DNA from: Mycobacterium sp. Root265
Lineage (GTDB): Bacteria > Actinomycetota > Actinomycetes > Mycobacteriales > Mycobacteriaceae
Direction: 5' to 3'
NCBI RefSeq assembly: GCF_001428895.1
Contig: NZ_LMJA01000031.1
Span: 124,001-188,000 of the forward strand
DNA: 64,000 bases
Below, in pieces: positions 1 through 64,000 of the stretch. Below the pieces are notes generated by a model. The model was not told the origin of the DNA. It did not search any database and worked only from the letters and a program-made list of their open reading frames with translations. Numbering within the stretch: position 1 is the first letter of the stretch; the number at the start of each line of letters is the position of its first letter. The position numbers were made by a program, and so were the translations under genes.

Positions 1-778
1 GCGCGACGTGGCCGCGCAGCAGCGCCCAGCCGTGCACCCCGCGGGCCCGCGCCCCCCGCACGGCATCGGACTGGGTGCTCGCCATCACCGCGCTGCGGGT
101 GGTCAGCAGCAGCCACGGGATCTGGGACACCGTCAGCGCCATCCAGGGCAGGACGGCGTGCCGCAGCACCCCGGTGACGGTGTAGTCCGCACCCGGCGCC
201 ACCGCGCCGGAGGCCGGCAACCAGCGCAGCCCGACCGCGACCACCAGCACCAGTCCCAGCGACACCACGAAGGGCGGCACCGCCGCGAACACCACCGCGG
301 TGCCGGTGCACACCCGGTCGATGACGCCGCCGCTGCGCATCCCGGCGATACAGCCCGCCACGATCGCCACCACCGCGGCGGTCAGCAGCGCGGCACCCGA
401 GAGCAGCAACGTGAACGGCATCCGTTCGGCCAGCACGGTGGCCACCGGTTGGGATTGCGTGGACGACCAGCCCAGGTCGCCGTGTGCCAGCCCGCCCGCC
501 CACTGCCACCACGCGCGCCACCACGGCATATCGGTCTCGTAGGCGGCCCGCATCGCCGCCCGCTGGGACTCGGTGGCGAACTGGTAGTTGGAGCCCAGGT
601 AAGCGGCCAGCGGGTCGAACGGCGACAGCGAGGCGACCCAGAACATGGCGGCCGAGATCGCGAGGGTCAGCGGGATCGCGACGGCGGCGCGGATTCCGAG
701 GAGCCTCAGCGGCGGGCTGGGGGCACCTCCCGCTTGCGGGGGAGAGCGCAGCGACCCGGGGGGTTTCACCGCGTCCAT
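1..778 (-). CDS. ABC transporter permease, DppB/OppB type (partial)
   Basis: Reading the minus strand from ATG at 778 gives an open frame that runs off the left edge, so the C-terminus is missing. The product is a binding-protein-dependent transport permease. A first membrane segment (about residues 33-50) is followed by a periplasmic stretch and several hydrophobic helices, and an EAA-type loop (SDAVRGARARGV) near the window edge would contact the ATPase subunit. It overlaps the end of the upstream binding-protein gene by 13 nt, so the two are probably co-translated as a peptide or nickel-type importer. The N-terminal 25 residues are low-complexity Pro/Gly/Ser, encoded by a GC-rich repeat also seen elsewhere in the window. 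A later start is therefore possible. The substrate cannot be told from sequence. Confidence 0.85.
   Translation of the reverse strand, partial: MDAVKPPGSLRSPPQAGGAPSPPLRLLGIRAAVAIPLTLAISAAMFWVASLSPFDPLAAYLGSNYQFATESQRAAMRAAYETDMPWWRAWWQWAGGLAHGDLGWSSTQSQPVATVLAERMPFTLLLSGAALLTAAVVAIVAGCIAGMRSGGVIDRVCTGTAVVFAAVPPFVVSLGLVLVVAVGLRWLPASGAVAPGADYTVTGVLRHAVLPWMALTVSQIPWLLLTTRSAVMASTQSDAVRGARARGVHGWALLRGHVA
743..755 (-). repeat. dispersed GC-rich repeat core, copy a
   Basis: Minus-strand GTCGCTGCGCTCT, flanked by C-runs, lies inside the permease N-terminus. It belongs to the GTCGCTKCGCTCG family described under 2901-2913. Confidence 0.4.
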
Positions 779-2331
779 GCTGCGAGATCCCACCACGGCC
801 CCCAGCCGACCCCGTGCGAATGCGGTTCCAGGATGGGCGCGCTCTGGTGCCAGCCCAGATCGCGATAGCCGTAGGCGTGGTCGAGGAAGACCAAAAACAC
901 CTGCGACGGTTCGGCGGCGTAGACCGCTTGGATCTCGCGGTACAACTCGTCCTTGGCCGCTCCGGACGGGGACAGCCGCGCCCGGTTCAGCAGATCGTCG
1001 AGCCCGGCAGCGGTGAAATTTCCGGGGTTCGAGTACAGCGACGAGCCCGGTACCCGGGTGTGCAGGGTGTCCTGGACCTGCGAGTCGATGCTGTAGGGCG
1101 TCGCGCCGCCACCGAGCAGCACCGCGGCGTCACCGAAACGGGTGTCGATCTCGTCCCAGCTGCTGCCGCGCGGCCGGATGTCGATCCCGAGCGGTTTCAT
1201 CGCCGCGGCGAAGGCCACCGAGATATCGCGCCGCAGGGTGTCCTGCGCGTTGTACAGCAGTTCGAAAGTGGCTCGCGCGCCGTCCTTTTCCCGGACCTGA
1301 TCGCCCGCGGTGCGCCAGCCGGCGGCGTCGAGCAGCGCCTGGGCCCGCCCCAGGTCGAAGCGGTATGCCGCGTCCGCGTTGTACGCGTCGCCGTAGACGG
1401 CGGCCACCGGCGTGCTCGCGACCCGGCCGTAGCCGGCGAGCACGTCGCGGACCAGTGCGTCGCGGTCCACACCGATGTTCATCGCCAGGCGCGCCGTCGG
1501 GTCCGCCGTGAACGGGTTGCCTGCGGGCAGTGCCACTCCCCGCCAGTCCGCCGATGCCACGCCGACGGTCTGGATGCCGTCGCGTTTGATGGAGTCGATG
1601 AGCCGCGGCGGCAGGCTGGTGCCGTCGGCCGAGCCGGCGACCATCGCCTGCGCCCGGGCGTTGTCATCGGGGGTGTAGGTGTAGACGACGCGTTTGATCT
1701 GGGCGGGTTCGCCCCAGTAGTCGTCGCGGGCCACCATGACGGCCTGATCCGGACGCAGGCTTTCCAGCCGGTACGGGCCGGTGCCGACCGGTTCGGTGTT
1801 GACCGCCCAGTCAGCGGCCGGCTTGGCCTCCACCTTCTCCGACGGCAGGATGCCCAGCAGCAGGTAGGGCCGCGGGTCGGCCGCGGTGTCCAGTTCGACG
1901 GTGACGGCGTCGGGGCCGTCGGCGCTGACGCGCACGATCGGGGCGACGGTGGTCGCGATCTGGGAGGCGACGGCCGGATCGCGCACCGCGTCGTAGGTGG
2001 CGACGATGTCGGCGGAGTCCAGTGCGCTGCCGTCGGAGAAGGTGACGCCGGACCGCAACGGCAGTCGCCAGGTGTTGGGTCCGGACGGTTGCGGGAGTTC
2101 GGCCGCCAGTGCCGGGACGAGGTCGGGCAGCAAGGTGTCGGTGGTCGCGGCCGGACGGTAGAGCCCGTCATAGATCGGGGAGACACCGGTCTCCGCATAG
2201 CCGTCGACGGGGTTGTAGCCGCCGAGTTCGTACCCGTCGGAGAGCACGATCTGGTCGGCGCGGGCATCGTCGGACGGCGCGGAGCAGCCCGCCAGCAGCC
2301 CGACGGCCAGCGCGACGGCTGGGAACTTCAT
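766..2331 (-). CDS. ABC transporter peptide-type substrate-binding lipoprotein (SBP family 5)
   Basis: A 521-aa secreted lipoprotein. The signal peptide MKFPAVALAVGLLAGC ends in a clear lipobox (LLAGC), which fixes the start at 2331 and rejects the longer upstream frame. The body has the hallmarks of family-5 solute-binding proteins (DppA/OppA): YNPVDGYAETGVSPIYDGLYR near the N-terminus, FSDGSALDSADIVATYDAVRDP in the middle and a C-terminal NPGNFTAAGLDDLL segment. It would capture oligopeptides or similar ligands outside the membrane and hand them to the overlapping downstream permease. An 11-bp inverted repeat covers its start codon. Family call is firm; ligand unknown. Confidence 0.9.
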   Translation of the reverse strand: MKFPAVALAVGLLAGCSAPSDDARADQIVLSDGYELGGYNPVDGYAETGVSPIYDGLYRPAATTDTLLPDLVPALAAELPQPSGPNTWRLPLRSGVTFSDGSALDSADIVATYDAVRDPAVASQIATTVAPIVRVSADGPDAVTVELDTAADPRPYLLLGILPSEKVEAKPAADWAVNTEPVGTGPYRLESLRPDQAVMVARDDYWGEPAQIKRVVYTYTPDDNARAQAMVAGSADGTSLPPRLIDSIKRDGIQTVGVASADWRGVALPAGNPFTADPTARLAMNIGVDRDALVRDVLAGYGRVASTPVAAVYGDAYNADAAYRFDLGRAQALLDAAGWRTAGDQVREKDGARATFELLYNAQDTLRRDISVAFAAAMKPLGIDIRPRGSSWDEIDTRFGDAAVLLGGGATPYSIDSQVQDTLHTRVPGSSLYSNPGNFTAAGLDDLLNRARLSPSGAAKDELYREIQAVYAAEPSQVFLVFLDHAYGYRDLGWHQSAPILEPHSHGVGWGPWWDLAAWTR

Positions 2332-2354
2332 GTGTCTATCTGAACACATGAAGT
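2325..2354. repeat. 11-bp inverted repeat over the SBP start codon
   Basis: ACTTCATGTGT (2325-2335) and ACACATGAAGT (2344-2354) are perfect complements separated by 8 nt. The left arm on the plus strand contains the CAT of the minus-strand start codon at 2329-2331. It sits between the DUF779 stop and the SBP start. It could be a repressor operator or an RNA hairpin hiding the start codon. Confidence 0.6.
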
Positions 2355-2362
2355 GAAGAAGT

Positions 2363-2845
2363 TCAGCCCAAGCGGGTCGGGATCTGACACGCCGCCGAGG
2401 CTGCATCGGAGGCCTCGGCCACGATGCGGGTGCCCTCGTGCTCGGGCCGAGCGCCGGCCTCGTACTGGGCCCCGGTGATCGGGGCCGGCAGACCGGCGGT
2501 CTCCTCGTCGGTGAAGACCCGTCCGCGGCTCAGAAAGCGCATACCTTCCGGGGACTCCAGACTGAACCCGCCGCCGCGGCCCGGGACGACGTCGATCACC
2601 AACTGGGTGTGTTTCCAGGCTTCGAACTGCGGGCCGGAGATCCAGACCGGAACTCCGTCGCCGACGTCGAGCACGGCCAACAGGATGTCGCGGTCACCGA
2701 CGATGAAGTCACCGTCCGGGTAACACATCGGCGAGGATCCGTCGCAACACCCGCCGGACTGATGAAACATCAAGGCCCCGTGCCGGTTCTGCAGCGTACG
2801 CAGCAGGTCCGCGGCGGCCGCGGTGATCAGGGCTCGGCTGGTCAT
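2363..2845 (-). CDS. DUF779 family protein
   Basis: A 160-aa DUF779 protein (compare M. tuberculosis Rv0459). The family is commonly encoded beside aldehyde dehydrogenases. Its conserved Cys-rich motif SGGCCDGSSPMC lies at about residues 30-41 and is followed by DFIVGDRD and WKHTQLVIDVVPGRGGGFSLE. In M. tuberculosis the neighbours are an aldehyde dehydrogenase and a prolyl-oligopeptidase (Rv0457c-Rv0458). Here the peptidase is divergent next door but no dehydrogenase is adjacent. The start at 2845 is supported by a minus-strand TAGCCT -10 box six bases upstream, so the mRNA is probably leaderless. Biochemical role unknown. Confidence 0.85.
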   Translation of the reverse strand: MTSRALITAAAADLLRTLQNRHGALMFHQSGGCCDGSSPMCYPDGDFIVGDRDILLAVLDVGDGVPVWISGPQFEAWKHTQLVIDVVPGRGGGFSLESPEGMRFLSRGRVFTDEETAGLPAPITGAQYEAGARPEHEGTRIVAEASDAASAACQIPTRLG

Positions 2846-2851
2846 GTGCCC

Positions 2852-2857
2852 AGGCTA
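2852..2857 (-). promoter_or_regulatory. -10 box, leaderless start of DUF779 gene
   Basis: TAGCCT on the minus strand, 6 nt upstream of the ATG at 2845. It fits the mycobacterial TANNNT -10 with transcription starting at the first codon. Confidence 0.45.
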
Positions 2858-2879
2858 CGCGCACGGTAAGAATTACTTC

Positions 2880-4895
2880 ATGAGTTCTATCGACCCCCCC
2901 GTCGCTTCGCTCGCCCCGGGAGACCCGCACCTCTGGCTCGAAGACGTCACCGGCGACGACGCATTGGACTGGGTGCGCCGGCACAATGAGCCGACCCTGG
3001 CCGACCTCGGTGACGCCGAGTTCGAGGCCATGCGCACCGAGGCGCTGCAGGTGCTCGACACCGACGCCCGCATCCCGTACGTGCGCCGCCGCGGCGAGTA
3101 CCTCTACAACTTCTGGCGCGACGAGACCAACCCGCGCGGTCTGTGGCAGCGGACCTCGCTGGAGAGCTACCGGACCGACAGCCCCGAGTGGGATGTGGTC
3201 ATCGATGTCGACGCGCTGGCCGCCGCCGATGGCGAGAACTGGGTGTGGGCCGGCGCCGATGTCATCGAACCCGATCATGCGCTGGCGCTGATCAGCCTGT
3301 CCCGCGGTGGCGCGGACGCCGTGGTGGTGCGGGAATTCGACATGCGCACACGCGAATTCGTGAGCGATGGATTCGAACTGCCCGAAGCGAAGACCCAGAT
3401 CACCTGGGAGGACGCGAACACCGTGCTGGTCGGCACCGACTTCGGCCCGGGTTCGCTGACCGACTCCGGTTATGCCCGGCTGGTCAAACGCTGGCGGCGC
3501 GGGGACGCCCTGGCCGACGCGGCGACCGTCTATGCCGGGGAGCAGGCCGATGTCATCGTCGCGGCCTCGGTGGACCGCACCCCCGGTTTCGAGCGCACCA
3601 TGATCAGCCGCGCGGTCGACTTCTTCAACGACGAGATCTACGAACTGCGAGACGAGGAACTACTGCGCGTCGACGCACCCACCGACGCCAGCGTCTCGGT
3701 GCATCACGACTGGCTACTCATCGAGTTGCGCACCGACTGGGACGGCTATGCCGCCGGATCCCTACTCGCGGCCAGCTACACCGAATTCCTCTCGGGTACA
3801 AAGAACCTCGCCGTGGTGTTCGAGCCGGACGCCCGTACCAGCCTGCATCAGTATTCGTGGACCCGCGACAGGCTCGTCGTGGTCACGCTCGCCGATGTCG
3901 CCAGCCACGTGCAGATCTTCACCCCCGGCGACTGGACGGCCGCCGACCTGCCCGGGGTACCCCCCAACACCAACACGGTGATCGCCGCCGCGGACTCGCA
4001 CGGCGACGAGATCTTCCTGGACTCAAGTGGTTTCGTCACCCCGTCACAGCTGCTGCACGGCACGCCGGAAGGCCCGGTCACCCAGATCAAGCAGGCGCCG
4101 GGGTTCTTCGACGCGGCGGATATCGAGGTGTCCCAGCATTTCGCCACCTCGGCCGACGGCACCCGGATCCCGTACTTCGTGGTCGGCAGGCCGGGGGCCA
4201 CCGGGCCGACCCTGCTGGGCGGTTACGGCGGGTTCGAGGTGTCGCGCACGCCGGGATACGACGGTGTGCTCGGCCGGCTGTGGCTGGCCCGTGGCGGCAC
4301 CTACGTGCTGGCCAACATCCGCGGCGGCGGCGAGTACGGGCCGGGCTGGCACACCCAGGCAATGCGCGAGGGTCGTCACCTGGTGGACGAGGATTTCGCG
4401 GCGGTGGCAAGGGATCTGGTGGGGCGCGGGGTGACCACGGTGGCACGCCTGGGCGCTCAGGGCGGCTCCAACGGCGGGCTGCTGATGGGCATCATGCTGA
4501 CCCGCTACCCGGACCTGTTCGGCGCATTGGTGTGCAGTGTGCCGTTGCTGGACATGAAACGGTTCCACCTGCTGCTGGCCGGCGCGTCCTGGGTGGCCGA
4601 GTACGGCAACCCCGATGATCCTGAAGACTGGGCATTCATCTCGAAATACTCTCCGTACCAGAACATTTCGGCCGACCGCAGCTATCCGCCCATCCTGATC
4701 ACCACCTCGACCCGTGATGACCGGGTGCACCCGGGGCACGCCCGCAAGATGGCCGCGGCCCTCGAGGAGGCCGGGCACCCGGTGAGCTACTACGAGAACA
4801 TCGAGGGCGGACACGGTGGCGCGGCCGACAATTCGCAGGCCGCATTCCGGGCGGCGCTGATCTACCGCTACCTGTGGCGGACCATCGGCGGTTAG
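2880..4895 (+). CDS. S9 family serine peptidase (prolyl oligopeptidase-like)
   Basis: A 671-aa prolyl-oligopeptidase family protein, probably the counterpart of Rv0457c. The N-terminal part (DPHLWLEDV at about 17-25, WVRRHNEPT) and a central beta-propeller precede a C-terminal alpha/beta-hydrolase. The catalytic serine is in GGSNGG (Ser about 530), the Asp in TRDDRVH (about 614) and the His in EGGHGG (about 645). LLGGYGGFEVS and NIRGGGEYG give the oxyanion region. No signal peptide is seen, so it is probably cytosolic and cleaves short peptides. MSSIDPP is preferred over an upstream in-frame ATG because that one would overlap the divergent DUF779 gene. Its stop overlaps that of the convergent symporter by 4 nt. 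Confidence 0.93.
   Translation: MSSIDPPVASLAPGDPHLWLEDVTGDDALDWVRRHNEPTLADLGDAEFEAMRTEALQVLDTDARIPYVRRRGEYLYNFWRDETNPRGLWQRTSLESYRTDSPEWDVVIDVDALAAADGENWVWAGADVIEPDHALALISLSRGGADAVVVREFDMRTREFVSDGFELPEAKTQITWEDANTVLVGTDFGPGSLTDSGYARLVKRWRRGDALADAATVYAGEQADVIVAASVDRTPGFERTMISRAVDFFNDEIYELRDEELLRVDAPTDASVSVHHDWLLIELRTDWDGYAAGSLLAASYTEFLSGTKNLAVVFEPDARTSLHQYSWTRDRLVVVTLADVASHVQIFTPGDWTAADLPGVPPNTNTVIAAADSHGDEIFLDSSGFVTPSQLLHGTPEGPVTQIKQAPGFFDAADIEVSQHFATSADGTRIPYFVVGRPGATGPTLLGGYGGFEVSRTPGYDGVLGRLWLARGGTYVLANIRGGGEYGPGWHTQAMREGRHLVDEDFAAVARDLVGRGVTTVARLGAQGGSNGGLLMGIMLTRYPDLFGALVCSVPLLDMKRFHLLLAGASWVAEYGNPDDPEDWAFISKYSPYQNISADRSYPPILITTSTRDDRVHPGHARKMAAALEEAGHPVSYYENIEGGHGGAADNSQAAFRAALIYRYLWRTIGG
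2901..2913 (+). repeat. dispersed GC-rich repeat core, copy b
   Basis: GTCGCTTCGCTCG between C-runs, in the first codons of the peptidase. Near-identical cores occur at 743-755, 14599-14611, 48214-48224 (degenerate) and 59765-59777, in unrelated genes and both orientations. Confidence 0.45.
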
Positions 4896-6190
4896 TCCGC
4901 CTGGTCCGCGCGGACGAGAGCGTCGCTGTACTCGGTGAGGTCGAGTTCCTCGGCGGTCACCGTCTTGGTGCCGTTGTAGACGTCGCGGTCGATCTCGTCG
5001 TCGGCGTTGGCGACCAGCATCGCCACGAAGGTGTCCCCGTTGACGTTGAGGAAGGTGCGGAAGATCCCGGCGAACCAGTCGACGGCGATCAGCAGGCCGA
5101 CGGCCTCGAACGGCAGTCCCAGTGAGGTGGCCAGGAACATCGCGACGACCGGAAAGCCGCCGGGCACGGTGATGGTGCCCATGTTCAGCAGGATCGCCAG
5201 CGCCATACCGAGGGCGATCTGACCGAAGCTGAGGTTGATATCGCCCGCCTGGGCCAGGAACATCACCACGATCATGTAGTTCAGGACGGCGCCGTAGGAA
5301 CCCATCGTGAGCCCGATGGACAGGGTGAAGTTGGCGACCTTCTGGCTGACCCCCACCTTCTCGACGGCATTGCGCAGCACCGTCGGGAAGGTCACCGCCG
5401 AACTGGTGGTGGTGATGGCGATGGCGGTCTGCTCGGCGAGTTTCTCCGGCAGCTTCAACGGGCTGAGCCGGGTGCGGACCGTCACGACCAGGACGAACAG
5501 CGCGAAGAGGATGAGCACGCCGAGCAGTGTGGTGCCCAGATACTTCAGTGCCGTGGTGACCACCGAGAAGCCCACATCCCCGGCGAGGGCGGCGAGCAGG
5601 CAGAAGACACCGATCGGCGCGATGTACATCACCAGCCGGATCATGGTCAGCACGATCTGCTGGATCTGGTCGATGAAGCCGAGCACCGAATCGTCGCCGC
5701 TCTTGTTGATGTGGCTGCGCAGCGCGATACCGAACAGCAGCGAGAAGACGATGATCGGGACCATCGTGGCGGTCGACATCGCGTTGAAGATGTTGGTCGA
5801 GACGAAGTTGAGCAGCGTCTCCTGCCAGCCCAGCGCCTCCCCCGCGGACTCCTGCAGCGCGGGGTCGAGTTCCTGGGTGAAGACCATGCCCGCGCCGGGC
5901 TGGATCACCGTGCTGAGCAGCCAAGCCAACACGGCGGCGACGAAGGAGAAGCCCAGCATCCACTTGAAGGTGCGGAAGGCGATCCGGCCGGTACCCGCGC
6001 CCGTCATCGACGCGGTGGCCACGATCACCGAGGCCACCACCAACGGCACGATCGACATCTGGATGAGCCGGATGAACATGTCTCCGACGAACTTCAGATT
6101 GGCGGCCCACTCGCCGACGAGTAGCCCGAACGCGATGCCGCCGACTGCAGCGATGCCGATCTGCACCGCGGGACTGGAAAGTGTCTTCAT
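4892..6190 (-). CDS. Dicarboxylate/amino acid:cation symporter (DAACS family)
   Basis: A 432-aa inner-membrane secondary transporter of the GltP/DctA family with eight hydrophobic helices. The re-entrant hairpin HP1 reads TTTSSAVTFPT. HP2 reads TVPGGFPVVAMFLA. Helix 8 reads VDWFAGIFRTFLNVNGD, keeping the family R-T-x2-N-x3-D residues. The amino-group-binding Asp of GltPh (D394) is replaced by Gly, and the TM7 NMDGT sodium motif is degenerate (TMGSYGA). This suggests a non-glutamate substrate, such as a dicarboxylate. The ATG at 6190 is chosen over GTG at 6196 because a TACGTT -10 box lies exactly 7 nt upstream of it. Confidence 0.88.
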   Translation of the reverse strand: MKTLSSPAVQIGIAAVGGIAFGLLVGEWAANLKFVGDMFIRLIQMSIVPLVVASVIVATASMTGAGTGRIAFRTFKWMLGFSFVAAVLAWLLSTVIQPGAGMVFTQELDPALQESAGEALGWQETLLNFVSTNIFNAMSTATMVPIIVFSLLFGIALRSHINKSGDDSVLGFIDQIQQIVLTMIRLVMYIAPIGVFCLLAALAGDVGFSVVTTALKYLGTTLLGVLILFALFVLVVTVRTRLSPLKLPEKLAEQTAIAITTTSSAVTFPTVLRNAVEKVGVSQKVANFTLSIGLTMGSYGAVLNYMIVVMFLAQAGDINLSFGQIALGMALAILLNMGTITVPGGFPVVAMFLATSLGLPFEAVGLLIAVDWFAGIFRTFLNVNGDTFVAMLVANADDEIDRDVYNGTKTVTAEELDLTEYSDALVRADQAD

Positions 6191-6197
6191 CGCCACG

Positions 6198-6203
6198 AAC
6201 GTA
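6198..6203 (-). promoter_or_regulatory. -10 box, leaderless start of symporter
   Basis: TACGTT on the minus strand, 7 nt before the ATG at 6190. It decides between two in-frame start codons. Confidence 0.45.
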
Positions 6204-6247
6204 GTTCGGGCGCGATACCCCCAGGTGTCAGTGCCATTTCCCCCCGG

Positions 6248-7300
6248 TTACCCGGACAGCACGCCCCGGCCGGCGATGATCGGCAGATCGAGGAACGTCT
6301 TGATGCCCGACTCGGCCGCACACACCGGGGCGATGGCGTGCACCGCGTGCATCGCGGTGCCCAGACAGCTCTGCTCGGTCTCGTCCTCACCGCGCACGGC
6401 GATGGCCGATCGCAGTTCCATCGACGGGTTGCCCTCGACGGTGACGTGCCAGCCCCGGCCGGTCGGCCAGTCCGGCGCCTGATCGTCACCGAGGCGGGTG
6501 ATGTGCTCGATGGTCATGGCCCGGCGCCCGTTGACCACAGCTGTGTAGGAGAAACGTTGTGCGGAAACGGTTCCCGCCTCGATGCGACCGGCCTTGACAT
6601 CGAACGGTGCATCGGTGACGGCGACCTGGCGGTCGAAGAGGAAGTCGTCGATGGTGGCACCGAGTCCGTCGGCGAGCAGCATCAGGGGGGCGCGGAACGT
6701 CATCCCGGCCAGCAGCGGGTCGGCCATCGGGACCGGTTCGTCGGGACGCCTGCCGAAACCCAGCACATCGAACATCATCTCGGCGCTGTCGTAGGTGCTG
6801 TAGTCCAGTAGCTCCTGCACCAGCAGGGTGTCGATGCGGCCGAAAAGACCGGACATGGTCAGCGGCAGAACCTCTGCGGCCCAACCCGGTTCGATACCGG
6901 TGCCGTGAAATGAGGACCTGCCGATGGCGCAGGCTTCGGTCAGCCGGTCCAGCACGCGGCGGCCCATGGCCGCGGGGTAGATCAGTGCGGTGACGGCGGT
7001 GGAGATCACGTTCTTGCCCGACGCCAGCAGTCGGCAGATGTCGCTGACGGCGCCGAGCGGGTTCATCTCGCCCTGCGGCATGTAGAGCACACAGTCGGCG
7101 TGGGTGGCCACGATCTCGTCGGCATCATCGGTGGCCGTGATCCCGATATCGCCGATCCCGCAGATCTCGCCGATATCGCGGCCGGCCTTGGCCGCGTGGT
7201 GGACGTAGGCGCCGACGAGTTGCAGGTCGGGGTGCCGGTGCACGGCCGCGGCAGCCTGCCGGCCGACGGATCCGGTGGCCCATTGGATGACGCGCAGCAT
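6248..7300 (-). CDS. DapB-like NAD(P)-dependent dehydrogenase
   Basis: A 350-aa protein of the dihydrodipicolinate-reductase-like Rossmann group (2,4-diaminopentanoate/amine dehydrogenase-like), common in mycobacteria in several copies. The N-terminus MLRVIQWATGSVGR carries the GxxG dinucleotide-binding turn. It continues with LVGAYVH, DCVLYMPQGE and FHGTGIEPGWAAEVLPLTMSGLFGRID, typical of this family. It is clearly not a lysine-pathway DapB because it is 80-90 residues longer. Substrate unknown. A TAGCGT -10 box 7 nt upstream suggests a leaderless transcript. It is divergent from the small membrane protein gene at 7375. Confidence 0.85.
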   Translation of the reverse strand: MLRVIQWATGSVGRQAAAAVHRHPDLQLVGAYVHHAAKAGRDIGEICGIGDIGITATDDADEIVATHADCVLYMPQGEMNPLGAVSDICRLLASGKNVISTAVTALIYPAAMGRRVLDRLTEACAIGRSSFHGTGIEPGWAAEVLPLTMSGLFGRIDTLLVQELLDYSTYDSAEMMFDVLGFGRRPDEPVPMADPLLAGMTFRAPLMLLADGLGATIDDFLFDRQVAVTDAPFDVKAGRIEAGTVSAQRFSYTAVVNGRRAMTIEHITRLGDDQAPDWPTGRGWHVTVEGNPSMELRSAIAVRGEDETEQSCLGTAMHAVHAIAPVCAAESGIKTFLDLPIIAGRGVLSG

Positions 7301-7307
7301 CGTGGCG

Positions 7308-7313
7308 ACGCTA
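7308..7313 (-). promoter_or_regulatory. -10 box, leaderless start of DapB-like gene
   Basis: TAGCGT on the minus strand, 7 nt before the ATG at 7300. Confidence 0.4.
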
Positions 7314-7361
7314 CTGTAACCACGACGGTAATTTGTCCGATCGCCGCAACGCCTGCGCCGC

Positions 7362-7367
7362 TATGCT
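7362..7367 (+). promoter_or_regulatory. -10 box, leaderless start of small membrane protein
   Basis: TATGCT, 7 nt before the ATG at 7375. It favours this start over ATG at 7363, which the box itself overlaps. Confidence 0.45.
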
Positions 7368-7374
7368 GACGCCG

Positions 7375-7653
7375 ATGTCCGGATTCTCGACGTTCAAACG
7401 CTATCTCGTCATCCAGGCGATGACGCTGGTGTGCGGCATCGTCGGGCCGATCTTCCTGTTCACCTACTTCGGCGCCCAACCGGACACCACCATCCGATGG
7501 ATGTACTGGGCCGGGCTGTTCATCACGGCGGCCGATGTGCTCATCGCGCTGGCCATCACCTCGGCCACCACGAAAGCCGAACGGGCACCGCTGGATGCCA
7601 AGGCCGCGCAGGCCGTCGAGAAACTTCGCAACCGCATGAACAACGCCGAATAG
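7375..7653 (+). CDS. Small two-helix membrane protein, unknown function
   Basis: A 92-aa protein with two predicted membrane helices (VIQAMTLVCGIVGPIFLFTYF and MYWAGLFITAADVLIALAI) and a charged C-terminal tail (KAERAPLDAKAAQAVEKLRNRMN) likely to be a cytosolic helix. No Shine-Dalgarno sequence is present. The start is set by the TATGCT box. It resembles conserved hypothetical actinobacterial membrane proteins; I do not recognise a function. It lies 27 bp upstream of the WS/DGAT gene on the same strand, which has its own apparent -10. Confidence 0.75.
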   Translation: MSGFSTFKRYLVIQAMTLVCGIVGPIFLFTYFGAQPDTTIRWMYWAGLFITAADVLIALAITSATTKAERAPLDAKAAQAVEKLRNRMNNAE

Positions 7654-7668
7654 CCGCCACCCTCCGCG

Positions 7669-7674
7669 TACGCT
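7669..7674 (+). promoter_or_regulatory. -10 box, leaderless start of WS/DGAT gene
   Basis: TACGCT, 6 nt before the ATG at 7681. No Shine-Dalgarno is visible. Confidence 0.45.
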
Positions 7675-7680
7675 CCCCCC

Positions 7681-9108
7681 ATGAGCCGGCTATCGAGCGT
7701 GGACGCAGCATTCTGGTTCGCCGAAACCGAGGGCTGGCACATGCACATCGGGGCGTGCGCGATATGCGACCCGACCGATGCACCCGACTTCAGCTTCGAC
7801 CGGGTCCGCGAACTCGTCGCCAGCCGGTTACCCGAACTCCCCCAACTGCGCTGGCGCGTGACGGGTGCCCCGATGGGGATGGACCGGCCGTGGTTCGTCG
7901 AGGACGACGATCTCGACATCGACTTCCACATCCGGCGGATCGCGGTACCGGCGCCGGGCGGCCGCAAGGAGTTCGACGAACTGGCCGGCCGGCTCATGTC
8001 CTACAAACTCGACCGATCCAAACCGCTGTGGGAACTCTGGTGGATCGAGGGCCTCAAGGGCGGCCGCGTCGCGATCATCACCAAGATGCACCACGCCGTC
8101 GTCGACGGTGTCTCCGGCGCCGGACTCACCGAGATTCTGTTCGACGTGACCCGCGAGCCGCGCCCACCGGCCGTCGACGTCGACCGCTCTCTCGTCGGCG
8201 TCGGCCTGCCGCGGCCCGAGGTGCGCTTCGTCAACGGGCTGATCAATCTCGGCGTCAAGACGCCCTACCGGATCGCACGCCTCATCGAGCAGACGGTGCG
8301 CCAACAGATCGCGGTGCGCGGCATCGTCAACAAGCCTCCGCGCTATTTCGACGGGCCGACAGTGCGTTTCAACGCACCCATCTCACCGCACCGCCAGGTG
8401 GCCGGAGCGCGGGTGCCACTTGAGCGGGTCAAGGCGGTGAAAGAGGCGTTCGGCGTCAAGCTCAACGATGTCGTGCTCGCCTTGGTATCCGGTGCCATGC
8501 GCGACTACCTCAAGGAGCGCAACGAGTTGCCGGAGCAGTCACTGGTCTCTCAGGTGCCGGTGTCCACCCGCTCGGAGTCCGACAACGGGGTGGGCAACCA
8601 GGTGTCGGCCATGACGGTCGTGCTCGCCAGCGACATCGCCGACCCCGCCAGACGCATCAAGGCGATCTACGCCTACACCCAGGGCGCCAAGGAGATGGCC
8701 AAGGCACTCACCGCGAACCAGATCATGGGGTACACCGAGACCACGCCGCCCGGCCTGCTCGCGTTGGCCTCGCGCGCCTACGCGGCCAGCGGGATCGGTA
8801 GCTCGATCGCGCCGATGAACGTGGTGATCAGCAATGTGCCCGGCCCGGATTTCCCGCTGTATCTCGGCGGCGCGAAGGTCGAGAGCCTGATGCCGCTGGG
8901 GCCGCTGCTCTTCGACGTGGCGCTCAACGTCACCTGCTTCAGCTACTGCGGTTCGGTCGATTTCGGTTTCATCACCACCCCCGAAGTGGCTGCCGACATC
9001 TACAAGATGGCCGATCTGATCGAACCCGCGCTCTTCGATCTGGAGGTGGCCGCCGGACTGGCGCAGCCCACCGGCGGCAAGCGGGTACCGCCGCGCGGCC
9101 GTCGCTGA
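7681..9108 (+). CDS. Wax ester synthase/diacylglycerol acyltransferase (WS/DGAT, Tgs family)
   Basis: A 475-aa acyltransferase that would join acyl-CoA to diacylglycerol or fatty alcohol for storage lipid. The catalytic HHAVVDG motif is at residues 137-143, preceded by [11 protein letters not shown]. The C-terminal [39 protein letters not shown] segment is the second diagnostic block of the family. Length matches the mycobacterial Tgs proteins (about 450-480 aa). The downstream order (membrane protein, PPK2 on the opposite strand) recalls the Rv3231c-Rv3234c neighbourhood, but orthology to a specific Tgs is not proven. Confidence 0.92.
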
Positions 9109-9113
9109 ACTCC

Positions 9114-9971
9114 TCAGCGTTTACGGGTGACGGGGACGTCTTCCTGACGTGATCCGCCCAGCCCGCTGAGCAGCGACACGATCACCCCGATGATCACCAT
9201 GCCGCCGCCGACGGTCAGGGTGAGGTTCAGCCACATGTGCATGCTGTCGACGGCGTGATCGACCATCACATCGGCGATGGCGTGGATGTTGCCTGCGGTC
9301 CGGTTCAGCGCGTCGTCGACGTGGCCGCGGCCGATCTCGATACCGGCCCAGCCGGCCGCACCGACGAGCAGCGCCGAAACCCCCAGCGCGGCAAACATTC
9401 TGCCGCGCCTACGGGATGCCGTGAGGGTCAGCAGGGCGAACACGACGGCCAGCACCGCCACCCCGACGCTGACCCACGGGCCCCACAGCGCGACAGGACG
9501 CAACTGGCCCGGCCGCAGACCGCCTGATTCGTTCTCGGTCACCGGAACCTGCAGGCTCGTCGGCACCTGCACGCCGAAACCATCAAGGGTCTGCCGGATC
9601 GAACTGTCGGCCAGCATCGGCGACAGATCCACCACCCACTGACCCTGCGCGTCGTTGGTGAACAACCAGCGGTGCGCCACCCGGTTGACGGCGGCGAACT
9701 GGCCGGGGAAGACCGGGCTGGCGGTGTAGGAATTGGCGGCCGCCTCCAACAGGGTGGCCTGCACCCCGGAGGCGCCGGTGGCGGCGGACACCTGGGCGGT
9801 CAGCTCAGCGGCCATCGGCTGCTGCAGCGCCGGGTTGCGTGCCGCGCCGGCCGCCAGATCGGAGTACCCGTCCACGCTGACGACATTGTGTTGCGTCCAC
9901 AGCGCGGGGACGCTGAGCGCCAGCAGCGCGGTGGTGACCAGCCAGAGCAGGAGCGCCAGCAGCGAACGCAT
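9114..9971 (-). CDS. Membrane protein with extracytoplasmic domain, unknown function
   Basis: A 285-aa protein. An N-terminal helix (LLALLLWLVTTALLALSVPAL) is followed by about 140 residues predicted outside the membrane (VDGYSDLAAGAARNPALQQPMAAELTAQV). Three C-terminal helices come next: WVSVGVAVLAVVFALLTL, FAALGVSALLVGAAGWAG and LTVGGGMVIIGVIVSLL. The tail is basic. A Shine-Dalgarno GAGAGGGG precedes the ATG at 9971. The gene starts 17 bp after the end of ppk2 and could be co-transcribed with it. No conserved catalytic motif seen. Confidence 0.8.
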   Translation of the reverse strand: MRSLLALLLWLVTTALLALSVPALWTQHNVVSVDGYSDLAAGAARNPALQQPMAAELTAQVSAATGASGVQATLLEAAANSYTASPVFPGQFAAVNRVAHRWLFTNDAQGQWVVDLSPMLADSSIRQTLDGFGVQVPTSLQVPVTENESGGLRPGQLRPVALWGPWVSVGVAVLAVVFALLTLTASRRRGRMFAALGVSALLVGAAGWAGIEIGRGHVDDALNRTAGNIHAIADVMVDHAVDSMHMWLNLTLTVGGGMVIIGVIVSLLSGLGGSRQEDVPVTRKR

Positions 9972-9987
9972 GGCACCCCTCTCCGTG

Positions 9988-10845
9988 TCAGTCCGAAAGC
10001 GCGCGTCCCACGATCAGCGGATCGGGATGGCCGATCACCTCGTAGTCCTTGTTGTCGTAGTCGAACTTACTCAGCACGTGGCGCATCGCGTTGATCCGGG
10101 CGCGTTTCTTGTCGTTGCTCTTCACCACGGTCCACGGCGCGGTCTCGGTATCGGTCCAGGCGAACATGTCTTCCTTCGCCGCGGTGTAGCCGTCCCATTT
10201 GTCCAGCGACGCCAGGTCGGTGGGCGAGAGTTTCCACTGCCGGACCGGATCGACCTGGCGGATGGTGAAGCGGGTGCGCTGTTCGTTCTGGGTCACCGAG
10301 AACCACAGCTTGGTGAGGCTGATGCCGTCGTTGACCAGCATCTGTTCGAACAGCGGCGCCTGCCGGATGAACTCGGCGTGCTGCTTGGGGCTGCAGTAGC
10401 CCATGACCCGCTCGACACCGGCCCGGTTGTACCAGGACCGGTCGAACAGGACGATCTCACCGGCGGCGGGCAGGTGCTGGACGTAACGCTGGAAATACCA
10501 CTGGGTGCGTTCCTTCTCGGTCGGCTTCTCCAGTGCGACCACCCGGGCGCCGCGCGGGTTGAGGTGTTCCATGAACCGCTTGATGGTGCCGCCCTTGCCC
10601 GCGGCGTCCCGGCCCTCGAAGACGATGACGTGCCGCAGGCCGTTGGCCTGGCTCCACTTCTGCAGTTTGAGCAACTCGATCTGCAGCAGGCGCTTCTGCT
10701 CTTCGTACTCGATGCGCTTCATCCGCTCGTCGTACGGGTAGTTCTCCCGCCAGGTGTCGACGACGTCGCCGCCGGGCATCAACAGCAGTTCGGGATCGTC
10801 GTCGTCATCGTCGCGGACGGCGTAGCCGGAAACATCGAGAGTCAC
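9988..10845 (-). CDS. ppk2: Polyphosphate kinase 2
   Basis: A 285-aa class I PPK2 that transfers phosphate between polyphosphate and nucleoside diphosphates. It has the Walker A FEGRDAAGKGGTIKR (about 76-90), the Walker B-like IVLFDRSWYNRAGVERVMGYC (about 131-151), lid-region arginines (KPTEKERTQWYFQRY) and the WKLSPTDL block. The Asp-rich N-terminus (RDDDDDD) is unusual but short. The start is GTG at 10845, placed by a minus-strand TAGCTT -10 box 6 nt upstream. Confidence 0.95.
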   Translation of the reverse strand: MTLDVSGYAVRDDDDDDPELLLMPGGDVVDTWRENYPYDERMKRIEYEEQKRLLQIELLKLQKWSQANGLRHVIVFEGRDAAGKGGTIKRFMEHLNPRGARVVALEKPTEKERTQWYFQRYVQHLPAAGEIVLFDRSWYNRAGVERVMGYCSPKQHAEFIRQAPLFEQMLVNDGISLTKLWFSVTQNEQRTRFTIRQVDPVRQWKLSPTDLASLDKWDGYTAAKEDMFAWTDTETAPWTVVKSNDKKRARINAMRHVLSKFDYDNKDYEVIGHPDPLIVGRALSD

Positions 10846-10851
10846 CGGGCG

Positions 10852-10857
10852 AAGCTA
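10852..10857 (-). promoter_or_regulatory. -10 box, leaderless start of ppk2
   Basis: TAGCTT on the minus strand, 6 nt before the GTG at 10845. Confidence 0.45.
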
Positions 10858-10905
10858 TCCACCCGGACGTACGAGACGGTGACGTCCGGGTGAACAGCAG
10901 GTGGT

Positions 10906-12417
10906 CTACTTTGCTTCGCGCTTGGGCCGCGACAGCGCCATCTTGGTCATCATCTTGTTCATCCGGGCCAGCGCCTTGAGCGAGTTGTTGTAGTAGTTGC
11001 CGCCGGCGCCGACGCTCAGTCGCGGCACCACCACGGTCTCCTGCCGGCAGTACTTGCGCACACCGTCGACGCCGCCGAAGCGGGCACCGATCCCGGAGGT
11101 CTTCCAGCCCCCCATCGGGGCGGTGGTGCACATCAGATTGGAGATCACGTCGTTGACGTTGACGGCACCGCAGTCCAGTTGCAGCGCAATGTCCTTGGCG
11201 CGCTCGACATTCTTGGAGAACACCGCCGCGCTCAGCCCGTAGGGGCTGTCGTTGGCCAGCCGCACGGCCTCACCGACGGAGGACACCTTCATGATGGGCA
11301 GGGTTGGACCGAAGGTCTCCTCGGTCATACAGGCCATCGAGTGGTCGACGTCGACCAGGACGGTGGGCGGGTAGAAGCTGCCCGCGCCCTCGGAGCGCTT
11401 GCCGCCGGTCAGCGCTCTGGCGCCCTTGGCCAGGGCGTCATCGACGTGCTTGGCGGTGACCGCCACCTGGGACTCGTCGATCAGTGCGCCGAAGTCGTAG
11501 CCCTCGCCCGACCCCACCTTCAGGTTCTGCACGGCCTTGACCACCGCGGCGACGAACTGGTCGTAGACCTGCTCCAGCACGTAGACCCGCTCGACGGACA
11601 CGCAGGTCTGGCCCGCATTGAACATCGCGCCCCACACCGCGGCGTTGGCGGCGAGTTCCACGTCGGCGTCGTCGAGCACGATCATCGGATCCTTGCCGCC
11701 CAGCTCCAGGCTGACCGGGGTGAGCCGGCGCGCGGCACGCTCCATCACCTTCACGCCGGTGGCCGAGGATCCGGTGAACTGGATGTAGTCGGAGTTGTCG
11801 ATGACGGCCTCGGACACCTCGCGCGCGCCCTGGGCCAGCGCCAGCACCTCGGGAGCGCCGGAATCCAGCCAGCCGCGCAGCAGCACCTCGGCGGTCAGCG
11901 GGGTGCGCTCGGACGGCTTGAGCAGCACCGCGGCACCGGCGGCGAGCGCGCCGATGGCGTCCATCATCGCGTTGGCGACGGGGTAGTTCCACGGCGCGAT
12001 GATCCCGACGACCGCGCGCGGCCGGTAGTGCACGGCGATCTTCTTGATGGACAGGAACGGCAGCGGGGCCGGGCGGCTGTCCGGCGCCATCGCCTTCTCG
12101 ACCGTCTTGATGTAGTACGACAGGATCATGATCAGCAGCGGCACTTCCTGTGCCGCGTCGGTGGCCGATTTGCCGGTTTCGGCGATCAGCAACCGCTCGA
12201 TCTCATCGCGGTTGTCGCCCAGCCAGACGGCGTAGCGGGCGAGCACCTTGGCGCGGCCCTTCGCCCCGCGGGCCTCCCATTCGCGTTGCGCTTCGCGCAG
12301 GCCGGCAGCGATCTGCGGGACGTCGGCGGGGTTGGTCCAGCGCACCTCGCCGGCCACCGCGCCGGTGGCGGGATTCAGGATGGTCGACACGTCGGAACGG
12401 TCTGCTGTGGCAGTCAT
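10906..12417 (-). CDS. Aldehyde dehydrogenase (NAD(P)+), succinate-semialdehyde-type
   Basis: A 503-aa aldehyde dehydrogenase superfamily enzyme. Visible motifs are APWNYPVANAMMDAIGALAAG (substrate/cofactor entry), LKPSERTPL, FTGSSATG (Rossmann loop), LELGGKDPMIVL (general-base Glu) and FNAGQTCVSVERVYV (nucleophile Cys). TFGPTLPIMKV follows. The family oxidises an aldehyde to its acid with NAD(P)+. Overall layout is closest to the succinate-semialdehyde/broad-specificity mycobacterial enzymes, but the substrate is not determined. The C-terminal 50 residues (ALARMNKMMTKMALSRPKRE) are basic. A TAACAT -10 box lies 6 nt before the ATG. Confidence 0.92.
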   Translation of the reverse strand: MTATADRSDVSTILNPATGAVAGEVRWTNPADVPQIAAGLREAQREWEARGAKGRAKVLARYAVWLGDNRDEIERLLIAETGKSATDAAQEVPLLIMILSYYIKTVEKAMAPDSRPAPLPFLSIKKIAVHYRPRAVVGIIAPWNYPVANAMMDAIGALAAGAAVLLKPSERTPLTAEVLLRGWLDSGAPEVLALAQGAREVSEAVIDNSDYIQFTGSSATGVKVMERAARRLTPVSLELGGKDPMIVLDDADVELAANAAVWGAMFNAGQTCVSVERVYVLEQVYDQFVAAVVKAVQNLKVGSGEGYDFGALIDESQVAVTAKHVDDALAKGARALTGGKRSEGAGSFYPPTVLVDVDHSMACMTEETFGPTLPIMKVSSVGEAVRLANDSPYGLSAAVFSKNVERAKDIALQLDCGAVNVNDVISNLMCTTAPMGGWKTSGIGARFGGVDGVRKYCRQETVVVPRLSVGAGGNYYNNSLKALARMNKMMTKMALSRPKREAK

Positions 12418-12423
12418 AGGGCC

Positions 12424-12429
12424 ATGTTA
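12424..12429 (-). promoter_or_regulatory. -10 box, leaderless start of aldehyde dehydrogenase
   Basis: TAACAT on the minus strand, 6 nt before the ATG at 12417. Confidence 0.45.
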
Positions 12430-12470
12430 AACCCGGGCTGTGACGTAGCTCGCACCGGGGTTGACACCTG

Positions 12471-12983
12471 TCAAGTCGAGGCCAGGGTGCCTTTGACGTA
12501 CTGGGCCTGGCCGAGGTGCTGCGCCGCGTCGTCCACGATGCTGACCAGCCGGGCAGCGGCCGTCACCGGCGGGTCCCAGTTGTCATCGACGACGCGCTCC
12601 AACTCGGCGTCGTCGACGGACGCGATGTACTCCAGCGTCACCTTGTGCACCGCGTGGGCGTACCCGGCCAGCAGGTCAGCAGGGGCCCGGACCTTGGCGA
12701 CCTCGGCGGGGGTGTGCCCGTAACCCATGTCGTTGCCCGGCAGGTCCAGCCCGAAGCGTTCCCGCCACCCGTCCCGGATCCACACCTGCTCGGTGCCGGC
12801 GATATCGGCGAGCTGCACATCGTGCTGCCGGGCGCTGTGCCAGATCAGCCACGCGACGCTGTTCGCACCGGCCACCGGCTGCCACCACGACACCTCATCG
12901 GTGAGCCCTTCGGTGAGCGCGTCGACATGCTCGACGAGTCTGGTGAAGGAGTCCCGGAGCAGTTCCTTGGCTGCATCACTCAT
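12471..12983 (-). CDS. DinB/DUF664-family protein (mycothiol-transferase-like fold)
   Basis: A 170-aa four-helix DinB-superfamily protein. Conserved blocks are LVEHVDALTEGLTDEVSWWQPVAGANSVAWLIWHSARQHD (metal-binding His region) and HAVHKVTLEYI plus VSIVDDAAQHLGQAQYVKG (further histidines). Actinobacterial members include mycothiol-dependent enzymes; which thiol or substrate applies here is not known. The ATG at 12983 is chosen because a TATCTT -10 box lies 7 nt upstream. The frame is open further upstream but starts there lack support. Confidence 0.85.
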   Translation of the reverse strand: MSDAAKELLRDSFTRLVEHVDALTEGLTDEVSWWQPVAGANSVAWLIWHSARQHDVQLADIAGTEQVWIRDGWRERFGLDLPGNDMGYGHTPAEVAKVRAPADLLAGYAHAVHKVTLEYIASVDDAELERVVDDNWDPPVTAAARLVSIVDDAAQHLGQAQYVKGTLAST

Positions 12984-12990
12984 GGCCGCC

Positions 12991-12996
12991 AAGATA
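12991..12996 (-). promoter_or_regulatory. -10 box, leaderless start of DinB gene
   Basis: TATCTT on the minus strand, 7 nt before the ATG at 12983. It overlaps the last codons' neighbourhood of the upstream lipoprotein gene. Confidence 0.4.
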
Positions 12997-12997
12997 C

Positions 12998-14005
12998 TCA
13001 CTGCGCCGCGAATGCGTATTGGACATCGTCGGTGACGCTGCCGCGACACCCGGCGCCGAAGGTCGCCACCCGTTGGCCGGACACCGTGCGCAACGGTGCC
13101 GCGGTCCCGTCGGGCTTGAGGGTTTCCACGACCTCGGCGACACCGGTGCCACCGGCAGCGCAGGGCTCACTCACCCCGGCGGTTCGGCGGCCGAACCCGT
13201 TGCCGTCGAACTGAAGCACCGAGAAGTCCTCGGGCGCTTTGCTGTTCACCGATGTGGTGACGCATCTGGTCTCGGTGCGCAGACAATGCGTGGCCACCTG
13301 ATGGTTCGCCACCTGCGCGGCACCCGGCCGTCCACGCGGCGTGCGCGTCAGCGTGTATGCGCCGGTGAAGCCCGCCGCCGCGGAGGCGATGCGGGCCGGT
13401 TGCTTCGCCGGGTCGGGGACCGGGACACCGCCAAGGGTGTCCTCGCTCCTGGTCATGATCGGCCGGTGCACTTCGATGTACGGGCAATCGCCGGCGCCCA
13501 CCAGCGTCACCGTCGGCGTCAACGTGCCCGCGGCATCGACCGCGATGTCCCAGATCGACCACCCGGGCGCGCTGTAGGTCACCCCGTCCGCGCCCGTGCA
13601 GGACGGACCGCTCTCCACGCTCCACACCATCGTCCAGTGTCCGTCGGCGTAATCGGCGACGCGCACGGCCGCCAGCGGGGTCTGCGGTTTCGCCGGGTCG
13701 GGGATGCCGCCGCCGGTGGCGACGCACCCGTCGTCATCGCACGCGGTGCGGAAGGCCCAGCCGTTCTTCTCGCGCCGCAGATCGTCAACGGCGACTCCGT
13801 TGCGGGTCCCCGAGCCGGTCCACTCGATCACGTAGAGGCCATCCAGCGTGACCGTCGGCGGCGTGAACGCGGGTGTCGGACGGCTCGTCGTCTCACCGAC
13901 CGTCGTACTCGGCGCGCTCGCACCGTCCTGCGCGGGTGCGCACCCCGCGAGCACCACCACCGCGGATACCGCTGCCATCAGGGCTGATCCGTTCACGACG
14001 CCCAT
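12998..14005 (-). CDS. Putative surface lipoprotein with duplicated Cys-pair module
   Basis: A 335-aa probable lipoprotein. The signal peptide ends VVVLAGC, followed by a Ser/Thr/Pro-rich linker (SAPSTTVGETTSRPTPAF). The mature part shows two related modules. The first is GLYVIEWTGSGTRNG with FRTACDDDGCVATGG. The second is GAYTLTRTPRGRPG with HCLRTETRCVTTS. Each has a paired Cys and is linked to an I/V-PDPAK motif. Such modules resemble extracellular domains of mycobacterial secreted proteins; no enzyme motif is visible. The ATG at 14005 follows a TAACGT -10 box by 6 nt. Confidence 0.8.
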   Translation of the reverse strand: MGVVNGSALMAAVSAVVVLAGCAPAQDGASAPSTTVGETTSRPTPAFTPPTVTLDGLYVIEWTGSGTRNGVAVDDLRREKNGWAFRTACDDDGCVATGGGIPDPAKPQTPLAAVRVADYADGHWTMVWSVESGPSCTGADGVTYSAPGWSIWDIAVDAAGTLTPTVTLVGAGDCPYIEVHRPIMTRSEDTLGGVPVPDPAKQPARIASAAAGFTGAYTLTRTPRGRPGAAQVANHQVATHCLRTETRCVTTSVNSKAPEDFSVLQFDGNGFGRRTAGVSEPCAAGGTGVAEVVETLKPDGTAAPLRTVSGQRVATFGAGCRGSVTDDVQYAFAAQ

Positions 14006-14011
14006 CAAACC

Positions 14012-14017
14012 ACGTTA
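14012..14017 (-). promoter_or_regulatory. -10 box, leaderless start of lipoprotein gene
   Basis: TAACGT on the minus strand, 6 nt before the ATG at 14005. It decides against the TTG at 14008. Confidence 0.45.
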
Positions 14018-14038
14018 GGACGATCGTTCTAGGGCGTT

Positions 14039-15355
14039 TCAGGCAGCGGCGGCGGTGTCATTGTCGGTGCTGTTGTCCGCCGGGCTGTCGGTGTCGGTGT
14101 CGGTGTCCGTGTCGGTGTCGGCGGTGGGTTCCGTCTCGTCGGACTGCTCGTCCGCCCCGGTATCGGTCTCGGCCAGGTCGGTGTTGTCTTCGTCGTCGAC
14201 GGTGATCTCTTCCTCGTCGGCCGGGATCTCGTCGACGACGACCTGCTCCTCGTCCTCGGAATCCACCAATTCTTGGTCGTCAGAGAAGGTTTCGTTCCCG
14301 GTCTCGTCGTCCTGCTCATCGATCACCCCGCCGGTCGTGGCAGGCCCCGGGTCGGACGGCGCAACGGGATCGACGGACTCCACAGGCACGTCCACGGTGA
14401 CCACGGTGGGATCGCCACCGGGTACGTCCGACACCCGAGCGGTCGCCAGGACAGACCCCGACTCATCAGCCGCCGCCGTGGCGAACGGCGTCGGTGTGAC
14501 CGGCGCGGGTAGCAGCGCATCGAGTAGATCGCCCCACCCGTCCACCAGGTCGTCGTACACGTTCTGCACGCCGGCTCCGATGGGGTCCGGCAGGAGGACG
14601 AGCGAAGCGACCAGGTTTCTGGCCACAATTCCTAGCAGCCCCGTATTCGGGTCCAGCACATTGCGCATCAAAGTGCTGAGCAGACCCGGGATCTCGCTGG
14701 GGTTCCGGATCGCCGATTCCAGCGCCGCCTCTACTTCGTAGGCCTGGTACCCGAGCCAGGTGAGCGCCTCGGCGACCAGATTGGTCGGTGTGTTGATCAG
14801 GTACCGGGTCGCCAGCAGCACACTGCCGATGGTCGTCGCGTTGAAAGCATCGATCGCCCCCTTACCCGGGAACGGGTTCGGCAGTCCCGCGAACAGGGAG
14901 TTGACGGAGTTGATCGTCCCTTCGATCGCGTCCATTGCCCAGTCGCCGATAGGAGCGGGCAGGACATACGCGATGTAGTAGATGCCGGTGGCGACGCGGT
15001 ATGGATAGGCGCTGAGTCCCGAATTGGTGCTCAGGTACAGCTGAGCCAGATAGCTGAGAACGTTGTCTGCCAGGTCCGGATCTTGTATCGACGTCACCAA
15101 CGCGTTGATCGCGTTGTATGGCACCGACGTGACGGCCAGGAGCGGCGATCGGATCGCTTCGGAAACTCCGTTCACCGCGACCCCGGCGTTGTAGAGCACA
15201 TCCGTCACGAACGACACCGGCAGCACCGCCTCGCTGCTGATCGCCGGCGCGGCCTCTTGTATGGGCGGCACCCACACCGGAGCCGCGGCCGTGACGAGCC
15301 CGGCGGCCAAAACCGCCGACATCAATTTTGTGTGTGCACGAACAGTAATAGTCAT
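14039..15355 (-). CDS. Secreted mycobacterial protein with long acidic Thr-Asp tail
   Basis: A 438-aa exported protein. The N-terminal signal peptide reads KLMSAVLAAGLVTAAAPVWV. Residues about 40-285 form a hydrophobic/amphipathic helical domain (FVTDVLYNAGVAVNGVSEAI, NSLFAGLPNPFPGKGAIDAFN) of the kind found in mycobacterial PE/PPE-like and other secreted proteins with no assigned function. From about residue 300 to the end it becomes extremely acidic (DEQDDETGNETFSDDQELV, EDEEQVVVDE), finishing in a Thr-Asp repeat. A Shine-Dalgarno GGGGGAATGAC precedes the ATG. It might bind cations or space the domain from the wall; that is inference. Confidence 0.8.
   Translation of the reverse strand: MTITVRAHTKLMSAVLAAGLVTAAAPVWVPPIQEAAPAISSEAVLPVSFVTDVLYNAGVAVNGVSEAIRSPLLAVTSVPYNAINALVTSIQDPDLADNVLSYLAQLYLSTNSGLSAYPYRVATGIYYIAYVLPAPIGDWAMDAIEGTINSVNSLFAGLPNPFPGKGAIDAFNATTIGSVLLATRYLINTPTNLVAEALTWLGYQAYEVEAALESAIRNPSEIPGLLSTLMRNVLDPNTGLLGIVARNLVASLVLLPDPIGAGVQNVYDDLVDGWGDLLDALLPAPVTPTPFATAAADESGSVLATARVSDVPGGDPTVVTVDVPVESVDPVAPSDPGPATTGGVIDEQDDETGNETFSDDQELVDSEDEEQVVVDEIPADEEEITVDDEDNTDLAETDTGADEQSDETEPTADTDTDTDTDTDSPADNSTDNDTAAAA
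14085..14130. repeat. Hexanucleotide tandem repeat encoding Thr-Asp
   Basis: Imperfect tandem copies of GTCGGT/GTCCGT on the plus strand, encoding the (Asp-Thr)n run on the minus strand near the end of the secreted protein. Multiples of six preserve frame. Confidence 0.7.
14599..14611 (-). repeat. dispersed GC-rich repeat core, copy e
   Basis: Minus-strand GTCGCTTCGCTCG inside the secreted-protein gene, identical to the core at 2901-2913. Confidence 0.4.
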
Positions 15356-15407
15356 GTCATTCCCCCGAATGTGACTGTGCCGACCCCCTGTCGGCGCGCA
15401 CAGACTA

Positions 15408-15446
15408 AGTAGCGACGTGACGCGGCGCTGTGAGTATTTCGCTACT
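15408..15446. repeat. Inverted repeat AGTAGCGA / TCGCTACT upstream of the secreted-protein gene
   Basis: AGTAGCGA (15408-15415) and TCGCTACT (15439-15446) are perfect complements 23 nt apart, in the intergenic space 53-91 bp upstream of the start at 15355 and just after the VOC stop. It could be an operator or a weak hairpin. Confidence 0.35.
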
Positions 15447-15454
15447 CGACTTCG

Positions 15455-15838
15455 TTACTGCGCCGCCCCGTGGAAGACCGCCTCCACGTTGTTGCCGTCC
15501 GGGTCCCGGACGAACGCCCCGAAGTAGCCGGGGTGATATTCGGGCCACAGCCGCGGGGCGTGCAACGACTCCGCGCCCAGTTCCACCGCGGCGTCGTAGA
15601 ACGCCTGCACCGCGTCGGTGTCGGCCGCCTGGAACGCGAAATGCGTCTCACGGTTCGGACCCGTCGCCTCCCCGGCGTTCAGATCGGCGATCCAGAAGTC
15701 CGGTTTGCCGTCGACGCCGTAGCCGATGGCGACCTGGTAATCCATCTGCCGGGTGAACCCCAGTACGCCGAGGACCTTGTCGTAGAAGGCCTTCGACCGC
15801 TCCCAATCCGCACAGTTGATTCCGAAGTGATCTATCAC
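15455..15838 (-). CDS. VOC (glyoxalase/bleomycin-resistance) family protein
   Basis: A 127-aa vicinal-oxygen-chelate protein. IDHFGINCADWERSKAFYDKVLGVLGF is the first beta-alpha-beta-beta-beta unit with a candidate metal His, and HFAFQAADTDAVQAFYDAAVELGA with VRDPDGNNVEAVFH is the second. Such proteins are metal-dependent isomerases, dioxygenases or resistance proteins; substrate unknown. The start is taken as GTG at 15838, not ATG at 15853, because a TACGGT -10 box lies 6 nt upstream of the GTG and the family normally begins MIDHFGI. Confidence 0.88.
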   Translation of the reverse strand: MIDHFGINCADWERSKAFYDKVLGVLGFTRQMDYQVAIGYGVDGKPDFWIADLNAGEATGPNRETHFAFQAADTDAVQAFYDAAVELGAESLHAPRLWPEYHPGYFGAFVRDPDGNNVEAVFHGAAQ

Positions 15839-15844
15839 ACGGTC

Positions 15845-15854
15845 ACCGTACATT
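15845..15854. promoter_or_regulatory. Overlapping divergent -10 boxes (VOC / amidohydrolase)
   Basis: Minus-strand TACGGT (15845-15850) is 6 nt before the GTG at 15838. Plus-strand TACATT (15849-15854) is 6 nt before the ATG at 15861. The two -10 boxes share two base pairs, so the two leaderless transcripts would start only about 22 bp apart. Confidence 0.5.
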
Positions 15855-15860
15855 CGGGGT

Positions 15861-17585
15861 ATGACATATGAGCTCGTCATTCGGGGCGGCACCATCGTCG
15901 ACGGACTCGGCGGCGATCCGTACATCGGGGACGTCGCGATATCCGGCGGGTTGATCGCCGCGGTGGGCACCGTCGACACCGACGGCGACCGCGAGATCGA
16001 CGCCACCGGCCGGCTCGTCACGCCCGGCTTCGTGGACCTGCACACCCACTACGACGGACAGGCCATCTGGAGTGACCGCATGACACCCTCCTCGGCGCAC
16101 GGCGTGACGACCGCCGTGATGGGCAACTGCGGCGTCGGCTTCGCACCGTGCCGGCCCGAGGATCACGACACGCTCGTCGACGTGATGGCCGGTGTCGAGG
16201 ACATCCCGGGTGTGGTGATGGTCGACGGCCTGCCATGGACCTGGGAGACCTTCCCCGAGTTCCTCGACGCCCTCGACAGCCGCCGCCGGGACATCGATGT
16301 CGCCGCGTTCCTGCCGCACTCCCCGCTGCGGGTGTACGTCATGGGCCGGCGCGGCGTCGACCGCGAGTTGCCCACCGCCGAAGACCTCGCACTGATGCGC
16401 AAGCTCGCCGAGGAGGCCGTCCGCGCGGGCGCTGTCGGGTTCGCATCGTCGCGACTGACATTGCACAAAACCGCGGGCGGACAGCCGATTCCGAGTTACG
16501 AGGCCGAATACGCCGAGATCGAGGCCATCGCCCGTGGCGTCGACGACGCCGGCGGCGGGCTGCTGCAGTTCGTGCCCGATCTGATGGCCGGTGACTACGA
16601 GGGCGCGCTGAAGGCGGTGTTCGACGTGGCCTCCGAGGTGGGCGTGCCCGTCACCTTCACCCTGGCCATCGGCAATGCCGGCCCGCCGATCCATCTCGAT
16701 GCGCTGCGGATGGTGGAGAAGGCCAACGCGGACGGCGGCGACGTGACGGGCCAGATCTTCCCGCGGCCGATCGGGCTGGTGCTCGGTCTGGATCTGTCCG
16801 GCAACCCCTTCGTCATGTACCCGTCCTACCGGGAGATCGCCGACCTGCCGCTCGCCGAGCGGGTCGCCGAGATGCGCAAACCCGAAGTCCGCGAACGTAT
16901 TCTGACCGACGCACCGGCCAGCGACGGGCATCCGCTGATGTTCGCCGCCCAGGCCTGGGACTACATGTACCCGCTCGGCGACCCACCGAATTATGAACCC
17001 GCGGCCGAGGATTCGATCGGCGCGCGCGCCCGTGCCCGCGACGTCAGCCCGTTGGAGGAAGCGTACGACCGTCTGCTCGACGACGACGGTCACGCCATGC
17101 TGTTGGTCACGCTGGCCAATTTCCGGGACCACTCACTGGACACCGTGGCCGAGCTTATCCAGCGCGATGACGTCGTGCTGGGACTCGGCGACGGTGGTGC
17201 GCACTACGGGATGATCTGTGACGCAAGCTTTCCCACCTACATGCTGACGCACTGGGTGCGGGACCGACCGTCGGGGCGACTGCCCCTGGCCCGGGTGATC
17301 AAGGAGCTGACCTCGGTGCCGGCACGGATCGTCGGGATGGCGGACCGCGGACAGCTGACCGCCGGCTACAAGGCCGACCTCAACATCATCGACGCGGCCG
17401 CCATGCGGCTGCACCAGCCGACGGTGAAGGCCGACCTGCCCGCCGGGGGACGCCGACTCGATCAGCGTGCCGACGGCTATGTCGCCACGATCGTGTCCGG
17501 GCAGATCATTGCCGAGAACGGGGTGCCCACCGAGGCCCGGCCGGGCCGGCTGGTGCGCGGGCGCCAGGCAGCGCCGACCTCATGA
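15861..17585 (+). CDS. N-acyl-D-amino-acid deacylase family amidohydrolase
   Basis: A 574-aa metal-dependent amidohydrolase (amidohydrolase_3, D-aminoacylase-like). It starts with the small beta-sandwich (YELVIRGGTIVDGLGG, IDATGRLVTPGFVDLHTHYDGQ). The HTH pair at about 55-57 supplies metal ligands, followed by GVTTAVMGNCGVGFAP, a typical motif of this subfamily. GDGGAHYGMICD and ELTSVPARIVGMADRGQLTAGYKADLNIID close the TIM barrel and second sandwich. It would hydrolyse N-acyl or related amide bonds; the exact substrate is unknown. It overlaps the next gene by 4 nt (ATGA), indicating co-translation. Confidence 0.9.
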   Translation: MTYELVIRGGTIVDGLGGDPYIGDVAISGGLIAAVGTVDTDGDREIDATGRLVTPGFVDLHTHYDGQAIWSDRMTPSSAHGVTTAVMGNCGVGFAPCRPEDHDTLVDVMAGVEDIPGVVMVDGLPWTWETFPEFLDALDSRRRDIDVAAFLPHSPLRVYVMGRRGVDRELPTAEDLALMRKLAEEAVRAGAVGFASSRLTLHKTAGGQPIPSYEAEYAEIEAIARGVDDAGGGLLQFVPDLMAGDYEGALKAVFDVASEVGVPVTFTLAIGNAGPPIHLDALRMVEKANADGGDVTGQIFPRPIGLVLGLDLSGNPFVMYPSYREIADLPLAERVAEMRKPEVRERILTDAPASDGHPLMFAAQAWDYMYPLGDPPNYEPAAEDSIGARARARDVSPLEEAYDRLLDDDGHAMLLVTLANFRDHSLDTVAELIQRDDVVLGLGDGGAHYGMICDASFPTYMLTHWVRDRPSGRLPLARVIKELTSVPARIVGMADRGQLTAGYKADLNIIDAAAMRLHQPTVKADLPAGGRRLDQRADGYVATIVSGQIIAENGVPTEARPGRLVRGRQAAPTS

Positions 17586-18136
17586 GCCGGGTCGCACCGC
17601 TGCCTCCCCCGTGGAGTGACGAGGACACCGCCGGCATCTCCAGCTGGGGCCATCCCGACCGCACGTATGAACCGTTGCTGCTGGTGCGGGTGCTGCAGCG
17701 TCACCCCGCGCTGGCCGCCAAGCTGCGCAAGCTCGGCGAGGCGCTCTACGTCGACGCGCTGCTGCCGCCGCGGGTGCGCACCATCGCGATCCTGCGGATC
17801 TGCGCGCTGGTCGGCTGCGGTTACGAGTGGGGCGGCCAAGCGGCGTTCTGGGGTCCGATCGCCGGGGTGTCCGATGCCGAGTGCGACGCGCTGGTCACCG
17901 GCACGCCGGTCGAGTGGTCGGCCGATGAGCGCGTGCTGATCGCGGCCGTCGACGAGCTCGAAGGATCGGGCTCGTGGTCGACAGCAACCTGGAAAGCACT
18001 GGGAGACAGCCTCTCCGAGGAACAGCGCTTGGAGCTGCTGATCGCCGTGGGGTGGTATCGGACCATCTGCACCCTGTGCAACGGGCTGGATCTGCCCGTC
18101 GAGGGCTGGATGCGGCCCTGGCCGTCAGCCGGCTGA
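17582..18136 (+). CDS. Carboxymuconolactone decarboxylase (CMD/AhpD-like) family protein
   Basis: A 184-aa all-helical CMD-family protein. PRVRTIAILRICALVGCGYEWGGQAAFWGPIAGVSDAECDAL is the core helix pair. The AhpD redox CxxC is absent: only one Cys remains (GCGYEWGGQ). A thiol-peroxidase role is therefore unlikely and a decarboxylase or non-redox role fits better. Coupled to the upstream amidohydrolase by ATGA overlap. Its end overlaps the convergent SDR gene by 12 nt. Confidence 0.85.
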   Translation: MSRVAPLPPPWSDEDTAGISSWGHPDRTYEPLLLVRVLQRHPALAAKLRKLGEALYVDALLPPRVRTIAILRICALVGCGYEWGGQAAFWGPIAGVSDAECDALVTGTPVEWSADERVLIAAVDELEGSGSWSTATWKALGDSLSEEQRLELLIAVGWYRTICTLCNGLDLPVEGWMRPWPSAG

Positions 18137-18949
18137 GGCGGCGGGCTTCAGCGCGGGATGCTGCTTGGCCAGCACGGGCAGCAGCAGCCGCTTCGGGATC
18201 AGCTGGAAGAGCCGGGTGGACACCTGGTTTGCCAGGCCCGGGATGACGCTGCCACGGTCGGCGGCCAGCGCGTCGATCCCGGCCTTGGCCACCTGACGGG
18301 CGGGCACCCACATGAATTTCGGGAATGCGTCCGCGAATTCGCGCTCGTCCATCCCGGCGGCCGCGATGAACTCGGTGCGCACCGGGCCGGGGTTAAGCGT
18401 CGCCACGGTGACGCCGGTGCCGGCCAGCTCGGCCCGCAGTCCGTCGGTGTAGGAGCGCACGAACGCCTTGGTCGCCGCGTAGGCGGCCTGTCCGGGGAAG
18501 GGCTGGAATCCGGCGGTGGAGCCGACGTTGAGGATGGCACCGCGACCACGCGGGACCATCAGCTGCACGGCGCGCGTCGTCAGGTCGATGACGGCCTCCA
18601 CGTTCACCCGGATCTGGGCGATCTCTTGGGCCACGTCCGCGTCCTTGACCGCGCCCATGGTGCCGATACCGGCGTTGTTGACCAGGATGTCGGCTTGCAG
18701 TCCGCGTCGCTCGACCTCGTCGAACAGGCCGGCGCGGGCGTCGGGATCGGACACGTCGCAGGCGATGACCTCGACACGTACCGATCCGGACAGTTCGGCG
18801 GCCAGCTCGCGCAGCTTGTCCTCACGCCGCGCGACCAGGGTGACCCCGTATCCGCGGGAGACGAGTTCACGGGCGATATCGGCGCCGATCCCCGCGGAGG
18901 CTCCGGTGATGACGGCGGTGCTGGCGGGTGACGGAGCGGGAAGCGGCAT
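18125..18949 (-). CDS. Classical short-chain dehydrogenase/reductase
   Basis: A 274-aa SDR oxidoreductase. The TGASAGIG nucleotide-binding loop is near residue 15, NNAG at about 90, Ser in NVGSTAGF and the catalytic YAATK at about 156-160. The C-terminal extension (LFQLIPKRLLLPVLAKQHPALKP) is typical of the lipid-associated mycobacterial SDRs, possibly membrane-contacting. Substrate unknown. Confidence 0.92.
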   Translation of the reverse strand: MPLPAPSPASTAVITGASAGIGADIARELVSRGYGVTLVARREDKLRELAAELSGSVRVEVIACDVSDPDARAGLFDEVERRGLQADILVNNAGIGTMGAVKDADVAQEIAQIRVNVEAVIDLTTRAVQLMVPRGRGAILNVGSTAGFQPFPGQAAYAATKAFVRSYTDGLRAELAGTGVTVATLNPGPVRTEFIAAAGMDEREFADAFPKFMWVPARQVAKAGIDALAADRGSVIPGLANQVSTRLFQLIPKRLLLPVLAKQHPALKPAASAG

Positions 18950-18994
18950 ACTTCACACAATTGCACGACACCCTTCGCTATTCCTGGCGCGCCG

Positions 18995-19000
18995 TATTCT
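18995..19000 (+). promoter_or_regulatory. -10 box, leaderless start of PPOX-fold gene
   Basis: TATTCT, 6 nt before the ATG at 19007. Confidence 0.45.
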
Positions 19001-19006
19001 CGCGTC

Positions 19007-19381
19007 ATGAGCGTCAAGGTGGATCTGGACAAGCTGGCCGAAACCCTGGTCGACTTCCCCTTCGGCTACCTGATCACCGTCGGGGATGATTTCCGTGCGC
19101 ACACGGTGGCGGTGACGCCGGTCTTCGAAGACGGCGCGTTCGTCATCGGACCACTCGGCGGCACCACCCGGCGCAACGCCGGCGCGCACGAGGCCGTCAC
19201 GGTGCTGTGGCCGCCCCGGGAACCGACGGGCTATTCGCTGATCGTCGACGGGACCGCCGAGGTCACCGAGGCCGGCGTGCGCCTGACGCCGAGTCGCGCG
19301 GTGTTGCACCGCAGCGCCATCCAGCCCGGCGAGGGTACCGATCCCGGCGGTCTGCACGATTGTGTTCCGCTGAAAAGCTGA
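19007..19381 (+). CDS. Pyridoxamine 5'-phosphate oxidase-fold protein
   Basis: A 124-aa split-barrel flavin/F420-binding-type protein. DKLAETLVDFPFGYLITVGDDFRAHTVAVTPVFEDGAFVIGPLGGTTRRNAGAHEAVTVLWPP fits the small PPOX family. YSLIVDGTAEVTEAGVRLTPSRAVLHRSA is the second half. Members reduce diverse substrates or bind heme; the ligand here is unknown. Divergent from the SDR at 18949. Confidence 0.8.
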   Translation: MSVKVDLDKLAETLVDFPFGYLITVGDDFRAHTVAVTPVFEDGAFVIGPLGGTTRRNAGAHEAVTVLWPPREPTGYSLIVDGTAEVTEAGVRLTPSRAVLHRSAIQPGEGTDPGGLHDCVPLKS

Positions 19382-19451
19382 TCAGGTTGCCGACTGTGGG
19401 CCATATGTACGCAGATTTCGACGACAGCGTGCACAGGGCCCACGGTCGGCA

Positions 19452-20288
19452 TCACACCGGGCACCCCTTCGCCCGCAATCTGCCACGGACGCGCTCCAGG
19501 ACCATCTGCGGCCGCGACATCATCTCCGCGCTCACCCGCACCACCGACCAGCCGGCGTCTTCGAGCAGGGCGATACGGTCGATATCCCACGAGCGCTGAC
19601 GCCGGTCGTTCCAATGCTGCACACCGTCGTATTCGACGGCGACCTTCCACTCACGCCACCCCATGTCGACCCGGATGTGCAGCTCCGGAAACTCGATCTG
19701 GGTTTCCGGACGCGGCAGACCGTCCCGGACCAGTAGCAGTCGCAGCCTGCTTTCCGGAAGCGATTCGGCCCCGCCGTCGACCAGTGTCAATACGGATCGG
19801 AGCGTCGCCACGCCGCGAGCGCCCGGATGTGCGGCGGCCACCCGTGCGATAGCCTCCGCCGTCAATCCGGTGGCGTTCATGAGCGCGTCGAGGAGCGGCA
19901 CTGCGAGGTTCGCGTCCCCGTACCGCCGCCCCAGGTCGAAAGCCGTGCGCGCCGGCGTCGTGCATTCGATGCCCCGCACCGAGCACAGCTCTCCATCGGC
20001 GAGAGTCCAGGTGTGCACGATCATGCCCGGTGGCGCATGCCGGTCAGTTCGAATGATCTCGGCGGGCGCAGCCGGGTTCAGCCATTTGGTACCGAGCACG
20101 GCGGCCGCGGAGACCCCGGCGAGGGGTGCATTCGTGGCCAACCAGGCGGCCTCGGCACGGATCAGCGGGGTGAGTGGCACATCGCGCGGAATGTAGATGT
20201 CGCGGTGGAGGGCGACATGGTCGCGTACCAGCCCGCGACGGGTCACTCGGCCGGAGCGGACGGCGGTACTGCCAATGAAAGGTTCCAT
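19452..20288 (-). CDS. AbiEi-like/DUF559 domain protein
   Basis: A 278-aa protein. The N-terminus (VTRRGLVRDHVALHRDIYIPRDVPL) resembles the winged-helix antitoxin-type domain of AbiEi. The C-terminus (RVDMGWREWKVAVEYDGVQHW, WDIDRIALLEDAGWSVVRV) has the DUF559/Vsr-like restriction-endonuclease fold with D/E-x-K-type acidic residues. Such genes are common single-gene loci in mycobacteria; no AbiEii toxin is adjacent. The start at 20288 is the first ATG giving a normal N-terminus. Confidence 0.7.
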   Translation of the reverse strand: MEPFIGSTAVRSGRVTRRGLVRDHVALHRDIYIPRDVPLTPLIRAEAAWLATNAPLAGVSAAAVLGTKWLNPAAPAEIIRTDRHAPPGMIVHTWTLADGELCSVRGIECTTPARTAFDLGRRYGDANLAVPLLDALMNATGLTAEAIARVAAAHPGARGVATLRSVLTLVDGGAESLPESRLRLLLVRDGLPRPETQIEFPELHIRVDMGWREWKVAVEYDGVQHWNDRRQRSWDIDRIALLEDAGWSVVRVSAEMMSRPQMVLERVRGRLRAKGCPV

Positions 20289-20381
20289 AGCGGAACCGTC
20301 AGAAAAGCCACCGACGAATGTGGGCCTCGCGCACACATTTCGGGCCGCCCCTGTGCACAGAACCCACACTGGGGATAAAGA

Positions 20382-20425
20382 CACGAAAAAGCCCCGGCAC
20401 GCGAGCGCACCGGGGCTTTTCTCGT
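20382..20425 (-). terminator. Intrinsic-type terminator after groEL2
   Basis: Perfect stem AAAAGCCCCGG (20387-20397) / CCGGGGCTTTT (20410-20420) with a 12-nt loop, 10-15 bp past the groEL2 stop, followed on the minus strand by a T-run. It is a strong hairpin for this GC-rich genome. Confidence 0.8.
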
Positions 20426-20434
20426 GAAAGGGAC

Positions 20435-22162
<1,728 letters not shown>

Positions 22163-22189
22163 CTAGCACTCACAGATCGAGAGTGCCAA
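22163..22189. promoter_or_regulatory. CIRCE operator 1 (HrcA)
   Basis: CTAGCACTC-N9-GAGTGCCAA, one or two mismatches per arm from the TTAGCACTC-N9-GAGTGCTAA consensus. Confidence 0.85.
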
Positions 22190-22197
22190 CGTCATTT

Positions 22198-22224
22198 TTA
22201 GCACTCCCCCATGGCGAGTGCAAG
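22198..22224. promoter_or_regulatory. CIRCE operator 2 (HrcA)
   Basis: TTAGCACTC-N9-GAGTGCAAG, left arm perfect, starting 8 bp after the first site. Two tandem CIRCE sites suggest tight HrcA repression of groEL2. Confidence 0.88.
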
Positions 22225-22240
22225 GTTGGTTAGCCCCTGT

Positions 22241-22780
22241 TCACTTGCCGCGTAGCCCGTCGAACACCACGGCCAAACCCGTTTCGGCGACCGCCGAGTT
22301 GTAGGCCTGCATCGCCTGCAGACCCACCACGAGCCCTTTGACCTCCGGCACCGTGACATCGGCGCGCACGGTTCCGGCGGCCTGGCCGGCGGCCAGCAGG
22401 TCCCCGACCATGCCGAGGAACTCGGCTTCGGCCTCGGGCACCGCACGGTTGACGTCCAGCCCGGCACCGGCGAAGGCCTCGACCAGTCCGCGGTCGGTGG
22501 CGCCCCAGTCGAGCACCATGGCTCTCATCAACGTGAAGATCGCTCCGGCAGGATCCGAATCGAGCAGTGCGCGTCCTTCGTCGACGATGTGCCGCATCCG
22601 GTCCTCGATCACCGCCCGGAACAGATCCTCCTTGGCCGGGAAATGGCGGTAGACGGTTCCGGCGCCGACGCCGGCGCGCCGGGCGATCTCATCGATGGGC
22701 ACCCCGAGGCCGTCGGCGGCGAAGGTGTCATAGGCCACCTCGAGCACCCGGGCGCGGTTCCGTGCCGCATCGGCGCGCAT
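22241..22780 (-). CDS. TetR family transcriptional regulator
   Basis: A 179-aa TetR repressor. The N-terminal helix-turn-helix reads NRARVLEVAYDTFAADGLGVPIDEIARRAGVGAGTVYRHFPAKEDLFRAVI. The C-terminal ligand domain (LMRAMVLDWGATDRGLVEAFAGAG) is of the common actinobacterial type. The start at 22780 is supported by GGGAGG 11 nt upstream. Divergent from the SDR at 22869, with a perfect palindrome between them, so it most likely autoregulates and controls that SDR. Inducer unknown. Confidence 0.92.
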   Translation of the reverse strand: MRADAARNRARVLEVAYDTFAADGLGVPIDEIARRAGVGAGTVYRHFPAKEDLFRAVIEDRMRHIVDEGRALLDSDPAGAIFTLMRAMVLDWGATDRGLVEAFAGAGLDVNRAVPEAEAEFLGMVGDLLAAGQAAGTVRADVTVPEVKGLVVGLQAMQAYNSAVAETGLAVVFDGLRGK

Positions 22781-22819
22781 CGTTTTCGACCTCCCGGGAA
22801 CTAAACAAAGCGGGGCGTG

Positions 22820-22839
22820 CGTTCCGTCTATACGGAACG
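22820..22839. promoter_or_regulatory. TetR-type palindromic operator
   Basis: CGTTCCGT-CTAT-ACGGAACG, perfect 8-bp arms with a 4-bp spacer, centred between the TetR gene and the divergent SDR. Size and symmetry match TetR-family operators. Confidence 0.75.
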
Positions 22840-22868
22840 ACTCCTCCACTTCTGACAGGATATCCCTC

Positions 22869-23765
22869 ATGACCACATGGACCACCGCCGACATTCCGGA
22901 CCAGACCGGCCGCACGGCCGTCATCACCGGTGCCAACACCGGGCTGGGCTTCGAGACCGCCAAGGCGCTGGCCGCCAAGGGCGCCGACGTCGTCATCGCG
23001 GTGCGCGACGCCGCCAAGGGCAAACAGGCCGCCGCGCAGATGTCCGGGAATGTGACGGTCCAGGAACTCGACCTGACCTCGCTGGCCTCCATCCGCGAGG
23101 CCGCCGAGGCGCTGAAGGGCGGTCACGACAAGATCGACCTGCTGATCAACAACGCCGGCGTGATGACCACGCCGAAGGGCACCACCAAGGACGGTTTCGA
23201 GCTGCAGTTCGGCACCAACCATCTGGGCCACTTCGCGCTCACCGGGTTACTGCTCGACGCCATCCTGGATGTGGACGGCGCCCGCATCGTCACGGTCAGC
23301 AGCAACGGCCACAAGATGGGCGGCGCCATCCACTTCGACGACCTGCAGTGGGAACGCTCCTACAGCCGGATGGGCGCCTACACGCAGTCGAAGCTGGCCA
23401 ACCTGCTGTTCACCTACGAACTGCAGCGCCGCCTCGCCGCGCGCGGCAAGACCATCGCCCTGGCCGCTCACCCCGGCACGTCCACCACCGAGCTGGCCCG
23501 CAACATCCCCTCCGCCCTGCAGCGGGCCTTCCAGGCGGTCAGCCCGCTGATCGCACAGAGCCCGGCGGGCGGGGCGCTGCCCTCACTGCGGGCGGCCACC
23601 GACCCCGGCGCGCTGGGCGGCCAGTACTACGGCCCCGAGGGCATCGGCCAGCAGAAGGGCAACCCGGTCGTGGTGGCCAGCAGTGCGCAGTCCTACGATT
23701 TGGACCTGCAGCGCCGGCTGTGGGCGGTCTCCGAGGAGCTCACCGGCGTCAATTTCGGGGTCTGA
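22869..23765 (+). CDS. SDR oxidoreductase (retinol-dehydrogenase-like), TetR-linked
   Basis: A 298-aa SDR. TGANTGLGFETAKAL is the cofactor loop, then [22 protein letters not shown] and the catalytic YTQSK. It is clearly paralogous to the SDR at 28299 along its whole length (shared [51 protein letters not shown]). Shine-Dalgarno AGGA lies 8 nt before the ATG. It is probably controlled by the divergent TetR. Substrate unknown, likely a lipid or xenobiotic carbonyl. Confidence 0.92.
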   Translation: MTTWTTADIPDQTGRTAVITGANTGLGFETAKALAAKGADVVIAVRDAAKGKQAAAQMSGNVTVQELDLTSLASIREAAEALKGGHDKIDLLINNAGVMTTPKGTTKDGFELQFGTNHLGHFALTGLLLDAILDVDGARIVTVSSNGHKMGGAIHFDDLQWERSYSRMGAYTQSKLANLLFTYELQRRLAARGKTIALAAHPGTSTTELARNIPSALQRAFQAVSPLIAQSPAGGALPSLRAATDPGALGGQYYGPEGIGQQKGNPVVVASSAQSYDLDLQRRLWAVSEELTGVNFGV

Positions 23766-23821
23766 TCCACCGGATGAGCGACACGTCTCCTGCGGATATG
23801 CGAACACGGAACCCATTGCCC

Positions 23822-23827
23822 TAGACT
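23822..23827 (+). promoter_or_regulatory. -10 box of the SF2 helicase gene
   Basis: TAGACT about 25 nt before the GTG at 23853, leaving a short leader that contains AGGAG. Confidence 0.35.
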
Positions 23828-23852
23828 GCCCTTCGACCAGATAGGAGTCCGG

Positions 23853-25565
23853 GTGCGGGCATACGAAGCGCCCAGCACCCAGGCTTTGCGGGGCTGGCAG
23901 CGCCGGGCGTTGGTGAAGTATCTCGCCGCCAGGCCGAAGGACTTCCTGGCTGTCGCGACGCCGGGTGCCGGTAAGACCACCTTTGCGTTGCGCATCGCCG
24001 CGGAGTTGCTCGGTGACGGCACCGTCACGCAGGTCGTGGTGGTGGTGCCCACCGAGCATCTCAAGACCCAGTGGGCCCAGGCGGCCGCCCGGTTCGGGAT
24101 GGCGCTGGACCCCAAGTTCAGCAACTCGGCGGCACAGACCTCCAGCGACTATCACGGGATCGTCGTCACCTACGCCCAGGTGGCCAGCCACCCGACCCGG
24201 CACCGGGTGCGCACCGAGAACTACAAGACGCTGGTCATCTTCGACGAGATCCACCACGGCGGAGATGCCAAGACGTGGGGCGACGCCATCCGGGAGGCCT
24301 ACGACGACGCGACGCGGCGCCTCGCGCTGACCGGGACGCCGTTCCGCTCGGATGACAGCCCCATCCCGTTCGTCACCTATGAGACCGACGGGGCGGGATT
24401 CCAGCGTTCCAAGGCCGACCACGTCTACGGCTACGCCGACGCCCTTGCCGACAGCGTGGTGCGACCCGTGGTGTTCATGGCCTACTCCGGTGAGGCCCGC
24501 TGGCGCGACAGCGCCGGCGAGGAACATGCCGCACGCCTCGGCGAACCGCTGAACGCCGAGCAGACCGCGCGGGCCTGGCGCACTGCGCTCAACCCCGAGG
24601 GCCAGTGGATGCCCGCGGTCATCGCCGCCGCCCACAAGCGGCTGATGCAGAAGCGCGAGCATGTGCCCGATGCCGGCGGCATGATCATCGCCACCGACCA
24701 GACCACCGCGCGCGCGTACGCGAAGCTGCTGACCACGATCACCGGCACCAACCCGACCGTGGTGCTCTCCGATGATCCGACGGCCTCGAAGCGCATCTCG
24801 GAGTTCTCCGACTCGTCGGAGCCCTGGATGGTTGCGGTGCGCATGGTGTCCGAGGGTGTGGACGTGCCCCGGCTGGCGGTCGGCGTGTACGCCACCAGTG
24901 CGTCGACGCCGCTGTTCTTCGCCCAGGCCATCGGGCGTTTCGTGCGCAGCAGGCAGGCGGGCGAGACGGCCAGCATCTTCCTGCCCTCGGTGCCCAACCT
25001 GCTGCAACTGGCCAGCGAGCTGGAAGCCCAGCGCAACCACGTGCTGGGCAAACCGCACCGTGAATCCGACGGCCTGGACGACGAGCTGATCGAGGACGCG
25101 AACAAGACCAAGGACGAGAAGACCGATCAGGACCGGGGTTTCGAGTCCCTGGGCGCCGACGCCGAACTGGACCAGGTCATCTTCGACGGGTCGTCGTTCG
25201 GCACCGCGGCCGCGGCCGGAAGTGACGAGGAGGCCGACTATCTCGGCATTCCCGGGCTGCTCGACGCCGGCCAGATGCGCGATCTGCTGAGCCGCCGCCA
25301 GGACGAGCAGTTGCAGAAGCGGACCGCCGCGGCGGGCGCGGCCGGGCTGCCCGCCCCGCGCACCACGCACGGCCAGCTCCAGGAACTCCGGCGCGAGCTG
25401 AACACCCTGGTGTCGATAGCGCATCACCGCACCGGCAAGACGCACGGGCAGATCCACAACGAGCTACGCCAGATCTGCGGCGGCCCACCGCTGGCGGCGG
25501 CCTCCGGCGAGCAGATCAAGGCGCGCATCGACGCGGTGCGCAGCCTGAGTGCGTCGCAGCGCTAA
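23853..25565 (+). CDS. Superfamily 2 DEAD/DEAH-type helicase
   Basis: A 570-aa SF2 ATPase of the restriction-helicase/type III group. A Q-like motif (RGWQRRAL) leads to motif I ATPGAGKTT (35-43), motif II DEIHH (131-135) and motif III LTGTPF. Motif VI-type IGRFVRSRQAGE lies in the second RecA domain. The last about 150 residues are a charged, Asp/Glu-rich tail (DDELIEDANKTKDEKTDQD) and a helical end. The start is GTG at 23853 with AGGAG 8 nt upstream. A role in DNA repair or remodelling is plausible but unproven; it is conserved in actinobacteria. Confidence 0.9.
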   Translation: MRAYEAPSTQALRGWQRRALVKYLAARPKDFLAVATPGAGKTTFALRIAAELLGDGTVTQVVVVVPTEHLKTQWAQAAARFGMALDPKFSNSAAQTSSDYHGIVVTYAQVASHPTRHRVRTENYKTLVIFDEIHHGGDAKTWGDAIREAYDDATRRLALTGTPFRSDDSPIPFVTYETDGAGFQRSKADHVYGYADALADSVVRPVVFMAYSGEARWRDSAGEEHAARLGEPLNAEQTARAWRTALNPEGQWMPAVIAAAHKRLMQKREHVPDAGGMIIATDQTTARAYAKLLTTITGTNPTVVLSDDPTASKRISEFSDSSEPWMVAVRMVSEGVDVPRLAVGVYATSASTPLFFAQAIGRFVRSRQAGETASIFLPSVPNLLQLASELEAQRNHVLGKPHRESDGLDDELIEDANKTKDEKTDQDRGFESLGADAELDQVIFDGSSFGTAAAAGSDEEADYLGIPGLLDAGQMRDLLSRRQDEQLQKRTAAAGAAGLPAPRTTHGQLQELRRELNTLVSIAHHRTGKTHGQIHNELRQICGGPPLAAASGEQIKARIDAVRSLSASQR

Positions 25566-26377
25566 AGCCCCAACAACTCCGGCAGATCGGCCACCGAGTC
25601 GATGACGTGGCCGGGCTGCATGGCGAATTCGTCTGCGGCCCAACGATCCAACGTGTCCTGGCGGAACTTCCCGGTGCGCACCAGCACGCCCGTCATGCCG
25701 ACCACCTGACCGGCCAGCACATCGTTGTTCAGGTCGTCACCGACCATGTACATCTCGTCGGCATCCACCCCGAGCCGTCCGGCGGCGGACAGGAATCCTT
25801 CGGGGGCGGGCTTGCCGACGGCGGTCGCCTTGCGCCCCGAGCACTCCTCCATACCGTGCAGGTACATCCCGGTGTCGATGCGCAATCCGTCGGTGGTGGT
25901 CCACGACATGCTGCGGTGCATGGCGACCACCGGCACGCCCTGGGCCATCCAGTCGTACACCCAGGACAGGGTGAGGTGGCTGTACTCCGGGCCGGCTCCG
26001 CCGAGCAGCACCACATCGGGGGTCTCCGGGGCGCTGTGTCCGCTGCAGTCACTGGAGTAGACGATGTCGATGCCCGGCATGTCCTCGGCGATCTGGCCGC
26101 TGTTGACCAGAAAACATCGCGCCCCCGGATACCGGTCCCGGACGTAGTCGGCCGTCAGCGCGGCGGCGGTGATCACCTCGTCGGGGCTCACCGACATCCC
26201 CGCGGTGCTCAGCAGGTCGGCGATCTGGGTGCGGGTGCGGGTGGTGGTGTTGGTCAGGTAGGACCGGGCAATCTGGTTGTCCGCCAGCACCTGCAGCGTC
26301 CGGGCGGCACCGTCGATCGGCTGCCACGAGGTCACCAGCACCCCGTCGATATCGAAAAGCACTCCACCGATTGCCAT
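25562..26377 (-). CDS. HAD-superfamily sugar/nucleotide phosphatase (NagD-like)
   Basis: A 271-aa class IIA HAD hydrolase. FDIDGVL is the nucleophile motif, YLTNTTTRTRTQI motif II, GKPAPEGFLSAAGRLGV motif III and MVGDDLNNDVLAGQ motif IV with the metal-binding aspartates. It dephosphorylates small metabolites; substrate not known. Its stop overlaps the convergent helicase stop. A TAGTCT -10 box lies 6 nt before the ATG. Confidence 0.9.
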   Translation of the reverse strand: MAIGGVLFDIDGVLVTSWQPIDGAARTLQVLADNQIARSYLTNTTTRTRTQIADLLSTAGMSVSPDEVITAAALTADYVRDRYPGARCFLVNSGQIAEDMPGIDIVYSSDCSGHSAPETPDVVLLGGAGPEYSHLTLSWVYDWMAQGVPVVAMHRSMSWTTTDGLRIDTGMYLHGMEECSGRKATAVGKPAPEGFLSAAGRLGVDADEMYMVGDDLNNDVLAGQVVGMTGVLVRTGKFRQDTLDRWAADEFAMQPGHVIDSVADLPELLGL

Positions 26378-26383
26378 GCAGCG

Positions 26384-26389
26384 AGACTA
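26384..26389 (-). promoter_or_regulatory. -10 box, leaderless start of HAD gene
   Basis: TAGTCT on the minus strand, 6 nt before the ATG at 26377. It overlaps the stop codon of the upstream PH-domain gene. Confidence 0.45.
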
Positions 26390-27769
26390 GGCGCACCACA
26401 CGCTGTCTGCGACCCACGGGGAGGCCGTCGCCGCCACCGTCCATGCCATCTCGGCCGGCACATCGATCAGCACATAGCGTTTGGTACCCGCGGCGGTGGC
26501 CGCCACCAGGGTCGCCACCCCGGCGCGACGCTGAAACCAGGTCTGGCGCACGGTCCACCCGATGATGCCCGCGGTCTGCACGCAGTCCCGCCGTCGTTCG
26601 ACGCTGCCGGCGCGGGTCACCAGCCACTGTCCGTCCACCCGGTGACCCAGCGCACACACCCGGTCCACCGCCAGGCCCACACACGCCACGAGAAGCACAC
26701 CCCAGAGCCCCCAGGCCCACCCCGGCACCGCGAGGAACGGCAGCACCACCGCGACACCCACCGGAACCAACAACGCCCTGACCCACCGCCGCCGCACCGC
26801 GGCGGGCCCATGCGCCACCAACGGACCGGCGACCACGTCGGCGTTTCCGACCAGTTCGGTCAGCACGCCCCGCGCGGTGCCGACCGGGCAGGCGGGCAGC
26901 AGCAGCGACGACTCCCCCGCTCCCGCCACGCCGGTCATCACGGCGTCCAACCGGGCCCCGCCCAGCGCGCGCACCAGCAGCGGCTCGCGCAGTGTGCCGC
27001 CGCGCAGGCGGCGCAGGTCATAGGTGTGTTCCCGAACCTTCAGCAGCCCGTGCACGAGATTCAGCGTGTCGGCACGACGGGTGAGCGCCAGGTTCCCGTA
27101 GGTCAGCAGCGATCGCCCGACCGCCAACACCACCCCGGCCAGCACCGCGCCGACGATCAGCCAGGGACCGCCGAACAGCAGCACCCACTGCTGCAGCACA
27201 TCACCAAGTCCCGCCTGGTACGCCACGCCCAGCGCGGCACCGATCATCAGCAGTCCCGACCAGCTCAGCGGGCTGTAGCGCAGCCATGACGGCGCCCAGG
27301 ACGCCAACGGCTCGCCCGCGGGGGCATCGTCGCGTTGCTCGCCCAGTAATACCGCCCGCAGCCCGGCGACCTGATCGGAGCGCACCGCATCGAGCTCGAA
27401 AGCGTTGTCGCCCTTGGCCTCCTGTCCGGTGGAGACGCGCAGCACGGTCAGCCCGAGCAGTCGGTGCAGCAGCCGCGCCTCGGTCTGCACTGAACGGATC
27501 CGGTTGCGCGGCACCGACAGTTCATTCCGCTGCAGCAGCCCGGTGCGCAGCATGATGTCGCGTTCGTCGATCCGATAACTGGTGGTGAACCATCTGGCCA
27601 ATCCCAGCATCACGATGACGCCGACGCCGACCAGCGACCACACCGGATTCTGGGTGGCCGACCCCAGCACGATCGCCCCGATCAGCAACGGCAGCTGGTT
27701 GAGCACTTCGTGCACCGGGTGGACCAACAGCATGCGCGGCGAAAGACGTTGCCAGACCGCACTACTCAT
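26387..27769 (-). CDS. Bacterial PH-domain membrane protein, YdbT-like
   Basis: A 460-aa membrane protein with repeated bacterial-PH (bPH2) modules between helices. Module 1: TTSYRIDERDIMLRTGLLQRNELSVPRNRIRSVQTEARLLHRLLGLTVLRV. Module 2: NLALTRRADTLNLVHGLLKVREHTYDLRRL. A third lies near the end, around WLVTRAGSVERRRDCVQTAGIIGWTVRQTWFQRRAGVATL. Helix pairs such as LLLIGAIVLGS and LLVPVGVAVVLPFLAVPGWAWG anchor it. It overlaps the upstream small PH gene by ATGA, matching the YdbS-YdbT pair of Bacillus, whose role is in envelope stress or bacteriocin resistance. The start is the ATG at 27769. Confidence 0.88.
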   Translation of the reverse strand: MSSAVWQRLSPRMLLVHPVHEVLNQLPLLIGAIVLGSATQNPVWSLVGVGVIVMLGLARWFTTSYRIDERDIMLRTGLLQRNELSVPRNRIRSVQTEARLLHRLLGLTVLRVSTGQEAKGDNAFELDAVRSDQVAGLRAVLLGEQRDDAPAGEPLASWAPSWLRYSPLSWSGLLMIGAALGVAYQAGLGDVLQQWVLLFGGPWLIVGAVLAGVVLAVGRSLLTYGNLALTRRADTLNLVHGLLKVREHTYDLRRLRGGTLREPLLVRALGGARLDAVMTGVAGAGESSLLLPACPVGTARGVLTELVGNADVVAGPLVAHGPAAVRRRWVRALLVPVGVAVVLPFLAVPGWAWGLWGVLLVACVGLAVDRVCALGHRVDGQWLVTRAGSVERRRDCVQTAGIIGWTVRQTWFQRRAGVATLVAATAAGTKRYVLIDVPAEMAWTVAATASPWVADSVWCA

Positions 27770-28260
27770 GTCGCATCGTGGCCGCCGAGGGCGGCGATGT
27801 CGGTCAGCTGGGCGACCACCTGGTCGGCGACGGACGCGTCGAGGGCCACGATGCGCACCGCCCCCGCCGAGGACGCCGTTGTCACCGTCACATTGGCCAG
27901 GCCGAACAGCCGGTCCAGCGGCCCACGGTAGGTGTCGACGGTCTGCACCCGCGATATCGGCGCGATACGGCGTTCCTGCACCAGCCATCCGCTGCGGGTG
28001 AACACCGCCTGCGGGCTGATCTCCCATCGGTGCACTCGGTAGCGCCAGATCGGAGCGACCACCACCGAGACCAGCGCGCCCACCATGGTGGCGGCCGCGA
28101 CGCCCACATGCAGCCAGGGCATCCGGCCGTCCAGGACGAACCACACCACCTGGCCCAACGCGACGGCCAGCCATGGAATCGCCGCACCCAGCGCCCACAC
28201 CAACGGTGCGCTGCGACTGGGTGGATAGGCCGGTTCCCTCATCAGCACGGGTGCACCCAT
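27766..28260 (-). CDS. Bacterial PH-domain membrane protein, YdbS-like
   Basis: A 164-aa protein: two membrane helices ([25 protein letters not shown] and [21 protein letters not shown]) followed by one bPH2 module ([57 protein letters not shown]). It is the short partner of the downstream YdbT-like protein; coupled translation suggests a heteromer. The start at 28260 is the ATG closest to a normal N-terminus. A palindrome lies just upstream in the divergent promoter space. Confidence 0.87.
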
Positions 28261-28273
28261 CACTCGAGCATGG

Positions 28274-28286
28274 CGGTCCGGGACCG
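28274..28286. promoter_or_regulatory. Palindrome CGGTCC-G-GGACCG in divergent promoter region
   Basis: Perfect 6-bp arms around one base, within the 38 bp separating the PH-domain pair from the SDR-moeA operon and touching the -10 of the latter. Possible operator. Confidence 0.35.
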
Positions 28287-28292
28287 TATGTT
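28287..28292 (+). promoter_or_regulatory. -10 box, leaderless start of SDR-moeA-psd-pssA operon
   Basis: TATGTT, 6 nt before the ATG at 28299. Confidence 0.5.
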
Positions 28293-28298
28293 CTAGGC

Positions 28299-29222
28299 AT
28301 GAGCCAGAAATGGACCGAAGCACATGTCCCTGACCAGTCCGGGCGGGTCGCGATCGTCACGGGTTCCAACACCGGCCTCGGCTACGAAACCGCCAGGGTG
28401 CTCGCCGACCGCGGCGCCCGGGTCGTCATCGCGGTGCGCGACACCGCCAAGGGTGACCAGGCCGCGGCCAAGATCCGCGCCGCCGTACCCGATGCCGACC
28501 TCAAGGTGGTGGCCCTCGACCTGGGGTCACTGGAGTCGGTCCGCACCGCGGCCGCACAGCTCAAGGCCGACCACCCGCGCATCGACCTGCTGATCAACAA
28601 CGCCGGCGTGATGTACCCACCGAAGCAGACCACCGCCGACGGTTTCGAATTGCAGTTCGGCACCAACCATCTGGGCCACTTCGCCCTCACCGGACTGTTG
28701 CTGGAGAACATTCTGCCCGTGGAGAATTCACGGGTGGTGACGGTCGCCAGCATCGCGCACCGCAATCAGGCCAAGATCGACTTCGACGATCTGCAGTGGG
28801 AACGCAAGAAGTACAACCGCGTCGCCGCCTACGGGCAGGCCAAGCTGGCCAACCTGATGTTCAGCTACGACCTGAACCGCCGCCTTGCCGGCAAGAACAC
28901 CCTGTCGGTGGCCGCCCATCCCGGTGTCTCCAACACCGAACTGATGCGGCACACCCCCGGCAACACCCTGCCCGGTTTCGACACCCTGGCCGGCCTGGTC
29001 ACCAACTCGCCGCTGGTCGGCGCGCTGGCGACCTTGCGCGCCGCCACCGCCAAGGATGTCCGCGGCGGGCAGTACTACGGACCGGCCTTCCCGATCGCCT
29101 CCATGGGAATCGTCGGCCATCCGCATCTGGTGACCTCCAGCGCCCAGTCCCACGACATCGCCATCCAGCAGCGGCTGTGGACGGTGTCCGAGGAACTGAC
29201 CGGCGTGACGTTCCCGCTCTGA
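28299..29222 (+). CDS. SDR oxidoreductase (Rv0439c-type)
   Basis: A 307-aa SDR, the positional counterpart of Rv0439c. [33 protein letters not shown] carries the cofactor site, followed by NNAGVM and the catalytic YGQAK. It is a close paralogue of the TetR-controlled SDR at 22869. First gene of an operon; its TGA overlaps the moeA ATG (TGATG). The start is set by the TATGTT box. Substrate unknown. Confidence 0.93.
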
Positions 29223-30436
29223 TGCGTTCGGTCGAGGAGCACCAGCGGGTCATCGCCGGTTTGGTGCAGGCCCGCCCGGCGGTGGTGCTGGCACCCGGGG
29301 ACGCGCTCGGGCTGGTGCTGGCCACCGATGTGGTCGCCGCACTGTCGCTGCCCGGTTTCGACAACTCGGCGATGGACGGGTTCGCGGCGCTGGCCACCGA
29401 CATCGCCACGGCCAGTGCCGAGAACCCCGTCACGCTGCCGGTCACCGATGACATCCCGGCCGGGCGCACCGATACCCAGCCACTGAAACCCGGTACCGCA
29501 CAACGGATCATGACCGGGGCGCCGCTGCCGCCGGGGGCCACCACCGTGGTTCCCGTCGAGTCGACGGACGCAGACTTCTCGACCAGCGCCGAACAGGTAC
29601 AGATCCGTGCCGCCACCAAAGACGGTCAGCACATCCGGCGCGCCGGCGAGGACGTCACCGCCGGGACCACGGTGCTGCAGGCCGGCCAGCTGCTCACCCC
29701 GGCCGCGCTGGGCCTGGTCGCCGCACTGGGGCTGGCCGAGGTCAGCGTGCTGCCCCGGCCCCGGGTGCTGGTGATGTCGACGGGTTCGGAGCTGGTCGCG
29801 CCCGGCGCGCCGCTACTGCCCGGCCAGATCTACGAGTCCAATGCGGTGATGCTGGCCGCCGCCGTCCGCGACGCGGGCGCCGAGGTGATCGCCTCGACGA
29901 TGGTCGGTGACGACGTCGCCGCGTTCCGCGCCGCACTGGAAGCACACGCCGGGCAGGCCGACCTGATCATCACCACCGGCGGGGTGAGCGCAGGGGCCTA
30001 CGAGGTGGTCAAGGACGCGCTGGTGGGCTCCGAAAACAGCACCGTCGAGTTCACCAAGGTGGCCATGCAGCCCGGCATGCCGCAGGGCTGCGGGCGGGTG
30101 GCCGGCGTCCCGATCGTCACGCTGCCCGGCAACCCGGTCAGCGCCCTGGTGTCCTTCGAGGTGTTCCTGCGTCCGCCGCTGCGCGCCGCGATGGGACTGC
30201 TTGCCGATCGCCCCCGCATCACCGCCACCCTCGCCGAGGACCTGACTTCCCCGGCCGGCAAACGCCAGTTCCGCCGCGGTGTGCTCACTGGCGACATCGT
30301 CACCAGCTACGGACCGCCCGCCTCGCACCACCTGCGCTGGCTGGCCTCGTCGAACTGCCTGCTGGACATCCCCCAAGGTGTCGACAAGGTGGCCGCCGGG
30401 TCACAGGTCGACGTGTGGGACCTGTCCAGCCGCTGA
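29222..30436 (+). CDS. moeA2: Molybdopterin molybdenumtransferase MoeA
   Basis: A 404-aa MoeA that inserts molybdate into adenylylated molybdopterin. The N-terminal part reads [15 protein letters not shown] and [37 protein letters not shown]. The MoCF-fold domain shows [43 protein letters not shown] and [15 protein letters not shown]. Between the SDR and psd it matches the Rv0438c (moeA2) position. Overlaps the SDR stop by one base. Confidence 0.95.
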
Positions 30437-30468
30437 AACCCCCGTCCAACGTAGAATCGGGAGCCAAT

Positions 30469-31179
30469 ATGGCCAGACCTGCGCGATCACCCGATGACGA
30501 CCGCTCAGAAGCGCAACGCTTCATCGAACTCGTCCGTTCCACCGTCCCTCCGGTCCATCAGGCCGGCCTGCCGTTCATCGCGGGCGGGCTGGGCCTGGCG
30601 GCCGCCGGCCGCAACCGACGCTGGCTGCGCAATGCCGGTCTCGGCGCCGCGAGCTTCAGCGCACTGTTCTTCCGGCATCCGCCCCGCGTGCCCCCGAGCC
30701 GTCCCGGTGTCGTCGTGGCACCGGCCGACGGACTGGTCACCCTGCTGGACACCGCGGTGCCGCCCGCGGAACTCGGCATCGGCGACGCCCCGATGAAGCG
30801 GATCAGCATCTTCCTGTCCATCTTCGACGCGCACGTGCAGCGCGCGCCGGTGGCCGGCGAGGTCATTGCGGTGCAGCACCGCCCGGGCAAGTTCCTCTCC
30901 GCGGACAAGGACACCGCCAGCGAGGACAACGAACGCAACAGCCTGTGGCTGCGCACCGAGGACGGCGTGGACATCGTCGCCGTGCAGATCGCCGGACTGA
31001 TCGCCCGGCGCATCGTGTGCAGCGCCCACACCGGTGACAAGCTGGCCCTCGGCGAGACCTACGGACTGATCCGGTTCGGCTCCCGGCTGGACACCTACTT
31101 CCCCACCGATGCCCATGTGCTGGTGGAGAGCGGCCAGCGGGCCATCGGCGGGGAAACCGTCCTAGCCGAGCTGCCCTGA
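30469..31179 (+). CDS. psd: Phosphatidylserine decarboxylase proenzyme
   Basis: A 236-aa short-type decarboxylase making phosphatidylethanolamine. [23 protein letters not shown] opens the catalytic domain. [18 protein letters not shown] and [18 protein letters not shown] follow. [14 protein letters not shown] contains the Gly-Ser self-cleavage site that creates the pyruvoyl group. The ATG at 30469 is preceded by GGGAG. An upstream in-frame start would overlap moeA. Its TGA overlaps the pssA ATG. Confidence 0.95.
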
Positions 31180-32036
31180 TGCAACGCACCAAACCACGCC
31201 CGGCGGCGATGCGCATCCTGCCGAGCGCCACCACCGTGCTGGCGATCTGCGCGGGGCTGACGTCCATCAAGTTCGCGCTCGACGACCAGCCTCATATCGC
31301 CCTCGCGCTGATCGGCGCCGCCGCGATCCTGGACGGTATCGACGGCGGCATCGCCCGCGCGCTGGATGCCCAGTCGCGGATGGGCGCCGAGATCGACTCG
31401 CTGGCCGACGCGGTGAACTTCGGCGTGGCGCCCGCGCTGGTGGTGTACGTGACGTTGCTGCCGACGTCCCCGGTGGGCTGGATCTTCGCGCTGCTGTACT
31501 GCGTGTGCATCGTGCTGCGGTTGGCGCGCTTCAACGCGTTGCTCGACGACACCACCAAACCCGCCTACACGCGGCAGTACTTCACCGGCATGCCCGCGCC
31601 CTGCGGGGCCGTCGGCGTCATCGCGCCGCTGGCCGCCATGCTGCAGTTCGGCCAGGGCTGGTGGACCGCACCCTGGTTCGTGTGTCTGTGGTTCGCGGCG
31701 AACGCCACCCTGCTGGTCAGCCGCATCCCTACGCTGGCGCTGAAATCGGTCTCGATGCCGCCCAACGCGGCGCCGTTCCTGTTGATCGCCATCGCCGCCG
31801 CGGCCGCCGCGCTGCTGCTGTTCCCCTACGTGCTGCTGCTGCTCATCGTGGTCGGCTACGTCTGCGTCATCCCCTTCACCATCCGCAGTCAACGCTGGGT
31901 TGCGGCACGACCGGAGACGTGGAACGACAAACCGGGCCAACGCCGTCAGGCCCGCCGCGAGATCCGCCGCGCCGCCCAGCCGCACCGCCGCTCGATGTCG
32001 CGGCTGGGCCTGCGCAAGCCGCAGGGCCGCAAATGA
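31179..32036 (+). CDS. pssA: CDP-diacylglycerol--serine O-phosphatidyltransferase
   Basis: A 285-aa membrane enzyme making phosphatidylserine, the Psd substrate. The CDP-alcohol phosphatidyltransferase motif DGIDGGIARALDAQSRMGAEIDSLADAVNFG shows the D-G-x2-A-R...G-x3-D-x3-D signature. Several helices follow, ending with LLLFPYVLLLLIVVGYVCVIPF and a basic tail (RRQARREIRRAAQPHRRS). Coupled to psd (TGATG) and to the downstream ATPase (ATGA). Confidence 0.95.
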   Translation: MQRTKPRPAAMRILPSATTVLAICAGLTSIKFALDDQPHIALALIGAAAILDGIDGGIARALDAQSRMGAEIDSLADAVNFGVAPALVVYVTLLPTSPVGWIFALLYCVCIVLRLARFNALLDDTTKPAYTRQYFTGMPAPCGAVGVIAPLAAMLQFGQGWWTAPWFVCLWFAANATLLVSRIPTLALKSVSMPPNAAPFLLIAIAAAAAALLLFPYVLLLLIVVGYVCVIPFTIRSQRWVAARPETWNDKPGQRRQARREIRRAAQPHRRSMSRLGLRKPQGRK

Positions 32037-34183
32037 CCGAACTCCGGCTGACCGCCCGGCTGACCACCTCGGCCCTGGACAGCCGGCGCGGGGTGGTGCG
32101 CCTGCATCCCGAGGCCATCGCCGCCTTGGGCATCCGCGAATGGGACGCGGTGTCCCTGCTGGGTGCGCGCAGCACCGCGGCGGTGGTGGGCCTGGCACCC
32201 GGCGGCACCCCGGCCGGGGTGGCACTGGTCGACGATGTGACGCTGTCCAACGCCGGTCTGCGGGAGAACGCGGAGGTGGTGGTGGCCCCGGTGACGGTGT
32301 TCGGCGCCCGTTCGGTCACCCTGACCGGTTCCCGGCTGGCCACCCAGTCGGTGACGCCGGCGACGCTGCGCATGGCGCTGCTGGGCAAGGTGATGACCGT
32401 CGGCGACACCGTCTCGCTGCTGCCCCGCGATCTCGGCCCGGGCACCTCGACATCGGCGGCGACCACCGCGCTGACCACCTCGGTGGGCATCACCTGGACC
32501 TCCGAGCTGCTGACGGTGACCGACGTGGATCCGGCCGGAACCGTGAGCGTGCAACCCAATTCGAATGTCTGCTGGGGCGACGGCACCACCGTCACCACCC
32601 CGGCCACCCCCAGCCAGACGCCGGCCGCACCCGCGATCCCACTCGATGATCTCAAGGGTGCCCACGTGCAGGCCGGCAAGCTGGCCGAATGGCTCAAGCT
32701 GGCGCTCGACGAGCCGCAGTTGCTGGAAAGCCTGGGCGCCACAGCCAATCTCGGTGTGCTCGTGTCCGGGCCCGCCGGTGTGGGCAAGTCCACCCTGGTG
32801 CGGGCGGTCTGCGCCGAGCGCCGGCTGATCGAACTGGACGGACCCGAGGTCGGCGCGCTGCGCGCCGAGGACCGGCTGTCCAGTGTGGCGTCCGCGGTCA
32901 ACTCGGTCCGCGACGGCGGCGGTGTGCTGCTCATCACCGACATCGACGCGCTGCTGCCCGCCACCGCCGAACCGGTGGCCACCCTGATCCTCACCGAACT
33001 GCGCAACGCGGTGTCCACCAAGGGCGCCGCATTCATCGCCACCTCGGCGCTACCGGATAACGTCGACGCGCGGCTGCGGGCACCCGATATGTGCGACCGC
33101 GAACTCGGGCTGAGCCTGCCCGACGGCGCGACCCGCAAGGCCCTGTTGGAAGTGCTGCTGCGCGGGGTACCCGCCGGTGACCTGAACCTCGACGAGATCG
33201 GGGAACGCACACCCGGTTTCGTCGTCGCCGACCTGGCGGCCCTGGTCCGCGAGGCCGCTCTGCGGGCCGCCGCGCGCGCCAGCGCCGACGGGCAGCCGCC
33301 CGCACTGACCCAGGATGACTTCAACGGGGCGCTGTCGATCATCCGCCCACTGTCCCGGTCGGCCACCGAGGAGGTGGCCGTCGGTTCGGTCACCCTCGAG
33401 GACGTCGGCGACATGGTCGAGACCAAGCAGGCGCTCACCGAGGCGGTGCTGTGGCCGCTGCAGCACCCGGACACCTTCGCCCGCCTCGGCGTGCAACCCC
33501 CGCGCGGCGTGCTGCTCTACGGACCTCCCGGCTGCGGTAAGACGTTCGTGGTGCGCGCGCTGGCCAGTTCGGGCCGCCTCAGCGTGCACGCCGTCAAGGG
33601 CGCCGAGCTGATGGACAAGTGGGTCGGATCCTCGGAGAAGGCGGTGCGCGAATTGTTCCGCCGCGCACGCGATTCGGCGCCCTCGCTGGTGTTCCTCGAC
33701 GAGATCGACGCACTCGCACCGCGACGCGGGCAGAGCCACGATTCCGGGGTTACCGACCGGGTGGTGGCCGCACTGCTGACCGAACTGGACGGCATCGACC
33801 CGCTGCGCGATGTGGTGGTGCTGGGCGCCACCAACCGTCCCGACCTGATCGACCCGGCGCTGCTGCGCCCGGGCCGGCTGGAGAAGCTGGTGTTCGTCGA
33901 ACCCCCGGATGCGCAGGCACGCAAGGACATTCTGCGCACGTCGGGTAAGTCCATCCCGCTCGCCGACGATGTGGACCTCGATGCGCTGGCCGAGGATCTG
34001 GACGGGTACAGCGCCGCGGACTGTGTGGCGCTGCTGCGCGAAGCCGCCCTGACGGCGATGCGGCGCTCCATCGACGCGGCCGACGTCACCGCCGAGGACG
34101 TGGCCAAGGCCCGCGAGAACGTGCGCCCGTCACTGGACCCGGCGCAGGTCGAATCGTTGCGGGCGTTCTCCGAGAACCGATAA
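32033..34183 (+). CDS. CDC48/p97-like double AAA+ ATPase (Rv0435c family)
   Basis: A 716-aa type II AAA+ protein, the homologue of Rv0435c and of the structurally studied M. smegmatis p97-like ATPase Msm0858. An N-domain (about 1-200) precedes D1, with P-loop GPAGVGKS at 246-253. D2 has P-loop GPPGCGKT at 497-504, the pore-type loop DKWVGSSE, Walker B VFLDEID and the sensor/SRH GATNRPDLIDPALLRPGR. D1 Walker B reads LITDID in place of hhhhDEID, so D1 probably binds but poorly hydrolyses ATP. It likely unfolds or remodels proteins in the cytosol; partners unknown. Last gene of the phospholipid operon. Confidence 0.93.
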   Translation: MTELRLTARLTTSALDSRRGVVRLHPEAIAALGIREWDAVSLLGARSTAAVVGLAPGGTPAGVALVDDVTLSNAGLRENAEVVVAPVTVFGARSVTLTGSRLATQSVTPATLRMALLGKVMTVGDTVSLLPRDLGPGTSTSAATTALTTSVGITWTSELLTVTDVDPAGTVSVQPNSNVCWGDGTTVTTPATPSQTPAAPAIPLDDLKGAHVQAGKLAEWLKLALDEPQLLESLGATANLGVLVSGPAGVGKSTLVRAVCAERRLIELDGPEVGALRAEDRLSSVASAVNSVRDGGGVLLITDIDALLPATAEPVATLILTELRNAVSTKGAAFIATSALPDNVDARLRAPDMCDRELGLSLPDGATRKALLEVLLRGVPAGDLNLDEIGERTPGFVVADLAALVREAALRAAARASADGQPPALTQDDFNGALSIIRPLSRSATEEVAVGSVTLEDVGDMVETKQALTEAVLWPLQHPDTFARLGVQPPRGVLLYGPPGCGKTFVVRALASSGRLSVHAVKGAELMDKWVGSSEKAVRELFRRARDSAPSLVFLDEIDALAPRRGQSHDSGVTDRVVAALLTELDGIDPLRDVVVLGATNRPDLIDPALLRPGRLEKLVFVEPPDAQARKDILRTSGKSIPLADDVDLDALAEDLDGYSAADCVALLREAALTAMRRSIDAADVTAEDVAKARENVRPSLDPAQVESLRAFSENR

Positions 34184-34259
34184 ACGAGTACCGCTGTACC
34201 TAGGTCCCCTGGTGCGTGTGCCGAAAGAATCATGGAACACCACATGCACAGGAGGCCTC

Positions 34260-35567
34260 ATGCTGGAGACGGTTCCCCTGACGGTGCGCTGCCCGCAGGG
34301 CCGGGCACTGTCTCCGTTCGAGACGATCCATGCGCTGGTCTGCGAGACGACCGTGATGGCGAGCCGGATGGCCGGACCACTGGACCTGGACGCGCTGCAC
34401 GCCGCGTGGGATCGGTTGGTACAGCGCAACCCCGTGCTTACCGGCCGGATCGGCTTCGGAGCCGCCGGGCCGGAACTCATCGTCGAGGCGTCTACGCCCG
34501 CGCCGCCGTTGACCAGCGGCCGGGTCGATCCGGCACAGCACACCACGACGCCGATCGGCATCGGGGAGACGGTGTCCTTTCTCGACGTCACCCCGGCGCC
34601 CGGCGACGAGCACTGGGTGAGCCTGGTGACCCACCACGCCATTGCCGACGGCATCCTGGTGTATCACTGGTTCGGGATCCTCTGGCAGAACTACACGCAG
34701 ATCCTGGCCGGCGCCACGATGCCGGTACCCGAACCGTTGCCCGCACCGGCCGCCACGGAGACGCTGCTGGCCGACCGCGGTGTCAGGAAGGGGCCGCGCA
34801 GCGGCGCCGAACGACTCGACGGTGTCGTGGTGTATCCGTTCCGCGACCCGGTCGGCCGCAGCCCGGACGCGGACCCGTTCGCTCAGCACCGGATCGTCAC
34901 CGTGCTGAGCGCCGAGGACACCGCCGCCCTGCGCGCGTCGGCCAAGGCACTCAACGAAACGCTGCACGGATTGATATGCGGTGCCGTTCTTCTCGCCGAG
35001 CGTGAACTGCTGGACCCCGACGGTCCGCTGCCGATGGGCCTGATCTCGCACGTGAACATCCGCCGGTGGATGAGCCCGCCCGCCGATGAGGCCGACGGGA
35101 CCAATGTGCTCGGGTACTCCTGCGCCCAGGTCATCGTCGACCCGGCCGACGATCCGCGGCACATCGGCGAGCAGATCCTGAGCCAGCTGCACACCGACCT
35201 GGAAGACGGTGTGGTGCAGCAGACTTGCCTGCACATTCCCGACATCATCGCGCGGTGGGCCACCAGCGACAACCTCGAGCCGATCTCGGTGTCGAACATG
35301 GGTGAGTTCGCGCCGTTGACGCTGCCCGCCGGGGTGCACGCGGGGGAATTCCAGATCAGGGGCAACGCCAACTACGCCGTACTGGCGGGCGGCGGGCCGC
35401 CGGACAACCTGCCGCTGTCCACCGGACGTCACCACATGGTCTTCAGCTATCACGGACGGCTGAACATACAGACCAGCTACCCGGCGGCCGTCCTCACCGC
35501 CGCCCGGGCCGAGGCCTTCGCCGACCGGATCAGGACGCTACTGCTGACGATGGCGCATGACGGCTGA
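34260..35567 (+). CDS. PapA/condensation-type acyltransferase (cluster gene)
   Basis: A 435-aa protein of the CoA-dependent acyltransferase/condensation superfamily, closest in layout to PapA-type polyketide/glycolipid acyltransferases. The active-site motif HHAIADG is at residues 125-131. LSPFETIHALVCETTVMASRMAG starts the first half, and LGYSCAQVIVD plus EPISVSNMGEFAPLTLPAG form the second half; the PapA5 DFGWG motif is not evident. It would transfer an acyl group to a hydroxyl of the cluster product. The ATG at 34260 follows AGGAGG by 4 nt. The P450 start overlaps its end by 11 nt. It lies just outside the conserved ATPase operon, at the left end of the proposed cluster. Confidence 0.85.
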   Translation: MLETVPLTVRCPQGRALSPFETIHALVCETTVMASRMAGPLDLDALHAAWDRLVQRNPVLTGRIGFGAAGPELIVEASTPAPPLTSGRVDPAQHTTTPIGIGETVSFLDVTPAPGDEHWVSLVTHHAIADGILVYHWFGILWQNYTQILAGATMPVPEPLPAPAATETLLADRGVRKGPRSGAERLDGVVVYPFRDPVGRSPDADPFAQHRIVTVLSAEDTAALRASAKALNETLHGLICGAVLLAERELLDPDGPLPMGLISHVNIRRWMSPPADEADGTNVLGYSCAQVIVDPADDPRHIGEQILSQLHTDLEDGVVQQTCLHIPDIIARWATSDNLEPISVSNMGEFAPLTLPAGVHAGEFQIRGNANYAVLAGGGPPDNLPLSTGRHHMVFSYHGRLNIQTSYPAAVLTAARAEAFADRIRTLLLTMAHDG

Positions 35568-36846
35568 GTTCCCCACCGCCCCAGGGAGACTGCCGCTACT
35601 CGGCCATGCGCACCTGGTCACCGGGGACCCACGGGCCTTCCTCACCTCGCTACCCGAACTCGGGCCCGTCGTCCGGATCTACCTCGGCGCGCGGCCCGCC
35701 TACGTGCTCACCACGCCGGAGACCATTCGCGAGGTGAGCCTCGGCCGGGCGGGGACCTTCCATCGCGATGCGCTGCGGGACGCCATCAGCGAACTGGTCA
35801 GCGGCGCCACCAACGTCCTCAGCGGCACCGAACACGATGTACGTAGGCGGATGATCGCCCCGGCATTCCGCCAGGGCCGACTCAACGAGTACGCAGGCCA
35901 CGTCGCCACCATCGCCGACGACTGGTCGGCGGCCTTCACCGCCGGCGACTGCGGTGATCTACGCTCCCGCGTCCACGAACTCGTCACCCGCACCATGTTC
36001 GCCACCCTGTTCCGGTCCGATTCCGGCGCCGACGAGGCGAGCTTCATCCAGCGGCGGATCCCCTGGCTGCTCGGCGAGGTCATCATCCGGGGCGCGCTAC
36101 CCAAACCGGCTCGGCGCCTGCGCATCATCCCCAATCGCCGGTTCGTCCGGCAGTCCGGCGAAGTACGCACGGCATTGCGATCGCTGATCGATCAGCGCCG
36201 CCAGGACACCGACCGCGGGGACATGCTCTCGGCGCTGCTGCATCTTCCGGATGACGATCTGGTGGACGAGCTGCTGCTGGCACTGGCTGCAAGTATCGGT
36301 TCGCAGTCCTCGATCTTCGCGTGGCTCATCTATGAGACCGCGCGCGCACCGCAGATCACCGAACGAATCTGCGCCGAAGTGGATTCGGTGGTCGGCACCG
36401 GCCCGGTGCGGCCCGAGCACGCGTCGTCGCTGCCGTTCCTGCGCAACGTCCTGATGGAGACGCTGCGGGTGTGGGCCCCGTGGATCTCGATGATCACCTC
36501 CGGCGGCCCTGTCCGCATCGGCGCCACGCAGTTTCCGGACAACACCGACTTCCTGTTCAGCCCGTACATGGTGCATCACCAGGAACGGCATTTCCGGGAC
36601 GCCGCCGTGTTCGACCCCGACCGCTGGGACGGTGCGGCCGGTGACCCGCAGGCCATGATGCCCTTCGGGATGGGTCAACGGCACTGTCCCGGTAATCATT
36701 TCGCGCTGTTGTCGATCACTCTGCAGGCGGCCGCCCTGTTCGCCCGGTGGCGTCCGGCGCTCCCCGACGATTTCGAGGTGAAGGTGCGGGGCAAGGATTT
36801 CGTGCTGTCACCGGCGGCACTGCCGGTGACGCTGACGCCTCGCTAG
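35557..36846 (+). CDS. Cytochrome P450 (cluster gene) with atypical I-helix
   Basis: A 429-aa soluble P450. The heme loop FGMGQRHCPGNHFA has the ligand Cys at about 377, ExxR is ETLR (301-304), and the PERF-like region is HFRDAAVFDPDRW. The I-helix oxygen-activation motif, normally A/G-G-x-D/E-T, reads IGSQSS (247-252), lacking the acidic residue and the Thr. Hydroxylation or another oxidation of the cluster product is likely. The altered motif suggests substrate-assisted or unusual chemistry. Translation is coupled to the upstream acyltransferase. Its stop shares CTAG with the convergent glycosyltransferase stop. Confidence 0.9.
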   Translation: MTAEFPTAPGRLPLLGHAHLVTGDPRAFLTSLPELGPVVRIYLGARPAYVLTTPETIREVSLGRAGTFHRDALRDAISELVSGATNVLSGTEHDVRRRMIAPAFRQGRLNEYAGHVATIADDWSAAFTAGDCGDLRSRVHELVTRTMFATLFRSDSGADEASFIQRRIPWLLGEVIIRGALPKPARRLRIIPNRRFVRQSGEVRTALRSLIDQRRQDTDRGDMLSALLHLPDDDLVDELLLALAASIGSQSSIFAWLIYETARAPQITERICAEVDSVVGTGPVRPEHASSLPFLRNVLMETLRVWAPWISMITSGGPVRIGATQFPDNTDFLFSPYMVHHQERHFRDAAVFDPDRWDGAAGDPQAMMPFGMGQRHCPGNHFALLSITLQAAALFARWRPALPDDFEVKVRGKDFVLSPAALPVTLTPR

Positions 36847-38126
36847 CCCGCGGCCTCCTTCTCGGCGATATCGCACACCATGGGCACACCGTCCCCGGTC
36901 GCGCGCAGCCTTGCTCCGAGAGCAGCTGCGCGGCTGCGGGTCTGCTCGTCGAGCAGCACATCGATCGCCGTGCCGAGGGTGCGCGCATCGAGCTTGGTGA
37001 ACGGGATGTGCGCCCCGACGCCGAGCCGCTCGACCTGGGTTCCCCACAGCGGCTGGTCGAAGGACACCGAGCACACCAGCGTCGGCAGGCCGGCACGCAG
37101 ACTCTCGAAGAGCGTCCCGATACCACCGTGGTGCACCGCCGCACCGCAGTGCGGAAAGATGAGGTCGTGGGCGAGGGCGTCGACGATCTTGACATTCGTT
37201 CCGACGCACAATGATTCGTTGCCCAGGTCGGCGCCACCCACACTGATCAAGGCGCGTTGCCCGGTCCGGTCGCAGATCTGCTGGATCAGCCCGATCACCG
37301 AGCCGAAGTCCTGTATCGGCAGGCTGCCGAACCCGAAGAAGATGGGCGGTGTGCCGGCAGCTGCCCACTGCACCACGTCGGTGTGTTCCTCGGCCAGTTC
37401 ACCGATTGCCTCGCGGGCCGACCGCGGCAGCCACAGAAAGCCGACGAATGGTCGTGTCGATCCCCACTCTTCCGCCAGGCCGGGGACGAGCGCCGAATCG
37501 TACATCTGCAGCTCGGGCACCTGCCGTTTCGCGAGCTGAGACTCCGTGCTGGCTGTCGTTCTCGGCAGGTCCAGCTTCACCCGCAGATTGTTCAGGTACT
37601 TCCCGAACACCGCGGTGCGCAGCCGTTCCAGTGCGAACCAGGCACCCCGGTTGACGGCTCCCGGGATCGGCCAGTGGTGTGGCAGTGCACCGGGCGGCGC
37701 GTAGGAACTGTTCTTACGGCTCGGGTACGTGTGCAGTGTGACAACCGGGATGTCGCGCGCCTCGGCCAGGATGACCGAGCGGTCCTCACTGAACGTGGTG
37801 CACACGATCATCTCCGCGTCCGCGGAGATGTCGATCAGCTCATCGTCCATCCGGTCGGCGTACTCGGCCATCTGGCCGGACACCATCTGCATCAGCTTGA
37901 ACGAGTTTCCCGCCGCCAGCGCCCGCTGCCCTTCGGGCGACGAATACAGCGCGTGCACATCGGGACCGAACTGCCGGGCGGTCAGGCCTGTCTTGCCGAC
38001 GAAGTCGACGAAATTGGGTGGTGCACCGATCACCACGGTATGACCGCGGCGTTCCAGCTCCAGGCCCAGCGCGATCCCGGGCTGAACATCGCCCCGGCTG
38101 CCTACGAGAGGGATGAGAATGCGCAC
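36843..38126 (-). CDS. GT1 family glycosyltransferase (cluster gene)
   Basis: A 427-aa UDP-glycosyltransferase-like GT-B enzyme. The N-terminus RILIPLVGSRGDVQPGIALGLELERRGH is typical of sterol/glycopeptidolipid-type glycosyltransferases. The donor-binding signature HCGAAVHHGGIGTLFESLRAGLP followed by FDQPLWG is at about 326-362. It would glycosylate the hydroxylated or prenylated product. The start is GTG at 38126, sharing a base with the UbiA stop (TAGTG). An earlier in-frame start would lie within UbiA. Last gene of the minus-strand operon. Donor sugar unknown. Confidence 0.9.
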   Translation of the reverse strand: MRILIPLVGSRGDVQPGIALGLELERRGHTVVIGAPPNFVDFVGKTGLTARQFGPDVHALYSSPEGQRALAAGNSFKLMQMVSGQMAEYADRMDDELIDISADAEMIVCTTFSEDRSVILAEARDIPVVTLHTYPSRKNSSYAPPGALPHHWPIPGAVNRGAWFALERLRTAVFGKYLNNLRVKLDLPRTTASTESQLAKRQVPELQMYDSALVPGLAEEWGSTRPFVGFLWLPRSAREAIGELAEEHTDVVQWAAAGTPPIFFGFGSLPIQDFGSVIGLIQQICDRTGQRALISVGGADLGNESLCVGTNVKIVDALAHDLIFPHCGAAVHHGGIGTLFESLRAGLPTLVCSVSFDQPLWGTQVERLGVGAHIPFTKLDARTLGTAIDVLLDEQTRSRAAALGARLRATGDGVPMVCDIAEKEAAG

Positions 38127-38998
38127 TATGCACCTTTCGTGTGCAGGAGACCTTGGACCAGAATGCTGAGATAGAAGACGACCACGAAAACCGTTGGCCA
38201 GCTCCGCGGATGATCGGCGGGCTCGCGAGTGAAAAAGATCCATGCCGACACGCAGGGCAATGCGACGGTCGCCAGCGGCAGCGGATTACCGGTGAGCAGG
38301 ATCGCCAGCAGCACCGCGAAGAGGCCGAAAGCCCATGCGGTGACCGCACTTGCGCGCGGGCCGAGCATCTGCGAATAGGAATGCGGGTCGCGCACGGCGG
38401 CGGACCGGGAGGTCTTTCTGGCGAACTCCAGATGCAGGAAGGCACTGGTGAACACCAACGGCACGGCGAGCGCCCGTAGATCCAGGCCGGGTTGGCCCAC
38501 CATCATGAAACCGGTCACCAGGAACTGAGCCGGGCAGACAACCGCAAGGGCTGCCAACGGGTTGTCCCGTAGCCAGGCCGTCCGCGGTTCAGCCCACCAG
38601 AGCACCAGGCCGTAGCCGAGCGCGGTCGCCAGCAACGCCGTGGCCGAAAGCGAGACGGCCGACGCGAGAGTCAGCGCCAGCGCAGCGGTCGGCCACATCG
38701 CCTGCCGCAGTTCCCCGCCGGAGATCCGGCCCTGCACCAATGGTCGCGACGGATTGTGTGTCCGGTCGTAGGCGAGGTCCTTCTGGTCGTCGACCATCCG
38801 CAGGAAGGCACCCGCCGCGATCAGCGCCAGCACCTTCCACAGCGTGTCCCAGGTCGGTCGCCACGGTCCGCCGCCGCCGAGAACGACGGTCATGCTCTCG
38901 ACGGCGACCACCCACAGCGTCAGGTACACCGGGTAGACCGGCAGGTAACGCTCGGCGAGATACGCGCCGACCCCGCCGCGGCGTTCGGTGACCGTCAT
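38126..38998 (-). CDS. UbiA-family prenyltransferase (cluster gene)
   Basis: A 290-aa membrane protein with about eight helices. The first Asp-rich motif is FLRMVDDQKDLAYDRTHNPSRPLVQG (about 66-90). The region after FLHLEFARKTSRSAAVRDPHSYSQMLG takes the place of the second motif, which is degenerate compared with UbiA itself. The family transfers isoprenyl groups from diphosphates to aromatic or other acceptors, in the membrane. ATG at 38998 overlaps the AfsA-like stop (ATGA). No prenyl diphosphate synthase is present in the cluster, so the donor would come from primary metabolism (for example decaprenyl or geranylgeranyl diphosphate). Confidence 0.88.
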   Translation of the reverse strand: MTVTERRGGVGAYLAERYLPVYPVYLTLWVVAVESMTVVLGGGGPWRPTWDTLWKVLALIAAGAFLRMVDDQKDLAYDRTHNPSRPLVQGRISGGELRQAMWPTAALALTLASAVSLSATALLATALGYGLVLWWAEPRTAWLRDNPLAALAVVCPAQFLVTGFMMVGQPGLDLRALAVPLVFTSAFLHLEFARKTSRSAAVRDPHSYSQMLGPRASAVTAWAFGLFAVLLAILLTGNPLPLATVALPCVSAWIFFTREPADHPRSWPTVFVVVFYLSILVQGLLHTKGA

Positions 38999-39888
38999 TC
39001 GGCCGAGAAGGTCAGCTCGATCGCGGCACGGGTCTGCCCGGACTGAGTCACCGCCCCGCGGAAGGTCATATCGTCTTCGGGTGCCTGTGCCATGGTGACG
39101 GTACTGACGGCATCCAGTTCGGTGAAGGACGTGTAGTCGCACCGCAGCGAGGCCAGGCCGGTCACGCTCGGGGCTCGCGGCCCCATGACCGACAACGCGA
39201 GCTGACGGCAGGCCTCGATGATCAGACCACCGGGCAGATGATCGAGCGGGTGATCGAAGATCGTGGGGTGACCGAGGTCCACCACGATGGGTGCGCTCGC
39301 ACCGTCGGCCGTCCCGGTCGGCTCGCCGATCACCACGTTCCGCGGATCTGTGCGGCCCACCCGTGCCGGCTCGGCGGGGAGCGCCGACGGCACCGGTTCC
39401 CAGCTCGCACCGTCGCGGAAGCTCTCCCACTGGGTGCCCGACATCCAGCCGAAGGCAGCGGTGAACTCCATCACCTTCGTGCCGTCATGGGTGACGACCG
39501 CGCCGACCTCCAGACCCTGCCGGAACTCTTTGCGCACGGCGATGTTGAACTCCAGGTTCAGTGCCGTGGTGTCGCGGCGCAGCGCGGTCAGATCGACCAC
39601 GGAGAACTCGTAGTACCGCACCGTGTGCCGGGCATCCATCGGGACGTCGTAGAACAGATGGCTCGCGGCGATACATGCCTGCCGGAAGGCCTCCATGACG
39701 AGCAGCGGATCGTGGTAGGCCCGCTGGCAGGCGGTCGTGTCGGTGTGGAAGTGGTGCTGCCGCGGCAACTGCGCGTGGCAGATCCACCCCTGCTGCTGGC
39801 CGGTCACCGCGGTGACGAGCACCTCGCCGATCGCCCGTTTGTGCACGAGTTCGCGGGCGATCGTCTGAGAGTAATTGACTGCGTTCAT
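38995..39888 (-). CDS. AfsA/ScbA-like double-hotdog protein (cluster gene)
   Basis: A 297-aa protein of the A-factor biosynthesis family, which condenses a beta-ketoacyl chain with dihydroxyacetone phosphate to start gamma-butyrolactone or butenolide signals in Streptomyces. Both hotdog repeats are visible: LVHKRAIGEVLVT...YHDPLLVMEAFRQACIAASHLFY (about 13-90) and FDHPLDHLPGGLIIEACRQLALSV (about 212-240). The paired E-x2-RQ residues essential in ScbA are kept. It is translationally coupled on both sides (ATGA). No gamma-butyrolactone receptor is nearby. This is an uncommon gene in a mycobacterium. Confidence 0.88.
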   Translation of the reverse strand: MNAVNYSQTIARELVHKRAIGEVLVTAVTGQQQGWICHAQLPRQHHFHTDTTACQRAYHDPLLVMEAFRQACIAASHLFYDVPMDARHTVRYYEFSVVDLTALRRDTTALNLEFNIAVRKEFRQGLEVGAVVTHDGTKVMEFTAAFGWMSGTQWESFRDGASWEPVPSALPAEPARVGRTDPRNVVIGEPTGTADGASAPIVVDLGHPTIFDHPLDHLPGGLIIEACRQLALSVMGPRAPSVTGLASLRCDYTSFTELDAVSTVTMAQAPEDDMTFRGAVTQSGQTRAAIELTFSAE

Positions 39889-40718
39889 GATTCATCCCGA
39901 TCTTGCCGTCGATGCATGGGCAGGTGCGCCGATTCCAGTACGAGCCGGTACCAGGGATCCAGGGGGTGGTGCTCGTCGTCGGCCGCGTCGATGGCCGCCA
40001 TCCAGTCCGGTCCGGTCTCCGGGCGTGACGCCACGCCCGCGGCCCGCAGATGGGCCCAAACGGCGTCATGGGCTGCCCTCAGATCACCGCTTCGGCGCGG
40101 CACGCCGGCCTCGATCCGCCGCGCCAGCCGAATCGCCTCGGCGGCGACATCCACGCCGTCGGAACACGCCGAGATCACCTCGCTGAGCACAGGTTCGGCG
40201 AAGTAGATGCTCAACTCGCGCAGGACGTCGTCCGGGTCATCCGGCGAGTGGACCTGATTGAGCAGATAGGTGCCCGATGCCAGGGCATGCCGGAGTTGAC
40301 CCGGCTGTCGCTGCGCGGGATCGGCGGGACCCTTGTCGGCGGTCAACCGGACCGATACCGGCACGGTGCCGTCGGGATGGCTGACGATCAGTACCACCGA
40401 CGGCGTCATCTGCGCGAGTCGGTCGGCGAGCCTGCGCCGCTGGGGGGTGGCGAGGTGCCAGTTGAAATACCACAGCGCGCGCAGGTGCAGGGGGCTCAGT
40501 GACACCGGGTACGCCCCGACGATGCGGTAGCCGTTGTCGATCAGCCAGGACACCGCCCGGCTCATCCCGCCGGTGATCGCCGCATCCGGCTTGAGCAACA
40601 GAACCGCTCTGCGCGAGGCGAACTCGCCGGCATCGATCCGTAGCCGGGCCAGCGCCTCATCGGTGTCCAGAAAGTAGACGTCGGATCGGTACCTGCCGGC
40701 GACACGCGTGTCGGTCAT
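39885..40718 (-). CDS. Nucleoside diphosphate kinase-like protein with C-terminal extension (cluster gene)
   Basis: A 277-aa protein whose residues about 36-180 match the NDK fold. VLLLKPDAAITGG contains the conserved Lys (43). GPADPAQRQPGQLRHALASGTYLLNQVHSPDD reproduces the NDK G-T-x-P...PGTIR...N-x2-HGSD block, with Asn154 and the phospho-acceptor His157. The extra about 95 residues at the end have no recognised domain. It is not housekeeping ndk (about 136 aa). It may phosphorylate a cluster intermediate or regenerate NTPs. Start ATG at 40718 overlaps the SDR stop (ATGA). Confidence 0.8.
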   Translation of the reverse strand: MTDTRVAGRYRSDVYFLDTDEALARLRIDAGEFASRRAVLLLKPDAAITGGMSRAVSWLIDNGYRIVGAYPVSLSPLHLRALWYFNWHLATPQRRRLADRLAQMTPSVVLIVSHPDGTVPVSVRLTADKGPADPAQRQPGQLRHALASGTYLLNQVHSPDDPDDVLRELSIYFAEPVLSEVISACSDGVDVAAEAIRLARRIEAGVPRRSGDLRAAHDAVWAHLRAAGVASRPETGPDWMAAIDAADDEHHPLDPWYRLVLESAHLPMHRRQDRDES

Positions 40719-41779
40719 ACCTGGCTCCTTTCTCGGTGCAAGGTGGCCAGCACCTCGGCGACGGACGGTTGGGGTCTGCCCAGATACCCGGTACGCAGGC
40801 ATGAGTCGAGAATTCGGCGCAGATAGCCGGCACCCGACGACGGCGGCGTGACACCGAGTCGCTCGCGGGTGTTGGTGCTGTCGAACTCCGGGCGGCGGGT
40901 CAGGTAACTCGCGTACAGCGCGCCCACCTTGCGGTAGTAGCCCGCCTCGATCTCGTCGAGGTCGTCCACGCTGAAGGTGCTCGGTGGCACGAAGTCGGCC
41001 ACCCGGAAGGACGGATATTCGGCCAGCACGTCCGAGATCATGCGCAGTGAAATCGGTTTCGCTCCCACGGCATGGAACGTGCGGCCGACGTTGTCGGAGA
41101 AACCCTCGGTGACCGCGACGATGGTGTCGGCGACGTGCCCGATCGGCGAGAGTGCCAGCGTCGCACCGTACTGCCCGGGCAGGGTGCGTAACCGGCCCTC
41201 GACGATCAGCTTGAGCACCTGATAGATGTGCTTGTGCTCGCGGCTGTGCCCCGTGCGGTGATCGCCGGAGACGATGCCGGGACGCACCACCGCCCACCGC
41301 AGTCCCGAGCTGCGCACCAGCTGCTCGGCCCGGAACTTGCTGCGCTCGTAGTCGTTTCCGAAGCCCTGCCCCGCGTCGAGCTGATCCTCGCCGAACGGGC
41401 CGTTGTGCTCACCGCAGACGTAGGCGGTGCTGACGTACACGAAGTCACAGTCCCGGCGGCGCGCGAGCGCCAACGCGTTCGCGGTTCCCTGCACGTTGAG
41501 TTCGGTGTACCGCTGCTCCGGAAGCCCGAAGTCGGTGACGGCCGCGCAGTGCACCATGACGTCGATCTCATCGCCCAGCCCGCTGACACCGAACTCCTCG
41601 AGTCGAACGTCACCGCGCACAACCCGGGTCGGCCGCACGCGCCGGCCGCTGTTGGCGACGACGACGGGTCGGTCGTGCACCAGGGCCGTCACATCGTGTC
41701 CGCGAGCGACCAGACGGGCCACGACGTCCGCTCCGACATGTCCGGCCGCGCCGGTGACCAGGACGCGCCGCCCGCTCAC
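40715..41779 (-). CDS. Extended SDR / thioester-reductase-like protein (cluster gene)
   Basis: A 354-aa NAD(P)-dependent extended SDR. RVLVTGAAGHVGADVVARLVARGH is the dinucleotide site, VMVHCAAVTDF and NVQGTANALALARRRDCDFVYVSTAYVCG are typical of the male-sterility/thioester-reductase group, and YERSK (about 155-159) is catalytic. In this context it could reduce an ACP-bound acyl thioester or the keto group of a butyrolactone precursor. The start is GTG at 41779, overlapping the ACP stop (GTGA). Confidence 0.88.
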   Translation of the reverse strand: MSGRRVLVTGAAGHVGADVVARLVARGHDVTALVHDRPVVVANSGRRVRPTRVVRGDVRLEEFGVSGLGDEIDVMVHCAAVTDFGLPEQRYTELNVQGTANALALARRRDCDFVYVSTAYVCGEHNGPFGEDQLDAGQGFGNDYERSKFRAEQLVRSSGLRWAVVRPGIVSGDHRTGHSREHKHIYQVLKLIVEGRLRTLPGQYGATLALSPIGHVADTIVAVTEGFSDNVGRTFHAVGAKPISLRMISDVLAEYPSFRVADFVPPSTFSVDDLDEIEAGYYRKVGALYASYLTRRPEFDSTNTRERLGVTPPSSGAGYLRRILDSCLRTGYLGRPQPSVAEVLATLHRERSQV

Positions 41780-42015
41780 GACGGCACCTTGAGGTTCTGC
41801 ACGAGTGCCACCAGGTCACCGACGGTCTGCACGCCCGCCAGCGTGTCCGGTGTCAGTGGCGGGAGGGCGAAGGCCCGTTCGACCGCGATGGACAGCTCCA
41901 GCAGGCGCAGCGACGTATAGCCGAGGTCACCGACGAACGCGCTGTGCAGGGCCGGTTCGACCGGTCCGGGGGCCATGGCGGTCACCAGCGCGAGCACGTC
42001 GCTCCCGATGGTCAT
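41776..42015 (-). CDS. Free-standing acyl carrier protein (cluster gene)
   Basis: A 79-aa four-helix carrier protein. The phosphopantetheine site reads LGYTSLRLLEL: the acceptor Ser is kept but the usual preceding Asp of DSL is Thr. The start is ATG at 42015, sharing its A with the stop of the upstream ligase (TGATG), so the ligase and its presumed cognate carrier are made together. It would hold the acyl-AMP-derived chain as a thioester. Confidence 0.85.
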   Translation of the reverse strand: MTIGSDVLALVTAMAPGPVEPALHSAFVGDLGYTSLRLLELSIAVERAFALPPLTPDTLAGVQTVGDLVALVQNLKVPS

Positions 42016-45000
42016 CACGATGGCTCCCCGCCTGCCCGCGCGGACGGTTGCGCGCCGCCGCTGGCCAGCAGATCCCTCGCCTCGTCCAGTTCCACATAGG
42101 CATCCAGATAGCCGCCCATCCGCAGCCACTGGTAGCCGTATCGCAACGTCTCCTGCCACTGCGTCCGGGAGGCGAACGACGATGGGAACATCTCTCCGCC
42201 CGTCACCGCTTGGACGTCCGACACGAACTGGTCGACCTCGGCCAGCGCTCGCGATGCGTCATCGTGATCCTCGACTTTCAGTTCGGCGAGGTGGCGGGCC
42301 CGGGTGGCCAGCTCGGGGTGATCCGGCACCAGCGTGTCCAGTCCGTGCAGCAGCACCGGGTCGCCCGGCAAGGGCGTGACGCCCCACGCACTGGCCAGGA
42401 TGCGGACCGCCATGGTGACGATGCGCCGTCCGCACAGGGCCGCCACCTCCCACTGACCGTCCTTGACGGCACCGTCGAAGTCCTCGCGGGCGTTCTCCAA
42501 GACCATGTTGGCCAGGATCAGCGCACTGGCGCCCTCGGCGAACGCCTTTGCCTTCAAGGGCGATCTGGAGATCGGCCCATCGGGCGGTGCGCCGTCGATG
42601 GTGATCACCGGGCGCCGGACCGACGGCGCCGGAGTCAGCGGCCTGCCCGGATCGCACATCGCGGCAACCGGTGTGATGACACCGCCACCTCGCCAGGCCA
42701 GCGCGACCAGGCCGAGTCGCGCGAACAACGCCAGGTGCTCGCCGGGGACCCGGGTTTCGGCGAGGCTTTGTCCGAACACGACCTGCCGCCAGGATTCGGC
42801 ACATTCGGCTGACAATACGAAGAGATCGTCCTTGTCACGGATGACGTGGGTCGTCGACCTGACGGGCCAGGTGGTGACGCCTGCAACCCGGCGCAGGATC
42901 ACGTTCCGCGGGTCCACGCCGATGCTCGGCCCGCCCATGCGGGCGGCCAGTGCGAATGCCGCCCCGATGGTGAACTCGCGGTCCAGTTCTCGATAGTCGT
43001 CGAGGATCGCCGCGACCCTGGCGTCCGCGCGGAGCCGCAGCCGGTCCATCTGCGACGGCAGCCACTTGATCTCCACATAGCCCTCACCGTGGTGGGCCAG
43101 GAATGCCTTCATGGTCTGGGCCAGACCTTCTCGGGCCCAGCTGACCGCCTCGGAGTCGCGGCCGAGCCCGGCCAGGGCGGCCGCCTGGTGCAGGCACTGA
43201 TCGGCGCGGCGCTGCCACCATGTCGAAAGTAGCTCCGTGAGTTCCGGGTAGCCGACGACGTCGCGCAACTCGCCATAGCCGGGTCCGGCCCTGAGCACGG
43301 TGCCCCGCAGGAATCGCTGCACGCGGTTGAGCGCATCCTCGGAGGCCACGGCACCGGTGTCCAGCGATCGGCGGATCCGCAGCAGCCGTGTGCGTACCTG
43401 GGCATGAGACTGCGCCCGGATCTCCACCCGGTGCCCGTCGATGAAGAGCACCGTCGGCATCACCGCTTCGGCACCGGCGCCCGGGATCAGCAGCAGCAGG
43501 TCGATATCGGAGCCCTCGTTGCCGAAGCCCTCGGCAAGCGATCCCTCGAAATGCACTGTGGCGTCTTCCGGTATCACGGCGAGCGCACAGGCTTTCTCGA
43601 AGAGACCGCGCACATTCTCGACCATGCCGTTGTCCGACACCGACAGCAGTTCGGCGCCGACCAGACCACCCGCGCACCACTGTTGCCACATGTGCGCGCG
43701 CCGCGGTTTGCCGCTGGAGGTACGGGCCAGCCCACCGCGGGGCACACCGACGAACTGCAGCCGGGCATCCGCGCCGACCTGTCCGCTCAGCGCGGTGCGC
43801 AGGCGCGAGAGTGCGGCGCCGGCGGGCTGCTCGATGAAGACCGTCACCCCGGCGCGTCCACCGTCGTCGACCGCGACCGTCATCACCCGGTTCGGCGTGG
43901 TGCCCAGCGCCGCGGCCGCCGACAGATCGAGATCCTCCGCGAAGATGCTGCGCCCGTTGACCTTCACGCTCGTTCCCATCCGCCCGAGTACGTACAGTTC
44001 GCCGTCGAGCAGGAAACCCGCATCCCCGGTGTGCAGTTCGCCACCGATGCAGCGGGTGGCGCTGTCCGGGTCCCCGCGGTAGCCGGCGAACACCGACTCA
44101 CCTTCGAGCACGATTTCGCCGAGCACACCGTCGACCGTTGTCCCGGCGATCCGGATCCGGTGCCCGCGCATCGGGACGCCGACGGACACCACCCAGTCCG
44201 AACCGGCGGCGCTCAGGTCTTCGGCATGTTCGAGCACAGGTACCGGATCCCCCTGCCGCAGTGCGGATCTGTCGATACGCACCATCCGATGCGGCTGACC
44301 GAGCCGGTGCGCGGACGCGATCAGGGTCGCCTCGGCCAACCCGTAGGACGGCAGGAAGGCGCGCGGCGAGAAGCCCCGAGCGGCAGTGAGTTCGACGAAC
44401 GACCGCAGATGAGCCGGATGGATCGGCTCCGCGCCGACCACGACGGTGCGCACCGTCGACAGATCGATGTCGGCGATATCCGCCGCGGACAACCGCCTGC
44501 CGGCGTAGGCCAGCCCGAACGGCGGAGTCACGGTGTGGCGGGCGTGCGCGGCGGCCCGCAACCAGCGGGCCGGATCGCGGACGAACTGATCGGGACGCAT
44601 CAGGTAGAGGTCGCGTTGGCGGGTGATGGTCTGGAACACCGCGCCGATCAGGCCCATATCGTGATACAGCGGCAGCCAGGAGGCGGTGGCGTCCCCGGCA
44701 CCCAGCAGGCATGCGGTGTCGATGGCGTCGAGATTGCTCGCCAGGCTGGGCCAGCCGATCTGTGCGCCCCTCGGTGCGCTGGTCGACCCGGATGTCATCT
44801 GCAGCAGCACGTTCGCGCCGGGCTCGGCCAGTTCGGCCAACGGCTCCGCTTCCGGCACGTCATCGAGCAGCACCACCCGGGGTGGTTGCGCCAGGCCGGC
44901 GACCGCTCTGGCGACCGTGTCCGCGAAGGCAACGCCGGTGAGCACGGTGCGCACCTGCGAGCTCGCCAGCACACCGGCCAGGTGCCGGAGGTACTGCTCG

Positions 45001-45287
45001 GGGTCATGGAACAGCGGCGGCGCGATGGGCGTCAGAGTCGCTCCCGCCGCAGGTACCGCGAACATCGCCGACAGGCACAGGTGCGATGTCGGCATCAGCA
45101 CCCCGACGGTGTCGCCCGCGCGGATGCCCAGGCCGGCGAGCACGCCCGCGATGCGCCGGGCGCCGTCGGCCAGGGTCACATAGGAGCAGAAGTCCCAGCC
45201 CCCGTCATCGTCGGCCAGATGCACACCGGTACCGGCCTCGGGTGCATCCATCCAGCCACGGATTCGGTCGATAGCATTGTCACGCAT
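42015..45287 (-). CDS. Fatty acyl-AMP ligase fused to nucleotidyltransferase-like domain (cluster gene)
   Basis: A 1090-aa fusion. Residues 1-535 are a FAAL/adenylation domain: LLQMTSGSTSAPRGAQI (161-177), LPLYHDMGLIG (205-214), SYGLAEATL (314-322), GELHTGDAGF (416-425) and the A10 Lys in SSGKPRR (527). The HDMG and SYGLAEAT motifs are FAAL-like. Residues about 570-640 form a Pol-beta-type nucleotidyltransferase core: EGSLAEGFGNEGSDIDLLLL with GS at 582-583, Asp594 and Asp596 and a third acidic residue in RVEIRA. About 450 further helical residues have no known match. ATG at 45287 is preferred over GTG at 45311, reducing overlap with the upstream gene to 8 nt. The combination is unusual. Confidence 0.88.
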   Translation of the reverse strand: MRDNAIDRIRGWMDAPEAGTGVHLADDDGGWDFCSYVTLADGARRIAGVLAGLGIRAGDTVGVLMPTSHLCLSAMFAVPAAGATLTPIAPPLFHDPEQYLRHLAGVLASSQVRTVLTGVAFADTVARAVAGLAQPPRVVLLDDVPEAEPLAELAEPGANVLLQMTSGSTSAPRGAQIGWPSLASNLDAIDTACLLGAGDATASWLPLYHDMGLIGAVFQTITRQRDLYLMRPDQFVRDPARWLRAAAHARHTVTPPFGLAYAGRRLSAADIADIDLSTVRTVVVGAEPIHPAHLRSFVELTAARGFSPRAFLPSYGLAEATLIASAHRLGQPHRMVRIDRSALRQGDPVPVLEHAEDLSAAGSDWVVSVGVPMRGHRIRIAGTTVDGVLGEIVLEGESVFAGYRGDPDSATRCIGGELHTGDAGFLLDGELYVLGRMGTSVKVNGRSIFAEDLDLSAAAALGTTPNRVMTVAVDDGGRAGVTVFIEQPAGAALSRLRTALSGQVGADARLQFVGVPRGGLARTSSGKPRRAHMWQQWCAGGLVGAELLSVSDNGMVENVRGLFEKACALAVIPEDATVHFEGSLAEGFGNEGSDIDLLLLIPGAGAEAVMPTVLFIDGHRVEIRAQSHAQVRTRLLRIRRSLDTGAVASEDALNRVQRFLRGTVLRAGPGYGELRDVVGYPELTELLSTWWQRRADQCLHQAAALAGLGRDSEAVSWAREGLAQTMKAFLAHHGEGYVEIKWLPSQMDRLRLRADARVAAILDDYRELDREFTIGAAFALAARMGGPSIGVDPRNVILRRVAGVTTWPVRSTTHVIRDKDDLFVLSAECAESWRQVVFGQSLAETRVPGEHLALFARLGLVALAWRGGGVITPVAAMCDPGRPLTPAPSVRRPVITIDGAPPDGPISRSPLKAKAFAEGASALILANMVLENAREDFDGAVKDGQWEVAALCGRRIVTMAVRILASAWGVTPLPGDPVLLHGLDTLVPDHPELATRARHLAELKVEDHDDASRALAEVDQFVSDVQAVTGGEMFPSSFASRTQWQETLRYGYQWLRMGGYLDAYVELDEARDLLASGGAQPSARAGGEPS

Positions 45288-48009
45288 CGGTTCTCGCTTG
45301 CTCCGGCTCACCCTGCAGCACCACGATGCTGCCGGCGGCCCCGTCGACCGTGACGGTCATGCCGGTTCGGACCGCATCGGTCAGGCCGTCGATCTGCACG
45401 ACCGTCGGGACTCCCAGCTCGCGGGCGATGATCGCGACGTGGGTCAGCGGTGAGGCACGTTCGATCAACAGCGCCGACGCGAACGGCAACGCGGCCACCC
45501 AGCCCGGGTCGGTGCGGTAGGCCACCAAGATTCCGCTGGAGAAATCCTCCGGCTTCTCCACGACGACTGCCCGCCCGGTCACCACCCCGGGGCTGGAAGG
45601 GGTTCCGGTCAGCACCGTCCCTACCGCGGCCTGCGCGACATCGTCGGCGTCGCGCCAGCCGGCCTGCCCGAGGTCGGCCGGCGCGTAGGCCGAGCCGATC
45701 GTGCTGAACCGGGCAGGTGCCTTGAACTTTCGGTATTCCTCCTGCAATGTCCGCCGCCGGGTGATCACCTGCCGGGCGGCCGCCGGGGTGGTGGAGCCGT
45801 CGTACAACCCGAACAGCTCGTCGCGGCGCAGCAGGAACACATCGGCACGGTTCTCGATGATGTCGCGGCGCACGAGGTCGCGGGCCATCACCGCGACAAG
45901 CGATTTGAGGATTCCGAACCCTTGTGTGCGGGCGAAGCGCAGCCGCTCACGGTGGGTCGCCGCGCGCTGAATCTTGGCACGGAGGACGTCGAACAGCATT
46001 CGACGTGGGCCTTTGAGATGCGCGTCGAGGTAGGCCTGGGCCGCATCACCGGGACGCTCGGCCCCGTCCGGGGACGCCATCCGCAGCATGTGGAAGATGC
46101 CCGACGGGTCCTGGCGCAGGTCTGGCGCCTCCAGCTTGAGCTCGTCGAGACACCGGTAGCCGAACCGGTCGATGTAGTCGGTGACCTTGCGGTGCAACTC
46201 ACGCCACGGCCCGCTGTCGTCCTCGGCGTATTCGATCAAGTGCAGGTATGCCGTGGTGGGGTCCGCAGATTCGATGAATGCCCACAGCTCGGGATGGCGA
46301 TGTGCGAACGCGGCGATATCAGCCAGCGCCCTGGCCGGTTCGATGGACACGACATCGGCGCCGGGGTTCACCACCGCGAACCCGAACCATTCGGGTGCCT
46401 TCGGCAGGAAAGCTCTGGTCATCGCCGCCAACAGCCCCACCGAGGTGAGCAGGATCGCGTCGAGCACCATCATCGGTCCCCAGATCTCGGCGACCTCGTC
46501 GTGGATCCGGCCGAACATCCGCTGAGCTTGCGGCCCGTCCAGCCCCGATACGTCGGCCAACCCGTGCCGGGCGATGAACTCGTGGAACGCGGTGTCGAAA
46601 TCCTCGACCAACGCGTCGATGTGGCGGAACCGCTGCACGTAGGTGGCGGTGGTCCTGGCGCGGTGCCACCACCTGGTCGCGGCGTTGTCGAAGGTGAAGG
46701 GCCGCAGGGTCTGTGCGGTCGCGGCGTCGAGCGGTTCCCCGACGCCCAGGGCGACCTCGAGCACGCGCCTGTTCAAGGCATATCCGGGGGCGATACCCAC
46801 CATGCGGTACCAGTGCAGCAGGTTGTAGTAGACGTGCCCGTTGAACTGGCCGAGCATCACCGGCAGCCACGACTCCATCTGCTCGAGTTGAGCCGGTGCC
46901 ACGTTGAGACTGCGGGCGTAGACCCGGTAGACGTCGGCGTACAGGGTGCGCGCGGTGGTGAACGTCAGCGGCGAGGTGACACCGGCATAGCTCTCGATGA
47001 TGTTGGAGTTGTCCCAGATCCGCAGCTCGCCGGCCGGGACTGCCTCGCCCAGATACTCTTCCGCGCTTGTGGATGTGCGATCGAGAGTGGTGATCGGCCG
47101 GGACTGCAGAATCCAGGTCCGCGCATCGCCGCACGCCCATTCGATGTCCTGCGGCACGCCGAAGTGTTGTTCCAGACGTGTCCCCAGTTCGGCGAGTTCC
47201 GCGGCCAGTGCTGGATCGACACTGCACGTGTCGCGCCGGTCGGTGGGCACCTCGACGGTGCGCACACCGCCGGAGTCGCCGGCGACCAGCATCTGTTGCT
47301 GGGCACCGAGACTGGTCCGGACCACCCGCCCGGTGTCCTTGTCGACGACGACGGAGTCCGGGTCGACCGCACCCGATACCAATCCCTCACCCAGTCCGAG
47401 CACGCCGTTGATGACGATCCGGTCGGTCGCCCCGGTGACCGGATCGGCGGTGAACAGGACACCGCTGCTGGATGATTCGATCAGGTGCTGCACGATCACG
47501 GCGAGCTCGACATCGCCGAAGCCGAGCCCGCGCAGGTGCCGGTACTGGGTGGCCCGCTGCGAGAACGCCGACGCCCAGCACCGGCGGACCGCGTCCTCGG
47601 CGGCGTCGATTCCGGTGACGTTGAGGAAGGTGTCGAACAAGCCGGCGAAGGAATGCGCGGCGCCGTCTTCCTGCCGCCCCGAGGACCGCACCGCGACCCT
47701 GCCATCTCCGACATGCTCAAGTGCGGCGTGGATGTCCTCACGGATCTCGGCAGAAATGGCCGACTCGGACATCATCCGTTCTGCGCGAGCGGCTTCCGCG
47801 AGGCGCTCGGCAAGCGTCAGCGGTGCATCGCTGAGTTGCACACCGGCGGACGCGGCAGCGGCGCGGAACGCGTCAGTACCCAGCACCGCCCACCGCGGCA
47901 CCGGGACGCCGGCCGCGGTGAGCGCAAACAGGTTGCGCGCCTTGCCACCTGCCGATGCGTTCACCCGATCGACGGGTGATCCCGACGTGAGGAGAAATCC
48001 GTCCGCCAT
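45280..48009 (-). CDS. RPH-like ATP-dependent dikinase phosphotransferase (cluster gene)
   Basis: A 909-aa protein with the rifampin-phosphotransferase layout. An N-terminal ATP-grasp domain (about 1-310) shows GGKARNLFALTAAGVPVPRWAVL and VAVRSSGRQEDGAAHSFAGLFDTFLNV. A large central helical domain follows (about 330-800), then a C-terminal swivelling His domain (about 810-900): PSSPGVVTGRAVV and ASPLTHVAIIARELGVPTVV, with phospho-His at 857. It lacks the PEP/pyruvate TIM barrel of PEP synthase. The expected reaction is ATP + acceptor + water to AMP, phosphate and phospho-acceptor. The acceptor may be the cluster product (biosynthetic step or self-protection). First gene of the tightly overlapped minus-strand set. 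Confidence 0.9.
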   Translation of the reverse strand: MADGFLLTSGSPVDRVNASAGGKARNLFALTAAGVPVPRWAVLGTDAFRAAAASAGVQLSDAPLTLAERLAEAARAERMMSESAISAEIREDIHAALEHVGDGRVAVRSSGRQEDGAAHSFAGLFDTFLNVTGIDAAEDAVRRCWASAFSQRATQYRHLRGLGFGDVELAVIVQHLIESSSSGVLFTADPVTGATDRIVINGVLGLGEGLVSGAVDPDSVVVDKDTGRVVRTSLGAQQQMLVAGDSGGVRTVEVPTDRRDTCSVDPALAAELAELGTRLEQHFGVPQDIEWACGDARTWILQSRPITTLDRTSTSAEEYLGEAVPAGELRIWDNSNIIESYAGVTSPLTFTTARTLYADVYRVYARSLNVAPAQLEQMESWLPVMLGQFNGHVYYNLLHWYRMVGIAPGYALNRRVLEVALGVGEPLDAATAQTLRPFTFDNAATRWWHRARTTATYVQRFRHIDALVEDFDTAFHEFIARHGLADVSGLDGPQAQRMFGRIHDEVAEIWGPMMVLDAILLTSVGLLAAMTRAFLPKAPEWFGFAVVNPGADVVSIEPARALADIAAFAHRHPELWAFIESADPTTAYLHLIEYAEDDSGPWRELHRKVTDYIDRFGYRCLDELKLEAPDLRQDPSGIFHMLRMASPDGAERPGDAAQAYLDAHLKGPRRMLFDVLRAKIQRAATHRERLRFARTQGFGILKSLVAVMARDLVRRDIIENRADVFLLRRDELFGLYDGSTTPAAARQVITRRRTLQEEYRKFKAPARFSTIGSAYAPADLGQAGWRDADDVAQAAVGTVLTGTPSSPGVVTGRAVVVEKPEDFSSGILVAYRTDPGWVAALPFASALLIERASPLTHVAIIARELGVPTVVQIDGLTDAVRTGMTVTVDGAAGSIVVLQGEPEQARTDA

Positions 48010-48020
48010 ATTCCCTGCCT

Positions 48021-48037
48021 CTCTGTTCGCTACAGAG
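48021..48037. promoter_or_regulatory. Inverted repeat CTCTGT-N5-ACAGAG upstream of the cluster
   Basis: Perfect 6-bp arms in the 49-bp gap between the SRPBCC stop and the phosphotransferase start. It is the only non-overlapping junction at the head of the cluster operon, so it may be an operator or attenuating hairpin. Confidence 0.4.
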
Positions 48038-48058
48038 TGAGGCGTATGGGACAGACGG

Positions 48059-48535
48059 TTATGAGTAGTGCAGTACCCGATTCAGCCGGTCGATCGAGGC
48101 CAGTAGATTGGCCGCGGTGGTGGCCCGCGCGCGCACCAGCCGCTTCTCCTCGGTCAGGTTCGTCCAGTCATAGGTGTGGGTGACCTTGCAACGGCCGCTC
48201 CCCGATCCCCCGGGTGCTTCGCTCCCGCCCGCCGGACCGAGGGGCTCGATCTCCCAGCGCCACAGATGTCCGGGCGGCGGCTTGCCCTCCTCGGATGGCA
48301 GCCACGCGATGCGGCGGCCCTCCTCGAATTCGACGATGTGGTTCTCCCGCACGGTCCCGGAGTGCACCATCATCCGGAACACATCGCCCACCGCGTGCAC
48401 CCGCTGCCCGGCGGCGGCCTCGGTGAGGTTGTCATTGCCGTCCCAGCGCGGTTGCTGCGCGGGGTCGGCGATCAGCTCGAAGATCACTTCGGGTTCCGCG
48501 GCGATCTCGCGGCTGGCGCTCACAATCCGGCTCAC
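48059..48535 (-). CDS. SRPBCC (START/polyketide cyclase-like) family protein
   Basis: A 158-aa helix-grip protein: ASREIAAEPEVIFELIADPAQQPRWDGNDNLTEAAAGQRVHAVGD at the start and KVTHTYDWTNLTEEKRLVRARATTAANLLASIDRLNRVL at the end. It could bind a hydrophobic ligand; catalysis is not evident. A Gly/Ser/Pro-rich stretch (PAGGSEAPGGSGSGR) is encoded by a degenerate copy of the window's GC-rich repeat. Start GTG at 48535 has TAGCCT 6 nt upstream. It lies 49 bp upstream of the cluster on the same strand and may belong to it, or may be an older neighbour. Confidence 0.82.
   Translation of the reverse strand: MSRIVSASREIAAEPEVIFELIADPAQQPRWDGNDNLTEAAAGQRVHAVGDVFRMMVHSGTVRENHIVEFEEGRRIAWLPSEEGKPPPGHLWRWEIEPLGPAGGSEAPGGSGSGRCKVTHTYDWTNLTEEKRLVRARATTAANLLASIDRLNRVLHYS
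48214..48224 (+). repeat. dispersed GC-rich repeat core, copy c (degenerate)
   Basis: GTGCTTCGCTC after a C5G3 run, inside the SRPBCC gene; one base shorter than the family core. Confidence 0.3.
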
Positions 48536-48541
48536 CCCAGC

Positions 48542-48547
48542 AGGCTA
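48542..48547 (-). promoter_or_regulatory. -10 box, leaderless start of SRPBCC gene (possible cluster promoter)
   Basis: TAGCCT on the minus strand, 6 nt before the GTG at 48535. It is the same hexamer and spacing as the DUF779 gene. Read-through would include the cluster. Confidence 0.45.
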
Positions 48548-48553
48548 CATATC

Positions 48554-48601
48554 TTGACGGTGACTAGTTCAGCTGGAATAGTCAAACTTGTCACTGACTA
48601 G
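48554..48601. promoter_or_regulatory. Divergent control region with three TGACTA motifs
   Basis: TGACTAG at 48561-48567 and 48595-48601 (plus strand) and an inverted TAGTCA at 48579-48584 lie between the SRPBCC/cluster and DUF1707/Mrp genes. TTGACG at 48554-48559 could be a -35 for the plus-strand operon, with a weak AATAGT -10 at 48577-48582. Confidence 0.4.
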
Positions 48602-48618
48602 ATTTCAGGGAGGCCGCC

Positions 48619-49050
48619 ATGTCCGATATCCGCGCCGGGGACCGCGAGCGGGAACGGACCGCCACCGATCTGGGGCAGGCCCTGGCTCAGGGCTACCTAC
48701 CCATGGCGGAATACGAGGACCGGCTGGGCCGCGCCTTCGCCGCACACGGCGCCGGAGAACTCGACGAACTCGTCGCCGATCTACCGGTTGCCCGACTGCG
48801 CCAGCACGACCCCCGCCGTCGTGCCGCACAGATCCGGGCAGCGCGGCTCAGCGTGCGTATCCACGTCGCCGCCTACCTCGCCGGGGCGCTGCTCATGCTC
48901 GGGATCTGGCTCGCCGTCGGCCTCGGCGGAGGCGGCTGGTACTTCTGGCCGGTCTGGCCGATCATGGGCTGGGGCATCGGCGTGGTATCGCACGTCATTC
49001 CGATAATGGCCCACGTCAGGTCGCAAAACGGCCCAGGTAGAATGGCATAA
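48619..49050 (+). CDS. DUF1707 and 2TM domain membrane protein
   Basis: A 143-aa protein. The N-terminal DUF1707 (IRAGDRERERTATDLGQALAQGYLPMAEYEDRLGRAFAAHGAGELDELVADLP) is an SHOCT-like actinobacterial module. The C-terminal 2TM domain has helices VAAYLAGALLMLGIWLAVGL and FWPVWPIMGWGIGVVSHVIPI. Function unknown. GGGAGG precedes the ATG. It lies 43 bp upstream of mrpA on the same strand and may be co-expressed with the antiporter. Confidence 0.85.
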   Translation: MSDIRAGDRERERTATDLGQALAQGYLPMAEYEDRLGRAFAAHGAGELDELVADLPVARLRQHDPRRRAAQIRAARLSVRIHVAAYLAGALLMLGIWLAVGLGGGGWYFWPVWPIMGWGIGVVSHVIPIMAHVRSQNGPGRMA

Positions 49051-49093
49051 GCCCTAGTGGCTGACACCCCGACCCCAATCCGATCGGAGTGCC

Positions 49094-51961
49094 ATGCTCG
49101 CCGTTCTCCTCGCCCATGCGGTCGCCACCGCAGTGGCGCCCCTTCTGGTCGCCAGATGGGGCCGATTGGCGTTCTATCCCCTTGCTCTGGTTCCGCTCGG
49201 TTCACTGATCTGGGTGGGGATGAACTGGCCCAGCGGAGGCAACACCCCGACCGTTCACATCCCCTGGGTGCCCGAACTGTCCATGGACATCACGCTGCGC
49301 TTCGATTCGCTGTCGGCGATCATGAGCGTGCTGGTGCTGGCCATCGGCGCACTCGTCCTCTTCTACTGCGCCGAGTACTTCCACCACCACGAGGGCCGCA
49401 TCGAGAAGCGGCTACCCAGCTTCGCCGCCGAACTCGTCGCCTTCTCCGGCGCGATGTTCGGCCTGGTGGTCAGCGACAACATGCTGTTGCTCTACATCTT
49501 CTGGGAAACCACCACGGTGCTGTCGTTCCTGCTGGTGGGCCATTACGCCGAGCGCGCCACCAGCCGCCGGGCCGCCACCCAGGCATTGCTGGTGACCACC
49601 TTCGGCGGGCTGGCCATGCTGGTCGGCATCATCGTGCTGGGCAACCTGTCGGGTACCTATCTGATCTCCGAGCTCATCGCCGCTCCCCCGACCGGCACGG
49701 CCGCCACCATCGGTATCGCGCTCATCCTGGTCGGTGCGCTGTCGAAATCGGCCATCGTTCCGCTGCACTTCTGGCTGCCCGGCGCGATGGCCGCACCCAC
49801 CCCGGTCAGCGCCTATCTGCACGCCGCCGCGATGGTGAAGGCCGGCGTCTACCTGGTGGCCCGCATGACACCCGGGTTCGCCGACACCCCGCTGTGGAGA
49901 CCCATGGTGGTGGGCCTGGGCCTGCTCACCATGCTGATGGCGGGCTGGCGCGCGGTCCGCGAGTACGACCTCAAACTCATCCTCGCGTTCGGCACCGTGA
50001 GCCAACTCGGGCTGATCACCATCATGGTCGGTGCAGGCGGGCCCGACATGATGCTGGCCGGACTGGCCATGCTCTGCGCGCACGCCATGTTCAAAGCCGC
50101 GCTCTTCATGGTGGTCGGCGTCATCGACCACGCCACCGGCACCCGTGACATCCGCAAGCTGGCCGGTCTCGGCAGACAGCACCGGCCCCTGCTGGTCATC
50201 GCCGTCGGCGCCACCGCGAGCATGGCCGCGCTACCCCCGTTCTTCGGGTTCGTCGCCAAGGAAGCCGATCTGGAGACCGTGCTGCACAGCCCGGCCCTGG
50301 CCGCCGCGGCACCGTTCGTGCTCGCCGGCATCGTGGTCGGCTCGGTCTTCACCACCATCTACAGCCTGCGGTTCCTGTGGGGCGCCTTCAGCGACAAGGG
50401 ACACCGCGAACCCAGCCTCCGTGTCCAGGAGATGCACCGCCCGCCGGTGACCTTCCTGCTGCCACCGGCCGTCCTGGCGGCCGCCGGTCTGGCGCTCGGT
50501 CTCTGGCCGTCCGGGCTGGACTCGGTGCTCGACGACTATGCAGAGACCATCCCCGGCCCGTCGGACTACCACCTCGCCCTGTGGCACGGCTTCGGGGTTC
50601 CGCTGCTGCTGTCGGTGCTGATCCTCGGGGTCGGCACGTGCGTGTTCTTCGGCCGTAACCGGTTGCCCCGCGGCAAGTCCGGGTTCACCCCGCTGGGCAA
50701 CGCCGACCGGATCTACGACGAGGTGATGCGCGGCCTGGATGTGCTGGCGGTGCGCTTGACGGCGCAGACCCAGCGCGGATCGCTGCCCGCCACCCAGTCG
50801 GTGATCCTCTGCACACTGGTGCTGCTGCCGGTCGCCGCACTGATGATGGGCGCCCGCAACCGGCCGGAACTGGCACTCTGGGATTCCCCGCTGCAGGTGG
50901 TGATCGGCCTGGTGATCCTGGCCGCCGCAGTGGGTTCGACGGTGATGCGCAACCGGCTGGCCGCCGTCCTGCTGGTCGGCGTCACCGGCTACGGCTGCGG
51001 CGCCATCTTCGCCTTCCACGGTGCGCCCGACCTCGCGCTGACCCAGTTCCTGGTCGAGACACTGCTTCTGGTGATTTTCGTGCTGGTGCTGCGCACCCTG
51101 CCCGCCGAAGCCGACCGCTCCAACATCAACCGCAGCCGGCTGCCCCGGGCCGCGCTGTCGCTGGCGGTCGGTGCGGCGGTGACCGGGCTGGCGGTCTTCG
51201 CGATGGCCGCCCGCGACACCCGCCCGATCGCCGAACTGCTGCCCGACGCCGCCTACTACCGCGGACACGGCGCCAACACCGTCAACGTTCTGCTGGTCGA
51301 CATCCGCGCCTGGGACACCATGGGGGAGATCTCGGTGCTCGTGGTCGCCGCCACCGGCGTCGCCTCGATGGTGTTCCGCAACAGGCGCTTCGGTGCCGCG
51401 CCGCGCGTGTCGCAGGCCAAACCGAGCGCCGTCGGCCAGCCCGACATCGGATTGGTCGGGGCGTACAGCCCGGCTGCCGGCGATGTCACCTGGTTGCGCG
51501 GCAGCGAACTGCGCGACCCTCGGCACCGCTCGCTGGTGCTCGAGGTGGCCACCCGCATCATCTTCCCGCTCATCATGGTGCTCTCGGCCTACCTGTTCTT
51601 CGCCGGACACAACACCCCCGGCGGTGGTTTCGCCGGCGGGCTGACGGCCGGCCTGGCACTGGTGCTGCGCTATCTGGCCGGTGGCCGATACGAACTCGGG
51701 GAGACGTTGCCGCTGGACGCCGGGAAGGTGCTGGGCACCGGACTGGCGCTGTCGGCGGGAACCGCGGTCACCTCGCTGCTGCTCGGCGCGCCGGTGCTGT
51801 CCTCGGCGGTGCTGCATGTCGACATCCCGTTACTCGGTGACATCAAGCTCGTCACCGCACTGTTCTTCGACCTGGGTGTGTATCTGATCGTGGTCGGTCT
51901 TGTTCTCGACATCCTGCGCAGCCTGGGTGCCCGCGTCGATGTGGAGATGGTGCGACGATGA
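49094..51961 (+). CDS. mrpA: Mrp antiporter subunit A fused to subunit B
   Basis: A 955-aa polytopic membrane protein. Residues 1-about 800 are MrpA, the NuoL-like subunit: IFWETTTVLSFLLVGHY with the key Glu, LSKSAIVPLHFWLPGAMAAPTPVSAYLHAAAMVKAGVYLVARM with the channel Lys/His residues, and GYGCGAIFAFHGAPDLALTQFLVETL in its C-terminal part. From about 810 the MrpB domain follows (PLIMVLSAYLFFAGHNTPGGGFAGGLTAGLALVLRYLAGG). With MrpC-G it exchanges Na+ or other monovalent cations for protons. GGAG precedes the ATG at 49094. Ends overlapping mrpC. Confidence 0.95.
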   Translation: MLAVLLAHAVATAVAPLLVARWGRLAFYPLALVPLGSLIWVGMNWPSGGNTPTVHIPWVPELSMDITLRFDSLSAIMSVLVLAIGALVLFYCAEYFHHHEGRIEKRLPSFAAELVAFSGAMFGLVVSDNMLLLYIFWETTTVLSFLLVGHYAERATSRRAATQALLVTTFGGLAMLVGIIVLGNLSGTYLISELIAAPPTGTAATIGIALILVGALSKSAIVPLHFWLPGAMAAPTPVSAYLHAAAMVKAGVYLVARMTPGFADTPLWRPMVVGLGLLTMLMAGWRAVREYDLKLILAFGTVSQLGLITIMVGAGGPDMMLAGLAMLCAHAMFKAALFMVVGVIDHATGTRDIRKLAGLGRQHRPLLVIAVGATASMAALPPFFGFVAKEADLETVLHSPALAAAAPFVLAGIVVGSVFTTIYSLRFLWGAFSDKGHREPSLRVQEMHRPPVTFLLPPAVLAAAGLALGLWPSGLDSVLDDYAETIPGPSDYHLALWHGFGVPLLLSVLILGVGTCVFFGRNRLPRGKSGFTPLGNADRIYDEVMRGLDVLAVRLTAQTQRGSLPATQSVILCTLVLLPVAALMMGARNRPELALWDSPLQVVIGLVILAAAVGSTVMRNRLAAVLLVGVTGYGCGAIFAFHGAPDLALTQFLVETLLLVIFVLVLRTLPAEADRSNINRSRLPRAALSLAVGAAVTGLAVFAMAARDTRPIAELLPDAAYYRGHGANTVNVLLVDIRAWDTMGEISVLVVAATGVASMVFRNRRFGAAPRVSQAKPSAVGQPDIGLVGAYSPAAGDVTWLRGSELRDPRHRSLVLEVATRIIFPLIMVLSAYLFFAGHNTPGGGFAGGLTAGLALVLRYLAGGRYELGETLPLDAGKVLGTGLALSAGTAVTSLLLGAPVLSSAVLHVDIPLLGDIKLVTALFFDLGVYLIVVGLVLDILRSLGARVDVEMVRR

Positions 51962-52422
51962 TCACCTACCTGGTTCCCCTGGTCCTGATCGGTGGCCTCA
52001 CCAGCGCCGGGGTCTACCTGCTGCTGGAGCGCACGCTGACCCGAATGCTGCTGGGACTGTTGCTGATCGGCAATGCCGTCAACCTGCTGATCCTCAATGT
52101 CGGTGGCCCGTCCGGTAATCCGCCGGTCTACGGACGGTCCAGCAACGGCGCCGAGACCGACGCCGACCCGCTGGCCCAAGGCATGATCCTGACCGCCATC
52201 GTGATCAGCATGGGCATCGCCGCCTTCGTGCTGGCTCTGGCCTACCGGTCCTATCAGCTGACCACCATCGAAGAGGTCAGCAACGACCCCGAGGACACTC
52301 GGGTGGCCGAGCGCGTCGACGAAGACACCGTGGACCGGGACATCCCGGATGTGGTGCCGTCCCGCGACACCGACGCGCCCGACGAACTCGACGCCCTGCC
52401 GGGCGCGGAGGGCTCACGCTGA
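51958..52422 (+). CDS. mrpC: Mrp antiporter subunit C (NuoK-like)
   Basis: A 154-aa three-helix subunit: YLVPLVLIGGLTSAGVYLLLERTLTRMLLGLLLIGNAVNLLILNVGG and DPLAQGMILTAIVISMGIAAFVLALAYRSY are the NuoK/MrpC signature. It has an Asp/Glu-rich C-terminal tail of about 45 residues. Overlaps mrpA by ATGA and shares one base with mrpD. Confidence 0.94.
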   Translation: MITYLVPLVLIGGLTSAGVYLLLERTLTRMLLGLLLIGNAVNLLILNVGGPSGNPPVYGRSSNGAETDADPLAQGMILTAIVISMGIAAFVLALAYRSYQLTTIEEVSNDPEDTRVAERVDEDTVDRDIPDVVPSRDTDAPDELDALPGAEGSR

Positions 52423-54014
52423 TGACCCTTGCCACCACTCTGACTCCCCTGCCCGTCCTCATCCCGACCATCGCGGCGGCCATCACCATGGTCGCCGGCC
52501 GCAGTCCCCGGCTGCAGCAACTGATCTCGCTGACATCGCTGACCGCGGTGGTGGCGGTGTGCTCGGTGCTGCTCTACCTGGTAGACCGCGACGGCACGGT
52601 CGCCGTGCAGGTCGGCGGCTGGGGCCAGAGCGAACCCGGGATGGGCCCGCTCGGCATCACCCTGGTGGCCGACCGGCTGTCGGTGCTGATGCTGGTGGTG
52701 TCCTCGATCGTGCTGCTGGCGGTCGTCTTCTACGCCATCGGGCAGGGCATCAGCGACGGCGATGAACGCCAACCCGTTTCGATCTTCCAGCCCACCTATC
52801 TCATCCTGTCCGCAGGCGTCTGCACCGCGTTCCTGGCCGGGGACCTGTTCAACCTGTTCGTCGGTTTCGAGGTGCTGCTCGCCGCCAGCTTCGTGCTGCT
52901 GACCATCGGCGGCAGCGCCGAACGGGTGCGCGCAGGCATCGCCTACGTGATGGTGTCGATGGTGTCCTCGCTGATCTTCCTGATCGGCATCGCCTTGGTC
53001 TATGCCACGACCGGCACGCTCAACATGGCCGAGGTGGCCCTGCGTCTGGACGATGTCCCCGATGGCACCCGCACCGCGCTGTTCGCGGTGCTGATCGTCG
53101 CATTCGGCATCAAGGCCGCAGTGTTCCCGCTGTCGACCTGGCTGCCCGACTCCTACCCCACCGCACCGGCGCCGGTCACCGCGGTGTTCGCCGGCCTGCT
53201 GACGAAGGTCGGCGTGTACGCGATCATCCGGGCGCACTCGCTGCTGTTCCCGAACGGCGGACTGGACAACGTGCTGATGGTGGCCGCGCTGCTGACGATG
53301 GTCATCGGCATCCTGGGCGCCATCGCCCAGAACGACATCAAACGGCTGTTGTCCTTCACCCTGGTCAGTCACATCGGCTACATGATCTTCGGTATCGCGC
53401 TGGGCAACCACCTCGGCATGTCCGGGGCCGTCTACTACGTGGCGCACCACATCGTCGTGCAGACCACCCTGTTCCTGGTGGTGGGTCTCATCGAACGGCA
53501 GGCCGGGGCGTCGACACTGCAACGCCTCGGCGGGCTGGCCGCCGCCAGCCCGCTGCTGGCGTTCGTGTTCGTCATCCCCGCGCTGAATCTGGGTGGCATA
53601 CCGCCGTTCTCGGGCTTCATCGGCAAGGTTGCGCTGCTGGAGGCGGGCTCCGAAGTGGGCTCCACGCTGGCCTGGGTGCTGGTCGGCGGCGGTGTCGTCA
53701 CCAGCCTGCTGACCCTCTACGCGGTCACCCGGGTGTGGACCAAGGCGTTCTGGCGCGTCCGCGCCGACGCCCCCGAGGGCGACCTGTCCAATACCGTGCC
53801 CGCCGCGCTGATCGACGACGACGACGACATCGCGTTCGCCGACCGTAACGATGTCGGCAAGATGCCGGTCGGGATGCTGCTGCCCACCGGGGCGCTCATC
53901 GCGGTGGGTCTGGTCCTGACGGTGTTCGCCGGACCGATCTACGCCTACAGCGAGCGGGCGGCCGAAGAGATACTCGACCGCAGCCAGTACATCTCGGCGG
54001 TGTTGCAGCCATGA
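52422..54014 (+). CDS. mrpD: Mrp antiporter subunit D (NuoN/M-like)
   Basis: A 530-aa antiporter-like subunit. NLFVGFEVLLAASFVLLTIGG holds the conserved Glu. FGIKAAVFPLSTWLPDSYPTAPAPVTAVFAGLLTKVGVYAIIR carries the channel Lys residues. NDIKRLLSFTLVSHIGYM follows. A cytosolic Asp-rich loop (IDDDDDIAFADRND) lies near the end. Essential partner of MrpA in the Mrp complex. Confidence 0.95.
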   Translation: MTLATTLTPLPVLIPTIAAAITMVAGRSPRLQQLISLTSLTAVVAVCSVLLYLVDRDGTVAVQVGGWGQSEPGMGPLGITLVADRLSVLMLVVSSIVLLAVVFYAIGQGISDGDERQPVSIFQPTYLILSAGVCTAFLAGDLFNLFVGFEVLLAASFVLLTIGGSAERVRAGIAYVMVSMVSSLIFLIGIALVYATTGTLNMAEVALRLDDVPDGTRTALFAVLIVAFGIKAAVFPLSTWLPDSYPTAPAPVTAVFAGLLTKVGVYAIIRAHSLLFPNGGLDNVLMVAALLTMVIGILGAIAQNDIKRLLSFTLVSHIGYMIFGIALGNHLGMSGAVYYVAHHIVVQTTLFLVVGLIERQAGASTLQRLGGLAAASPLLAFVFVIPALNLGGIPPFSGFIGKVALLEAGSEVGSTLAWVLVGGGVVTSLLTLYAVTRVWTKAFWRVRADAPEGDLSNTVPAALIDDDDDIAFADRNDVGKMPVGMLLPTGALIAVGLVLTVFAGPIYAYSERAAEEILDRSQYISAVLQP

Positions 54015-54544
54015 GAAAAGCCGCTCTGCGAATCTGGACGCTCTGCTTTCTGACGCTGGTGTGGATCCTGTTGTGGGGCACCTTCTCTGTTGGCAACATC
54101 GTCGGCGGACTGGTGGTCGCGCTGGTGATCACGCTGCTGCTCCCGCTGCCACGGGTGCCGGTCGAGGGGAAGGTGCGTCCGCTGGCCCTGCTGCGCCTCA
54201 TCCTCTACGTCGCCGTGAACCTGGTGGTGTCGTCGTATCAGGTGGCCTGGCTGGCGATCAAGCCCGGTCCGCCGCCCGCCACCGCGGTGCTGCGCGCGCA
54301 CCTGGCCATCAAGTCCGATCTGGTGCTGTCACTGGCGGTCGGCGTGCTCACCCTGATTCCGGGATCGGTGGTGCTGGAGATCGACCAGAAGCGCCGGCTC
54401 ATCTACGTCCACGTACTCGACGTCGGTACCGACAAGGCCGTCGAGCGCTTCTACCGTCAGGTCAAGACGGTGGAGCGCCTCATGGTGGCGGCATTCGAGC
54501 GGACCGCCGACTGGCGACCGTCTGCCGAGAAGGAGGACGCCTGA
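54011..54544 (+). CDS. mrpE: Mrp antiporter subunit E
   Basis: A 177-aa subunit: TLVWILLWGTFSVGNIVGGLVVALVITLLLPLPRVPVEG, YVAVNLVVSSYQVAWLAIKPG and LSLAVGVLTLIPGSVVLEID...IYVHVLDVG are the MrpE/MnhE signatures. Overlaps mrpD (ATGA) and mrpF (TGATG). Confidence 0.93.
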   Translation: MRKAALRIWTLCFLTLVWILLWGTFSVGNIVGGLVVALVITLLLPLPRVPVEGKVRPLALLRLILYVAVNLVVSSYQVAWLAIKPGPPPATAVLRAHLAIKSDLVLSLAVGVLTLIPGSVVLEIDQKRRLIYVHVLDVGTDKAVERFYRQVKTVERLMVAAFERTADWRPSAEKEDA

Positions 54545-54825
54545 TGCATGTGGTGTGGATCGCCGCGGCGGTGATGCTGTCGTCCGCCGCCGCCATCACG
54601 ATGTACCGGCTGCTGGCCGGGCCGAGCACCCTGGACCGGCTGGTCGCGCTGGACGCCTTTGTGGCGGTGACGATGTGCGGTATCGGGACCTGGGCGGCAT
54701 TCAGCCTGGACAGCACCGTGACCTACAGCCTGACGGCGCTGGCATTGATCAGCTTCGTGGGGTCGGTGAGCGTGGCGCGTTTCCGGGTTCCCGACCGCGA
54801 TCTCGACGATCGGAGGATCCGATGA
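54544..54825 (+). CDS. mrpF: Mrp antiporter subunit F
   Basis: A 93-aa three-helix subunit. YRLLAGPSTLDRLVALDAFVAVTMCGIG and SLTALALISFVGSVSVARF match MrpF/MnhF. The ATG at 54544 shares its A with the mrpE stop. Ends overlapping mrpG. Confidence 0.93.
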   Translation: MHVVWIAAAVMLSSAAAITMYRLLAGPSTLDRLVALDAFVAVTMCGIGTWAAFSLDSTVTYSLTALALISFVGSVSVARFRVPDRDLDDRRIR

Positions 54826-55163
54826 CCGCCGTCGACATCATCACCTCGGTGCTCGTGCTGGGTGGTTCGGCGCTCGCACTGACCGCCGCGATCGGCGTGG
54901 TGCGCTTCCCGGACACGTTGTCGCGCATGCACGCTGCCAGCAAGCCGCAGGTGCTGGGGCTACTGCTGGTGCTGGCCGGGGCGGCGATCCGGCTGCGCGG
55001 CCATCCCGATGTCGGCATGATCATCCTGGCCGGCTTGTTCACCCTGATCACCGCACCCGTGGTGGCCAACCGCGTCGGCCAGCTCGCCTATCGGGAACAG
55101 ACGGTGTCCGACGACGTGGTCAAAGATGATCTGGCCAACAACCCGTTCCCCGATCCGAAGTAG
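54822..55163 (+). CDS. mrpG: Mrp antiporter subunit G
   Basis: A 113-aa subunit: GGSALALTAAIGVVRFPDTLSRMHAASKPQVLGLLLVLAGAAI and LFTLITAPVVANRVGQLAY are the MrpG/MnhG signature. The ATG at 54822 overlaps the mrpF stop (ATGA). Its stop directly abuts that of the convergent LON-domain gene. Confidence 0.93.
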   Translation: MTAVDIITSVLVLGGSALALTAAIGVVRFPDTLSRMHAASKPQVLGLLLVLAGAAIRLRGHPDVGMIILAGLFTLITAPVVANRVGQLAYREQTVSDDVVKDDLANNPFPDPK

Positions 55164-55796
55164 TCACTCCGAGAGCTGGAACTCCACCATGGCCGCGACC
55201 GTCTCCACGGCCTCGCGCAGCGCCTCCAGCCGGGCGCACGCACCCGGGGCGGCCAGCACGGCGTAGCGATCGGCCTGGCCGAGTGGGATGCGGGCAGCCA
55301 AGGCGTACAGCCGATCTCCGGCTTCCTGGCCCGGTTCCGGCCCGCCCAGCAGGTCTTCGCGCGGGGGCAGCGTGGCATTGCGCGACTCGGCGATCCGCTC
55401 GAACAGCGCCATCACGGTGTCCTCGACTCCTGCGATATCCGCACCGGTCACCGACGGGCCCGCCTCATCGGGCCACGGCACCGTGGTCGCCCGCGGATAG
55501 GGGGCGTCGTCGAGCCACTCGGTCACCCTGATCCGCTCACCGAGGATGCAGCGCAACCGGTAGCGTCCGTCACCCAAGTCGGCATGCTCGACGATCCGGG
55601 CCAGCGCACCGACATCACTGCGCACATCCCCGCCGCCGACTTCACGCCCGGCCGCGATCAGCACCACCCCGAACACCGGATCCCCGGCCAGGCAGTCGGA
55701 AACCATTGCGCTGTAGCGCGGTTCGAAGATCCGCAGCGGCAGTTCCTCACCGGGCAGCATCGCCACCTCCAGCGGGAACATCGGCGTCGCTGCCAT
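55164..55796 (-). CDS. LON N-terminal (substrate-binding) domain protein
   Basis: A 210-aa protein made only of the Lon N-domain: MFPLEVAMLPGEELPLRIFEPRYSAMVSDCLAGDPVFGVVLIAAGREVGGGD and VGALARIVEHADLGDGRYRLRCILGERIRV. There is no AAA or protease domain, so it is not a protease. It is the positional counterpart of Rv0434. It abuts the YbdK-like gene upstream and is the last gene of that minus-strand run. Confidence 0.88.
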   Translation of the reverse strand: MAATPMFPLEVAMLPGEELPLRIFEPRYSAMVSDCLAGDPVFGVVLIAAGREVGGGDVRSDVGALARIVEHADLGDGRYRLRCILGERIRVTEWLDDAPYPRATTVPWPDEAGPSVTGADIAGVEDTVMALFERIAESRNATLPPREDLLGGPEPGQEAGDRLYALAARIPLGQADRYAVLAAPGACARLEALREAVETVAAMVEFQLSE

Positions 55797-56929
55797 CAGA
55801 GCACCAGCTCTCCGATCAGTGCATCGACGACGGTGCGCAGGTCACCGTCGTGTTCCTCGGCCACCCGGCGCTGACGCTGATACGACCCGCCGCCCCGGTA
55901 GATCCCGGACACCCGTGCCAACTCGTCCGCGCAGCCCAGCGACACCGCCACCGGTTGCAGCCGGGTCAGCAGTTCGTCGAGATCATCGGTGACCAGACGC
56001 TCGTTGCTGTCGGCGTCCAGGATGATCTCGGCGTCCAGGCCGTAACGCGCTGCGCGCCACTTGTTCTCCTGCACGTGCCAGGGCGGCATGGTCGGCAGCT
56101 GCTCACCGGCATCGAGCCTGCGATCCAGGTCCACGATCAGGCAGTGGGTCAGCGCGACCAGCGCGCCGAGTTCGGCGATATTGGACACCCCGTCGAAGAT
56201 CCGCACCTCGATGGTTCCCAGATGAGGCGAAGGCCGGATATCCCAGCGGATTTCGTTCATGTGGTCGATGATGCCGGTCTTCTTCTGGTCGTGAACGAAG
56301 CCTTCGAACTGCGACCACTCCTGGAATTGGAAGGGCAGTCCGGCGGTCGGCAGCTGCTGGAACATCATGGCCCGGTTGCTGGCGTAGCCGGTGTCGTCAC
56401 CGTCCCAGTAGGGCGATGACGCCGACAACGCAAGCAGGTGCGGGTACTGATTGAGCAGCGAGGTGATGATGGGCATCACCTTGTGTGCCGAGGAGATTCC
56501 GACGTGCACGTGCACACCCCAGATCAGCATCTGGCGGCCCCACCACTGGGTGCGCTTGATCAGCTCGGCGTAGCGCGGGCCCTCGGTGAGCTGCTGGGTG
56601 GACCATTCCGCGAACGGGTGGGTGCCGGCGCAGAACAGTTCCATCCCGCGTTCCCGGGCGATGCGGCGCACCGGGACCAGGGTGTCGTGCAGGTCGGTCA
56701 TCGCCTCTGGGACGGTCTCGCAGATCCCGGTGACGATCTCGACGGTGTTGCGTAGCAATTCCTTGTGCACATGCGGGGTTTCGCCGATCTCGGCGATCAC
56801 CGCGGCGGCCTCGTTGCTCAGGTCACGCGTGTCGGGATCGACGAGCGCGAACTCCCATTCGACACCGACTGTCGGCCGGGGGGACCCGGCGAAATCGATT
56901 CGGCTGGGACTACTCCGCGGAGATGACAC
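55796..56929 (-). CDS. Carboxylate-amine ligase YbdK (glutamate-cysteine ligase type 2)
   Basis: A 377-aa ATP-dependent ligase family protein, like Rv0433. [13 protein letters not shown] carries the first acidic residues, [17 protein letters not shown] follows, [10 protein letters not shown] is the metal/nucleotide motif, and [18 protein letters not shown] and [19 protein letters not shown] complete it. It joins Glu or another carboxylate to an amine; the native substrate in mycobacteria is not settled. The start is taken as GTG at 56929, giving a length like Rv0433. Longer frames run back into sodC, which it overlaps by 20 nt. Confidence 0.85.
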
Positions 56930-57593
56930 CGCAGGCCACCCGGCCGCCGGCGTCACCGGTTGACAGCGTCTGCTGGTCAGGACCGGGGGTGCCATTGACC
57001 TGCTGGTACTTCTCGGCAGGAATGTTGCCGAAGTTGTCGGCCTTCTCGTGGATGACGATCGCGGTCTTGGTCCCCGAGAGCAGCTCTTCTGCGGTGAACG
57101 CGTCGGTGGTGGTCACCAGCTTCGCCGACCCGTCGCTGCGCACCTGCAGCGAGCTCAGGTCGCCGCTGGAAGGATGCCCGGAGTGGCCTTCGGCCTGGAA
57201 GTGCCCACCGGCACTGGTGAAATCACCCTCGCAGGAGCCGACCTGGTGGATGTGCAGGCCGTGGAAACCGGGGGTCAGCTCACCCGCGGTGGTGGTCTCG
57301 ACGGTCACGGTCGCGAAGCCGTCGGTGAACTCGATCGTGGCGGTCGCCACCTCGGTGCCGTCCGCGGTCGCCAGGTTCGCCGTCAGGGTCTCGCCACTGG
57401 TGGCGCCTGCACCGGAACCGTGCCCGCCGCCGTGGCCGGCTTCGCCGGACGGTGTGGGCGAGGGCGATCCGGTCCACACCGGCGGAGTGGTGCCCGGCTC
57501 AGTCGCGACCGGCTCGTTGGGTGCGCACGCGGCGGCGATCGGGACGATGACGGCGGCAGCGGCGAGAAGGCGAATCGTGGCTGAGATCGGCAT
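56910..57593 (-). CDS. sodC: Cu/Zn superoxide dismutase lipoprotein
   Basis: A 227-aa periplasmic lipoprotein that dismutates superoxide. The lipobox is IAAAC near residue 23. A linker with a His/Gly run (GHGGGHGSG) may bind metal. The SOD domain shows [22 protein letters not shown] (Cu/Zn histidines and first disulfide Cys), [28 protein letters not shown] and [12 protein letters not shown]. The start at 57593 is set by the signal peptide. Same position as Rv0432, between the LytR_C and YbdK genes. Confidence 0.95.
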
Positions 57594-57603
57594 GTCCGAG
57601 AGC

Positions 57604-58071
57604 CTAGCCGGTGACCGCCACGATGACGCCCGGTGGTTGCTCCACCAGTTCGGGGCGTCTCGGCTCGACCGGAGCCTCCAGCAGCCTGCCGACATCTTCG
57701 GCGGCCTCGCGTTCGCCCGGTGCCTCACCGAAGTACACCGTCGTCACCGGCACGCCTTCCAGAACCAGGTTGCCGGTCTCGGTGACGTTCCACTCGGCAT
57801 CGCGCAGCCGGGTGGCGGTTCCCTCGGCCGCGCCGGGGACCTCGGAGATGTTGAACACCCGGACGTCGGCCTTGGCCTGCTCCGGCTCCGGGGAGGGTTC
57901 GGCACTGGAAGTGGCGCTGCTGGTGGTGGTGCTCACCACGGCGGAGTCGCCGTCGTCATCGTCGTCGGGGCCCAGGTACTGGAGCGCAACCAGCAGGAAC
58001 ACCACGCCGAGAAAGAGCAGCACCATGACCATGGCGCGCAGTGGCAGCCCGGAAGAGTCTCGCTGGTTCAT
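57604..58071 (-). CDS. LytR_C domain membrane protein
   Basis: A 155-aa protein: one N-terminal helix ([23 protein letters not shown]), an acidic/Ser-Thr linker, then a LytR C-terminal domain ([34 protein letters not shown]...[22 protein letters not shown]). No LytR-CpsA-Psr catalytic domain is present. It is the counterpart of Rv0431. ATG at 58071 is preferred to TTG at 58080. It lies 10 bp from sodC and 19 bp from the DUF3263 gene in one operon. Confidence 0.87.
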
Positions 58072-58090
58072 CGGGGGCAAGCCTAACGGC

Positions 58091-58399
58091 TCAGGTGATG
58101 TCGAAGCCGAGCCGCCGGGCCGCCTTCGCCTTCTGCCGGCTCGCCCGCACCCGCCGCAGCCGCTTGACCAGCATCGGGTCGGCGGCCAAGGCCTCGGGAC
58201 GGTCCACCAACGCGTTCAGCACCTGGTAGTACCGGGTCGCCGACATCGAGAAGAGCTCTTTGATGGCGTCTTCCTTGGACCCTGCGTATTTCCACCACTG
58301 GCGTTCGAAGGCCAGTATGTCGTGTTCGCGGCGGGTCAACCCGTCCGCGGGTTCGGAGTCGTCTCCGGATTGGCCGGTCCGCGCGATGGCGCCATCCAT
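58091..58399 (-). CDS. DUF3263 family protein
   Basis: A 102-aa protein closely matching Rv0430 in length and sequence: LTRREHDILAFERQWWKYAGSKEDAIKELFSMSATRYYQVLNALVDRPEALAADPMLVKRLRRVRASRQKAKAARR. The helical, basic C-terminus could bind nucleic acid. ATG at 58399 with upstream AAAGAG is chosen. Function unknown. First gene of the minus-strand LytR_C-sodC-ybdK-LON run. Confidence 0.9.
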   Translation of the reverse strand: MDGAIARTGQSGDDSEPADGLTRREHDILAFERQWWKYAGSKEDAIKELFSMSATRYYQVLNALVDRPEALAADPMLVKRLRRVRASRQKAKAARRLGFDIT

Positions 58400-58512
58400 A
58401 TCGCTCTTTGGACCCTTCCGATAACTCGCAAATGACATTCGTGTGGTTCGGCGATCATTCAATCACGGCCCCGGTAGTTGAGGCGTGATCGTTACCCGCG
58501 CGTCGGCTGACT

Positions 58513-58518
58513 TAAGCT
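58513..58518 (+). promoter_or_regulatory. -10 box, probable leaderless start of def
   Basis: TAAGCT, 8 nt before the GTG at 58527; no Shine-Dalgarno visible. Confidence 0.4.
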
Positions 58519-58526
58519 AACCAACC

Positions 58527-59120
58527 GTGGCTGTCGTACCAATCCGCATTGTGGGAGATCCCGTCCTGCACACCCCGACCACTCCGGTGCCTGTCGCCGC
58601 CGACGGAACGCTACCGGCCGAACTGGCCGAGCTGATCGCCGACATGTACGACACCATGGACGCAGCAAACGGTGTCGGCCTGGCCGCGAACCAGATCGGG
58701 CGCACCGAGCGGGTGTTCGTCTATGACTGCGCCGACGACCGCGGCAAAACCGCGCGGCGCCGCGGGGCGATCATCAACCCGGTGCTGGAGACCTCCGAGG
58801 TTCCCGAGACCATGCCCGACCCCGACGACGATGACGAGGGCTGCCTGTCGGTGCCCGGCGAGTCGTTCCCGACGGGCCGCGCGGACTGGGCCCGGGTCAC
58901 CGGCCTGGACGCCGACGGCACCGAGATCACGCTGGAGGGCAACGGCCTGTTTGCCCGGATGCTGCAGCACGAGACCGGCCACCTGGACGGGTTCACCTAT
59001 CTGGACCGCCTGATCGGCAGGCACGCGCGCGCCGCCAAGCGGATGGTGAAATCGCACCAGTGGGGGGTTCCGGGGCTGAGTTGGCTGCCCGGCGAGGATC
59101 CTGACCCGTTCGGCCACTAG
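58527..59120 (+). CDS. def: Peptide deformylase
   Basis: A 197-aa metalloenzyme removing the formyl group from nascent proteins. All three motifs are intact: [19 protein letters not shown] (metal Cys) and QHETGHLDG (HExxH histidines). [14 protein letters not shown] is a basic C-terminal end. The start is GTG at 58527 next to a TAAGCT box. Coupled spacing to the GNAT gene, as in Rv0429c-Rv0428c. Confidence 0.96.
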
Positions 59121-59121
59121 C

Positions 59122-60066
59122 TTGATCAACGACGCCGCCATGCCGTCCGTCGGCAGCCGGGTGTCCCTGCGCTACCGGATTCCCAGCGCCCTGAATGACG
59201 CCGCCCTGACCGACGTGGTCGGGCACCTGGAGGCACTCGGGCCCGTCGTGGTGGTGCGCACCAAGTCCGGCGACGCCGTCGAGATCGACCCGGCCGACGT
59301 GGTGTCGGTGCGCGAGCTGTCCCACGCGGCGGTGCGTAACTCCGAGATCCGTGCCCTCGAACATGCCGCCGCGCTGGCCTGGCCGGGTACCGAACAGCAC
59401 TGGTGCGACGGCTGGCTGCTGCGCGCCGCTGGCGGTCACACCAGCCGCGCCAACTCCGCTGTCCCGCTGCTGTTCTCGTCGAACACCGAGGCGCTGCCCG
59501 CCATCATCGACTGGTACGCGCAGCGCCACCTGGAGCCCTGGCTGGCGCTGCCCGAGCGGCTGCTGCCCATCAAGGCCGCGGGCATCAAACCCACCCGGAT
59601 GCTGACCTGTTCCCTGACGACGTCACCGTCCGCCCGCCCCGATGTGACGCTGGCCGACCGGCCCAGCGAGGCCTGGCTGGCGACCTACCGGCGCGAGGTG
59701 CCCACCGAGGTCCTGACCGCCGTGCTCGACGGCCGCGTGACGTTCGCCTCGCTCGGTACCGGGGCGAGCGCAGCGACGGGAGAAGTCACCGCCGTCGGCC
59801 GGGGCGCGGTGACCACGGCACCGGACGGCACGCGCTGGCTCGGCGTGTCGTGCGTGCGTGTCGCGGAATCCGCGCGCCGCACCGGACTGGCCCGCGCAAT
59901 CTGCTCGGCCCTGCAGATCTGGGGCACCGAACAGGGCGCGACCCGCGCCTACGTCGAGGTCCTCGACGAGAATCGGCCGGCGCTCACGCTCTACGAGTCC
60001 GCCGGATTTCGGTTGCATCACCGTCACCGCTACGTGCGCGCAGATAGCCTCGTGCCCCATGCGTGA
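59122..60066 (+). CDS. GNAT family N-acetyltransferase (Rv0428c-type)
   Basis: A 314-aa protein. The N-terminal half (VSLRYRIPSALNDAALTDVVGHLEALGPVVVVRTKSGDAVEIDPADVVSVRELS) is an SH3-like module. The C-terminal half is the GNAT fold (GVSCVRVAESARRTGLARAICSAL for the acetyl-CoA loop, AYVEVLDENRPALTLYESAGFRLHHRHRYVR). Acetyl acceptor unknown. The TTG at 59122 is the longest start; ATG at 59140 is equally possible. Overlaps jetA by 8 nt. Confidence 0.9.
   Translation: MINDAAMPSVGSRVSLRYRIPSALNDAALTDVVGHLEALGPVVVVRTKSGDAVEIDPADVVSVRELSHAAVRNSEIRALEHAAALAWPGTEQHWCDGWLLRAAGGHTSRANSAVPLLFSSNTEALPAIIDWYAQRHLEPWLALPERLLPIKAAGIKPTRMLTCSLTTSPSARPDVTLADRPSEAWLATYRREVPTEVLTAVLDGRVTFASLGTGASAATGEVTAVGRGAVTTAPDGTRWLGVSCVRVAESARRTGLARAICSALQIWGTEQGATRAYVEVLDENRPALTLYESAGFRLHHRHRYVRADSLVPHA
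59765..59777 (-). repeat. dispersed GC-rich repeat core, copy d
   Basis: Minus-strand GTCGCTGCGCTCG flanked by CCC and CCCCGG, in the GNAT gene. With flanks it is almost identical to the copy at 2901-2913. Confidence 0.4.
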
Positions 60067-61471
60067 GTTACTCGATGCCAACCGCGAGGTGCAGGGCTCG
60101 CGCGCGGTGCGGCTGTTGGCCACCTCGAACCTCGCGGTCTACGCCACGCTGATGGAGCGTCACCTGTTCGAGGGACTGGTCGGCGAGACCGAGCTGGTGG
60201 TCCGGCTGGAACGCGACCTGGAGGCACTCCACGAGACCGGCGAACAGTCCGGCCTGGCGCTGATCAAGACCTGGGCCAGCCAGGGCTGGCTGCACCGCGT
60301 GGCCTCCCAACATCAGGGAAGCGAACGCAATGTCTGCTACCTGACCCAGGACGCGCGCCGGGCCCTGGACTTCGTGCGCGGGATGCGCCGCAACGACACC
60401 ATCGCCACCGGCGGATCCATCAACGGCATCGCGTCGCGGCTCAAGCAGGTCGCCATCCGCGTCGGTGACGACCCGGACCGGATCCGGGAGGGCATCGAGG
60501 CCGAGATCGCGGCGCTGCACGCCGAACTCGACGAACTCGACGCCGGGTTGCGGCCCGAGCCCGATGTCACCGGCATGTACGACGAGGCCCGCGCCATCGC
60601 GATGCAGATGGAACGGCTGATCACCGATATCGGCCTGTACGGCACCATGATCGAGCAGGCCACCTCGGCGCTGGACGACCCGATCGACACCAACCTCGAG
60701 TACCGCGACCGGCAGCGCCAGATGTACGACGACTACCAGGCGGCCTGGGATTCGGCGGGCCGCGATTCGCATCGGGCGTTCCTGCGGATGATCAACGACC
60801 CCGATCAGCGGGCCGAGTTCGAGGCCGATATCGCCACGGTGGCCGCCACCCTGCCCGAACTGGACCCGGCGCTGCGCAAGGTGATGGCCGGCTTCTTCGA
60901 ACTGGTCGGCCACCAGATCGACGAGGTGGAGCGCATCCAGCAGCGCTGCGCCCAGCGGGTCAAGCGGTTCACCGCGTTCGGCACCCTGGAGCAGACCCGC
61001 GGGGTGGCCCGTCAGCTCAACGAGGCCATCGGTACCGCGCGGGCCCTGCTCAAGGAGTCGTTCACCGACTCCCGCCTGCCCATCGAGGTGCCGCTGGCCC
61101 GGCATGCGATCAGTTCGGTCGGGGCGCTGAGCTTCCGGATCAACGACCTGTCCGCGCCCAAGCCCGCCGAGGTGGCGGACGGCGTGGTCGACCTGACCAC
61201 GTTCTCCTCGCTGACCACCCAGGTCGATGCGCCCGCTCTGTCGAAGATGCTGAATTCGTCTCTGCCGGTGTCTCTTCCGGACGCCCTGGAGATGCTCGAT
61301 TCCCCGTATCTGGGTCATGTGATCGTGCTCTGGTCGTGGGCGCTCAAGCAACCGTCCACCACGGACGCAGTACCGGTCACTGTCCGATTCCACTCGCTGG
61401 ACGGCCACGACCGCGAGATGGAGGTTCCGCACCTGATGTTCACCGAACCGGTTTCCGAGGTTGCGTCGTGA
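60059..61471 (+). CDS. jetA: Wadjet JetA / EptA-type DUF3375 protein
   Basis: A 470-aa DUF3375 protein, the MukF/kleisin-like subunit of a Wadjet anti-plasmid condensin. It has a winged-helix N-terminus (REVQGSRAVRLLATSNLAVYATLMERHLFEGLVGETELVVRLERDL), a central coiled coil (EAEIAALHAELDELDAGLRPEP) and a C-terminal kleisin-like part (PDALEMLDSPYLGHVIVLWSWALK). It is coupled to jetB by GTGA. It overlaps the conserved GNAT gene by 8 nt, so the system is inserted directly behind the def-GNAT pair. In M. smegmatis the equivalent Ept proteins restrict foreign plasmids. Confidence 0.9.
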   Translation: MRELLDANREVQGSRAVRLLATSNLAVYATLMERHLFEGLVGETELVVRLERDLEALHETGEQSGLALIKTWASQGWLHRVASQHQGSERNVCYLTQDARRALDFVRGMRRNDTIATGGSINGIASRLKQVAIRVGDDPDRIREGIEAEIAALHAELDELDAGLRPEPDVTGMYDEARAIAMQMERLITDIGLYGTMIEQATSALDDPIDTNLEYRDRQRQMYDDYQAAWDSAGRDSHRAFLRMINDPDQRAEFEADIATVAATLPELDPALRKVMAGFFELVGHQIDEVERIQQRCAQRVKRFTAFGTLEQTRGVARQLNEAIGTARALLKESFTDSRLPIEVPLARHAISSVGALSFRINDLSAPKPAEVADGVVDLTTFSSLTTQVDAPALSKMLNSSLPVSLPDALEMLDSPYLGHVIVLWSWALKQPSTTDAVPVTVRFHSLDGHDREMEVPHLMFTEPVSEVAS

Positions 61472-62127
61472 CCGACTCCGACATCGACTTCGCCTCGCTA
61501 CCCGATGTGGACCGCAACGGGGGTCGCACACCGACGCAACGCCGTCCACGCTTCGACGGCGACGTCAGCGCCATGCCCGACCGGGCCTGCTGGGCGCTGC
61601 AGCACCTGCTGACCCGGCGCTACGTCAGCAGCGAATCCGATCCCGACATCTACAGCTGGATCCTGGAGTACCGCACCGAGCTGTCGGTCCGGTTGTCCGA
61701 GTTGGACCTTCAGCTCCGGATCGCCGAACAGGTCGACATCGCCTACATCGAGCAGGCGCGCTATGAGCCGACCAAGGGCGCCAAGCTGTTGCGGCGCGAA
61801 CCGCTGGGCACCTACGACTCCATCCTGGCGCTGCACCTGGCCCAGATGATGCGCGCCGGTGGCGATTCCAGCTTCCTCATCACCCGCGATGAGGTGCACG
61901 GGCTGTTCGCCGGGGTGCTCAATGACACCGACCGCGACACCGTCACCTTCACCGCGCGTGTCGACGCCGCCATCGCCCGACTGGCCGGGCTGGACATCCT
62001 GCGCAAGACCCGCGACGACGAGGACAGTTATACCGTCAGCCCGGTGATCACCGCGATCATGACGGCCTCGGTCATCACCGAACTGCAGCAGCAGTTCGAG
62101 CAGCTGCTGAAGGGCGGTTCGGAATGA
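61468..62127 (+). CDS. jetB: Wadjet JetB / DUF4194 protein
   Basis: A 219-aa DUF4194 protein, the MukE/Kite-like subunit of the JetABC complex: [58 protein letters not shown] and a second winged-helix region ([47 protein letters not shown]). Start GTG at 61468 overlaps the jetA stop; its stop overlaps the jetC ATG (ATGA). Confidence 0.9.
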
Positions 62128-64000
62128 GTGAGCAGTTCCACCTGTCCCGGCTGCAGGTCATCAACTGGGGTGTCTTCGACGGCTACCATTCGGTGCCGAT
62201 CAGCGCAGGCGGGTCGTTGATCGCCGGCGGGTCGGGCAGTGGCAAATCCTCACTGCTGGATGCCATCTCGCTCGGATTCCTGCCGTTCAACCGGCGCAAC
62301 TTCAACGCCTCGGGAGACAACACCGCCGCCGGGTCAAGCGCCGGCCGGCGCACCGTCGACAAATACGTGCGCGGGGCCTGGGGCCAGCGCAGTGACAACG
62401 GGGTCAGCCAGGTCATCTATCTGCGCGGCGAGGGCACCACCTGGTCGGCGGTCGCCGTGACCTACACCAGCAACACCGGCCGCTCCATCACCGGGTTGGT
62501 GCTGAAATGGCTCACCGGCGAATCGCGTTCGGACTCGTCGAGCAGGTTCGTCCTCGGTGACGGCGACCTGGACATCGAAGAGGTGTGCAACCGTTGGGCG
62601 GCCGGCCGTTTCGACAGCGCGGTCTTCAAGGACAGCTGGCGGTTCTCCACCAAGGTGGAATCCCAGTATCTGGCCCAGCTGTACGCCTCCATCGGGATCC
62701 GCGCCTCCGAGGCCGCCCAGCAGCTGCTCGGAAAGGCCAAGTCGCTCAAGAGCGTCGGCGGCCTTGAGCAGTTCGTCCGCGATTTCATGCTCGATGAACC
62801 CGACAGCCTGGCCCGGCTGCCCGAGGCCCTCAAGCAGATCGACCCGCTGGTGGAGGCCCGCGAGCTGCTGGCCGTGGCCCAGCGTAAACGCAAGATCCTC
62901 GGCGATATCGAGACCATCCAGGTCCGCTACGCCTCGGAGTCCTCGGACCTCGGCATCATCGATCTCGTCGACACCCAGATGGTGCGGGCCTACACCGATC
63001 ATGTGCGTCTGCAGCAGTGCCCGGCCCAGGTCGAGAACCTGGACGGCACCATCGATCAGCTGGAGAACGAATACGCCGACCTGACCAGGCAGCTCAATCT
63101 GGCCAAGGCCGAAGGTGATTCGCTCAACGCCCAGATCAGCGGCGCGAGCACCAATGTCGGCCCGCTGCAATCGCAGGTGGCCGCCGCCGAGGCCCAGGCC
63201 GAGGAGATCACCCGGCGCTACGCGGCCTACGAGGAGATGGTCTCCGCGCAGGGCGTGCCGGTGCCCGAGAGCGCGGACGAATTCTGGAATCTGCGTGAGG
63301 ATCTCAGCAAGCAGGCCGCCGGCCTTGCGGTGAAGCTGGAACGCGGCCGGGAAGCCTCCACCGATGCCGAATACGCCCAGAAGGCGGCGCGGATGACGCG
63401 CGACCACGCGGCAAAGGAACTCAAACGCGTCGAACACGTGGGGTCCGCGCTGCCCGAGTTCGCGGTCACCATGCGCGAACACATCTGCGCCGCAGTGGGT
63501 GTCGATCCGTCGGCGCTGCCCTATGTCGCCGAGCTGATGGACCTGCGCCCCGAGGAGAACCGGTGGCGTGCCGCGGTCGAGAAGGTGCTGCGTTCGGTCG
63601 GGCTGCGGCTACTGGTCCCCGATGAGCACTACGCCAAGGTGCTGCGCTTCGTCAACGAGACCAATATGCGTGGCCGGCTCGCGCTGCACCATGTACGGAT
63701 CAATGCCCCCGATCGTGAGCCCGAGCCGAACACGTTGGCGGGCAAGCTGTTCGTCGTCAACCCGGACCATCCCTGCGCGGCAGAGGCACTCGATATCCTC
63801 AGCGCCGCCGGCGACCACATCTGCGTGGACACCCCGGATCTGTTCGCTCGGTTCCGCCGGGCGGTCACCGATGCCGGGCTGTACAAGGACTCCGACCGGC
63901 TGGCGATCAAGGACGACCGCCGCGCACTCAAACCGTCGGAGTACATCTACCAGGGCGACATCACCGCCAAGCTGGACGCGCTGACCGCCGAATTGGCAGA
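62124..64000 (+). CDS. jetC: Wadjet JetC condensin-type ATPase (partial, runs off right edge)
   Basis: About 625 codons are present and the frame is still open at the edge. The N-terminal ATPase head has [15 protein letters not shown] and Walker [16 protein letters not shown], then [31 protein letters not shown] long coiled coil follows (for example [31 protein letters not shown]) and a globular hinge-like region ([34 protein letters not shown]). It matches the JetC/MksB/EptC SMC-like ATPase that extrudes and helps cut circular plasmid DNA with the JetD nuclease, expected just downstream. Confidence 0.9.

Follow-up and report, generated by a model that had tools for sequence, protein, structure and literature searches.

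The window (the whole stretch of 64,000 nucleotides analysed here) carries a gene cluster whose real unit is a core of six genes, encoding a PPDK/RPH-like protein, a nucleotidyltransferase, an SDR, an NDK-like protein, AfsA and a UbiA-type transferase. These genes are grouped together more than would be expected by chance. We see an even prospect that the cluster is a co-inherited operon whose product is an acylated and prenylated metabolite, probably associated with the membrane, and that neither a PKS nor an NRPS takes part in making it.

Organization of the cluster

The eight minus-strand genes from 36843 to 48009 each overlap or abut the next one (Table 1). From the DNA, their junctions are an 8-bp overlap, TGATG, GTGA, ATGA, ATGA, ATGA and TAGTG, the last being the GTG start of the GT1 gene overlapping the UbiA stop. 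The end-to-end packing described in the initial annotation was thus confirmed by coordinates and junctions, and so was its picture of a compact cluster without a megasynthase, as no PKS or NRPS modules were seen among the window proteins scanned with Pfam. An SRPBCC gene (Pfam 37.4 bits) lies 49 bp upstream of the eight-gene operon. Nine of 68 loci have an SRPBCC match on the operon strand, at 27-67% identity, with orthology being uncertain at 27%; every one of the nine is titled Mycolicibacterium or Mycobacterium.

Table 1 Positions of the genes of the cluster and its flank in the window
Feature	Position	Strand	Remark
PapA-like acyltransferase	34260-35567	+	strain-specific decoration
Cytochrome P450	35557-36846	+	
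GT1-type glycosyltransferase	36843-38126	-	
UbiA-type membrane transferase	38126-38998	-	core
AfsA, two hotdog repeats	38995-39888	-	core
NDK-like phosphotransferase with C-terminal extension	39885-40718	-	core
Extended SDR, thioester-reductase/acyl-reductase type	40715-41779	-	core
Free-standing ACP	41776-42015	-	acyl-loading front end
FAAL + KNTase-like nucleotidyltransferase + HEPN-like helical domain fusion	42015-45287	-	
PEP-synthase/rifampin-phosphotransferase-like (PPDK/RPH-like) protein	45280-48009	-	core
SRPBCC (Polyketide_cyc2) protein	48059-48535	-	possible first gene of mycobacterial operon

Conservation across actinobacteria

The gene order is common to other actinobacteria, e.g., Nocardia and Streptomyces. 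Co-conservation elsewhere, raised as a check in the initial annotation, was borne out: of 68 named loci, 65 had the six core genes collinear on a single strand and 64 had all eight core domains, a conservation that is partly by construction because the loci were retrieved with the nucleotidyltransferase half as the query. The exceptions were two contig ends (L058 and L059), L075 and L084. Pairwise-identity correlations between the core genes were 0.937-0.978 (63 loci), indicating one common divergence pattern. Of 198 same-genus genomes, the ten with AfsA matches were also the ten with matches to this UbiA subtype. Both the correlations and this ten-of-ten overlap are raised by shared species history alone. 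Of 301 genomes sampled from the family, 27 (in 8 of 31 genera) carried the nucleotidyltransferase half, and 22 of these were complete as judged by gene content. In the genus that we infer to be Streptomyces, 12 of 246 genomes had this half. With such a spread, the cluster is no oddity of one strain. No description of the cluster or its product was found in the open papers searched, in line with the earlier view that it matches no known pathway.

The cluster had been regarded as nine or ten genes of equal standing, which did not survive the comparison: FAAL and ACP are missing from some versions, and GT1, P450 and PapA were matched in only 28, 38 and 1 of the 68 loci, respectively. The single PapA match was in L022 of M. 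canariasense. The PapA-like protein scored 154.7 bits with Pfam PapA_C and 225.9 with NCBIfam PapA5 (cut-off 396), and the P450 scored 135.9 bits with Pfam p450 and 202.4 with its best NCBIfam match, albaflavenone monooxygenase (cut-off 700). The glycosyltransferase matched EryCIII-like_C and Glyco_transf_28 in Pfam and Rgt in NCBIfam (93.2 bits, below the cut-off of 800). Many Nocardia loci have an O-methyltransferase gene.

Variant architectures

FAAL and ACP make up an acyl-loading front end that is absent from some versions of the cluster. Of 12 loci in the inferred Streptomyces genus, 11 kept the six core genes and lacked FAAL and ACP, which were also absent from S. filipinensis; 12 of 13 S. 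filipinensis-type loci gave no ACP match, and the SDR was nevertheless kept there. Type II loci combine FAAL, nucleotidyltransferase, ACP, SDR, PPDK and UbiA with an NRPS and a KS; AfsA is absent and no NDK was found. The Type V operon, present in three (G041, G090 and G114) of the ten AfsA/UbiA-positive same-genus genomes, is a divergent AfsA-ICMT-PPDK-P450-UbiA arrangement flanked by two polyprenyl synthases, whose DDxxD motifs were checked in L175 only. This operon links AfsA, PPDK and UbiA independently of the nucleotidyltransferase and links UbiA to prenyl diphosphates. It gave no match to FAAL, ACP, SDR or NDK.

NDK is present without AfsA or UbiA in L100 and its flanks, and L075 and Type II have FAAL-nucleotidyltransferase-ACP-SDR but no AfsA; the AfsA product therefore cannot be the sole substrate of these enzymes. 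Of the earlier working model, prenylation by UbiA is supported, because Type V clusters carry their own polyprenyl synthases. However, that model gave no part to the nucleotidyltransferase, which is accompanied by an SDR even where the cluster is most reduced (L075 and L100).

Acyl loading and reduction

The domains named in the initial annotation hold, those of UbiA and the nucleotidyltransferase only with structure models, and alignments across loci showed that catalytic residues are kept in PPDK, FAAL, nucleotidyltransferase, ACP, SDR and NDK. The fusion protein comprises FAAL (residues ~1-545), a KNTase-like nucleotidyltransferase (~550-785) and a HEPN-like helical domain (~917-1033). The best NCBIfam match of FAAL was NF006624 (278.7 bits, below the cut-off of 600). 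The nucleotidyltransferase reached 18.9 bits with Pfam NTP_transf_2 (cut-off 21); its fold is supported by the AlphaFold model, and it appears to carry a D-x-D motif. The ACP, scanned from an upstream start in the same frame, scored 25.6 bits with Pfam PP-binding, and at least 97% of the 62 sequences aligned retain its S35. The SDR (Pfam NAD_binding_4, 109.3 bits) has MxaA as its nearest solved chain (E 9.5e-22), followed by PKS, CAR and AusA reductase domains, with at least 97% of 69 sequences retaining the catalytic S117/T118, Y144 and K148. With the thioester reductase model TIGR01746, the SDRs of the window (106.6 bits) and L120 (147.9 bits) both fell below 213.35.

Lipopeptide and hydrocarbon pathways contain FAAL-ACP-reductase modules, which the FAAL, free ACP and thioester-reductase-like SDR lying side by side here resemble. 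However, this FAAL is fused to KNTase-like and HEPN-like domains, and no assembly-line modules lie between the genes. The nucleotidyltransferase appears to share its fold and D-x-D motif with KNTase/ANT(4') and MNT-HEPN nucleotidyltransferases, but differs from them in its fusion to FAAL, its extra HEPN-like domain and its place in a biosynthetic operon.

PPDK/RPH-like and NDK-like proteins

The PPDK/RPH-like protein matched Pfam PPDK_N (251.2 bits) and PEP-utilizers (68.3 bits). It passed the PEP-synthase-like model NF004881 (927.2 bits, cut-off 883), as did its orthologues in L120 (1132.7), L034 (996.1), L104 (986.4) and L099 (976.0), with L100 (761.8) below. At least 97% of 66 sequences retain T856-H857. 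Among solved chains, 5fbs/5hv1 come nearest (E about 1e-77); we take these to be rifampin phosphotransferases. Its two domains, the catalytic His and the passed model place the protein near the rifampin phosphotransferase/RedH/PEP synthase superfamily. However, it was rejected as RPH (NF041857, 310.2 bits, far below the cut-off of 999), as RedH (NF052632, 362.2 bits, cut-off 1350) and as PigC (NF052631, 293.9 bits, cut-off 1300), and it also differs from these enzymes as a member of a biosynthetic operon in the loci examined, which were chosen via the nucleotidyltransferase or AfsA/UbiA.

In prodiginine synthesis, RedH/PigC activates a substrate and joins it to a second one. The PPDK-like protein could likewise activate an aldehyde made by the SDR and join it to a nucleophile, which would be the AfsA nucleus in Type I and the NRPS/KS product in Type II, and two observations fit this: RedH is the next NCBIfam match after two PEP synthase models, at near full length and with RPH behind it, and SDR and PPDK co-occur in Types I, Ib, II and III. 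We consider such a ligase quite unlikely, as the scores are far below the RedH and PigC cut-offs, the nearest solved chains are presumably phosphotransferases, and Type V has a PPDK but gave no SDR match. It is extremely unlikely that the RPH-like, KNTase-like and Rgt-like proteins, which resemble drug-modifying enzymes in family or fold, form a drug-inactivation kit modifying a toxic compound with the other genes incidental, since biosynthetic FAAL, ACP, SDR, AfsA and UbiA accompany them in 64 of 68 loci, the glycosyltransferase is matched in only 28 of them, and NCBIfam resistance models scored far below cut-off.

The NDK-like protein scored 40.1 bits with Pfam NDK and 35.2 with the equivalog NF001908 (cut-off 155), and a separate ordinary NDK in the same genome reached 174.8 bits. 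K43, R124, R143, N154, H157 and E168, presumably equivalent to the numbered catalytic His and phosphate-binding residues of NDK, are retained by at least 97% of the 66 sequences aligned. This kept phosphohistidine machinery, the separate ordinary NDK, and the consecutive order of NDK, AfsA and UbiA in 65 of the 68 named loci (some Nocardia have an extra gene separating AfsA from UbiA) would suit an AfsA product that itself serves as donor: an allylic CH2-O-phosphate from the C3 unit would be converted to the diphosphate by the NDK-like protein and used by UbiA as a prenyl-diphosphate mimic. The conversion of furfuryl phosphate to its diphosphate in methanofuran synthesis is a precedent. However, AfsA and UbiA occur without an NDK match in Type V, and NDK occurs without either in L100, and we hold this route to be decidedly improbable.

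AfsA and UbiA

AfsA (Pfam AfsA, 125.7 bits) matched over two stretches corresponding to two hotdog repeats, and both AfsA matches of the genome are repeats of this single gene. With the ScbA/BarX model NF041195 (NCBIfam, cut-off 200) it scored 179.9 bits, and four of four orthologues tested passed: L120 (226.7), L116 (223.3), L067 of Gordonia (213.7) and L034 of Nocardia (212.0). Known AfsA enzymes use dihydroxyacetone phosphate as the C3 phosphate. The cluster shares an AfsA-type condensing enzyme with the Streptomyces AfsA/ScbA gamma-butyrolactone pathways. However, UbiA, PPDK-like, NDK-like and nucleotidyltransferase genes are added in one operon, and no receptor gene was found among the 30 window proteins scanned.

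The UbiA-like protein scored 30.4 bits with Pfam UbiA (32.5 in another search), below the gathering cut-off of 34.2; its AlphaFold model has the UbiA fold and is nearest to prenyl UbiAs in structure comparison. Canonical UbiAs carry a first Asp motif, (N/D)DxxDxxxD, and a second one. The first is kept (D70, D/E71, D74 and D78). A second one was not seen by eye or by alignment, and E191-x-A-R194-K195 appears to take its place in 17 of 17 aligned sequences, the alignment there to canonical members being ambiguous; the three Type V UbiAs have E-F-G-K-K at this position. Fold and first motif are shared with archaeal DGGGP synthase and other UbiA prenyltransferases, whereas the Pfam score and, apparently, E-x-A-R-K set the protein apart. 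Of two UbiAs from its own genome that were compared, the one aligning better is presumably the Rv3806c orthologue. This alignment and the Arg-Lys at the expected second acidic motif would fit an enzyme that moves a sugar phosphate onto a lipid phosphate, like the phosphoribosyltransferase Rv3806c, a role we rate as very unlikely. According to a passage in PMC10994848, the PRTase uses a K/R cluster in place of the second Mg2+.

Several of these features would also suit an alkyl donor. FAAL, ACP and SDR would yield a fatty alcohol, which the PPDK would phosphorylate and the NDK-like protein convert to the diphosphate, and UbiA would place this alkyl chain, rather than an isoprenyl one, on the AfsA C3-phosphate product to give a bacterial glycerol-ether-like lipid. 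The SDR comes closest to thioester and acyl reductases, the NDK active site is kept, and UbiA, with its unusual second motif, is nearest by sequence to the glycerol-lipid UbiA DGGGP synthase (first by fold also, but tied). No prenyl synthase was found among the window proteins scanned or the sampled neighbour genes of other Type I/Ib loci, and Type II keeps FAAL-nucleotidyltransferase-ACP-SDR-PPDK-UbiA beside its NRPS and KS without AfsA. However, Type II yielded no NDK, Type V joins UbiA, PPDK and AfsA to prenyl synthases with no match to FAAL, ACP, SDR or NDK, and UbiA chemistry is thought to require an allylic donor. We therefore regard an alkyl donor as unlikely.

Proposed pathway and significance

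For the acylated and prenylated metabolite, we infer a product and an order of steps from the observed gene content, order, overlaps, catalytic residues, co-conservation and variants. FAAL would adenylate a fatty acid and load it onto the ACP; where both are missing, the acyl thioesters presumably come from primary metabolism. AfsA would join the acyl thioester to a C3 phosphate, giving an acyl-C3-phosphate or butenolide-type nucleus, and the SDR would reduce a thioester or carbonyl. UbiA would attach a prenyl chain in the membrane, with a donor that would be supplied in Type V by the cluster's own two polyprenyl synthases and in Type I by the host pool. The PPDK/RPH-like protein, NDK-like protein and nucleotidyltransferase may phosphorylate, pyrophosphorylate or nucleotidylate an intermediate for activation or protection, and GT1, P450, PapA (here) and the O-methyltransferase (many Nocardia loci) may decorate the product.

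More tentatively, as a possibility rather short of even, we propose that these operons represent an undescribed, megasynthase-free natural product class of Actinomycetota. An acyl/C3-phosphate nucleus made by AfsA would be alkylated or prenylated by a UbiA of unusual active site, and a relay of PPDK-like, NDK-like and KNTase-like enzymes would act on the intermediate, converting one of its alcohols or phosphates to a diphosphate or to a group carried on a nucleotide. Types Ib, II, III and V would then have nucleus, acyl front end and donor supply swapped as modules.

Family names such as PEP synthase, gamma-butyrolactone synthase, NDK and prenyltransferase would scatter this cluster across unrelated categories. 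With only six genes, the smaller form could be expressed as a whole, so the question of its product is open to direct work in laboratory strains. If the proposed relay is true, it would add a route to small-molecule activation via phosphohistidine and nucleotidyl enzymes whose relatives include drug-modifying families.

Gene organisation and protein families

The initial annotation had called nine or ten genes in this cluster and described its minus-strand genes as overlapping end to end. Both readings were borne out: there are ten genes, of which eight lie on that strand, each beginning on or inside the stop of its predecessor. The junctions in the DNA are an 8-bp overlap between PPDK (a PEP-synthase/RPH-like protein) and FAAL, TGATG between FAAL and ACP, GTGA between ACP and SDR, ATGA at SDR/NDK, NDK/AfsA and AfsA/UbiA, and TAGTG between UbiA and GT. 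The plus-strand genes P450 and PapA share 11 bp. The genome carrying the window is 6.67 Mb. Mycobacterial copies of the cluster lie near the psd gene block, on its AAA side in the window and in locus L022, and on its psd side in loci L023-L028 and L073 (PSD match 62-67%).

Coordinates of the cluster, its surroundings and related loci
Feature	Locus	Position	Strand	Remark
Ten-gene cluster	window	34260-48009		
Operon	window	36843-48009	-	
SRPBCC gene	window	48059-48535	-	operon strand; 49 bp upstream of operon
MoeA, phosphatidylserine decarboxylase, CDP-alcohol transferase and AAA genes	window	28796-34183		flank of cluster
Mrp-type Na+/H+ antiporter genes	window	49094-54544		other flank; DUF1707 gene between these and cluster
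Nitroreductase-like gene	L033	14960-15655		
O-methyltransferase gene	L085	16840-17976		Nocardia
Type II	L099	1297-18642		
Type II	L104	413-17999		
Type III	L100	1143-16831		genome G760
Partial set	L075	1-11620		actinobacterial bin
Type V	L175	5210-17477		genome G114
Type V	L176			genome G041
Type V	L177			genome G090

FAAL is fused to a C-terminal half that resembles a nucleotidyltransferase (NTase). DUF6001 was considered as a clue to this half and rejected, with scores of 23.3 bits against a cut-off of 25 and 26.8 in a second search; in the 296-genome set it matched in its own genome only, and we take the match as a weak resemblance within the NTase fold. A PqqD-like middle domain suspected by eye in the NTase half had no such Pfam match. 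A plasmid location was considered and rejected, as 72,556 plasmid records searched with the NTase half of the window (E 1e-10) gave no match. A role in anti-phage defence was likewise rejected, with zero PADLOC matches for the three cluster proteins tested. No solved structure was related to AfsA by sequence at E up to 1. The second UbiA motif aligned ambiguously with the UbiAs of the own genome. Sequences far from the length of the window protein were left out of the conserved-residue alignments.

Distribution and co-conservation

Searches of the same genus with the NTase half matched 11 of 198 genomes. Four of these matches, weak and partial (E 1.9e-5 to 5e-4), were excluded, and the full-length NTase half was counted in seven. 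It was also found in 27 of 301 genomes and 8 of 31 genera of the family sample, in 5 of 296 genomes of the phylum sample and in 12 of 246 genomes of a genus denoted g7. We infer that g7 is Streptomyces, since its AfsA and UbiA are 67-82% identical to those of Streptomyces filipinensis (locus L084) in 10 of the 12 loci and 42-56% identical in the remaining two.

Scanning named genomes with a pattern yielded 68 loci. Most come from Nocardia and Mycolicibacterium/Mycobacterium; the others are from Gordonia, Tsukamurella, Dietzia, S. filipinensis and metagenome bins. It should be noted that these loci overlap with the sampled genomes (e.g., G043/L023, G024/L027 and G053/L073), and the samples are not independent. 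By tblastn with the window proteins, matches were found to NTase and SDR in all 68 loci, to FAAL, ACP and NDK in 67 each, and to PPDK, AfsA and UbiA in 66 each; 64 loci had all eight core domains together. The six-gene core (PPDK, NTase, SDR, NDK, AfsA, UbiA) was collinear and on one strand in 65 of 68. Pairwise identities of seven core domains were correlated at 0.937-0.978 over 63 loci, as expected for a co-inherited unit, though shared species history alone also yields high values. On the basis of this collinearity, these correlations and the comparison across other loci, we rejected a chance grouping of the genes.

With start choice being approximate, the overlap was kept in 62 of 66 loci for PPDK/FAAL and 57 of 65 for ACP/SDR, and AfsA and UbiA lay within 40 bp of each other in only 29 of 66. 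A nitroreductase-like gene sits between AfsA and UbiA in some Nocardia (e.g., L033, L062, L064 and L081). Its family occurs in 13 of the 68 loci and an O-methyltransferase family in 28, one member of each being annotated. GC-based gene calls, which miss or merge genes, served only for finding neighbours.

Cluster architectures

Type I, the full set, was assigned by gene content to 22 of the 27 matching family genomes, including G684 despite its shortened PPDK, NTase and SDR matches. Three others had Type II only and one had Type III, while G647 carried both Types I and II; context covers 26 of the 27 genomes, G670 being left out. Type Ib has the order PPDK-NTase-SDR-NDK-AfsA-UbiA with a free-standing NTase, and comprises 11 of the 12 g7 matches and S. 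filipinensis L084. Lax searches of 13 loci, the 12 of g7 and L084, found FAAL and ACP in L116 only, which is Type I, and in none of the other 12. The commonest neighbour found around the 13 loci was P450, in five.

Type II (L099, L103 with L149, L104 and L132) contains FAAL-NTase, ACP and SDR, together with a PPDK relative and a UbiA match that is weak; neither NDK nor AfsA was matched within the fetched flanks. The FAAL-NTase-ACP-SDR-PPDK-UbiA set of L099 and L104 is accompanied by an annotated C-A-T NRPS module and KS-T-TE protein, and the same two motifs are present in the UbiAs of these loci. FtsX/MacB-type exporter proteins are annotated in L099, L103 and L104. Type III (L100) has PPDK, FAAL, SDR, NTase and an NDK-like protein, together with a class III aminotransferase, a formyltransferase-like protein, a HAD protein and a protein that appears NagA-like by eye and has no Pfam match. 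No match to AfsA or UbiA was found in L100 within the fetched flanks, which contradicts the idea that NDK is tied to AfsA alone. Only FAAL, ACP, SDR and a stand-alone NTase of the core set occur in L075; an ABC-2 exporter lies beside them, and PGK, 2-hydroxyacid dehydrogenase and SAH-hydrolase-like genes lie upstream.

Ten of the 198 same-genus genomes were matched by AfsA (PF03756, E up to 0.001), and exactly these ten were also matched by the profile model of the UbiA subtype of the cluster (A9, E up to 1e-10). Three of them (G041, G090 and G114), where both scores were weak, carry Type V, with the order AfsA-ICMT-PPDK-P450-UbiA flanked by two polyprenyl synthases, a 436-aa protein without family assignment and an MMPL exporter. 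Pfam annotation covers L175 alone; by tblastn, L176 and L177 have the same gene order, the gap from UbiA to the second synthase being ~3.3 kb longer in L177. Type V is a separate, meroterpenoid-like mycobacterial cluster.

Relation to known systems

By composition, the cluster is closest to AfsA-type pathways, to which it adds UbiA and three nucleotide-dependent enzymes; we know of no AfsA-type pathway with such an addition. Because the window AfsA is below the curated cut-off (179.9 bits against 200), unlike the orthologues tested, and the window proteins scanned include no receptor, we filed the cluster, on these sequence features, outside the gamma-butyrolactone family. No description of the cluster was found among the literature matches listed, a weak kind of evidence given that open-licence papers only were covered. 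The 13 open papers mentioning both AfsA and UbiA all look unrelated by title, and the passages seen of PMC7413640 and PMC12153302 do not describe this cluster.

Proposed pathway

The recurrence of AfsA, PPDK and UbiA in Types I, Ib and V makes it likely that the three share one chemistry. Since Type V has prenyl-diphosphate synthases beside them, prenylation is the most likely role of UbiA. The known enzymes of the AfsA type couple an acyl thioester to DHAP, and by analogy an acyl/C3-phosphate nucleus from AfsA would be the likely acceptor. We also considered that the AfsA product might be the donor, or that UbiA might transfer a sugar phosphate. A rival model that remains live has UbiA transferring an alkyl chain, derived from a fatty acid through FAAL, ACP and SDR, in place of a prenyl chain.

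In the prenylation model, FAAL and ACP would form a loading front end, which Type Ib does without. SDR accompanies NTase in 68 of 68 named loci and in the variants examined. PPDK, NDK and NTase would phosphorylate or nucleotidylate some substrate, possibly to activate an alcohol or to protect an intermediate; a RedH-like ligase role for PPDK is a second live rival. Drug inactivation was a further reading considered. Three proteins of the operon resemble drug-modifying enzymes (RPH, KNTase/ANT and Rgt), and they score far under the cut-offs of the NCBIfam resistance models. Among the variable genes, P450 was matched in 38 of the 68 named loci, GT in 28, SRPBCC in nine and PapA in one. The predicted decoration differs by strain.
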